Of a DNA stretch of 35,809 bases, positions 1 to 35,809 are shown in pieces. Source of the stretch: Acetobacteraceae bacterium. Lineage in GTDB: Bacteria > Pseudomonadota > Alphaproteobacteria > Acetobacterales > Acetobacteraceae. Each line of letters begins with the position of its first letter. The first letter of the stretch is position 1. The notes under the pieces were generated by a model. That model was not told the origin of the DNA and made no database searches. It saw nothing but the letters and a program-made list of their open reading frames with translations. The translations under genes and the position numbers were made by a program. The stretch is from positions 4,141-39,949 of the forward strand of contig PLTJ01000068.1 in the NCBI GenBank assembly GCA_003164455.1. The letters are read 5' to 3'.

Positions 1-708
<708 letters not shown>

Positions 709-731
709 GCGGCGGGGCGGGTCTGACCGAG

Positions 732-766
732 CGGCCCCTGGGGCAACCCAGGGGCCGTTCTGTTTT
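732..766 (+). terminator. Rho-independent terminator of hppA
   Basis: A perfect 11-bp stem (CGGCCCCTGGG with CCCAGGGGCCG) closes a GCAA tetraloop of the stable GNRA type and is followed by TTCTGTTTT. It begins 23 bases after the hppA stop codon and points the same way, so it should separate hppA from the DUF2478 gene. Confidence 0.9.
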
Positions 767-814
767 ACGGTGTGCGCTCTGCCGCGCATCGCACCGATCT
801 GCTAACTTGGCATC

Positions 815-1369
815 ATGCACAACGACACCGACCAAGCTGACTCGTGCATCGCCGCGGTGGTGTTCGAGCGGAGTGACGATGTCGACGCCGCTATAATGGC
901 GGCAGTGGCCGCATTGCGTAAGGCCGGACTGAGCATCGGCGGCCTACTGCAGGCGTTCGGGCCGATGGTCGGCTCTGGCCGGCGGCGGATTACTCTTCTC
1001 GTTCTGCCCAGCGGCGAGCGGATCCGCCTGGATCAGCCGCTTGGCGCCGAAGCGCAGAGCTGCAGTCTGGACGGCGATGCTCTGGCTCGGGCGGCACAGG
1101 CGCTGCGCGAGGCGGTTGATGCGCGCCCGGACCTGCTCGTGGTGAGCCGGTTTGGCAAGCAGGAGGCGCTGGGCGGCGGGATGCGCGCCGAGATTGCCGA
1201 GGCGTTGCTTTCCGGCACGCCGGTGTTGGTGGCGGTGAGTACCTCGCTGCGTGCGGAGTGGGAGCGCTTCCTGGGAGCCCCGTCGCGCACGTTGCCGGTC
1301 TGTGCCGAGGCCATTGCCACCTGGGCGCTTGCCCAGGTGGCAATGGCGCGGCGCCGAGCCATCCCCTGA
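815..1369 (+). CDS. DUF2478 domain protein
   Basis: This 184-residue protein matches the DUF2478 family by recall of its pattern. It opens with an AAVVFERSDDVDAAI strand-turn, then KAGLSIGGLLQ, then an R-x-R-L-D-Q-x-LG block and CSLDGDALA. The segment DLLVVSRFGKQEALGGG looks like the Walker-B-like core (DLLVVNxFGKxEAxG in relatives), and it is followed by a GTPVLVAV strand. Family members are small presumed nucleotide-binding proteins; some lie beside molybdate transport genes, but no molybdenum gene is visible here. A classical Walker A loop is not evident, so NTP binding is an inference. ATG 815 is the first good start after the hppA terminator, though its ribosome site is weak. The next gene starts 62 bases downstream on the same strand. 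The function is unknown. Confidence 0.75.
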   Translation: MHNDTDQADSCIAAVVFERSDDVDAAIMAAVAALRKAGLSIGGLLQAFGPMVGSGRRRITLLVLPSGERIRLDQPLGAEAQSCSLDGDALARAAQALREAVDARPDLLVVSRFGKQEALGGGMRAEIAEALLSGTPVLVAVSTSLRAEWERFLGAPSRTLPVCAEAIATWALAQVAMARRRAIP

Positions 1370-1431
1370 TACATGGGGCACGCCGCGCTGGCGGGGCCGG
1401 GCTGGCCCGTTTCGTGCGAACACGAACGGGC

Positions 1432-2373
1432 ATGACAAGCAAGCGCTGCCTTACCCTGTCTGTCCCAATGCTTGCCGCCCTGTTGGCCTGCACCCCGAGT
1501 GGCATGTGTCGGGCCGATACGACGGCGGGATCACCGCCTTCTGCCATCTGGACACCTGCGTCACGGCCCGCATCCACGTTCTTTCGGATGCCGCCGGGCA
1601 CGTTCCCCCCTGCCACCGACCCACGGGCGCTGCCGGTCCCCACCGTGGCGGCGCCGAACCTCCCTGTTCGCCCGGCAACGATTGCCGGGTCGTTTCCGCC
1701 TTCGCCCGGCGAAGCGTGCCGGGTGGCCATTCTTGGGGCGGCCGCCCGCTACGGTATTCCCGCCGATCTGATGCTTGCCATCAGCCTGGTCGAAAGCGGC
1801 CGGACGGATCCCGCCACCGGGGTCAGGATGCCCTGGCCCTGGACGGCCAATGTCGAGGGGCAGGATTACCGGTTCGAAACCGCCGCACAGGCCGTCGCAT
1901 GGGTGCGCCAACAGCAGGCCCACAATGTCGTTTCGATCGACACCGGCTGCATGCAGGTGAACCTGAAGCACCATCCCGACGCCTTCGCAACCACCGAGGC
2001 GGCATTCGACCCGGAGCGCAACGCCGACTACGCCGCGCGCTTCTTGCGTTCCCTCTACGACGGCCCGGCCGACCGGGTGTGGTTGCGCGCGGCCGGCTTC
2101 TATCACTCGCAGACGCCGGAGCGCGCCGATTGGTACCGCGGGCTTGTCGAAACCGCGATGAAAGGTCCATTGCCCGCCCAGAGCGTGCCGCCCGGCATGT
2201 TCGGGTCGGTCGGAGGCGGTGGGCAGTCCTTATCGAACCATGCCGAGCGGGCACGGATTCTACCGGCGCCCAGCGGACAGGTCAGCCGTTCACTCGATGC
2301 CTACAGAAGAGGGGCGATTCCGGTTACGAACCATGGTCCACGGTTGTCGATCATGGCGTCGTTGCGGCGATAG
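1432..2373 (+). CDS. Lytic transglycosylase (SLT-fold) lipoprotein
   Basis: The product is 313 residues from ATG 1432. The longer ORF-track starts (1251, 1258) overlap the DUF2478 gene and would bury the signal sequence. From Met1 the N-terminus is basic, then hydrophobic, ending LAALLAC, which is a plausible lipobox with Cys20 as the lipidated residue. A proline-rich linker (about 35-90) leads to the lysozyme-like domain. ISLVESGR carries the presumed catalytic Glu (about residue 121). MPWPWTANVEG and SIDTGCMQVNLKHHPDAF are characteristic of this alphaproteobacterial transglycosylase group. Such enzymes cleave the MurNAc-GlcNAc bond of peptidoglycan in the periplasm, often to open space for envelope machines. 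The C-terminal 60 residues are low-complexity. The nearest envelope-machine genes (motBA) are far away, so no partner is assigned. Confidence 0.85.
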   Translation: MTSKRCLTLSVPMLAALLACTPSGMCRADTTAGSPPSAIWTPASRPASTFFRMPPGTFPPATDPRALPVPTVAAPNLPVRPATIAGSFPPSPGEACRVAILGAAARYGIPADLMLAISLVESGRTDPATGVRMPWPWTANVEGQDYRFETAAQAVAWVRQQQAHNVVSIDTGCMQVNLKHHPDAFATTEAAFDPERNADYAARFLRSLYDGPADRVWLRAAGFYHSQTPERADWYRGLVETAMKGPLPAQSVPPGMFGSVGGGGQSLSNHAERARILPAPSGQVSRSLDAYRRGAIPVTNHGPRLSIMASLRR

Positions 2374-2381
2374 GAGAACGT

Positions 2382-2448
2382 CGCTGACCGGCCGTTGGTC
2401 CTCAACCCGCCAGGACTCTCGGCGGTCGCTCCGGCAGGCCGGTCAGCG
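2382..2448. repeat. 12-bp perfect inverted repeat downstream of the transglycosylase gene
   Basis: CGCTGACCGGCC (2382-2393) and GGCCGGTCAGCG (2437-2448) are exact reverse complements separated by 43 bases, starting 9 bases after the transglycosylase stop. It lies between two convergent genes (transglycosylase plus, uxuA minus). It may help end transcription, but there is no U-rich tail. Nothing gene-like is supported in 2374-2649; the ORF at 2219-2623 runs mostly inside the preceding gene in another frame. Confidence 0.6.
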
Positions 2449-2649
2449 GCCTCCTACACCACGGGCCGGGACACGACCAAGCGACGCCGCATCGCACAAC
2501 GGAAAGTTAAGAAATGGGCAGGTTATTGAGACGGTCGACATTGCGGGACTCGATCGTAGACGCCATGGAGCGGAATCGGGACAACGCCGATACCGGACGG
2601 ATTACGGAAGTTTGACAAACTGAATGAGCGCCGACGTGGCGCTTTACCA

Positions 2650-3840
2650 TCATCTGACGCGCCCCGCGTGGAACGCTTCGATGGTCCGCAGCACGCCGCG
2701 AATCTCAGCCAGGCCTTTCAGGCGGCCGATATTCGAGTAGCCCGGGTTCATCTTCTTGCCGACATCGTCACCCAGTAGGTGGCCGTGATCCGGTCGCACG
2801 GGAATTTGTGCGTCGGCGCGGCCTTCGGTGGCCCGCCGCTCCTCCTCGCGCACCAGCGCGGCGGCGACCCCGATGAGGTCGGTGTCGCCGTCCAGGTGGT
2901 CGGCCTCGTAGAACGAGCCGTCAGGCTCGTGGCGCGTGTTGCGCAGATGGGCGAAGTGGATCCGTGGCGCGAACTCCTCGGCCATGGCGACAAGGTCGTT
3001 GCCGCGGTTGGAGCCGAACGAGCCAGTGCACAGAGTCAGGCCGCAAGCCTGGCTCGGCACCGCGGCGTACATCGCACGCACATCCGCCGCCGAACTCATC
3101 ACCCGCGGCAGGCCGAAGATCGGGAAGGATGGATCGTCCGCGTGGATGCACAGGCGGGCGCCTTCCTCGTCCGCGACCGGCACGATCTCGCGCAGGAAGG
3201 CGAACAGGTGCTCGCGCAGTCCTTCCGTCGAGATATCCCGGTAGAGGTCCAGCATGCGCGAAAATCCGGCACGGTCGTAAACGAAGTCGCGGGCGGGTAG
3301 CCAGTCGATCAGGATCTTCTCCAGTGCATCAATCTGCGCCGGGGTCTTGGTCTTGAAGCGCGCTTCCGCCGCGGCGATGCGTTCAGCCGGATAGTCAGCC
3401 TCGGCACCCTTGCGCTTCAGGACGAACAGGTCGTACATCGCAAAGTCAACAGAATCAAAACGCAAAGCATATCCGCCGGTCGGCAGCTTCCACGCGAGAT
3501 CGGTGCGCGTCCAGTCGGTAATTGCCATGAAATTATAGCAAATCACCTTTACCCCGGCGCGAGCGACTTCCCGGATGGACTGCTTGTAGTTGTCAATCTT
3601 GGTCTGGAAGTTTCCCGTGCGTGTCTTGATTTCCTCGCCCACGCCGATGCTCTCCACCACCGACCAGACGAGCCCAGCATCCTCGATCTGCTGGCGACGC
3701 TTCAGCACCTCGGCTTGAGGCCACGCGCCGCCGGTGTTGAGATGGTGCAGCGCGCTGACGACTCCCGTTGCCCCCGCCTGCTTGACGTTGTCCAGAGTAA
3801 CGACGTCGTCCGGACCGAACCATCGCCAGGTTTGCAGCAT
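2650..3840 (-). CDS. uxuA: Mannonate dehydratase
   Basis: The 396-residue product is the full length for UxuA (EC 4.2.1.8), which dehydrates D-mannonate to 2-keto-3-deoxy-D-gluconate in hexuronate breakdown. The N-terminus [12 protein letters not shown], then [13 protein letters not shown], is the standard opening of the TIM-barrel fold. Other hallmarks are [17 protein letters not shown], the metal-site region [41 protein letters not shown] and [13 protein letters not shown]. The enzyme normally uses Mn2+ or Fe2+ in the cytoplasm. A GAGG ribosome site lies about 5 bases before the ATG on the minus strand. It sits 39 bases downstream of uxuB on the same strand, forming a two-gene operon that covers two consecutive steps. 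A small 6-bp hairpin (2627-2643) follows the stop. Confidence 0.96.
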
Positions 3841-3879
3841 GTTGACCTCGAAGAATGAGATGAAGAAAAACGGGCCGCT

Positions 3880-5391
3880 TCAGCGGCGCAGGAAGTTGGC
3901 AAGCGCCCGGCGCATCCCGTCGGCCTGGATGGCGCGCAGGTTCTCCGTCACGGCGGTCTTGAAGGCGGCGTGCGCCCCGATTTCGGGCACGAAGATGTCG
4001 GATATGGCGAACAATGCGTCCACCAGCGTGCCGGCATCGTTCCCGCAGGATTCTCCGATTCGCAGCAGCCGGTCGCTCAGCGGGTCGGAAACGGTGTAAG
4101 GATTGCCGGCGTCGTTCCGGCCGGACAGGAAGCGCATCCAGGCTGCCACCACCAAAGCGACACAGCGCGCATCGCCGCCCGCACGCACCCGTTCGAGCGC
4201 CGGCTCGATGAGGCGCGGCGGCAGCTTCTGCGAGCCGTCCATGGCGATCTGAAGGGTCAGGTGCCGGATCGCCGGATTGCGGAACCGCTCTTCCAGCTCC
4301 GCAGTGTAGTGGTCGATATCCGTGCCCGGGACGGGCGGTACCGTCGGCACCAGGTCTTCGGCCCACAGGCGGTGGATGAAGGCCGACAGATCGGAATCGG
4401 CCATGGCAGCGGCCACTGTATCGAACCCGGCCACCACGCCGATATAGGCCAGCGCCGAATGCGCGCCGTTCAGGCAACGCAGCTTCATGAGTTCGAACGG
4501 ATGCACGTCGTCGACAAGCAGGGCGCCGACTTCCTCCCAGCGTGGCCGCCCGGCGGGAAAGTTGTCCTCGATTACCCACTGGCGAAACGGCTCAGTCACC
4601 ACCGGCCAAGCATCCGCGTAGCCGTAGGAAGCGGTCAGGAGCTGGCGGTCTTCGTCGCGGGTCGCCGGCGTGATGCGATCCACCATGGTGCACGGGAAGG
4701 CAATCTGCTCGGCGACGAACCGACCAAGACCGGCATCGCGCAGGGCCGCGAAGCGGGCAACGATACGGTGCACCTTGGCACCGTTCTGGGCGAGGTTGTC
4801 GCAGACCAGAACGGTGAAAGGCGCAATCTGCGCCTTCCGGCGACGATCAATGGCCTCGGTCAGCAATCCTGGAACGCTGCGCGGCAGCGCCGTTGCCGCA
4901 AGGTCGGCCTGGATGGCAGGGTGGGCCTCGTCCAGCTCGCCGGTTGCGGCATCCTGGCAATAGCCCTTCTCTGTCACCGTAAGCGTGACGATGCGCGTGC
5001 GCGGGTCCGTCATGTGCCGCAGCGTCGCTTCGCCCTCGTCCGGCACCGAAAGCAGCTCCGTCAAGGAGCCGACGACGCGCCCCCGGTCGCCGTCCGGGCC
5101 GCGTACCAGCAAAGTGTATAACCAGTCCTGTGGGCGTAGCGCGTCGCGGACGGCAGGCGAGAGCGGGTCGGCTCCGACGATGCCCCAATCCATGGTCCCG
5201 GCGGCGAGCACATCATCGGTATAGACGGCCAGATGCGCTCGGCAGAAAGCCCCCGGACCCACATGCACGATACCCGGCGAAACGCTGGACCGATCGTAGC
5301 GGGGCTTCTGGATGGATGTCGGGATCGCGGTCAGATTGGCCTGTGAAAGCCGCAGCGTCGACACTGTGCCGTTCGTCTTGGCGACCGTCAT
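3880..5391 (-). CDS. uxuB: Fructuronate reductase / mannitol dehydrogenase family (D-mannonate oxidoreductase)
   Basis: This 503-residue protein is a polyol-specific long-chain dehydrogenase. The Rossmann start is IVHVGPGAFCRAHLAVYTDDVL (about residues 42-63). The family signature around CTMVDRITPATRDED is present. The catalytic motif MKLRCLNGAHSALAYIG carries Lys, Asn and His in the K-x4-N-x2-H spacing known from Pseudomonas mannitol dehydrogenase. Adjacency to uxuA argues for D-fructuronate to D-mannonate conversion with NADH (EC 1.1.1.57) rather than mannitol oxidation, but sequence alone does not fully separate the two activities. It is the first gene of the minus-strand operon. A small palindrome 31 bases upstream of its start is a candidate operator. 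No regulator gene or uxaC is in the window. A 383-residue open frame on the opposite strand is only a shadow. Confidence 0.92.
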   Translation of the reverse strand: MTVAKTNGTVSTLRLSQANLTAIPTSIQKPRYDRSSVSPGIVHVGPGAFCRAHLAVYTDDVLAAGTMDWGIVGADPLSPAVRDALRPQDWLYTLLVRGPDGDRGRVVGSLTELLSVPDEGEATLRHMTDPRTRIVTLTVTEKGYCQDAATGELDEAHPAIQADLAATALPRSVPGLLTEAIDRRRKAQIAPFTVLVCDNLAQNGAKVHRIVARFAALRDAGLGRFVAEQIAFPCTMVDRITPATRDEDRQLLTASYGYADAWPVVTEPFRQWVIEDNFPAGRPRWEEVGALLVDDVHPFELMKLRCLNGAHSALAYIGVVAGFDTVAAAMADSDLSAFIHRLWAEDLVPTVPPVPGTDIDHYTAELEERFRNPAIRHLTLQIAMDGSQKLPPRLIEPALERVRAGGDARCVALVVAAWMRFLSGRNDAGNPYTVSDPLSDRLLRIGESCGNDAGTLVDALFAISDIFVPEIGAHAAFKTAVTENLRAIQADGMRRALANFLRR

Positions 5392-5421
5392 GACCCGATC
5401 CTCTAGAAGCCCTTATCCCCA

Positions 5422-5435
5422 GTATGGTAGCATAC
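5422..5435. promoter_or_regulatory. Palindromic site upstream of uxuB (candidate GntR-type operator)
   Basis: GTATGGTAGCATAC has GTATG/CATAC arms with a 4-base centre, overlapping a GGTA-GCA-TACC dyad. It is 31-44 bases upstream of the uxuB start, where a repressor would act. Hexuronate operons are often controlled by GntR-family repressors such as UxuR or ExuR, whose operators contain GGT..ACC dyads. The assignment is an inference from position and symmetry only. Confidence 0.35.
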
Positions 5436-5572
5436 CCGACGCCAACGCCATCATGAACGTGCCATCGGAAGTCGGCTGGGCGCTTGCTACCGCTGCTGCG
5501 GCACGGTTTCAATCCGGCGCTACGATCCGCTACTGTGGCTCGACCCGCTGCCCAGACCAGACAGGACCCGAC

Positions 5573-6994
5573 GTGTCCGCATCCACACTCGCCCCGCCCA
5601 GCCGCGCCGTGCCTCCGCCCCGTTCCGCCGCGCCCGGCGTGCCCGTGCCGATCGGCGAGGTGTACACCATCGCGCAGGAATACATCGAGGCCAACAGGCT
5701 GGATGCCGCGGAGCGGATGCTGGGTCACATCCTCGGGCCGCTGCCGAACCATCCGGATTCGCTGCACGCCAAGGGGCTCATTGCCTATCGCCGCGGCCGG
5801 CTGGACCAGGCGGTGGCGCTGATGGAGCGAGGTATCGCCACCGGTGGCACGCGGCCCGTGCACTGGCGCAACATCTCCGAGGCGTACCGACTGGTCGGGC
5901 GGTTGGACGACGCGTTGGCGGCGGCACGCCGGGCGGTGACGCTGGACCCGGCCGATCCGCTGGGACCGTTCAACCTGGCGATGGTGTTGTACGATCGTAT
6001 GGAGTTGCCTGCCTGTATTGCGGCCGCGCGGCACTGCCTGGATTTGCGGCCTGATCTGCCGCAGGGTCACATGAAGATGGCGCAGGCCCTGCTGCTGACC
6101 GGCGAAATGGCGAGTGGCTGGGAGCACTATGAATGGCGCTACCAGATCCCGGGTGCTGCCCCACTGATGCCGTCCACCGACCGCAAGCAGTGGGACGGGC
6201 GCCCGCTGCGTGGCGAACGGCTGCTGCTGATCGGCGACCAGGGCTACGGAGACGTGGTGATGTTCGCCCGCTACGTTCCCTGGGTGCGCAGCCGCGCCGA
6301 TATCGTCGTACTGGCCTGCAGCCGGGAGATGGAGCCGACCATGCGGCGCATGTTCCCGGGGGTGAAAATCTACACCCAGTGGGATCTTATCCCGCCCTAC
6401 ACCTGCTTCTGCCCGTTATCTGGGCTGCCGCGGTTGCACGGCACGACGCTGGAGAACATCCTACCCGTCGGGTCGCCTTACCAGGCCGACCCGGCGCTGG
6501 CGGCGCAGTGGAAGGCACGGCTGGACCGCGACATTCCGCTCGGGCTGCGCCGGGTGGGCATCGCCTGGGCGGGCCGGCCAACACATAACAACGACCGCAA
6601 CCGCTCGCTGGCGCTGTCGGCTTTCGCGCCAATCGGAGCGGTGGAAGGCATCGCCCTGGTGTCGCTCCAGAAGGGCCCGGCGGCGGCACAGGCGAAGGCG
6701 TGGGACGGCACCGCGAAGCTGTTGGATCTCGATGCTGAGATCGGTAGCTTCGAGGATACCGCGGCGATCATCGATGGGCTCGACCTGGTGGTCTGCGTCG
6801 ACACCTCGGTGGGGCATGTGGCTGGGGTGATGGGCAAGCCGGCTTGGATCATGCTGCCCTACGCGCCGGACTGGCGCTGGCTGATCGGGCGTTCGGACAC
6901 GCCCTGGTATCCGACATTGCGACTGTTCCGCGCCCCTGCTCCGAAACGGCTGGACGCGGCGGTTGCCGCAGTGGCCGCGGCACTCGCGGGCTGA
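5573..6994 (+). CDS. TPR-repeat protein with GT9/heptosyltransferase-like domain
   Basis: I place the start at GTG 5573 (473 residues), preceded by AGGA with a 6-base spacer. The ORF-track start at 5312 overlaps uxuB and its promoter region. Residues about 23-190 form several tetratricopeptide repeats, for example GEVYTIAQEYIEANRLDAAE, NHPDSLHAKGLIAYRRGRL and DPADPLGPFNLAMVLY. From about residue 221 (GDQGYGDVVMFARYVPW) the protein resembles the ADP-heptose LPS heptosyltransferase fold. This part includes VGIAWAGRPTH-NNDRNRS and the C-terminal nucleotide-sugar site CVDTSVGHVAGVMGKP (about 408) followed by PYAPDWRW. This TPR-GT9 architecture is common in alphaproteobacteria and may modify surface glycans or proteins. 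The acceptor is unknown. Its 3' end is 10 bases from the convergent YjbR gene. Confidence 0.82.
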   Translation: MSASTLAPPSRAVPPPRSAAPGVPVPIGEVYTIAQEYIEANRLDAAERMLGHILGPLPNHPDSLHAKGLIAYRRGRLDQAVALMERGIATGGTRPVHWRNISEAYRLVGRLDDALAAARRAVTLDPADPLGPFNLAMVLYDRMELPACIAAARHCLDLRPDLPQGHMKMAQALLLTGEMASGWEHYEWRYQIPGAAPLMPSTDRKQWDGRPLRGERLLLIGDQGYGDVVMFARYVPWVRSRADIVVLACSREMEPTMRRMFPGVKIYTQWDLIPPYTCFCPLSGLPRLHGTTLENILPVGSPYQADPALAAQWKARLDRDIPLGLRRVGIAWAGRPTHNNDRNRSLALSAFAPIGAVEGIALVSLQKGPAAAQAKAWDGTAKLLDLDAEIGSFEDTAAIIDGLDLVVCVDTSVGHVAGVMGKPAWIMLPYAPDWRWLIGRSDTPWYPTLRLFRAPAPKRLDAAVAAVAAALAG

Positions 6995-7004
6995 CGCCGC
7001 GCGA

Positions 7005-7346
7005 CTACGTACGTGTGCTGACGGCCAAGCGCTTCGGCGCCGTCATGCGCCAACTGCGGTCGATCAGGTCTGCCAGTTCGTGCCAGTCCGTGGTGCGGTC
7101 CAACCGGATGCCGATCCAGCCGTTGCGCCCGACATAGGGCGGCACGAAGAAGCGCTCCGGCGCCACCTCCACCAGCATCAGTTGCACACCCGGCGGGGCC
7201 TTGCACCACACCGCCTCGCCCGGTTCGGCAACATGCATGGCGAAGATGCGGCCACGCACGCGGAAGGTGGCACAATCCCAGGTGCGGCGCTCTTCGGCTT
7301 CCGGCAAAGCCAGGCACAGGTGGCGCAGACGTACCAGCGCGGCCAC
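7005..7346 (-). CDS. MmcQ/YjbR family protein
   Basis: A short 113-residue protein of the MmcQ/YjbR (DUF419) family. It is recognised from the LRHLCLALPEAEERRTWDCATFRVRGRIFAM opening, CKAPPG, then RFFVPPYVGRNGWIGIRLD and the closing WHELADLIDRSWRMTAPKRL. The family has a cyaY/YjbR-like alpha-beta fold. It is often annotated as DNA-binding from structure, but its cellular role is not settled. The start is GTG at 7346, only 3 bases after the stop of the HNH gene, so it is almost certainly translated by coupling from the same mRNA. No catalytic residues are evident. Confidence 0.85.
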   Translation of the reverse strand: MAALVRLRHLCLALPEAEERRTWDCATFRVRGRIFAMHVAEPGEAVWCKAPPGVQLMLVEVAPERFFVPPYVGRNGWIGIRLDRTTDWHELADLIDRSWRMTAPKRLAVSTRT

Positions 7347-7349
7347 GGC

Positions 7350-7937
7350 TCAGTTTTCCAGTTCGCTATCCCAGTACAGGAAGTCCCGCCAACTCTGGTG
7401 CAGGTAGTTCGGCGGGAAGGCGCGGCCATTGTCTTGCAATTCCCAGGTGGAGGGCTGGCGTGGCGCGCGCCGCGGATACATCCGACATTCGCGTGGTAGC
7501 CTGCTGCCTTTACGCAGGTTGCACGGGCCACAGGCAGTGACGACGTTCTCCCAGGCGGTGCGACCACCCCGGCAGCGCGGGATGACGTGGTCGAAGGTCA
7601 AGTCCGGAGTGGGTTGGCGCCCGCCGCAATACTGGCAGGCGAAGGCGTCGCGCAGGAACACATTGAACCGGGTGAAGGCCGGGCGGCGCGCGGCTGGGAT
7701 GTAGTCCTTCAGCGCGATCACGCTGGGCAGGCGCATGGACAGGTTGGGCGAATGGACCTCGACCTCGTACTCGCTCAACACGCTCACACGGTCGAGAAAC
7801 ACCGCTTTGACGGCGTCCTGCCAGGACCAGACGGATAACGGGAAATACGACAACGGACGAAAGTCCGCGTTCAGGACAAGCGCAGGAAAGTGTTGTTCGC
7901 CGTCAGGCAAAACCAACTCCCCAAGGTGCGGCACCAT
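7350..7937 (-). CDS. HNH endonuclease
   Basis: The 195-residue protein carries a zinc-type HNH domain in its second half. It has the first CxxC pair CQYC (101-104), then DLTFDHVIPRCRGGRTAWENVV with Asp116-His117 and Asn131, and a second CxxC (136-139, CGPCN) followed by LRKG. The first half starts PALVLNADFRPLSYFPLSVWSWQDAVKAVF, a block typical of a widely conserved alphaproteobacterial HNH family of unknown duty. The HNH fold implies metal-dependent DNA nicking or cleavage. The family is usually chromosomal, and no methylase or other restriction partner lies nearby. A sigma-70-like promoter is visible upstream, and the YjbR gene follows after 3 bases. The substrate is unknown. Confidence 0.88.
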   Translation of the reverse strand: MVPHLGELVLPDGEQHFPALVLNADFRPLSYFPLSVWSWQDAVKAVFLDRVSVLSEYEVEVHSPNLSMRLPSVIALKDYIPAARRPAFTRFNVFLRDAFACQYCGGRQPTPDLTFDHVIPRCRGGRTAWENVVTACGPCNLRKGSRLPRECRMYPRRAPRQPSTWELQDNGRAFPPNYLHQSWRDFLYWDSELEN

Positions 7938-7972
7938 AGACCTGGGGGAGGTTAACCGAAACGCCCCGCCAG

Positions 7973-8001
7973 ATATTGTGCGCCGCAGTGTACCGGGTCA
8001 A
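7973..8001 (-). promoter_or_regulatory. Candidate sigma-70 promoter for the HNH-YjbR operon
   Basis: On the minus strand, TTGACC (7996-8001) is separated by 17 bases from CAATAT (7973-7978), about 35 bases before the ATG at 7937. The -35 matches 5 of 6 consensus bases; the -10 is weak. A GGTTAACC palindrome lies between it and the gene. Confidence 0.4.
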
Positions 8002-8058
8002 TTTATCGCATCGCCTTGACGTCACCGCAAGCCGGACGGGGCGGGTTTCACTGCTCGG

Positions 8059-8709
8059 TCACGCGGCGCAGGCGCGTTGCAGAAACAGTGCGCCTGCGGC
8101 CAGGCCGGCTTCGTCGATGCCGTGGCCGAGACGTGGGCAGAACAGGCTGTCGACGGCGAAACCGGCGGCGCGCAGCGCGCATTCCGCTGCGCGCGAGCGG
8201 GACGCCGGCACGACGTCGTCGGCCTCGCCGTGCACCAGCAGGATCGGCGGACGCGACTGCGTCTGTGCCAGCAGCTCCGGCGCGAGCAGGGCACCGGAGT
8301 AGGCGAGGATGGCGCGTGGCGTCACGGCCCGGCGCGGCCCGGCATGCAACACGATCATCGCGCCCTGACTGAATCCAACCAGCGCGCAAGCGTCACCGGG
8401 CAGGCCGAGTCGCGCCAGTTCCGCATCGAGGAAATCGTCGAGCAGCAGCGAGGCGGCGTCCGCTCCGGCCTGCATCTGCGCCGGCGTGCGGTTCCAGAGA
8501 GGGAACCATTGGCGGCCCATCGGCGCGGAGTCATACGGCTCGGGCGCATCGGGGGCGACGAAGGCGGCCTGCGGCAGGGCCGCCGCCCACGACGGGGCGA
8601 GGTCGATCAGGTCGTGCCCGTCGGCGCCGACGCCGTGGCAGAGCACGACCAGTTGCTCCGCCCGTCCCTGTTTAGGTCCCCAGCGTGGGCCGTCCAGCAT
8701 CGCCTGCAC
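8059..8709 (-). CDS. Alpha/beta-hydrolase, phospholipase/carboxylesterase family
   Basis: The 216-residue length fits the small acyl-protein-thioesterase/carboxylesterase family. The oxyanion-side strand is LVVLCHGVGADGHDLIDLAPSW. The nucleophile elbow GFSQGAM places Ser at about 114. The acid is in HGEADDVVP (Asp about 164) and the catalytic His in LGHGID (about 196). A complete Ser-Asp-His triad is therefore visible and no signal peptide is present, so the enzyme should act in the cytoplasm on a short-chain ester or thioester; the true substrate is unknown. A second Met three codons in is an alternative start. It is divergent from gluQ, with only 38 bases between start codons, so the two promoters must share or overlap that gap. 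Confidence 0.88.
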   Translation of the reverse strand: MQAMLDGPRWGPKQGRAEQLVVLCHGVGADGHDLIDLAPSWAAALPQAAFVAPDAPEPYDSAPMGRQWFPLWNRTPAQMQAGADAASLLLDDFLDAELARLGLPGDACALVGFSQGAMIVLHAGPRRAVTPRAILAYSGALLAPELLAQTQSRPPILLVHGEADDVVPASRSRAAECALRAAGFAVDSLFCPRLGHGIDEAGLAAGALFLQRACAA

Positions 8710-8747
8710 TCCCGGTTGGCGGCTGCGGCCTGTATATCGGACCGCAC

Positions 8748-9599
8748 ATGGAGATCGTTACCCGCTTCGCCCCCAGCCCGACCGGCTATTTGCACCTCGG
8801 CCACGCCTTCTCGGCGCTGACCGCTTGGCGGCGGGCGCGGCAGGCCGGGGGGCGCTTCCTGCTACGGCTGGAGGACATTGACCCCGGGCGCTGCCGGCCG
8901 GAATTTTCTACCGCGATCCTGGACGACCTGGCTTGGCTGGGGCTCGATTGGGATGGCGAGGTGCGCGTGCAGTCCGCGCATCTACCCGACTACCGGACCG
9001 TACTGGACGGGCTGGCGGCGCGGGGCTTGGTGTATCCCTGTTTCTGCACACGGGCAAAAATCGCTCGCGAGGTGGCCGAGTCGGCCGCCGCCCCGCATGG
9101 GCCGGATGGTGCGCCGCTTTATCCCGGCACCTGCCGCCGTCTGCCCGAGGCGGTGCGGGCGGCACGACTGGCCGCTGGCGAGGAGCATGCATTGCGGCTG
9201 GACATGGTACGGGCCCTCGCGGTTGTGCCGGGACCGCTGGACTATGAGGAAGAAGGGAAGGGATCGGTGGCCTGCAACCCAGCGCGCTTCGGCGACGTTG
9301 TGCTGGCGCGCAAGGACGCGCCGGCCAGTTACCATCTCTGTGTGACGCATGACGATGCCTTGCAGGGGGTGACGCTGGTGACCCGCGGCGAAGACCTGAA
9401 GCCGGCGACTGACGTACATCGGCTGCTGCAGGCGCTGATGGGCTGGCCGGTGCCGCACTACGCGCACCACGCCCTGCTGACCGACGCCACCGGGCAGCGC
9501 TTGGCCAAGCGCGACCGCGCGGAGACACTGCGGCAGATGCGCGCCGCCGGTATGACGCCGGCCGAACTGAGGGCGCGCCTCGGCGCGGCGGGAGCGTAA
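8748..9599 (+). CDS. gluQ: Glutamyl-Q tRNA(Asp) synthetase
   Basis: The 283-residue product is a class I synthetase core lacking the anticodon-binding domain, which distinguishes GluQ from GluRS. It charges the queuosine base of tRNA(Asp) with glutamate. ATG 8748 gives the canonical start MEIVTRFAPSPTGYLHLGHA with the HIGH-type motif HLGH; the ORF-track start at 8685 overlaps the divergent hydrolase gene. Other marks are LRLEDIDPGRCRPEF, a zinc site made from CFC near residue 100 and a downstream Y-x3-C (YPGTC), RFGDVVLARKDAPASYHL, TRGEDL, and a KMSKS-like loop RLAKRD. All active-site blocks are present. On my reading it is the last chromosomal gene before the integrated element, whose left repeat begins 155 bases after this stop. 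Confidence 0.96.
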   Translation: MEIVTRFAPSPTGYLHLGHAFSALTAWRRARQAGGRFLLRLEDIDPGRCRPEFSTAILDDLAWLGLDWDGEVRVQSAHLPDYRTVLDGLAARGLVYPCFCTRAKIAREVAESAAAPHGPDGAPLYPGTCRRLPEAVRAARLAAGEEHALRLDMVRALAVVPGPLDYEEEGKGSVACNPARFGDVVLARKDAPASYHLCVTHDDALQGVTLVTRGEDLKPATDVHRLLQALMGWPVPHYAHHALLTDATGQRLAKRDRAETLRQMRAAGMTPAELRARLGAAGA

Positions 9600-9754
9600 C
9601 GGAAGGTCGGCAGCACGGTTGTTGCGTCGGATACAGCGGCTGCGTCGGATGCCCTCCGATAGGCGAGCGGAAGGCGTGCCGCCCGGCTGCGAACCGGCGA
9701 CGGGGGGCGGGGTGTTCTTGCGTGACGATGCCGACCCGTTGGTCGCGTGATGGA

Positions 9755-9768
9755 TAAGGGGTCCTTAA
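9755..9768. repeat. Left 14-bp direct repeat (candidate attL)
   Basis: TAAGGGGTCCTTAA is identical to 25659-25672. The base before differs (A here, T at the right), so this copy reads ATAA-N7-TTAA. It lies 155 bases after gluQ, and an unusually AT-rich stretch begins about 20 bases to its right. Confidence 0.65.
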
Positions 9769-9797
9769 AGGCGAATGAGGCGTAATACCATGTAATC

Positions 9798-9846
9798 GTT
9801 ATAATAATCTCCTAGACGCTCGGTTCTAGGTAACGTTTGTATAACG
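9798..9846. repeat. Nested inverted repeats in an AT-rich stretch near the left end
   Basis: CGTTAT (9798-9803) pairs with ATAACG (9841-9846), and inside it CCTAGA (9811-9816) pairs with TCTAGG (9825-9830). The region is far more AT-rich than its neighbours. GTATAACG also occurs near the integrase at 25511-25518. It may be an integrase or regulator binding region or a promoter; this is unproven. Confidence 0.4.
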
Positions 9847-9864
9847 AGACGCCCGATGTGCTAG

Positions 9865-10317
9865 CCTTCACGCCGGGCACGGACAAGCCAAATTCCCAAA
9901 GGAAAATCCGTCCTGCGGCGCCGGCACCTGAGCGAGAGCCAGGCGGATATCACACCCCGTCCCGCAGCGTCTGCCGGCCTATCCCCGCCGTCCGCGCCGC
10001 TATCCCGCGGGTCACCCAGCCCTGCCGCCGCGCGCTACACCTTCGCTTGGTTGACGCATGCCTACGTCGACTTGGACCTTTATCCAAGCGGGACCGTTTC
10101 GAAAGTGCAGCACTGGGCTCGTCCCTTCAAGATCTACTTGAACGGGCGCTGGGTCAGCAGCGTTGGATGCCAGGGCACCCGTATAACCGGTGTCAGGGAA
10201 GAGAGGATTATCGCGGGCAACGATAGGCATGCCTATGCGGGTATTTGCGAGGCAACCATCGGGTTCGCCTTCCTGGATACGTTGCTACCGGATGCCACTC
10301 GGCTGGTGGCAAGATGA
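9865..10317 (+). pseudogene. Open frame without a usable start; possible gene remnant
   Basis: After an in-frame TAG at 9862-9864, frame 1 stays open to the stop at 10315-10317 (150 codons). The last 93 residues look protein-like: RYTFAWLTHAYVDLDLYPSG, KIYLNGRWVSSVGCQG, and AGICEATIGFAFLDTLLP suggest a beta-rich domain. The preceding part is rich in Pro, Ser and Ala like a linker. There is no ATG or GTG in this frame; the only standard start is TTG 10051, which would give 88 residues without a clear ribosome site. I do not recognise the domain. It may be the 3' end of a gene cut off when cargo was acquired, or noncoding. The overlapping frame 9837-10226 looks less protein-like. The 851-base stretch 9600-10450 otherwise holds only the repeats listed. 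Confidence 0.35.
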
Positions 10318-10357
10318 TCGGGCTCGATCCCCGCCCCTGCGTTGGCGGCGATTCGGC

Positions 10358-10386
10358 TTGACATTGTGACGGGCACGGACCATTCG
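10358..10386 (+). promoter_or_regulatory. Possible promoter of the helicase-nuclease gene
   Basis: A perfect TTGACA hexamer (10358-10363) lies 88 bases before the ATG at 10451. The hexamer 17 bases later, CATTCG, is a poor -10. The call therefore rests on the -35 and position only. Confidence 0.25.
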
Positions 10387-10450
10387 TGCCGCCCGTCGCT
10401 GTGCGCGGCCTCAGCTTCGAACGGCCGCTGCTTCGGAGCTGCTAGCCGCT

Positions 10451-13400
10451 ATGGAAGACAGCAGGGACTCCCCGACCGAAGCGGAGCCAAGTGATCGGGA
10501 GGAAGTGAAGACAGCTTCCCAGGGAGCGCCGCAGGCTCCAGGCTCCGTGTCCTTGTCGGCCACCGTTCTGCCCGCGATCAACGTGGCGCTCTGGGCCAAC
10601 CATGTTCCAGTGCTCTCCGAACTCAGCCTCGGAAACGACACCGCCGACCGCCTGGATGACGTGGAGATCGAGGTCGAGAGCATCCCGCCAGCGGTGCGGA
10701 GCCGAAGCTGGCGCCTCGCTCAGGTGAGCAGCGGCCAGATGTGCGTCCTCAAGGACCTCGACATCAAGCTTGATGGCCCCTGGCTTGCCAGCCTCACCGA
10801 GAGCGTCCGCGGCACCGTGATCTTCAGGGCCAAGTGCGGCGAGAGGCTGCTGGTCGAGGTCGAGCGGGAGGTCCGGTTCCTTGCCCATAACGAGTGGGGC
10901 GGATCCGCGGCCATTCCCGATGTGCTCGCGGCGTTCGTTGAGCCCAACGACCCTGCCGTGCCAGTGGTGCTACGCAAGGCATCCGACCTGCTGCGTGCCC
11001 AGAGCAAGCCGGACAGCCTGGAAGGCTATCAAGCGACATCGAAGCAGCGGCTGTGGGAACAGGCGGCAGCGATCTGGAGCGCGGTTTGCTCGCTCGACAT
11101 CCGTTACGTGAACCCGCCGCCATCCTTCGAGCGGGAAGGCCAGCGGATCAGGCCGCCGAGTCAGGTGCTGCATGAGCGGCTCGCGACCTGCCTCGATCTC
11201 GCCGTGCTGTTCGGCGCCTGCCTGGAGCACGTCGGCCTCCGCCCGCTGATCGTGCTCACCAAGGGCCACGCCTTCGCTGGCGTCTGGCTTTCGCGCCACG
11301 ACTTCGGGGCGTCCGTCGCGAGCGATGCGCCGAGCCTCCGCACCCGCCTCGCGCTGCACGATCTGCTGGTTTTCGAGACCACGCTGTGCTGTCAGTCCCC
11401 AGCCCCGGGGTTCAAGAGGGCCTGCGCCGCGGGCACCGAACGCGTTGCGGCGGAGTTCGACGGGGAGTTTGAGGGCATTGTCGATGTGATGCGTGCCCGC
11501 CAGCGGCGGATCTTGCCGATGGGGTCGGCCAGCGGCACCTACGCCCGCATCTCAATTCCCGGCGTCGCGGGCGATCTCCCGGAAGCGGGGCCGCCACAAA
11601 TCGAGGAGGCTCCTCCGCTTCGCGATGACGAGGACGAGCCCGATGCCGAAGCGGCCCCTGCCAGCGCCGCGGACCGCCTCGCCCGATGGCAGAAGCGCCT
11701 GCTTGACCTGTCGGGGCGCAACCGCCTCCTGAACCTGCGGGTGGGGGGCAAGCAGGCCCTCGCGATAGACTGCCACGATCCGGCCAAGCTCGAGGACGCG
11801 CTGGCGGGGATGCGCGGCGTCCCGAAGGCAGCCCCGTTCCGCTTCCAGCCATGGCCGGACCTAATGTCCGGCGCTGACCCGCGAAGCGCCGTGCTCCACC
11901 GCGATCGGATGAACGAAGCTGCGGACCGTGCCTTTGCCCGCGATGCCCAGGAAAAGCGCGAGCTCCTTGTCGCGCTGGACGAGGAGAAGCTCCAGGGGGC
12001 GCTGACCGAGCTCTACCGGACGGCGCGGGCCGCGGCGCAGGAGGGCGGAGCGAACACCCTCTTCTTGACGATCGGCGCTCTGCTCTGGAAGGCGAAGGGC
12101 AAGGACAAGCCCTACCGGGCGCCGCTTGTCCTGGTGCCGGCCATCCTGGAGCGCCCGAGCGTCCGCTCAGGCTTCCGCCTCCGCGCCCACGATGACGAGA
12201 CGCGCGTGAACTCCACGCTGCTGGAGATGCTCAAGGAGGAGTACGGGATCCGCCTGCCCGACATGGAAGCCGCCCTGCCCGAGGATGGTTCCGGCCTCGA
12301 CGTGAACGCGATTCTCGACGCGTTCCGGAGGCAGGTGCGGGAAATCCCCGGCTGGGAGGTGACCGAGGACATCGCGATCACCAACCTGTCCTTCACCAAG
12401 TACCTGATGTGGAAGGACCTGACCGATCGCGCGGACGAGCTGCGGGCGAACGAAGTTGCCCGCCGCCTGATGGACGGGGCGCAGGAAACGGATGCAGTGG
12501 AGCCGTCGTCCAGCCATGGTGGCGCCCATGAGGACTACGTCGGGGCCACCCTTGACGAAGATCCCATGCTTGCCACCCTTGCCTGCCCGATGGAGGCCGA
12601 TTCCTCGCAGCTGCGCGCCGTGGCGGCGGCCGCGCACGGCGAGAGCTATGTTCTGATCGGGCCGCCCGGCACGGGCAAGAGCCAGACGATCGCCAATATC
12701 ATCTCGAACACGCTCGCGCAGGGGCGCAGCGTGCTGTTCGTCGCCGAGAAGCGCGCCGCGCTGGAGGTTGTGCAGCGTCGTCTCCGCATGGCCGGGTTGG
12801 GCGATTTCTGCCTCGACCTTTTCTCGGTCAAGGCATCGAAGATGGCCGTGCTGGAGCAGCTCAACCACGCCCAGGAGGCCAGGGAGACCATCGATCCTGG
12901 CGAGTGGGCCACCGCCCATCAGGAGGGCGCGGATCTCCGCGCCGAACTCAATGGGTATGTCCGCGAACTCCATCGTCGAGGGCGGAACGGCTGGACGGCA
13001 TACCGGGCGATCGGCTGCATCCTCCGGGCCGAGACAGGCGGCGTGCCGGATGTCTCGCTTTCCTGGCCGGATGCCGACACCCACGATGCGGCCGCATACC
13101 AGAAACTGGTCGAAGCGGTCGAGGACGCGGCCGCCGTCTTCTCGCGCCTGAGCGACATCGCGGCATGCACGGCCCTCGTCGGGATCGATCGGCCCGAATG
13201 GTCGCCAAGCTGGCAAGCCGCGATCGTGGAGGCAGCGCGAGCCTCGGCCATGGCCCTCGGACACCTGCAGAAGGCGGCGGCGCCGGCGGTCCGCGCGCTG
13301 TCTCTCCCGGCGGAACTGCCGCTCACCCTCCAGGCGTTCCGCGCCATTGACGCCCTTGCGGGCATGCTCCTCGATCCGGCATCCCAGGAAGCGGCCTGGG

Positions 13401-16400
13401 CGCTGGCAAGCGGGTCCCAGGACACCCTGGACGCACTGCGGTCTGCCGCAGAGGTCGCGCGGGCTCACGCCGATCTGGCGAGCCGCCTGTCGACCCAATG
13501 GACCCCGGATGTGAAGGGCCTCCCCTTAACGTCCCTCCTGGCCGACTGGCGGGAGGCGGCCACACGTTGGTGGCCCGCGCGCCGATCCCGGCAAAAGGCG
13601 ATCCTGGAGCGCCTCCGCGCCGCCGCTGCGGATGTGCCCGAGGATCCGGTCCCCGACCTCCAGAAGCTTATCGCCATGGCAGCCAAGGAAGCAGAGCTAG
13701 GCGCCCTGGCGGAGCATCTCGCACCGACGCTCGGGCGGCGCTGGCGGGGCCTCCAGACAGATTTTTCACGCCTCGACGAAGCAGGCCAGAAGGCTACTGG
13801 CATCAGGGCCGCCGCGGCCGCCTGCGCGCCCGATCCCACAACGCTGCTCGCGCTCCGGGGGCACATCCAGCGGCTGCTCGGCGATGGCGCGGACCTCCTG
13901 GCCAATGCGGGTGCGGTGGGTGCCCCGCTCCAGCATTTCCGGGCCGCCTACGCCGAGGCGATGGCCAGCCTCGCCGCGCTGGCCCCGCTGTGCTGCGGGG
14001 AGCCCCAGTCCGCGGTGGAGGAATCGCGGGAGGACTGGGCGACCGCGCTCGCGGAGCACCTCGGTGGCTGGGTTAGGAACGCAAGGCTCCTGCGGGATTG
14101 GTGCGGATGGCGCGGGGTCACGCAGCGGGCCGAGTCCATCGGTCTCGCCCCCCTTCTCAGGGCCATGGAGAGCGGCAGCGTCGCCGTTGCCGACACGCCG
14201 CGGGTGTTCGAGGCGAACTACGCGCGCTGGTGGATCAGCGTGGCTGTGGACGACCTGCCACGCCTGCGCGCCTTCGTGGCGGCCGCGCACGAGCAGCGGA
14301 TCGAGCGCTTCCGCGCCCTGGACAAAAAGCTTCTCGACCTGTCGGCGCGGTTCGCCCGAGCGGGGGTGATCGCAGGCGTCCCTGGCGCCGCCGAGAGATC
14401 AGCAAGCTCCGAGTTCGCGGTGCTGACGCACGAGTTGGCCAAGCGCCAGCGGCACCTGCCAGTGCGGCAGCTTCTCAACCGGATGCCGCATGCTCTCCGG
14501 CGACTCACCCCATGCCTGATGATGAGTCCGCTTTCCGTCGCCCAGTATCTCCCGGCCAACGCGGCGCCGTTCGACCTCGTGATCTTCGACGAGGCGTCCC
14601 AGATTCCCACGTGGGACGCAATCGGCGCGATTGGGCGTGGCCGCCAGGTCATCGTGGCCGGAGACCCGAAGCAGCTCCCGCCGACGCGCTTCTTCGAGCG
14701 CGTCATTCCGGAGTCCGGGGAAAACAGCGAAGGCGAAACGGTGGAGGTCGACACCGAGGATCTCGAATCCATCCTGGACGAGTGCCGCGGGGCGGGCATC
14801 CGCAACATCGAGCTCACGTGGCACTACCGGAGCCGCTACGAGGCGCTGATTGCATTCTCGAACTACCAGTACTACGGCGGGCGGCTGGTCACCTTCCCGT
14901 CCCCCGTGGTCAAGGACACCGCGGTGTCCTATCGGCATGTCGCCGACGGTGTCTACGCGCGGGCGGGCGCCCGGACCAACCAGGCCGAGGCCCAGGCGGT
15001 CGTGGCAGAGGTCGTGGGCCATCTCCGCGCCATCGCGGATGGCGGCCCCGAAAAGTCGATCGGCATTGTCTCATTCAACGCCGAGCAGCAAGCGCTGATC
15101 GAGAACCTGCTCGACCAGGCCCGCCGCGACGACCCATCCATCGAGCGGTTCTTCTCCGAAGACCTCGCCGAACCCGTCCTGGTGAAGAACCTTGAAGGCG
15201 TGCAGGGCGAGGAGCGAGACGTGATCATCTTCTCGCTCACCTATGGACCGGACGTCACTGGGCGCGTGTCCATGAACTTCGGCCCCATGAACCAGTCCGG
15301 CGGCGAGCGCCGTCTGAACGTCGCGGTCACCCGGGCGCGAGAAGCGATGATCGTGTTCGGCAGCCTGCGGGCGGACCACATCGACCTGAACCGGACCTCC
15401 ACCTCCGCGGTGGGGGTTGCCCACCTCAAGCAATTCCTCGCCTATGCAGAGCACGGAGCAAGAGCGTTCGCCACGGCCGCCACCGGACCGCTCGGCGATT
15501 TCGAAAGCCCATTCGAGGCGGCCGTGGCCGAACGGCTCCGGAACCTGGGCTGGGTGGTGCACCCACAAATCGGAGTGTCTGGGTTCCGCGTTGATCTCGG
15601 CGTGGTGAATGTCGACGCGCCAGGGGCCTACCTCGCCGGCGTCGAGTGCGACGGCGCGACCTACCACCGCGCCGCCTCGGCCCGGGACCGGGACAGGCTG
15701 CGTCAGGCCGTGCTGGAGAACCTCGGCTGGCGGATCCTGCGCGTGTGGTCAACCGACTGGTGGACGAACGCCCGCAGGGAAGCCGATCGACTGCACGCGG
15801 TGCTCAATGAGATGCTCCACGCGGCCAGAGAGGCCCGGTCCGCCGTGCAAGAGGCGAGCACTGCCGCTGCTGGACATGAAGTCGCGCCGCAAAACGCCGC
15901 GGTGGCGGAATCCGCTGAAGAATTCGCGGCGTCCGGGGACACCGCGCCTGCCAGCGCGGCGCCGCCCGACCTCACCGCTGGGCTCGATCCCGAGCGCTTC
16001 TACGATATTGATTACGTTCCGCGCCTGACCACCCTGGTCGAGGTTATCCTGCGCGCCGAGGCTCCGATGCGCGACGAGCAGCTTGCCCAGCGTGTCGCCC
16101 GCGCACACGGTTTCCAACGCACGGGTCGACGCATCAGGGACGCCGTGTTTGCCCTTGTCCCCCGCGGCTGCGCAATCACCAAGGAGTCCGAAGCTGCATT
16201 CATCTGGCCGCCGAGCATTGCGCCCTCGTCTTGGTCGGTCTTCCGCGATCCGGGGCGGGGAGAGCAGCGTGACCCCGCGGACGTGCCCATCGAGGAACTG
16301 GCTGCGCTCGCGCGCCGTGTCCTCCATGGCGCCGCGGATGAGGAGGCGGCTCTTATCCTTATGCGCGACGCCTGTGGCTTGGCAAAGCTGCGCGACGCCA

Positions 16401-16453
16401 CTAGGGAGCGCTGCGAGGCGGCAATTCGGAAGGTAAGCGGCACTCTGATCTAG
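10451..16453 (+). CDS. DUF4011 / SF1 helicase / Vsr-like nuclease / DUF3320 giant protein (Hhe-type anti-phage protein)
   Basis: The product is 2000 residues. Residues about 200-290 hold a transglutaminase-like core (TCLDLAVLFGACLEHVG with Cys247, and KGHAFAGVW with His273). DUF4011 begins near 408 (RLARWQKRLLDLSGRNRLLNL). An SF1 DNA2/NAM7-type helicase follows: Walker A GPPGTGKS at 737-744, Walker B DEAS at 1380-1383, AGDPKQLPPT, and the C-terminal motifs GVQGEERDVIIFSLTYG and RRLNVAVTRAREAM. A PD-(D/E)XK domain of the MTES_1575/Vsr type starts at about 1683 ([35 protein letters not shown] with Glu1732). A DUF3320 segment lies near 1859-1905. The single-gene system DUF4011-helicase-Vsr was reported as the anti-phage gene Hhe (Gao and colleagues 2020, from memory). 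All motor and nuclease motifs look intact. It is the main cargo of the island. Confidence 0.88.
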   Translation: MEDSRDSPTEAEPSDREEVKTASQGAPQAPGSVSLSATVLPAINVALWANHVPVLSELSLGNDTADRLDDVEIEVESIPPAVRSRSWRLAQVSSGQMCVLKDLDIKLDGPWLASLTESVRGTVIFRAKCGERLLVEVEREVRFLAHNEWGGSAAIPDVLAAFVEPNDPAVPVVLRKASDLLRAQSKPDSLEGYQATSKQRLWEQAAAIWSAVCSLDIRYVNPPPSFEREGQRIRPPSQVLHERLATCLDLAVLFGACLEHVGLRPLIVLTKGHAFAGVWLSRHDFGASVASDAPSLRTRLALHDLLVFETTLCCQSPAPGFKRACAAGTERVAAEFDGEFEGIVDVMRARQRRILPMGSASGTYARISIPGVAGDLPEAGPPQIEEAPPLRDDEDEPDAEAAPASAADRLARWQKRLLDLSGRNRLLNLRVGGKQALAIDCHDPAKLEDALAGMRGVPKAAPFRFQPWPDLMSGADPRSAVLHRDRMNEAADRAFARDAQEKRELLVALDEEKLQGALTELYRTARAAAQEGGANTLFLTIGALLWKAKGKDKPYRAPLVLVPAILERPSVRSGFRLRAHDDETRVNSTLLEMLKEEYGIRLPDMEAALPEDGSGLDVNAILDAFRRQVREIPGWEVTEDIAITNLSFTKYLMWKDLTDRADELRANEVARRLMDGAQETDAVEPSSSHGGAHEDYVGATLDEDPMLATLACPMEADSSQLRAVAAAAHGESYVLIGPPGTGKSQTIANIISNTLAQGRSVLFVAEKRAALEVVQRRLRMAGLGDFCLDLFSVKASKMAVLEQLNHAQEARETIDPGEWATAHQEGADLRAELNGYVRELHRRGRNGWTAYRAIGCILRAETGGVPDVSLSWPDADTHDAAAYQKLVEAVEDAAAVFSRLSDIAACTALVGIDRPEWSPSWQAAIVEAARASAMALGHLQKAAAPAVRALSLPAELPLTLQAFRAIDALAGMLLDPASQEAAWALASGSQDTLDALRSAAEVARAHADLASRLSTQWTPDVKGLPLTSLLADWREAATRWWPARRSRQKAILERLRAAAADVPEDPVPDLQKLIAMAAKEAELGALAEHLAPTLGRRWRGLQTDFSRLDEAGQKATGIRAAAAACAPDPTTLLALRGHIQRLLGDGADLLANAGAVGAPLQHFRAAYAEAMASLAALAPLCCGEPQSAVEESREDWATALAEHLGGWVRNARLLRDWCGWRGVTQRAESIGLAPLLRAMESGSVAVADTPRVFEANYARWWISVAVDDLPRLRAFVAAAHEQRIERFRALDKKLLDLSARFARAGVIAGVPGAAERSASSEFAVLTHELAKRQRHLPVRQLLNRMPHALRRLTPCLMMSPLSVAQYLPANAAPFDLVIFDEASQIPTWDAIGAIGRGRQVIVAGDPKQLPPTRFFERVIPESGENSEGETVEVDTEDLESILDECRGAGIRNIELTWHYRSRYEALIAFSNYQYYGGRLVTFPSPVVKDTAVSYRHVADGVYARAGARTNQAEAQAVVAEVVGHLRAIADGGPEKSIGIVSFNAEQQALIENLLDQARRDDPSIERFFSEDLAEPVLVKNLEGVQGEERDVIIFSLTYGPDVTGRVSMNFGPMNQSGGERRLNVAVTRAREAMIVFGSLRADHIDLNRTSTSAVGVAHLKQFLAYAEHGARAFATAATGPLGDFESPFEAAVAERLRNLGWVVHPQIGVSGFRVDLGVVNVDAPGAYLAGVECDGATYHRAASARDRDRLRQAVLENLGWRILRVWSTDWWTNARREADRLHAVLNEMLHAAREARSAVQEASTAAAGHEVAPQNAAVAESAEEFAASGDTAPASAAPPDLTAGLDPERFYDIDYVPRLTTLVEVILRAEAPMRDEQLAQRVARAHGFQRTGRRIRDAVFALVPRGCAITKESEAAFIWPPSIAPSSWSVFRDPGRGEQRDPADVPIEELAALARRVLHGAADEEAALILMRDACGLAKLRDATRERCEAAIRKVSGTLI

Positions 16454-16547
16454 CGGGACCAGGCACCAGAACCGCAGAGTGAGGCGCTTGAGGTACGCCA
16501 ACCACGCCGCCGTCCAGCGCTACGCGCAGAAGGCGGCGCTGCTGGGC

Positions 16548-16659
16548 AATGCGCGGAAACGTGGGGGGCTGTGTCATGCTGATCGTCCTATGCCTGTTCT
16601 TCCCGCCGGCCATCCCGTTCGTCATCCTCTACTATCTGTTCCGCGGCAGAGGGCAGCGG
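16548..16659 (+). repeat. Duplicated leader module, copy 1
   Basis: AATGCGCGGAAACGTGGGG through GGGCAGCGG is about 112 bp long and closely matches 17253-17368. It spans the ribosome site, the start codon and the first 28 codons (MLIVLC...FFPPAIPFVILYYLF) of two consecutive genes. Copy 1 has GGGGGG in place of the GGGGAGGAG ribosome site of copy 2. Confidence 0.85.
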
Positions 16660-17226
16660 CACCTGTTTTTCGTTGCACTGCTTGTTTTGACCGGATGCGC
16701 CACCGCTGCGCAGCGCCAGCCACAGCAAGCCGGTGCAGCGATAGGAGAGACGCCAGCGCAGTTTAGAGCTTGCCTGACGGCGGTCATCACCAAGCCTGAG
16801 TACGCTTCGCTGCTTCCGCACACCCCTGATCTCACAACGGGTCTATCCACGGCGCAGTTGACCGATGAGACCTTTATTTCTCCGGAAGGCGCTAGACTCC
16901 TTATCGCCAGACATCGTGAAGTGAGTTCCTGCCAAACATACTGTTTGAATGCACTCTTGCCCGTGAGACCGGATATGGTCCCGATCTTGGCCGACGAGTA
17001 CACCAAAGAGACCGCCCTTTCGGTGCAGTTGGTCGAGCGGAAGATCACCTGGGGGGAAGGCGCGCGGCAGGGTCAGGCGGTAATGAGTGACTTAGCCAAG
17101 CTCATCGTCGCTGCTGACCGGCAGTGGTTTGTGCAGCGCCAGGCCGCGGGTGCCGCATTGATGCGGTGGTCGGCACAAGAGCAGTTAGCCCAGCAGCGGA
17201 TGATCGACGCGATGAGCCACCCGTGA
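16576..17226 (+). CDS. Membrane/lipoprotein-like protein of unknown function
   Basis: I choose ATG 16576 (216 residues) because the aligned start of the paralogous next gene has a clear ribosome site there; the ORF-track start at 16549 lies inside the repeated leader. The N-terminus MLIVLCLFFPPAIPFVILYYLF is one hydrophobic segment. After an RGRGQRH turn comes a second, HLFFVALLVLTGCATAA, which ends in a good lipobox (LTGC, Cys41). That looks like an original lipoprotein signal placed behind the duplicated leader. The mature part has four further Cys (two in the pair SSCQTYC), is otherwise helical, and matches no family I know. The gene starts 122 bases after the helicase-nuclease gene on the same strand and may be co-transcribed. 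It could be a DNA-entry or envelope partner of the defence gene, or independent cargo. Confidence 0.7.
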   Translation: MLIVLCLFFPPAIPFVILYYLFRGRGQRHLFFVALLVLTGCATAAQRQPQQAGAAIGETPAQFRACLTAVITKPEYASLLPHTPDLTTGLSTAQLTDETFISPEGARLLIARHREVSSCQTYCLNALLPVRPDMVPILADEYTKETALSVQLVERKITWGEGARQGQAVMSDLAKLIVAADRQWFVQRQAAGAALMRWSAQEQLAQQRMIDAMSHP

Positions 17227-17252
17227 TGACCAATTGCGCGGTATTCGGCTCG

Positions 17253-17368
17253 AATGCGCGGAAACGTGGGGAGGAGACTGTGCCATGCTGATCGTTCTTT
17301 GCATCGTCTTCCCGCCGGCCATCCCCTTCGTCATCCTCTACTACCTGTTCCACGGCGGCGGGCAGCGG
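17253..17368 (+). repeat. Duplicated leader module, copy 2
   Basis: This is the second copy of the roughly 112-bp module at 16548-16659. It includes a strong GGGGAGGAG ribosome site 8 bases before ATG 17285 and encodes MLIVLC, then FPPAIPFVILYYLF. The differences are mostly synonymous third-base changes, suggesting the peptide is under selection. Confidence 0.85.
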
Positions 17369-18979
17369 CGCCGGCTGATCCAGCTCCAGGCGCGGACCAC
17401 CGTGGCCGCGGAGCGGCTGGCGGGCATCGAGCCCCCACCTGCGATGCCGTGGTGGCGGTGGGTTATGGTTGGGATGATCGTCATTGCATCCGTGATCGGA
17501 GTTATTGTTTCGCGAGTGCATCACGGAGAGGATACCACTGCACCAGCGCAGGCAGATCAGGCTAAGAACACCGTACAACCTCACCCTGCCGCAGCAGCCC
17601 CAGAGCGATTTGTGACCGCTGATGATTTCCCGACGGTCGAGCAGGTTCCGGTGACGGCAACCGTCGGCTCCGGCCGTGCGATCGGCCCGAGCTTCGACTG
17701 CAATACCGAGCAGACGCCGGAGGCGCAGTTCATCTGCGCCAGCCCCGACCTGTCCCGAACCGAGCTGGAATTCGTGCAGGCATACTACGCGTTGCGGCAG
17801 CAGGTGGGGCCGGCCGGCTGGCAAGTCCTGAAACGGGAAAATCTTGATTCACAGCACCGAACCGAGGTGCAGTGCGGAATCGCCCCGTCAGGCGCACTCC
17901 CACCCGATGCCGTGGCGCTCGCCGCGTGCCTGCGGCAGGGCTACGTGGCGCAGCGGTCCCTCTGGCTGGCGCGTCTGAGTGGTGCTGCGCGGGAGGAAGC
18001 CAGCCGTCCCGTCGAACAGCACGTGGCATTGCAGCGCGATCTCCAGGCGTTGGGCTTCCTCCCACCGACAGCGACCATAGACGGCGTGTATGGGGCGGCG
18101 ACCCGGACCGCCATCTCGGCATGGCAGCGCGCGAACAACCAGCCCGATACCGGCTTCATCAGCAACACCGACGCGGGTCTGTTGACGAATACGGACCGTT
18201 CGACGGCATCTGTTGCCGCACCCACGCCATCGGCAACTCAGCCGTCAGCCGCCTTCCAGCAGGGACTTGCGGACCGGCAGGGTTGGGAGGATTGGTTCGG
18301 CAGTCAGACGGGAGACTATCTTGCCGGCGCCGAGTATTGGGCGTCGCAACGAAGCGAACGTCATCCAGGCCCGTGCGTGAGGACAGACGGCAACACTGCT
18401 TGGGTGGCAGGTTGCCGCGAGGCGCACGGTCGCCTCGCTCCGACCGATGCCCGTCGTCTCAGCGAGCCTGAATACCGGTCAGGATGGAACGCCTTCGAAG
18501 AGCCGGTCGCGGTTCCTCAGGCTCCTCCGCTGCCACCACGCGGCGCCCCGGCTGCGGCGATTGCCTTGCCCCTGGCCGGACTTCCCGCTCACGGGGAGAA
18601 CCTACGCATGGTTGCCGCCCGGTTCGGCCGGCTCGGTTTGTTCGGGTGGGGCGGTGGGGCGCTCGTTTGCCCAACTGTCGACGCTGGACGCCTCGCCCTG
18701 GACCTGATGACGGAGGACTACCGACAACATCTCATCTATCGGGCTCTGGGCAAGGTTGCCACCGAGATGCATGGCCCCGCCCCCACGGCCCACTTCGATC
18801 CGGCCAGCCTGGGCTGTGTGATTGTGCCTCCAGGCACCCCGCTTGAGCACAACACGGCTCTGCCATTCTTCCATGTAAGCGGCCAGTTGCCCGACGGGCA
18901 GGTTTTCAGTGGCCAAGCGGCAGTGGGGACGTTCGTGTTCGAGGCTCCCACCGCTGGCAACGCCCCACCAGGACGGTAG
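17285..18979 (+). CDS. Membrane-anchored protein with LprI-like and peptidoglycan-binding domains
   Basis: The product is 564 residues from ATG 17285, chosen over 17234 because of the GGGGAGGAG ribosome site. There are two membrane segments: residues 1-22 (shared leader) and about 57-77 (WRWVMVGMIVIASVIGVIV). An outer part begins with an LprI/DUF1311-like Cys-rich domain at about 136-232 (PSFDCNTEQTPEAQFICASPDLSRTE). Next is a PG_binding_1 repeat at about 244-293 (ALQRDLQALGFLPP, DGVYGAATRTAISAWQRAN). The rest, about 300-564, is unrecognised and contains WEDWFGSQTGDYLAGAEYW and a Cys pair near PCVRTDG. The build suggests an inner-membrane protein facing the cell wall. LprI relatives include lysozyme inhibitors, so a role against lytic enzymes is possible but unproven. 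It shares its leader with the preceding gene. Confidence 0.75.
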   Translation: MLIVLCIVFPPAIPFVILYYLFHGGGQRRRLIQLQARTTVAAERLAGIEPPPAMPWWRWVMVGMIVIASVIGVIVSRVHHGEDTTAPAQADQAKNTVQPHPAAAAPERFVTADDFPTVEQVPVTATVGSGRAIGPSFDCNTEQTPEAQFICASPDLSRTELEFVQAYYALRQQVGPAGWQVLKRENLDSQHRTEVQCGIAPSGALPPDAVALAACLRQGYVAQRSLWLARLSGAAREEASRPVEQHVALQRDLQALGFLPPTATIDGVYGAATRTAISAWQRANNQPDTGFISNTDAGLLTNTDRSTASVAAPTPSATQPSAAFQQGLADRQGWEDWFGSQTGDYLAGAEYWASQRSERHPGPCVRTDGNTAWVAGCREAHGRLAPTDARRLSEPEYRSGWNAFEEPVAVPQAPPLPPRGAPAAAIALPLAGLPAHGENLRMVAARFGRLGLFGWGGGALVCPTVDAGRLALDLMTEDYRQHLIYRALGKVATEMHGPAPTAHFDPASLGCVIVPPGTPLEHNTALPFFHVSGQLPDGQVFSGQAAVGTFVFEAPTAGNAPPGR

Positions 18980-19079
18980 AGGCGAGCTGTGTCCATGGCG
19001 CGGGGTAGCTCAGCCCCATGGCGCGGGCGCGTTATTGCGCTGAAATTCCGCGGATCGGCATTGTGTGCGCCGCTACAGC

Positions 19080-19343
19080 TTACACCACCTCGCACAACCG
19101 CGCCGTGCTGGCCTTCAACCGCGCGATCAGCGCCCGCAGCGCGCGAGCCTCGGCACTGCGGCCACCGTGAACCGTCCGGGCCGCGGCCAGCCGGGCCAAC
19201 CCCTCGGCGGTGCGCGGGCCGGTGCTGCAACCCCCATGAAGCCGGCATCGGCCGTTGGGCATAGGCCATCGGCGGCACGGCGTTCCTGCCCGCGTGCGGG
19301 CACCACAGCGGCCTTCCACGGGGTTTTGCGCCCGATCCGGCAT
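19080..19343 (-). CDS. HGGxSTGPRT-motif small protein
   Basis: This 87-residue protein is recognised by the near-invariant HGG-CSTGPRTAEGLARLAAART-HGG core, typical of short conserved genes in alphaproteobacterial prophages and integrated elements. Upstream of it, CGARTRAGTPCRRW and GRCRLHGG give a Cys-Cys-Cys-His set that could bind a metal ion. The C-terminal third is helical and basic. It starts 3 bases after the stop of the preceding minus-strand gene, so it is translationally coupled and the last gene of the element's leftward operon. The molecular role is unknown. A 100-base gap separates it from the convergent envelope gene at 18979. Confidence 0.8.
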   Translation of the reverse strand: MPDRAQNPVEGRCGARTRAGTPCRRWPMPNGRCRLHGGCSTGPRTAEGLARLAAARTVHGGRSAEARALRALIARLKASTARLCEVV

Positions 19344-19346
19344 GGC

Positions 19347-19985
19347 TTACCCCTCCCCCCTGCCAGGGACGCCAGTGCCGGCCGACACGGCGCCGACGAT
19401 GGCCTGCCCGCCGTCCTGCACCACTACCCGCTCGACCCGCACCACCTGCGGCCCCTTGCCGCGCTTGCGGGCGATGGCGTCGAGCATCTCGGTCATGCCA
19501 CGCGCGAGATTGGCGCCGTCCCTGCGCAGCTTGCTGGCGATGTCGAAAGGCTGATCCGGGATCATTGCCCGGCGGAAACACTCCATGGCGCCGAAGTGCA
19601 GCGCGGTAGCTTGCGCGGCCAACATGCCCTCGATCTCGTCCTTGGGCTTGAACGCCATGAGTGCGGCCATAACCGCGCGGCTGCGTTGATCCTGCCCGTC
19701 ATGCTCGCCACCGGGAACCCTTATCGTCCCCAACGTCTCGCGCAGGATGACGCTGTTGAACTCTGTCACCCAGGACCCGCCTATCTTGCGGAACGGGTTG
19801 GCGTCCACTTCGGCTTTCACCATCGGGGCACTTGGCCCTGGTTCGGCCGAGACGCGCAGCTTCAGCGCCTCAGCCGGCCGCGGCGGGGTCGTGGCGGGCA
19901 CAGGGGCACCAGGTGCGGCGACAGCACCGGCCGCGCGCGCGCGCCGCTGGGGGATGGAAGCGGCTGGATCGGTCAAGGCGTACAT
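19347..19985 (-). CDS. Conserved prophage/element protein of unknown function
   Basis: The ORF track starts at GTG 20117, but its first 44 codons are low-complexity. ATG 19985 (212 residues) has GGACAGGAG directly before it, and TTG 19976 would sit 9 bases after the same AGGAG, so the exact start is open. The conserved half begins near FNSVILRETLGTI. It continues RSRAVMAALMAFKPKDEIEGMLAAQATALHFGAMECFRRAM, then GKGPQVVRVERVVVQDGGQAIVG. That pattern is shared by proteins next to HGGxSTGPRT genes in many alphaproteobacterial prophage-like regions (by recall). It is mainly alpha-helical with a short beta tail and has no catalytic motif that I see. It is co-transcribed with the HGGxSTGPRT gene after a 3-base gap. 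A 19-bp inverted repeat lies upstream. Confidence 0.72.
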   Translation of the reverse strand: MYALTDPAASIPQRRARAAGAVAAPGAPVPATTPPRPAEALKLRVSAEPGPSAPMVKAEVDANPFRKIGGSWVTEFNSVILRETLGTIRVPGGEHDGQDQRSRAVMAALMAFKPKDEIEGMLAAQATALHFGAMECFRRAMIPDQPFDIASKLRRDGANLARGMTEMLDAIARKRGKGPQVVRVERVVVQDGGQAIVGAVSAGTGVPGRGEG

Positions 19986-20145
19986 CTCCTGTCCAGACGG
20001 TCCCGCTGGGGTGTGCCCGGGGGGGTGGCGAGGCGCGGAAGCATCGCGAAGCTGGAGAGCAGCGGCGCGGCGCGGCGATTTCCAGCGGCGATGTGCGTCC
20101 GGTGGCCAGAAGGACACTCGGTTGCCGGAGGGCCGGGGGCGGTTA

Positions 20146-20234
20146 GGTTAGCCTGGGTTACCCTTGCCAAGCGCTGTACGGAACTGGCAATGTAAGTTCC
20201 ATGGTACTGCTGGACAGGGTAACCCAGGCTAACC
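20146..20234. repeat. 19-bp perfect inverted repeat with nested dyad
   Basis: GGTTAGCCTGGGTTACCCT (20146-20164) is the exact reverse complement of 20216-20234. The 51-base spacer contains TGCCA...TGGCA and GGAAC...GTTCC dyads, so the whole 89 bases could extrude as a branched structure. It lies between the ATPase gene (stop 20263) and the next minus-strand gene. No U-tract is present, which disfavours a simple terminator. It could be a replication origin, a transfer site or an mRNA-processing structure. Confidence 0.75.
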
Positions 20235-20262
20235 CCTCGGCCACAGCCCCTCCCATTGGCCA

Positions 20263-21921
20263 TCACTTTGGCACAGCCTCCAGCTTCCACTTGGTGGCGC
20301 TGTGCGCGGTGCCGTCCACCGCGAACCGGTAGGGCGACCCGTCGGCTCCGCAGGACACGATGCGTTGTGCGTTCTTTTTCAGCCATTCCCCCAACCGGGT
20401 TGGGCTGATGTATTCTGCCCCCTGGCCGGCCGCGACGGCGCGGAGCGCATCCCGCAGTTCGGGGTGCGCCGGGTCGCCTTCATCGCCAAACGCGGCTCCC
20501 CTCGGCAACGTTTCCTGCGCCTTCTGGCGCACGTCGCGGACCAGCACCCCTTTGTCTGCGCCGATGGCTTCCAGCCACGCCGCCGCGACCGCGCGCAGGG
20601 CGGCCAGCTTCGGGTCATGGCCACGGGTGCGCTCCATGACATCGCAGGGATCGGCCTCGCCCAACCATGTTAGCGCCGAGCGCACCATCTTGGACCAGAC
20701 CTCGAACGACCCGAGCGGCGTCTCGGTCGGGCGCTCGCCGGACATCGCATAGGCGCGGATGACGGTCAGGGCCTTGACGATCAACATAGGGCGTGCCCGC
20801 TTAGCCAACGCCACCGGATCGAACTTGAAGTCGCGCAACTCAGGGCGCTCGACATGGGGGTCAATCCGGCCGACCAGGGCGCGCCGGGTCAGGTCGCCAA
20901 CCAGGACCAAGTTGTTACCGGTGGCCGCAAGGAAGAACGTGTTCGGGACCATCACATTCTTGCTGCCCCCCAGGGGTCGGATGTTGACCAGAGGCTGCGT
21001 CAGCAGTTGACACAGCAGCTCGCCGCCGAGTGGGTGGTCGGTGTTGTCGATTGTGATCACCGCATGGCCGGCCAGCACCAACGCGACCACCCGCTTTTCC
21101 AACTCGGCGTCGCCATATTTATCGTGGCCGGTGGAGGTGACCGCTGCTTCGTGCCCTGTCGCGATGATCGACGCGACGTCAACAATCTTACTTTTGCCGC
21201 TGCCGGCGGTCGGTCCGTCAAAGGTGTGCATCGGCGCAGTCGGGATCGAGCAGCGTACAGCCGCCGTCAGGACGGCCGACAGTGCTACCGACTCGTCGGC
21301 CTTGGTCTCGAATTCGTATCCACGGAACAGTCGTTTGATTGAGGCGAGCGCTTTCCGCGCCACCTCCTTATCCGGGTGCTCAGGGACCTGGGCGAACCGC
21401 ACGCCGAGGGGGTTGAACAACAGGCCCGTCGCGGTGTCGTAACCCGGCGTTTCGATGATGGACATGTCCGGCCGGAAGGTCGGCGCGGTGGTCACGGCAA
21501 GCAGCGGTCGGAGGCGCCAGTCGCCGTCGCGCGCGAGGTAGGCCTCGGCAACAAGCCGCGGGCAGTCGCACGGCACGGAGTCACCCGCCCTGCCATCAAA
21601 TTTCTCGAAGCGAGCCGCACGCATAAACTGTTCTATCAGAGCGGCGGGTTCCACCGCCGCAAGGCGCGGCGCATCGGCGGTGCCCCCGCCGGATATCTTG
21701 ATCTTGTCGATAATCACATGGACAACTCGGCCACCGCTTTGGAAGATGTCGCCCGCTGCCTGAACGAGCGCAGCTTCTGCCTCATCGACTACGCGGGGCA
21801 GCCCCCCCGGTGTCACGTTGACCACGGGCAGGTCCGGATCTGTCGCGGGTGCCGGACGCTTCTTCTTGCCGCGTTGCGCCCGCCCCTCGGCCAGGTTGAT
21901 GATATTGGATTCCTCGGTCAT
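20263..21921 (-). CDS. AAA/SF3-like ATPase (replicative helicase candidate of the element)
   Basis: I start at ATG 21921 (552 residues), which overlaps the primase stop as ATGA and has GGAGGTG 6-8 bases upstream; the track's GTG 21930 sits on that ribosome site. Walker A is GPTAGSGKS at about 236-244, a Walker B-like strand is HAVITIDNTD at about 286-295, and a sensor-like TFFLAATGNN follows. An arginine-rich LTRRALVGRIDPHVERPE fits an arginine finger region. The N-terminal 200 residues are unassigned but include RPLLAVTTAPTFRPD and TGLLFNPLG, which recur in element-encoded ATPases paired with Prim-Pol. The C-terminus ends in a winged-helix-like segment (SPTRLGEWLKKNAQRIVS). The likely job is DNA unwinding together with the coupled primase; helicase activity is inferred. 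Confidence 0.82.
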   Translation of the reverse strand: MTEESNIINLAEGRAQRGKKKRPAPATDPDLPVVNVTPGGLPRVVDEAEAALVQAAGDIFQSGGRVVHVIIDKIKISGGGTADAPRLAAVEPAALIEQFMRAARFEKFDGRAGDSVPCDCPRLVAEAYLARDGDWRLRPLLAVTTAPTFRPDMSIIETPGYDTATGLLFNPLGVRFAQVPEHPDKEVARKALASIKRLFRGYEFETKADESVALSAVLTAAVRCSIPTAPMHTFDGPTAGSGKSKIVDVASIIATGHEAAVTSTGHDKYGDAELEKRVVALVLAGHAVITIDNTDHPLGGELLCQLLTQPLVNIRPLGGSKNVMVPNTFFLAATGNNLVLVGDLTRRALVGRIDPHVERPELRDFKFDPVALAKRARPMLIVKALTVIRAYAMSGERPTETPLGSFEVWSKMVRSALTWLGEADPCDVMERTRGHDPKLAALRAVAAAWLEAIGADKGVLVRDVRQKAQETLPRGAAFGDEGDPAHPELRDALRAVAAGQGAEYISPTRLGEWLKKNAQRIVSCGADGSPYRFAVDGTAHSATKWKLEAVPK

Positions 21922-22733
21922 CGCCGACACCTCCGGGCTTCGCGTTTACAGATCGAGTCAACGACGCGCGTCAGCTCGTCGTTATCCAGCGAGGGCCGGC
22001 AGCGGGCCGCATTCCACATCCGCATCACGTCAAGAACCAACAGCGGGTCCACCCAGTGCCGAAGCAGATACCCGGTAAGCTGCGCGACTGCTGCGTTGCG
22101 GGTGCCTTGTGTCGCCCCGGCCGCGAACAGGTCCCGGTGCCGCTCGGGCGAGGCAACGGTAGCGCCCGCCGGCCCGCTACCGCCGGCTTGCTGAGCGGCC
22201 AGCAGCAGCCACGGTGGCGCATGCCCGACGGCAACCACCTCCGGCCCATGGCCTGGGTGCCAGCGGTAGCAACCACCGTTAGGGTGGACAGACGGCGGCG
22301 CGACCACGTAGCCGCCATCGGAACGCACGTCGATGCCCGGCGCGAACTTGCCGACACTGTTCCGGATGCCGGGCGCGCCAGCGAAGTAGAGGTGCCAGCC
22401 GCCCCCGCCGGTGGTGGCCACGACCGTCTCGCCGACGCCGCCGTGCTCGCGTCGCAAGTCGGCGAAGGACACGTCGCCGCCGTGCCGCGGATCGCCGTCT
22501 ATGACGAACAGGTTGCTTACTGAGCCTGTGGCGATGCCGACGTTGGCGGCCGGGTATTCGGTCCACCAGCGCCGGATCGCCGCCTCGTCCGTGGTGGCGT
22601 CCAGGCACCCGCGCCCACCGCGTTCCTTGGCGATGAACGGCAGCTTGCTGCGCACACCCAGGGGGAAGACCGCCCACCCAAGCGCGGCATAGCCGAGCGC
22701 CGCGTCGAGGTGCGTCGTCTTGCCGCCGCTCAT
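21918..22733 (-). CDS. Bifunctional DNA primase/polymerase (Prim-Pol) with PriCT-like tail
   Basis: The 271-residue protein begins with the archaeo-eukaryotic-type Prim-Pol fold: AALGYAALGWAVFPLG, WWTEYPAANVGIATG, the catalytic acidic pair FVIDGDP (Asp79, Asp81), VVATTGGGGWHLYF (about 105-117 with His114), and GIDVRSDGGYVVAPPSVHPNG (about 133-153). The C-terminal 70 residues (GTRNAAVAQLTGYLLRH, then NAARCRPSLDNDELTRVVDSI) match the PriCT primase tail. The enzyme should make primers and possibly extend them for replication of the excised element. It is translationally coupled to the ATPase gene by ATGA. The core is compact, so it may rely on host polymerase. All three primase motifs are intact. 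Confidence 0.9.
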   Translation of the reverse strand: MSGGKTTHLDAALGYAALGWAVFPLGVRSKLPFIAKERGGRGCLDATTDEAAIRRWWTEYPAANVGIATGSVSNLFVIDGDPRHGGDVSFADLRREHGGVGETVVATTGGGGWHLYFAGAPGIRNSVGKFAPGIDVRSDGGYVVAPPSVHPNGGCYRWHPGHGPEVVAVGHAPPWLLLAAQQAGGSGPAGATVASPERHRDLFAAGATQGTRNAAVAQLTGYLLRHWVDPLLVLDVMRMWNAARCRPSLDNDELTRVVDSICKREARRCRR

Positions 22734-22915
22734 AGTGGTCGCGCCGCCTGACGCACATCTTCCTGGCGCGACGCCGACGGTGGCGCGGGGTAAGGTTGGG
22801 CCTGTAAAAGGAACATTTTCGGAACCTCGGTGACTTTTGAGATCCCAGCGCGGTCTTCACTTTCGGGCGGCGGCGCGGTAAACTTGGTTGTTTCCAGTTG
22901 CTTCCAAGCCTGCCG

Positions 22916-22950
22916 CTTCGCCCTAACCGTCCACGCTGGGGCGAAGTTTT
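22916..22950. terminator. Hairpin just beyond the AlpA-like gene
   Basis: CTTCGCCC (22916-22923) pairs with GGGCGAAG (22939-22946), starting right after the minus-strand stop of the AlpA-like gene. The run TTTT follows on the plus strand only. It may attenuate transcription between the regulator and the primase. No gene is seen in the 215-base gap 22734-22948. Confidence 0.45.
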
Positions 22951-23347
22951 ATGCGGCGACGACGACGACCGGCTCCACGACCTTCCGTGGCCTGCCGCTC
23001 CGCCCGCTCGCCTTGCAGGCCGTCGTACCGGGAAAGGTGCGTCCAGCCGGTGCGTCGTTCGTTCCCTGCCGCGGCAGCGACTCTCTGAATGCCTCGATTT
23101 CGCTCCGCAACCAGAAGACCCGCGAGCCGACGTATCGGCCGGGCGCTAGCTTGCCCTCCCGCACCATTTTCCAGAGCGTGGGGTAGGAGGAGTGCAGCAG
23201 GAGGCACGTCTCCGCCTTCGTAACGAGCGGGTCTTCACCGGCCCATGCCGCGGTCGGCGCGAGCACGCCGACACCGGCCGGGTGATCCAACATGCCGCCC
23301 GCGGCGGTAGGCGCAGTCGGCGCGGTCGACTCCATCACCTTGGACAT
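22949..23347 (-). CDS. AlpA-like helix-turn-helix regulator/excisionase
   Basis: The 132-residue protein has a winged-helix segment at about 41-91: LVTKAETCLLLHSSYPTLWKMVREGKLAPGRYVGSRVFWLRSEIEAF. This is the AlpA/MerR-type excisionase fold that controls integrase expression or excision in phage-like elements. The N-terminal 40 residues are Ala/Pro-rich and disordered. The C-terminus has GRSGRPRKVV, an AT-hook-like patch. An 8-bp inverted repeat lies 7 bases upstream of the ATG and overlaps where the ribosome and promoter should bind, which suggests autorepression. It stands between the integrase pair and the primase pair. Whether it activates integrase, represses replication or acts as Xis cannot be read from sequence. 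Confidence 0.82.
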   Translation of the reverse strand: MSKVMESTAPTAPTAAGGMLDHPAGVGVLAPTAAWAGEDPLVTKAETCLLLHSSYPTLWKMVREGKLAPGRYVGSRVFWLRSEIEAFRESLPRQGTNDAPAGRTFPGTTACKASGRSGRPRKVVEPVVVVAA

Positions 23348-23353
23348 TGCGAA

Positions 23354-23384
23354 ATTCCCGGTTAGTTAATGACTGGCCGGGAAT
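23354..23384. promoter_or_regulatory. Inverted repeat at the AlpA-like gene start (candidate operator)
   Basis: ATTCCCGG (23354-23361) and CCGGGAAT (23377-23384) are exact 8-bp inverted arms with a 15-base AT-rich spacer, 7 bases upstream of the minus-strand ATG. Position and symmetry fit an operator for the regulator's own gene. Confidence 0.5.
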
Positions 23385-23470
23385 GTATTTACTGCGCCGC
23401 GCACATGCGACCGCAAAGTCATGCCGAAAATACCTAGAATATCGGCCGACTTTAGGCAAGTCATCAGGGT

Positions 23471-23593
23471 CCGTACGGGGCTCCTCCCGTTGGTTCCGGC
23501 TGCTGGCTGCTAGCTACCAGATGTGGTAGCTGATCGGCCTATTTTACATGAATATGGTGGGCACCGGAGCCAACGGGAGGAGCTGCTCCGTAC
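23471..23593. repeat. Large imperfect inverted repeat with nested 8-bp palindrome
   Basis: GCTCCTCCCGTTGGTTCCGG (23480-23499) pairs with 23564-23583 at 19 of 20 positions. The arms extend outward through CCGTACG on both sides after a short gap. Inside lies a second dyad, AGCTACCA-GATG-TGGTAGCT (23512-23531). The right arm is inside the 3' end of the neighbouring gene (stop 23539), and the left arm is in the region upstream of the AlpA-like gene. Such nested dyads are typical of replication origins, transfer origins or strong bidirectional terminators. Confidence 0.7.
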
Positions 23594-24243
23594 GCGACGA
23601 GCCTTGTAATGCGGCACAGCGCGCCAAGCATCTGCGGGTGGATGGTTTCCACGATCCGCTCGACGAACTGCATTGCGGCGCTTGAGGCGAGGGGCCGACC
23701 GTGCTTCGGGTCGGAAGGAGTCCATCCCCAACTAAACTTCTTGCCCGTCGTCTGTTCCCAGATGTGGCGCAGCTCCTTTACGAATTCCAACAGGCGGCGG
23801 CTGATCGGCGTTTCCTCTTCCTTCCGCGGCCTCCCCTTGGGCCGCTGGCCGCGGCGTTGCACGTCGAGCGCCGCGCGGCGGACAGCCTCCGTCTCGCGGG
23901 TCAGCGCGTCCAGGCGATCCACGGCAGTAATGATCGGATCACCCGAGGGATCATCATCGCCCCTCGCCAGCGAAAGGGCTAACGGCACGAAGTTGCGTTC
24001 ATCCCTCAGAAGCTCCAAGGCCGCACCGAGTCTCTTTGCCAAATCATCCAGGTCTTCGCCCGCCCAGTCGTCGGCCGTCTTGTGCGCGTCTGTGGTGTAG
24101 GTCACCGCTGCGATGTACGCGTCCACTGCCTTGCGCAGAGAATTGCGCAGGGCATCGCGATCGTGGATGTTGAACTTGGACGCCAGCGCGGCCACCAGCG
24201 CCGTCAGGTCGTTGTCTGTGATATCTCGCGGCGCCGCCGTCAC
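23539..24243 (-). CDS. Element protein of unknown function coupled to the integrase
   Basis: The 234-residue protein begins at GTG 24243, overlapping the integrase stop by GTGA, so the two are translated together. I do not recognise a family. The N-terminal 90 residues are helical (DLTALVAALASKFNIHDRDALRNSLRKAVDAY). A predicted coiled segment around VDRLDALTRETEAVRRAALDVQRRGQ leads to PKGRPRKEEE, an AT-hook-like basic patch. The C-terminal part is aromatic and basic (LRHIWEQTTGKKFSWGWTPSDPKHGRP). DNA binding is plausible but inferred. Coupling to the integrase suggests a role in recombination or its control. The 3' end of the gene overlaps one arm of a large inverted repeat. Confidence 0.65.
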   Translation of the reverse strand: MTAAPRDITDNDLTALVAALASKFNIHDRDALRNSLRKAVDAYIAAVTYTTDAHKTADDWAGEDLDDLAKRLGAALELLRDERNFVPLALSLARGDDDPSGDPIITAVDRLDALTRETEAVRRAALDVQRRGQRPKGRPRKEEETPISRRLLEFVKELRHIWEQTTGKKFSWGWTPSDPKHGRPLASSAAMQFVERIVETIHPQMLGALCRITRLVAYGAAPPVGSGAHHIHVK

Positions 24244-25499
24244 GCCCGCAACTCCACCACGTTTCCCCCGGCCACGCGTCCGATGAGGGTCATGATCCGC
24301 CGCGTCACCGCCTCCTGGATCTTCTGATTCTCATCTGCGTATTGGTGCTGATCATACACATCGGCGATGCCGCCCTCCCGGTGATTCTGGATTCTGTTCA
24401 TCGCGTCGCGGCCAAAGCCGAGGCTGGTGATCATGGTGCCATGCGTCCGGCGCAAGTCGTGCGGCGTCACCTTGTCCGGCGCGAGGATGCCCAGGGCAGC
24501 GCACGTGTCCCGCATCGCGCCGTCCAGGCCCGCCACCGCCCGCGCGCCGCGCTCATCAGCCGGGAAGGCGAAGCCGGTCTTCGCTTCACCGACCTCGGCC
24601 AGTAGGTCCAGGACCGGTGCGGTCAGCCAAACCCTGTGTCCGGCGCCGTTCTTGGTGCCCGGCCAGCCAAGTGCGAGGTCCGGGTCGCCGGGCAGTTCCC
24701 ACCACCCGCCGCTGATATGTTCGCGGCGCATACAGGAGACCTCGCCCGGCCGTTGCCCGGTCAACAAGATTGTTTTCAGGGCCGCGCTGCGAACAAGCCC
24801 GGCCCTGTCGAACTCCGCCCAGAACCGCGGCAGTTCGGATTCGCTCAACACCCGCTCCCGTGATTTGGTCGCGTTGCGCGTCACGCCGTGACAGGGGTTC
24901 ACCGCGATATCGCCGAGCTCCTCCCTGATCGCCCAGGCGAAGATGGCGCTTGCCGAAGCAAGCACTTGGTTTGCCATCACAGGCGCACCGCCCTCGGTCA
25001 GCTTCCGGACGACCGCGCGGACATCGCCGCGTGTGACGTCGCGAGCGCGCAGCTTGCCCCACCGGGGAAGCAAATGCTTCGTCACCAACGCGTCGGCCTG
25101 CCGCCAGGATTTGTTGCCTCCCGGGCGCTTGGCGTGTTCCAGGTAGCGGGCGGCCACGTCCTGGAAGGTCTCGGCCCTGGTGCCGCGCAGCTTCTCGGCC
25201 TGCGGGTCCGTCCCGCGCGCCACCTGCCCCAGGAGGTCACGCGCCCGGTCGCGCGCGTCGGCGAGGCCAATCGCATCCGCCCGACCAATCGTGAACACTC
25301 GCAGCCGGCCGCCGGCCCGGTAGGTGAACCTCCAACTCCTGCTCCCGCTGGGCTGCACGGCCAGAGCGAGGCCGGGCGCTATCGCGTCCCAGAAGAGCAC
25401 GCGGTCGGGTCCCGGGGCGACGGACCGAATAAACCGGTCGCTGAGCCGAAGCTTGTTAGGCTGCCTCGGCGGTGACCCGTCTCGTCGGGGTCGTGGCAT
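24240..25499 (-). CDS. int: Tyrosine recombinase / integrase (DUF4102-type N-terminus)
   Basis: The 419-residue length is typical of P4/phage-like integrases with an N-terminal DUF4102 domain (LSDRFIRSVAPGPDRVLFWDAIAPGLALAVQPSGSRSWRFTYR). A SAM-like core-binding domain spans about 110-205. The catalytic domain has the full set of residues: Arg250 in LLTGQRPGEV, Lys283 in GTKNGAGHRVWL, His347 and Arg350 in TPHDLRRTHGT, His373 in QNHREGG, and the nucleophile Tyr387 in VYDQHQYADE. It should catalyse site-specific insertion and excision of the element. A GGAG ribosome site lies 7 bases before the ATG. The right-hand candidate att copy is 159 bases upstream of its start, in the usual position for an integrase next to its attachment site. 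It appears intact. Confidence 0.95.
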   Translation of the reverse strand: MPRPRRDGSPPRQPNKLRLSDRFIRSVAPGPDRVLFWDAIAPGLALAVQPSGSRSWRFTYRAGGRLRVFTIGRADAIGLADARDRARDLLGQVARGTDPQAEKLRGTRAETFQDVAARYLEHAKRPGGNKSWRQADALVTKHLLPRWGKLRARDVTRGDVRAVVRKLTEGGAPVMANQVLASASAIFAWAIREELGDIAVNPCHGVTRNATKSRERVLSESELPRFWAEFDRAGLVRSAALKTILLTGQRPGEVSCMRREHISGGWWELPGDPDLALGWPGTKNGAGHRVWLTAPVLDLLAEVGEAKTGFAFPADERGARAVAGLDGAMRDTCAALGILAPDKVTPHDLRRTHGTMITSLGFGRDAMNRIQNHREGGIADVYDQHQYADENQKIQEAVTRRIMTLIGRVAGGNVVELRA

Positions 25500-25535
25500 G
25501 GTCGGTCTCCGTATAACGCTGGGGTAACAGAGCGG

Positions 25536-25649
25536 CCTTAATGAACCCTAATACACCTTAACGCGGATTAACAGGGAAAACCGCGCAACCGACGGAGTTA
25601 CCGATGTTTTTTGCGCATCAAAAATAGCAGGCAAACAGGGGCAAACGGG
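25536..25649. repeat. Short repeated motifs between integrase and right end (candidate arm-type sites)
   Basis: CCTTAA occurs at 25536-25541 and 25556-25561, 20 bases apart, and again in the repeat core. GCAAACAGG (25631-25639) and GCAAACGGG (25641-25649) are spaced one helical turn apart. Arrays like this fit binding sites for an integrase arm domain or accessory proteins. No gene is seen in 25500-25717. Confidence 0.35.
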
Positions 25650-25657
25650 CGCGCTTG

Positions 25658-25672
25658 TTAAGGGGTCCTTAA
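25658..25672. promoter_or_regulatory. CtrA-type box TTAA-N7-TTAA upstream of motB; contains the right 14-bp repeat (candidate attR)
   Basis: TTAAGGGGTCCTTAA is a perfect TTAA-N7-TTAA, the full site recognised by the alphaproteobacterial response regulator CtrA, which controls flagellar genes in many members of the class. It lies 46-60 bases before the motB ATG. Bases 25659-25672 are also identical to 9755-9768, so the same bases are the candidate right attachment repeat. Confidence 0.55.
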
Positions 25673-25717
25673 CCGCGTGAACGCAGGATAGTCACCGGTT
25701 TCGGATGGTGATCGGCG

Positions 25718-26758
25718 ATGAGCGGCAAGCGGCGATCGGGCGACAAGTCGGCGCTGATCGTGATCAAGCACGACGGTGGGGAGGATGCCGAGCACCACGG
25801 CGGCGCCTGGAAGGTGGCCTATGCCGATTTCATGACCGCCATGATGGCGTTCTTCCTGCTGATGTGGCTGCTGAACGCCACCACGGAGGCGCAGAAGCAT
25901 GGCCTTGCCGACTATTTCTCGCCGACCGCCTCGCTGATCCACTCCGTGTCAGGCACTGGTCTGCCGTTCGGTGGCCGTACGCCGTTCGACAACGGCGCCA
26001 TGGTCTCCGACCAGGGTGCCATGAGCGTCATGCCGGCCAACTCGGTCGCACCGCCCGACCCCGACGAAGACGATTCGGATGCCTCGACGGAGCCGGTCCA
26101 CCCGAACAGCCTCCAAAACTCCGGCCTGGAGCAAGGCACCGCGAGCGGCAATGCGGCGGTTGCCGGGCCACAATCCGGCATCCAGGCGCCCGGCGGCGGC
26201 CCGGCGCTGACCGAGGCGGCAGCGCCGCCGACACAGGCGCAGACCGCCGGGTTGCTGCGGGCCGAGCAGGAGCATCGCCAGGCGGCGGCGTTCCAGGAAG
26301 CTGCCGAGCAGATCCGCCAGGCCGTGCTCGCCGACCCGCAATTGGTCACGCTCGCGAGCCAGCTTGCCATCGACGTGACGCCGGAGGGGTTGCGCATCCA
26401 GATCCTGGACGAGGACCACCGGCCGATGTTCGACTCAGGGTCTTCCGTGTTGCTGGACCGCGCCCACGCACTGCTGCTGAAAGTCGCCCCCGTACTGGCG
26501 AAGCTGTCGGAAGGCATTGCCATCTCAGGCCATACCGATGCCGCGCCTTATCGCGGCGGCGACAAGTCGAACTGGGAGCTTTCCACCGAGCGTGCCAATG
26601 CCACCCGCCGGCTGTTGGTCGAGGCAGGGCTGCAGGATTCCCGTTTCCGCAGCGTGTCGGGGAATGCCGACCGTGATCCATTGCTGCCGGCCGATCCGTT
26701 CGCCGCGGCGAACCGGCGGATCACCATCGTGGTGTTGCGGTCCGCGCCGAGAAACTGA
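25718..26758 (+). CDS. motB: Flagellar motor stator protein MotB
   Basis: The 346-residue protein has one N-terminal membrane helix, AYADFMTAMMAFFLLMWLL, carrying the essential proton-binding Asp (about residue 37). A long acidic, Pro/Ala-rich linker (about 95-215) follows, then an OmpA-like peptidoglycan-binding domain at about 225-340 (FDSGSSVLLDRAHALLLKVAPVL, ISGHTDAAPY, NWELSTERANATRRLLVEAG, and NRRITIVVL). MotB anchors the stator to the cell wall and forms the proton channel with MotA. It precedes motA by 9 bases, an inversion of the usual motA-motB order. The ATG is at 25718. The CtrA-type box just upstream suggests cell-cycle or motility regulation. Confidence 0.96.
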   Translation: MSGKRRSGDKSALIVIKHDGGEDAEHHGGAWKVAYADFMTAMMAFFLLMWLLNATTEAQKHGLADYFSPTASLIHSVSGTGLPFGGRTPFDNGAMVSDQGAMSVMPANSVAPPDPDEDDSDASTEPVHPNSLQNSGLEQGTASGNAAVAGPQSGIQAPGGGPALTEAAAPPTQAQTAGLLRAEQEHRQAAAFQEAAEQIRQAVLADPQLVTLASQLAIDVTPEGLRIQILDEDHRPMFDSGSSVLLDRAHALLLKVAPVLAKLSEGIAISGHTDAAPYRGGDKSNWELSTERANATRRLLVEAGLQDSRFRSVSGNADRDPLLPADPFAAANRRITIVVLRSAPRN

Positions 26759-26767
26759 GCGGGGCCC

Positions 26768-27634
26768 ATGCTCGTCATCGGTGGATTGGTTTTCCTGCTC
26801 GTCTGTGTGTTCGGCAGCTACATGGCTTCCGGCGGCAGCCTCGGGGTTTTGCTCGAGGCACTCCCGTTTGAGATACTGACCATCGGCGGCGCGGCAGTCG
26901 GCTCCTTCGTCATGGCTAACAGCATTTACGACGTGAAGCACACACTGGTCGCGTTGCGGAAGGTTCTGAAGGGAACGGACTACAATAAATCCGACTACAT
27001 CGACCTGCTCTGCTTACTGTTTTTCTTCGTCAGACTGGCGAGCACCAAAGGCTCGATGGCGCTGGAACCGCACATCGAGAAGCCACTGGAAAGCGCCGCC
27101 TTCAGGAAATTCCCGAAGATCCTGGCAAACCACCATGCCTGTCCGATGATCTGCGACTACCTGCGCATGGTGGGCATGAACGCCGATGACCCTCACCAGA
27201 TTGAGGACGTGATGGGGCGGGAGTTGAAAAAGATGCTGTACGAGGAGCTGCATCCAGCGCATGCGATGCAAACCATCGCCGATGCATTGCCGGCGCTCGG
27301 TATCGTTGCGGCTGTGCTGGGCGTGGTCAAAACGATGTCCCACATCGACCAGCCGCCGGCGGTGCTGGGGGCGATGATCGGTAGCGCGCTGGTCGGAACT
27401 TTCCTGGGCGTGCTGCTGGCCTACGGGCTGGCCGGACCTTGCGCCAGCCGGATGAAGAGCATGGTCGAGGAGGAGAGCAAGTATTTCGAAGTGATCCGCG
27501 CCGTGCTGGTTGCCCATCTGCATGGCAATGCGCCGCAGGTGAGCGTGGAGGCCGGACGCAAAATGGCGCCCAACCAGCACATGCCGACATTCTTCGAGCT
27601 GGAGAACGCGGTGCAGGACCTGCAGATCGGCTGA
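26768..27634 (+). CDS. motA: Flagellar motor stator protein MotA
   Basis: The 288-residue length matches MotA. Four membrane segments are visible: 1-20, about 34-52, about 170-190 (ALPALGIVAAVLGVVKTM), and about 200-222 (GAMIGSALVGTFLGVLLAYGLAGP). Between the second and third, the cytoplasmic loop has FVRLASTKGSMALEPHIE, where Arg89 and the following Glu residues correspond to the charged residues that touch FliG. Conserved prolines at the start of helix 3 are present. It assembles with MotB as the proton-driven stator. It lies 9 bases after motB in one operon. No other flagellar genes are in the window, so the stator pair is separate from the main flagellar cluster. Confidence 0.96.
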   Translation: MLVIGGLVFLLVCVFGSYMASGGSLGVLLEALPFEILTIGGAAVGSFVMANSIYDVKHTLVALRKVLKGTDYNKSDYIDLLCLLFFFVRLASTKGSMALEPHIEKPLESAAFRKFPKILANHHACPMICDYLRMVGMNADDPHQIEDVMGRELKKMLYEELHPAHAMQTIADALPALGIVAAVLGVVKTMSHIDQPPAVLGAMIGSALVGTFLGVLLAYGLAGPCASRMKSMVEEESKYFEVIRAVLVAHLHGNAPQVSVEAGRKMAPNQHMPTFFELENAVQDLQIG

Positions 27635-27648
27635 GCCCGATGCGCTGT

Positions 27649-27662
27649 TTGATCCATATCAA
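27649..27662. promoter_or_regulatory. FNR/FixK-type box upstream of the DASS transporter
   Basis: TTGATCCATATCAA is a perfect TTGAT-N4-ATCAA, the consensus for FNR/FnrL-type regulators. It sits 63-76 bases before the transporter ATG and just past the motA stop, in a position suited to activation under low oxygen. Confidence 0.65.
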
Positions 27663-27676
27663 GGCGGAATACCGTC

Positions 27677-27707
27677 CTGTGTGGGATTTCGAAACGAACC
27701 CACACAG
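27677..27707 (+). other. 9-bp hairpin in the leader of the transporter gene
   Basis: CTGTGTGGG (27677-27685) pairs with CCCACACAG (27699-27707) around a 13-base loop. It ends 17 bases before the ATG, just ahead of the ribosome site AAAGGTT. There is no U-tract, so it is more likely a 5' leader element than a motA terminator. Confidence 0.5.
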
Positions 27708-27724
27708 CGCGAAAGGTTCGGACG

Positions 27725-29215
27725 ATGTCCGTTACCACCCTCGCCACCCGACCTCTACCCTCCCGCGCGCCCCTGTGGGGCCTGGGACTGGCGGTGGCCG
27801 TGCTTGTCCTCATCCTTGCCTGTCCCACACCGGAGGGCCTGCCGCTTGCCGGTCAGCGCATGCTGGCGGTGTTCGGCTTTGCCGTCGTCGTCTGGATAAC
27901 AGAGACATTGGATTACGCCGTCAGCGCCGTCGTCATCGGCGCACTGATGGCAATCCTGCTTGGTATTTCACCCGATCCGGCCAAACCACAGGTCCTGATG
28001 GGCACGGTGCAGGGCCTGACGCTGGCGGTCAGCGGCTTCAGCAACACCGCGCTGATCCTGGTGGCCGCCGCCTTGTTCCTGTCCGTCGCCATGACGATCA
28101 CCGGGCTGGACCGGCGGATCGCGCTATTCATCCTGTCCTGCGTCGGTACGCGCACCAGCCGCGTGGTGATCGGCGGCATCCTCGTTTCCATCGTGCTGAG
28201 CTTCCTGGTGCCCAGCGCAACCGCCCGTGCCGCAGCGGTGATCCCGATCATGATGGGTATCATCGTCGCTTTCGGCGTGGAGAAGCGTAGCCGGCTCGCA
28301 TCCCTGGTGATGATCACCACGGTGCAGGCGGTCAGTGTGTGGAATGTCGGGGTGAAGACCGCCGCGGCACAGAACATGATCGCCATCGGCTTCATCCAGC
28401 GGATGCTGGGCCACGATATCTCCTGGCTGCAGTGGCTGGCGGCGGCGGCACCGTTCTCCATCGCGATGTCGGTGGTGCTGTACGTGGTGATGATGCTGAT
28501 GCTGCCGCCGGAAACCGACGAGGTGCCCGGCGGCGCGGCTGCCATTGCCAAGGAGCGCGCCGCGTTGGGGCCGATGACCGGAAAGGAGCGTCGGCTGCTG
28601 ACGATCTCGTTGGTGTTGCTGTGCTTCTGGGCCACGGAGCAGGTGCTGCACCCGTTCGACAGCGCGACCACGACGACGGTGGCGGTGGCGCTGCTGTTCC
28701 TGCCCGGCATCGGCGTCATGCAGTGGAAGGAAGTGCAGGGACGAACCCCCTGGGGCACCATCGTCCTGTTCGGGATCGGCATCAGCCTCGGCACCGCGTT
28801 GTTGCAGACCCACGCGGCGTCCTGGCTCGCAAACCTGGTGGTCGCGACGTTCGGATTGGACCGGCTTGGCGCGCTGGCGATCCTGGCGGTCCTGGGCGCG
28901 TTCCTGATTATCATTCATCTGGGCTTCGCCAGTGCCACGGCGCTGGCGGCGTCGTTGATTCCGATCGTCATCGCGGTGCTTCAGAAGGTGCAGACGCCGG
29001 GGATCAACGTCATCGGTATGACGATGTTGCTGCAGTTCGTGGTCAGCTACGGCTTCGTGTTGCCGGTCAATTCGCCGCAGGGCATGCTGGCCTATGGCAC
29101 CGAAACCTTTGTCGCGCGCGATTTCATCCGCACCGGCCTGGTTCTGACGGTGTGTGCCTATGCGCTGACGTTGGTGTTCGGCGCGACCTACTGGCACTGG
29201 CTCGGCTACGTGTGA
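27725..29215 (+). CDS. DASS/SLC13-family anion (di-/tricarboxylate) symporter
   Basis: The 496-residue polytopic protein has about a dozen hydrophobic segments. The two halves each carry the SNT-like substrate/sodium loop of the family: SGFSNTALILVAA in the first half and GFASATALAASLIP in the second. LDYAVSAVVIGALMAILLG, VSIVLSFLVPSATARAAAVIPIM and LQFVVSYGFVLPVNSPQGMLAYGT also fit citrate/dicarboxylate carriers of the DASS group. It probably imports C4-dicarboxylates, citrate or a similar carboxylate with sodium or protons. The second loop has Ala in place of Asn (SAT), so specificity cannot be guessed closely. A perfect FNR-type box and a leader hairpin precede it. The antisense 333- and 357-residue frames and the plus-strand frame 28339-29619 are shadows. 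Confidence 0.88.
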   Translation: MSVTTLATRPLPSRAPLWGLGLAVAVLVLILACPTPEGLPLAGQRMLAVFGFAVVVWITETLDYAVSAVVIGALMAILLGISPDPAKPQVLMGTVQGLTLAVSGFSNTALILVAAALFLSVAMTITGLDRRIALFILSCVGTRTSRVVIGGILVSIVLSFLVPSATARAAAVIPIMMGIIVAFGVEKRSRLASLVMITTVQAVSVWNVGVKTAAAQNMIAIGFIQRMLGHDISWLQWLAAAAPFSIAMSVVLYVVMMLMLPPETDEVPGGAAAIAKERAALGPMTGKERRLLTISLVLLCFWATEQVLHPFDSATTTTVAVALLFLPGIGVMQWKEVQGRTPWGTIVLFGIGISLGTALLQTHAASWLANLVVATFGLDRLGALAILAVLGAFLIIIHLGFASATALAASLIPIVIAVLQKVQTPGINVIGMTMLLQFVVSYGFVLPVNSPQGMLAYGTETFVARDFIRTGLVLTVCAYALTLVFGATYWHWLGYV

Positions 29216-29661
29216 GGGCGGGAGCCGGGCACGCCGGCGGCGACCCCGGCCTTGCCTCGCCGGAGGCTGGCCGGCGCCTCGCCGAGCACATCGTGTCCAC
29301 CGCTGCCGAATACATCCAGGCGTTCCGTGAGGCGGAACGCCGCCACCGCCCGATGCGCTCGTGCACCAGCGTTACCAGTTCCCTCACCGCCGCCTCGGCA
29401 GGCCGGGCCACCCCGGCTTTCAGCACCATCAACCCGAGCGGCACCTGGCTTATCAGCGCATCTTTCGCCCCTACCCCGCGCATTCAGCGGCCGACTTCGT
29501 CGGACTGCGCAATCGGGATCGCGGCCAGCACTTCCTCCATCGCCCCGGCGGCCGGCTTGGCTGGAAACAGACCGAGCCCCGTGAAGCCGGCGGTGATCGC
29601 CCAGTCCGTCTCGGAATAGTCCACGACCGGCATGCGCAACCTCTGCGCCGCCCAGCGGCGA
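29206..29661 (-). pseudogene. Decayed propionyl-/acetyl-CoA synthetase gene
   Basis: Three consecutive fragments in two or more minus-strand frames match the C-terminal third of AMP-forming acyl-CoA synthetases of the PrpE/Acs group. First, WAAQRLRMPVVDYSETDWAI followed by TAGFTGLGLFPAKPAAG corresponds to the WAQRVL-VPVIDHWWQTETGW-I block, with part of the motif lost. Second, after a stop, come GVGAKDALISQVPLGLMVLKAG and VARPAEAAVRELVTLVHERIG. Third, in another frame, is VAAFRLTERLDVFGSGGHDVLGEA, corresponding to VAAF...LPKTRSGKILR with the catalytic lysine region ruined. Large parts between the fragments are missing, so it cannot make an enzyme. Family assignment is by recall of motif order. 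It lies between the DASS and acetate symporter genes, so a carboxylate-activation gene once stood beside carboxylate transporters. Confidence 0.75.
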
Positions 29662-29855
29662 TGGTGCCGGGAACCGGCGTGGGCGGAACGGGCCGCATGT
29701 CCTTCGGGTGCCGCAACTCAATCCTTGCAATCCTGTCATGCATCATGGATATAGCGAACAGTCCGTTGCGCGCGACACGAAGCGGTGCGCCAGCGTGGCG
29801 AATCAAAAGCACCTCGGTCCCAAAAGTGGGCCGTCAGTGGTAGGGGGAGAGAGAA

Positions 29856-30158
29856 ATGAGCGGGGATGTCGTGAGTCGTGTCAAGGCGAATCCAAAATTC
29901 GCCGAACTAATAGCGAAAAGAAATAAATACAGTTGGACATTGGCTATTCTTATGCTGGTGATCTATTATGGATTTATCCTGCTGGTTGCATTCGACAAGC
30001 AGTTTCTGGCGATCAAGATCGGTGCAACGATCACGCTCGCTTTCCCGATCGGTCTGGGCGTGATCCTGTCGGCGATCATCATTACTGGCCTCTATGTGCT
30101 GCGGGCCAACAACGTTTACGACCCGATGACCCGCGCTATCGTAGAGGACGCACGATGA
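29856..30158 (+). CDS. DUF485 membrane protein (YjcH-like)
   Basis: The 100-residue protein has two membrane helices ([20 protein letters not shown] and [28 protein letters not shown]). It carries the family's conserved start [16 protein letters not shown] and end [24 protein letters not shown]485 proteins are encoded directly before ActP-type solute:sodium symporters and are thought to assist them, though their exact role is unclear. A strong AGGGGGAGAGAGAA ribosome site precedes ATG 29856. Its stop overlaps the next start as ATGA, so the pair is translationally coupled. The 190 bases upstream hold no gene that I can support. Confidence 0.9.
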
Positions 30159-31822
30159 TGCGCGCCCGCATCCGCCGCATGCTGGCGTTGGCGGCGTTGC
30201 CCGCGCTCGCGGCCGTGCCCGCCTTGGCTGCCGGCCCCGATGTCGGCCAGACGCAGCAACAGGGGACCAATTTCACCGCCATCGCGATGTTCGCCGGCTT
30301 CGTCATCCTCACGCTGTTCATCACCTACTGGGCGGCCAAGCGCACCCGCTCGAGGGCGGATTTCTACGCCGCCGGCGGCGGCATCACCGGCTTTCAGAAT
30401 GGTTTGGCGATTGCCGGCGACTATATGTCGGCGGCCTCGTTTCTCGGCATCTCGGCGCTGGTCTATGCCAGCGGCTATGACGGTCTGATCTACTCGATCG
30501 GCTTCCTGGTGGGCTGGCCGATCATCGTGACCCTGATGGCCGAGCGGCTGCGCAACCTCGGCAAGTACACCTTCGCCGACGTGGTCAGCTACCGGCTAGC
30601 GCAGACCCCTCTGCGCTGCCTTTCGGCTGCCGGCACGCTGGTGGTGGTGGCATTCTACCTGATCGCGCAAATGGTCGGTGCCGGCCAGCTCATCAAGCTG
30701 CTGTTCGGTCTGGACTACAACGTCGCGGTCGTGCTCGTCGGCGTGCTGATGGTGCTGTACGTCACCTTCGGCGGCATGCTGGCCACCACCTGGGTGCAGA
30801 TCGTCAAGGCCACCCTGCTGCTCGGCGGCGCCACGTTGATCGCGGTGCTGGTGCTGGTGCAGTTCGGCTTCAATCCCGCCGCGCTGTTCGCCCGCGCGGT
30901 CGAGGTGCACCCGAAGCATGCCGCCATCATGCTGCCCGGCGCCATCGTGGCGAACCCGGTGGAGGCGATCTCGCTTGGACTGGCGCTGATGTTCGGCACC
31001 GCTGGGCTGCCGCACATCCTGATGCGCTTCTTCACCGTGGCGGATGCAAAGGAAGCCCGCAAGTCGGTGTTCTGGGCAACCACCTTCATCGGCTACTTCT
31101 ACATCCTGACCTTCATCATCGGTTTCGGCGCGATCACGCTGGTTGCCACCAACAGTTTCTACCTCGACGGCGGCGGGTTGCGCGGCGGCGCCAACATGGC
31201 TGCGGTGTGGCTGGCCCATGCCGTGGGCGGCAACCTGCTGCTCGGTTTCATCTCGGCGGTGGCCTTCGCCACCATCCTCGCCGTGGTGTCGGGGCTGACG
31301 CTGGCCGGCGCCTCGGCGGTGTCGCACGACCTCTACGCCAGCGTGTTCCGCCTCGGCCGTGCCAATGAGCGGGACGAGTTGCGCGTCTCCAAGATCACCA
31401 CGCTGGTGCTCGGCGTGGTGGCCATCGTGCTGGGCATCGCCTTCGAGACGCAGAACATCGCCTTCATGGTCGGTCTCGCCTTCGCCATCGCCGCCAGCGC
31501 CAACTTCCCGGTGCTGTTCCTGTCGATGTACTGGCGCGGGCTGACCACGCTGGGCGCGGTGGTCGGCGGCTGGGCGGGGCTGCTGACCGCGCTCGTGCTG
31601 ACCGTCCTCAGCCCGTCGATCTGGGTGGCGGTGCTGCACAATCCGGCGCCGATCTTCTCACATAACGCGCCGGCGCTGTTCTCCATGCCGGTCGCCTTCA
31701 TCGGCTGCTGGCTATTCTCGATCCTCGACAATTCCGCTCGGGCCCGGAGCGAGAAGGAACTGTTCGAGGCGCAGTACATCCGTAGCCAGACCGGCATCGG
31801 CGCGGAGGGGGCGTCGCACTGA
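30155..31822 (+). CDS. actP: Acetate permease, solute:sodium symporter family (ActP-type)
   Basis: The start is the ATG of the ATGATG overlapping the DUF485 stop (555 residues); the track's 29933 start lies inside the DUF485 gene. A cleavable-looking N-terminal segment ([20 protein letters not shown]) is followed by about 13 helices, as in ActP. Family marks are [52 protein letters not shown], the aromatic/Gly loop [42 protein letters not shown], and [22 protein letters not shown]. ActP-type carriers import acetate, glycolate or other short carboxylates with sodium. The decayed CoA-synthetase gene upstream fits an old acetate/propionate uptake-and-activation cluster. A perfect palindromic terminator begins 27 bases after the stop. 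Confidence 0.92.
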
Positions 31823-31848
31823 CGCCCGGTCGCCTTTCTGTCCATATT

Positions 31849-31887
31849 GGGGCGTCCGGCCGCGGCCGGACGCCCCTGTCGTTTTCT
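31849..31887 (+). terminator. Perfect-palindrome terminator of the DUF485-actP operon
   Basis: GGGGCGTCCGGCCG and CGGCCGGACGCCCC form a 28-base perfect palindrome at 31849-31876, followed by TGTCGTTTTCTT. It lies 27 bases after actP, so the next gene should have its own promoter in 31888-32062. Confidence 0.88.
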
Positions 31888-32062
31888 TCGTACGCTACCC
31901 CGCATCCCAGTCGCGAACTGGCCGCGTTCGCCGTGCCATGCGCCCACCGCATCACCGAGGCGACGCCCACCCCGCTGGACGTGGCCGCGCGGTGTCGCTT
32001 CCTCTCTCTCCCGCGCCGGTTGGCCTGACCGAAGCGCCCGCCACCGAGGACCGCATTCGCTG

Positions 32063-35000
32063 ATGGACACCGCTTTGGGTTTCGGCACCGATTTCGCTGC
32101 ACTCGGCACCCGCGCCGGGCTGATCGCGCTCGACAAGAGCTTCCTCGACTACCTCGCCGGTCAGGATGCCGCCCTGTACGAGCGCCTGCTGGTCGCCCGC
32201 GCCGCTCCCGACGCGCTGGAGGCCCTGGCGGAAAGTCAGCTCATCATGGCGCTCGGCCCCGTGCTGGAAGGCTTTCTTTCCGAGCTGTTCGGCCTGGGCG
32301 ACGCGCTTGACACGCTGGTGGCGCGCACCCGCCGGCTCGACCCCGTACATGCCTGCAAGCGTCTGTTCGTGCAGCGCCAGGCGGTGAAAAAATACCCTGA
32401 CCCGTCCGACTTTGACGGCCCCGCCCTGCGCGCCGAATTGGTGGCCTGGATGGATGAGACGCTCACTGAGCCAGCCTTCGCCGCCCATGTGCAGGTGTGG
32501 CAACGCGACGACTGCGCCGCGCGGCTCGACACCGCGCTCCGCTACGCCGCCTGGGCCACGTTGACCCCGCAGGGCCACGCCGCGCACCCCGGCGGCACGC
32601 TGTTCCGGGTGCCAAGAAGGATCGACCCGCAGCGCCTGGTGCCGGTGCACACCGTCGAGCACAACGGCGTTACCATGTTGTGCCTGCCCGAGCACGACTG
32701 GCGCCATCGCGACGGTTTCGCGCTCACCGACACCGGCATGAGCGACCAGCAGGCGCTCGACCAGATGAACTACTGCATCTGGTGCCATGCGCAGGGCAAG
32801 GATTCCTGCAGCCGCGGGTTGAAGGATCGCAAGACCGGCGGGTTCCAGAAGTCGCCTTTCGGGGTCATCCTCGCGGGCTGCCCGCTGGAGGAAAAAATCA
32901 GCGAGATGCACGCCCTGCGCGCCCAGGGTTACGTGCTCGGCGCCTTCGCCACCATCGCTATCGACAACCCGATGATGGCGGCCACCGGCCACCGTATCTG
33001 CAACGACTGTATGAAGGCCTGCATCTATCAGAAGCAGGAGCCGGTCGACATTCCGCAGGCCGAGACCGCCATTCTCAAGGACGTGCTTGGCCTGCCCTGG
33101 GGTTTCGAACTCTATTCGCTGCTTACGCGATGGAACCCGCTGGACATCCGCCGACCGCTACCGCTGCCCGAATCGGGCAAAAAAGTGCTGATCGTCGGCC
33201 TGGGCCCTGCCGGCTTTACCCTTGCGCACCACCTCATGAACGACGGCCATACCGTGGTGGCGATCGACGGGCTGAAGATCGAGCCGCTCGGTTTCGATCC
33301 GTGCGCGCCGGTGCGCGATGTCGAGACGCTGTACGAGAACCTCGACGACCGTGTCATGGCCGGGTTCGGCGGCGTGGCCGAATACGGCATCACCGTTCGG
33401 TGGAACAAGAACTACCTGAAACTCGTCCGTATCCTGCTGGAGCGGCGGCGCGCGTTCGCCGCGTTCGGCGGCGTGCGCTTCGGTGGGGGTGCCACTCTCT
33501 CGGTCGATGATGCCTGGGCGATGGGCTTCGACCATGTGGCGCTGTGCATGGGGGCCGGCCGCCCCACCATCATCGACATGCCGAACGGCCTGGCCCGTGG
33601 CGTGCGCCAGGCCAGCGATTTCCTGATGGCGCTGCAACTCACCGGGGCGGCGAAGAAATCGTCCGTCGCCAACCTGCAGCTCCGCCTGCCCGTGGTGGTG
33701 ATCGGCGGCGGCCTGACCGCTATCGATACCGCCACCGAAAGCCTGTCCTATTATGTCCGCCAGGTGGAAAAATTCGCGTTTCGCCACCACACGCTCGTTG
33801 CCGAGCGCGGCGAGGCGGCCGTGCGCGCCGCCTGGACCGAGGAGGAGGTGCAGATTGCCGACACGTTCCTCCTCCACGCCGAGGCCATCCGCGCCGAGCG
33901 TGCCGCCGCCACCGCCGAGGGCCGCTTTCCCCGGCTCACCGAACTGCTGGATTCCTGGGGCGGCGCCACCATCGCCTATCGCCGGGGGCTGACCGACAGC
34001 CCTTCCTACACCCTGAACCACGAAGAGATACAAAAGGCGATGGAGGAGGGGGTGCGCTTCGCCGAGGGCCTGGCTCCGCTCGCCGTCGAGGTCGATCGTT
34101 TCGGCCATGCCGCCGGGTTGCGCTGTGGCCGCGCCGATGGCAGCGACGTGGTGCTGCCCGCTCGCGCCGTGCTGGTGGCTGCCGGCACGCACCCCAACAC
34201 GGTGCTGGCGCGCGAGCCGGATGCCATGAAGGAGGGCCGCATCCAGCTCGACGGCAAGTATTTTCAGGCGGTCGACGAAGCCGGCGACAAGGTGACGCCG
34301 GTGCGTTCGCTGGCCAAGCCGGACGAAAACCACGTTCTGATGCACCGCACCGCCGAGGGCCGTTTCATCAGCTTCTTCGGCGACCTGCACCCGAGCTTCT
34401 TCGGCAACGTCGTCAAGGCCATGGGCAGCGCCAAGCGCGGTTTCCCCCTTGTCACCCGCGTGCTGTCCCGGCTGCCACCTTCCCCGGTCTCCGGCCAGGA
34501 ACTCATCGCGCGCTGCCGCGACGAACTCACCGCCACCGTGCACGCAGTGACCCGGCTGACCCCCACTATCGTGGAAGTGGTGCTGCGCGCCCCGGCCGCC
34601 GCCCGCGCCTTCCGCCCCGGCCAGTTCTATCGGCTGCAGAACTATGAAATGAATGCCCTGCGTCTCGCGGAACCCGGTCTCGGTACCACCGTGCTGTCGA
34701 TGGAGGGGCTGGCGATGACCGGCGCCTGGACTGACAAGGCCCGGGGCTTGCTCTCCATCATCGTCCTCGAAATGGGCGGCAGTTCTGATCTTTGCGCCCA
34801 CCTGAAGCTGAACGAGCGCGTGGTGCTGATGGGGCCGACCGGCACGCCCACCGAAATTGATGCCAACACCACTGTCGCCCTGGTCGGCGGCGGGCTCGGC
34901 AACGCCGTGCTGTTCTCGATCGGCGCTGCCCTTCGCGCGACCGGATCGAAAGTCATCTACTTCGCTGGCTACAAGGCCGTACGCGACCGCTACAAGATGG

Positions 35001-35527
35001 AAGAGATCGAGCGCGCGGCCGATGTCATCATCTGGTGCTGCGACGAGGCGCCCGGCTTCGCGCCGACCCGTCCGCAGGACCGCGGCTTCGTCGGCAACAT
35101 CGTCCAGGCTATGGCAGCCTATGGCGCCGGCCGGCTGGGCGGCCAGCCGATCGGGCTGAATGAGGCCGAGCACCTGATCGTCATCGGCTCCGACCGCATG
35201 ATGCAGGCGGTCGGCGTGGCCCGCCACGGCGTGCTGGCGCCCTATCTCAAGCCGGGCCACACCGCCATTGGCAGCATCAACTCGCCGATGCAGTGCATGA
35301 TGAAGGAAGTCTGTGCCCAGTGCCTGCAACCGCAGGTTGACCCGCTAACCGGCGAACTCACGGTCATCTTCTCCTGCTTCAACCAGGACCAGCAACTCGA
35401 CCGGGTGGATTTCCCGGCGCTGCACGAACGCCTGCGTCAGAACAGCCTGCAGGAGAAACTCACCGCCCAGTGGATCGACCGCGCCCTGCGCAAACTCAAC
35501 GTCCGCCCCATGGAGAGCGTCGCATGA
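32063..35527 (+). CDS. Fused GltD-like / PyrK-like FAD iron-sulfur oxidoreductase (NfnL-NfnS-like single chain)
   Basis: ATG 32063 gives 1154 residues; the track's 31847 start runs through the actP terminator. Residues 1-230 are an unrecognised helical domain. The GltD-like half has Cys238-x2-Cys241-x7-Cys249 and GCP (Cys273), then CNDCMKAC (Cys313, 316, 320). These seven cysteines fit two [4Fe-4S] clusters, one with a non-Cys ligand as in NfnL. An FAD Rossmann loop GLGPAG (379-384) and a second dinucleotide loop GGGLTA (548-553) follow. From about 822 a ferredoxin-reductase/PyrK-like half follows: FRPGQFYRLQNYE for flavin, VGGGLGNAV (about 941) for NAD(P), and Cys1078-x5-Cys1084-x2-Cys1087-x17-Cys1105 for a [2Fe-2S] cluster. 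The order mirrors NfnL plus NfnS. Transhydrogenation or flavin-based bifurcation is possible, not shown. Confidence 0.85.
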   Translation: MDTALGFGTDFAALGTRAGLIALDKSFLDYLAGQDAALYERLLVARAAPDALEALAESQLIMALGPVLEGFLSELFGLGDALDTLVARTRRLDPVHACKRLFVQRQAVKKYPDPSDFDGPALRAELVAWMDETLTEPAFAAHVQVWQRDDCAARLDTALRYAAWATLTPQGHAAHPGGTLFRVPRRIDPQRLVPVHTVEHNGVTMLCLPEHDWRHRDGFALTDTGMSDQQALDQMNYCIWCHAQGKDSCSRGLKDRKTGGFQKSPFGVILAGCPLEEKISEMHALRAQGYVLGAFATIAIDNPMMAATGHRICNDCMKACIYQKQEPVDIPQAETAILKDVLGLPWGFELYSLLTRWNPLDIRRPLPLPESGKKVLIVGLGPAGFTLAHHLMNDGHTVVAIDGLKIEPLGFDPCAPVRDVETLYENLDDRVMAGFGGVAEYGITVRWNKNYLKLVRILLERRRAFAAFGGVRFGGGATLSVDDAWAMGFDHVALCMGAGRPTIIDMPNGLARGVRQASDFLMALQLTGAAKKSSVANLQLRLPVVVIGGGLTAIDTATESLSYYVRQVEKFAFRHHTLVAERGEAAVRAAWTEEEVQIADTFLLHAEAIRAERAAATAEGRFPRLTELLDSWGGATIAYRRGLTDSPSYTLNHEEIQKAMEEGVRFAEGLAPLAVEVDRFGHAAGLRCGRADGSDVVLPARAVLVAAGTHPNTVLAREPDAMKEGRIQLDGKYFQAVDEAGDKVTPVRSLAKPDENHVLMHRTAEGRFISFFGDLHPSFFGNVVKAMGSAKRGFPLVTRVLSRLPPSPVSGQELIARCRDELTATVHAVTRLTPTIVEVVLRAPAAARAFRPGQFYRLQNYEMNALRLAEPGLGTTVLSMEGLAMTGAWTDKARGLLSIIVLEMGGSSDLCAHLKLNERVVLMGPTGTPTEIDANTTVALVGGGLGNAVLFSIGAALRATGSKVIYFAGYKAVRDRYKMEEIERAADVIIWCCDEAPGFAPTRPQDRGFVGNIVQAMAAYGAGRLGGQPIGLNEAEHLIVIGSDRMMQAVGVARHGVLAPYLKPGHTAIGSINSPMQCMMKEVCAQCLQPQVDPLTGELTVIFSCFNQDQQLDRVDFPALHERLRQNSLQEKLTAQWIDRALRKLNVRPMESVA

Positions 35528-35809
35528 ACACGCCTCCGCTCGGCCCCGAGGTCGACACCACGCCCCGCCCGCTGCCGGTGCGTAGCCGGATCAGCGGGCG
35601 TTATGTGGAGCTCGAACCGCTGCACCCGCGTCACGTTGCCGACCTTTGGCGGTCGGCGCAGGGGGCGGATCCGTCCTGGGCTTACGTGCCCTATGGCCCG
35701 TTCGCCTCGCAGGACGCGATGGGTCGGCTCGTCGCCGATCTCGCCACCATGCACGACCCGATGGTCTGGGCGGCGCGCCCGATTGCCACCGGCATGGTGT
35801 CGGGCTGGC
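35524..35809 (+). CDS. GNAT-family N-acetyltransferase, N-terminal part (3' truncated by window)
   Basis: The reading frame begins at ATG 35524, overlapping the stop of the flavo-iron-sulfur gene as ATGA, and runs off the window after 95 codons. It opens with a proline-rich tail, then ISGRYVELEPLHPRHVADLWRSAQGADPSWAYVPYGPF, the first strand and helix pattern of RimJ/RimL-like GNAT enzymes that use acetyl-CoA. The acetyl-CoA binding loop lies beyond the window. The substrate is unknown. The four-base overlap shows coupled translation, though a metabolic link to the oxidoreductase is not obvious. This ORF was missing from the supplied track because it has no stop in the window. Confidence 0.82.
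   Translation, partial: MNTPPLGPEVDTTPRPLPVRSRISGRYVELEPLHPRHVADLWRSAQGADPSWAYVPYGPFASQDAMGRLVADLATMHDPMVWAARPIATGMVSGW

What the first reader, a model, noticed from the sequence alone, without database searches (positions are those of the whole stretch)
10451..16453. Hhe-type helicase-nuclease with an N-terminal transglutaminase-like module
DUF4011, SF1 helicase and Vsr-like nuclease order matches the reported single-gene anti-phage system Hhe. Before DUF4011 lies a 400-residue region with a Cys...His arrangement of the transglutaminase/papain-like type (Cys247, His273) whose role is undescribed as far as I know. It could be a sensor, a protease-like effector, or a catalytically dead scaffold.
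Basis: partly seen in the sequence, partly recalled or inferred. Interest (0 to 1): 0.7.

Follow-up and report, generated by a model that had tools for sequence, protein, structure and literature searches.

The report
ProA-type anti-phage helicase-nuclease with transglutaminase-like domain
A 2,000-residue protein on a mobile DNA island of an acetic-acid-type bacterium matches a recently named family of phage-defence proteins (ProA), which joins a DNA motor, a DNA-cutting domain and an apparently active protease-like domain; the protein is a new example of something already catalogued, and what the protease-like domain does remains open.

Summary
In detail: window 10451-16453 (+) is one intact 2000-aa ORF with DUF4011, split SF1 helicase, MTES_1575 (Vsr-like) nuclease and DUF3320, preceded by a real transglutaminase (TGase)-like module with Cys247 and His273. 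The family assignment needs correcting. The protein scores 2111.6 bits against NCBIfam NF058533 'anti-phage protein ProA' (cut-off 1500) but only 827 against Hhe (cut-off 2000). The Hhe profile starts at DUF4011, whereas profile positions 1-320 of ProA are this N-terminal module. TGase + SF1 helicase + Vsr nuclease + wHTH giant proteins were described in 2013 (PMC3710099), so the architecture is not new. New here: Cys247, His273 and Glu309 are invariant in 77 sequences; AlphaFold gives a TGase-like fold (pLDDT 92.7-93.9); Glu309 is the likely third residue. Degenerate paralogues in one alphaproteobacterial genus have damaged TGase and nuclease sites together; shorter relatives lack the module. 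The gene is cargo on a ~15.9-kb integrase/Prim-Pol island between 14-bp direct repeats; a congener has the empty site. Verdict: new member of a known kind, most likely a DNA-restricting helicase-nuclease with a catalytic cysteine-protease-like second domain. Substrate, anti-phage activity and regulation are untested.

The parts
10451..16453 (+). ProA-type anti-phage protein, 2000 aa, intact ORF
   Evidence: NCBIfam NF058533 2111.6 bits over residues 44-1972, cut-off 1500; PADLOC PDC-S37 1230 bits over 406-1995
10577..10885 (+). N-terminal beta-sandwich domain (residues about 43-145)
   Evidence: AlphaFold secondary structure of residues 36-400, pLDDT 92.7; mean pairwise identity 0.33
10892..11536 (+). 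Transglutaminase-like (papain-like) domain, residues 148-362; C247, H273, E309 as triad, Q231 also invariant
11189..11191 (+). codon of Cys247 (predicted nucleophile)
   Evidence: invariant in 77-sequence alignment
11267..11269 (+). codon of His273
   Evidence: invariant in 77-sequence alignment
11375..11377 (+). codon of Glu309 (predicted third catalytic residue, in FETT; Asp in one intact relative)
11696..12232 (+). DUF4011 domain, residues 416-594
   Evidence: Pfam PF13195 140.7 bits
12599..15364 (+). SF1 (UPF1/SEN1/IGHMBP2-like) helicase, motif I at 717-778 and motifs II-VI at 1369-1638, with a long variable insert
   Evidence: Pfam AAA_11, AAA_12, AAA_30; PDB sequence hits SMUBP-2, SEN1, UPF1
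15512..15802 (+). MTES_1575 Vsr-like PD-(D/E)xK nuclease, residues 1688-1784 (D1715, E1732, D1734)
   Evidence: Pfam PF18741 117.8 bits; conservation
15995..16141 (+). DUF3320 (winged-HTH per the 2013 paper), residues 1849-1897
   Evidence: Pfam PF11784 51 bits; PMC3710099
9755..9768 (+). left direct repeat TAAGGGGTCCTTAA (putative attL)
   Evidence: 2 exact copies, none expected in shuffles
25659..25672 (+). right direct repeat TAAGGGGTCCTTAA (putative attR); homology with island-free relatives resumes here
24240..25499 (-). tyrosine integrase of the carrier island
   Evidence: Pfam Phage_integrase, PHROG integrase 4.8e-51
22949..23347 (-). excisionase-like HTH protein of the island
   Evidence: Pfam HTH_17, phrog_66 5.5e-8
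21918..22733 (-). Prim-Pol/PriCT primase of the island
   Evidence: Pfam PF09250 9.3e-43
20263..21930 (-). replication-associated protein of the island (PHROG 29234, unknown; weaker primase match)

Best explanation
This is a single-gene anti-phage protein of the ProA type carried as cargo on an integrative element. The SF1 helicase engages and translocates on invading DNA, helped by DUF4011 and the C-terminal winged-helix DUF3320, and the Vsr-like PD-(D/E)xK domain cuts it (inferred from domain families). The N-terminal beta-sandwich plus transglutaminase-like domain is a catalytically competent Cys247-His273-Glu309 enzyme, most likely a peptidase, which acts as a second, protein-directed arm switched by the DNA-engaged motor: it cleaves a phage or host protein. 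Shown here: domain content, fold, invariant triad, family assignment, mobile carrier, co-degeneration of the TGase and nuclease sites in pseudo-copies. Inferred: DNA cutting, protease rather than cross-linking chemistry, coupling to the helicase, anti-phage effect of this copy.
For: ProA equivalog 2111.6 bits versus cut-off 1500, covering the N-terminal module. Triad C247/H273/E309 invariant in 77 sequences and in 28 of 30 rows from a proteobacterial survey plus three plasmid/genome loci, the two exceptions being one split row and one degenerate paralogue. E309 replaced by Asp, the usual TGase third residue, in one otherwise intact relative, L136. AF2 pLDDT 92.7 and 93.9. Fold hits: transglutaminases TG2/TG3/FXIII with the two-domain model; pseudomurein endoisopeptidases PeiP/PeiW, TglA, PNGase, LapG, CPR-C4 protease, arylamine N-acetyltransferases and Rad4 with the core alone. 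TGase core is as conserved as DUF4011 (mean pairwise identity 0.49 each, against 0.22 for the following linker). In degenerate paralogues TGase and nuclease residues are lost together. Relatives sit beside PADLOC families DruE/DruH, JetA/JetC, GajA, AriA, LmuB and, in 5 of 80 loci, an ORF I read as HsdM-like; no fixed partner gene, so a one-gene system. Patchy: 60 of 200 genomes of the family have any relative; N-terminal module in 32 of 399 genomes of the phylum.
Against: Protease activity is not shown; the fold also serves amidases, acyltransferases, true cross-linkers and dead DNA-binding domains (Rad4). Fold E-values are weak (1e-3 to 1e-2, TM about 0.35 on the core). Shorter relatives keep helicase and nuclease without any TGase module (L123, 56% identical to residues 406-1787), so the module is not needed for the core function. 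The window island holds no other recognised defence gene. No control set was run for the flank comparison.
Confidence: 0.5

Rival explanations
1. The TGase-like domain is an autoprocessing or regulatory element: it cleaves the poorly conserved linker (residues 363-405) or otherwise releases the helicase-nuclease, and has no external substrate.
For: The linker is low in identity (0.22) and low in pLDDT (45-64 around residues 356-375) but carries a conserved proline (P388, 95%) in an E-x-x-P-x-L/P stretch. Short forms without the module exist as free DUF4011-helicase-nuclease proteins.
Against: No cleavage motif identified; short forms could equally be lineage losses.
Confidence: 0.22
2. The TGase-like domain is a non-catalytic scaffold or DNA/protein-binding sensor, as in Rad4/XPC.
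For: Rad4/XPC are among the fold hits; natural versions without Cys and His keep the fold signature and the open frame.
Against: Cys, His and acid are kept in all intact copies sampled; in the degenerate copies nuclease residues are lost too, which suggests that those proteins as a whole are pseudoenzymes, not that the TGase site is neutral.
Confidence: 0.13
3. The protein is Hhe with an accessory domain, working exactly as Hhe.
For: Same DUF4011-helicase-Vsr order; 827 bits to the Hhe model.
Against: Below the Hhe cut-off of 2000; the N-terminal 400 residues do not match the Hhe profile at all, and ProA fits far better.
Confidence: 0.1
4. A housekeeping DNA repair or genome-maintenance helicase-nuclease rather than a defence gene.
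For: A DUF4011 gene is a core gene at the right flank of cDHS1 in all P. aeruginosa isolates (PMC10250203).
Against: Patchy in this family, on a mobile island here, on conjugative plasmids elsewhere, often broken by insertion or stops.
Confidence: 0.05

Closest known systems
ProA, NCBIfam NF058533 'anti-phage protein ProA'
   Same: Whole length, including the N-terminal TGase-like module; 2111.6 bits against a cut-off of 1500.
   Different: Nothing in architecture that I can see; the paper behind the family was not found in the library, so its mechanism could not be compared.
Hhe, NCBIfam NF042953 / PADLOC Hhe
   Same: DUF4011, SF1 helicase, Vsr-like nuclease in the same order.
   Different: Hhe model starts at DUF4011; no TGase-like module; score 827 below cut-off 2000.
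Giant HEPN-TGase-SF1 helicase-Vsr-wHTH proteins (MTES_1575 type; Anantharaman et al. 2013, PMC3710099)
   Same: TGase-like peptidase, SF1 helicase, Vsr-family MTES_1575 nuclease, wHTH overlapping DUF3320; no modification enzyme.
   Different: No HEPN domain detected by Pfam in this protein.
PADLOC candidate PDC-S37 (short DUF4011 form, about 1400-1550 aa)
   Same: Residues 406-1995 align at 1230 bits.
   Different: The PADLOC model has no TGase-like module.

Membership tests
ProA (NF058533) | Whole-protein score above curated cut-off (1500) | tested here: met
   2111.6 bits, residues 44-1972 to profile 1-1896 of 1903
ProA (NF058533) | N-terminal module matched by the profile | tested here: met
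   Residues 44-365 to profile 1-320, 2e-107
ProA (NF058533) | Anti-phage activity | not testable with these tools
   needs plaque assays
Hhe (NF042953) | Whole-protein score above curated cut-off (2000) | tested here: not met
   827.4 bits
Hhe (NF042953) | DUF4011 - SF1 helicase - Vsr-like nuclease order | tested here: met
   Pfam positions
Hhe (NF042953) | Profile covers the protein end to end | tested here: not met
   Residues 1-400 give no Hhe match; the Hhe profile starts at DUF4011
Transglutaminase-like superfamily | Cys at a helix N-terminus, His on a strand, acid after the next strand | tested here: met
   C247, H273, E309 in the AF2 secondary structure; invariant. Atomic distances not available
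Transglutaminase-like superfamily | Pfam Transglut_core gathering score | tested here: not met
   15.1 of 23 bits for this protein; best relative E=7e-5
Transglutaminase-like superfamily | Fold match to solved members | tested here: met
   Most top Foldseek hits are members; best E 1.2e-3 and 3.1e-3, so support is by consistency rather than by one strong hit
Transglutaminase-like superfamily | Peptidase, amidase or acyl-transfer activity | not testable with these tools
   needs biochemistry
HEPN-TGase-helicase-Vsr giants (PMC3710099) | HEPN domain fused in the same chain | tested here: not met
   No HEPN family among the Pfam matches

The most novel reading that the evidence does not exclude
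One chain combines a DNA-sensing helicase-nuclease with a DNA-activated cysteine protease effector: when the motor loads on phage DNA the C247-H273-E309 site is switched on and cleaves a protein substrate, giving defence by combined DNA and protein cleavage.
Probability: 0.3. Interest if true: 0.65.

Novelty: new member of a known kind. Interest (0 to 1): 0.32.

Why it matters
The protein itself is a routine addition to a named defence family. The useful part is that a protease-like domain under full active-site constraint is fused to a DNA motor and a nuclease in one chain, with natural controls: short relatives without the domain, and paralogues in which the TGase and nuclease sites are both degenerate. 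These make the old suggestion of a proteolytic line of defence (PMC3710099) directly testable with three point mutants.

Tried and rejected
Hhe membership: rejected by curated cut-off and profile extent. A conserved operon partner: none; window neighbours P0002/P0003 do not recur as a pair beside relatives (three partial P0003 matches only) and no neighbour family recurs beyond lineage synteny, apart from an ORF I read as HsdM-like in 5 of 80 loci. A separate TGase gene next to the short forms: none within the fetched flanks, and no remnant by tblastn. A solved relative of the N-terminal module by sequence: none at E<=1. Third catalytic residue alternatives: D292 is only 88% conserved; D249 and D345 are invariant but sit next to the Cys and far downstream, so E309 after strand 305-308 is preferred. 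Paper searches for ProA, DUF4011 and DUF3320 did not find the source of the ProA name. Viral fold library: no informative hit. A profile self-comparison added only a consensus.

Full report
OBSERVATION. The ORF at 10451-16453 (+) is intact, 2000 aa. Pfam finds DUF4011 (416-594), split SF1 helicase (717-778 and 1369-1638), MTES_1575 Vsr-like nuclease (1688-1784) and DUF3320 (1849-1897).

FAMILY. NCBIfam assigns the protein to NF058533, anti-phage protein ProA, at 2111.6 bits (cut-off 1500), aligned from residue 44 to 1972. Hhe (NF042953) scores 827.4, far below its cut-off of 2000. Split into pieces, residues 1-400 match only ProA (profile 1-320) while DUF4011 lies near the start of the Hhe profile. 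The N-terminal module is therefore exactly what separates ProA-type proteins from Hhe. PADLOC's best model is the candidate PDC-S37, which covers 406-1995 only. The architecture TGase-like peptidase + SF1 helicase + Vsr nuclease + wHTH was described, with a HEPN domain in addition, by Anantharaman et al. 2013 (PMC3710099), who proposed protein cleavage as a further line of defence. The paper behind the ProA name was not found in the open library, so I cannot say what is already known of its mechanism.

N-TERMINAL MODULE. In 78 aligned homologues C247, D249, H273, E309, Q231 and D345 are invariant (77-sequence fragment alignment). Only 2 of 23 Cys and 5 of 40 His of the whole protein are invariant. 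AlphaFold on residues 36-400 gives mean pLDDT 92.7: a beta-sandwich (about 43-145) followed by a helix-rich alpha/beta domain with C247 at the start of a helix, H273 at the start of a strand and E309 just after the next strand. The isolated core (148-362) gives 93.9. Foldseek against the PDB returns transglutaminases for the two-domain model and, for the core, a list dominated by the transglutaminase-like superfamily: pseudomurein endoisopeptidases PeiP/PeiW, TglA, PNGase, LapG, CPR-C4 protease, arylamine N-acetyltransferases and Rad4/XPC. Individual E-values are weak (about 1e-3 to 0.5), so the assignment rests on consistency of the hits, on sub-threshold Pfam TGase matches in most relatives and on the motif geometry. 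One intact relative (L136) has Asp for E309, matching the usual C-H-D triad (established knowledge of the superfamily) and supporting E309 as third residue.

NATURAL VARIANTS. (a) Short relatives of about 1400-1550 aa start at DUF4011 and have no TGase module in cis or in the fetched flanks; one in the same genus as the window is 56% identical over residues 406-1787. The helicase-nuclease core can thus exist without it. (b) One alphaproteobacterial genus carries full-length degenerate paralogues. In G257, G203 and G664, C247 is Ala or Val, H273 is Met and E309 is Asp; the nuclease E1732 is Ile and the Walker lysine is kept. In G630, C247 is Ser, K743 is Val, D1715 is Ser and E1732 is Asp, with H273 kept. 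P0004, the G257 copy, falls below the ProA cut-off at 1206.9 bits. The joint loss of TGase and nuclease residues is suggestive of coupled activities, but it represents few evolutionary events.

CONTEXT. Relatives lie near Druantia, Wadjet, Gabija, PARIS and Lamassu families (no control set) and, in 5 of 80 loci, an ORF that I read as HsdM-like, but no gene recurs as a partner. They are patchy: 60 of 200 genomes of the family have any relative, and the N-terminal module is in 32 of 399 genomes of the phylum. They are found on conjugative plasmids of Gluconobacter, Pseudomonas aeruginosa and Enterobacter. In the window the gene is cargo of an integrative island. Exact 14-bp repeats TAAGGGGTCCTTAA at 9755-9768 and 25659-25672 (none expected by chance) bracket about 15.9 kb with a tyrosine integrase, an excisionase-like HTH protein, a Prim-Pol primase and a replication-type protein. 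Congener G731 has gluQ and motB-motA directly adjacent, with a single, imperfect copy of the repeat, and homology resumes at 25659-25666. In G076 and G732 about 2.6 kb of other DNA lies between, and a near-identical copy of the repeat stands before motB.

MECHANISM. Most likely the helicase engages phage DNA and the Vsr-like domain cuts it, with the TGase-like domain as a catalytically competent, probably peptidase, second arm. DNA cleavage and defence follow from the families; protease chemistry, substrate and coupling are inference. Alternatives are autoprocessing, a non-catalytic scaffold, or Hhe-like function with a dispensable accessory domain.

VERDICT. It is a new member of a known kind, with an open and testable question about the TGase-like enzyme.

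Noticed in passing
window 9755-25672: A ~15.9-kb integrative island (tyrosine integrase, excisionase-like HTH, Prim-Pol primase, cargo ProA) bounded by exact 14-bp repeats and inserted between gluQ and motBA; G731 shows the empty site.
   Followed up: yes
L130/L132 (G257), L109/L133 (G203), L134 (G664), L135 (G630): Degenerate ProA paralogues with damaged TGase and nuclease sites, three of them in full-length open frames, in one genus; possibly a maintained pseudoenzyme.
   Followed up: partly
L122 (G169) 3493-12489; plasmid hits H20, H31, H32: ProA genes interrupted by about 3 kb of inserted DNA (L122) or annotated IS21 genes (plasmids); several other family copies carry stops or are split, so the gene decays often.
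   Followed up: partly
window 16549-17226 and 17234-18979: Two consecutive ORFs downstream share a near-identical hydrophobic segment (MLIVLC-FPPAIPFVILYYLF); the second has a peptidoglycan-binding domain. Island cargo of unknown role.
   Followed up: no
window 7350-7937 (-): Small HNH protein with IscB-like HNH similarity (NCBIfam 3.7e-10, below cut-off), lying outside the island; DNA homology with G076 and G732 runs through this stretch.
   Followed up: no
plasmid collection: 440 plasmid records hold a relative of P0001, 243 of them Klebsiella; 50 cover at least 80% of the query in one place. An Enterobacter plasmid copy is ProA by cut-off; the same Enterobacter gene has no near match in 5,426 E. 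coli genomes.
   Followed up: partly
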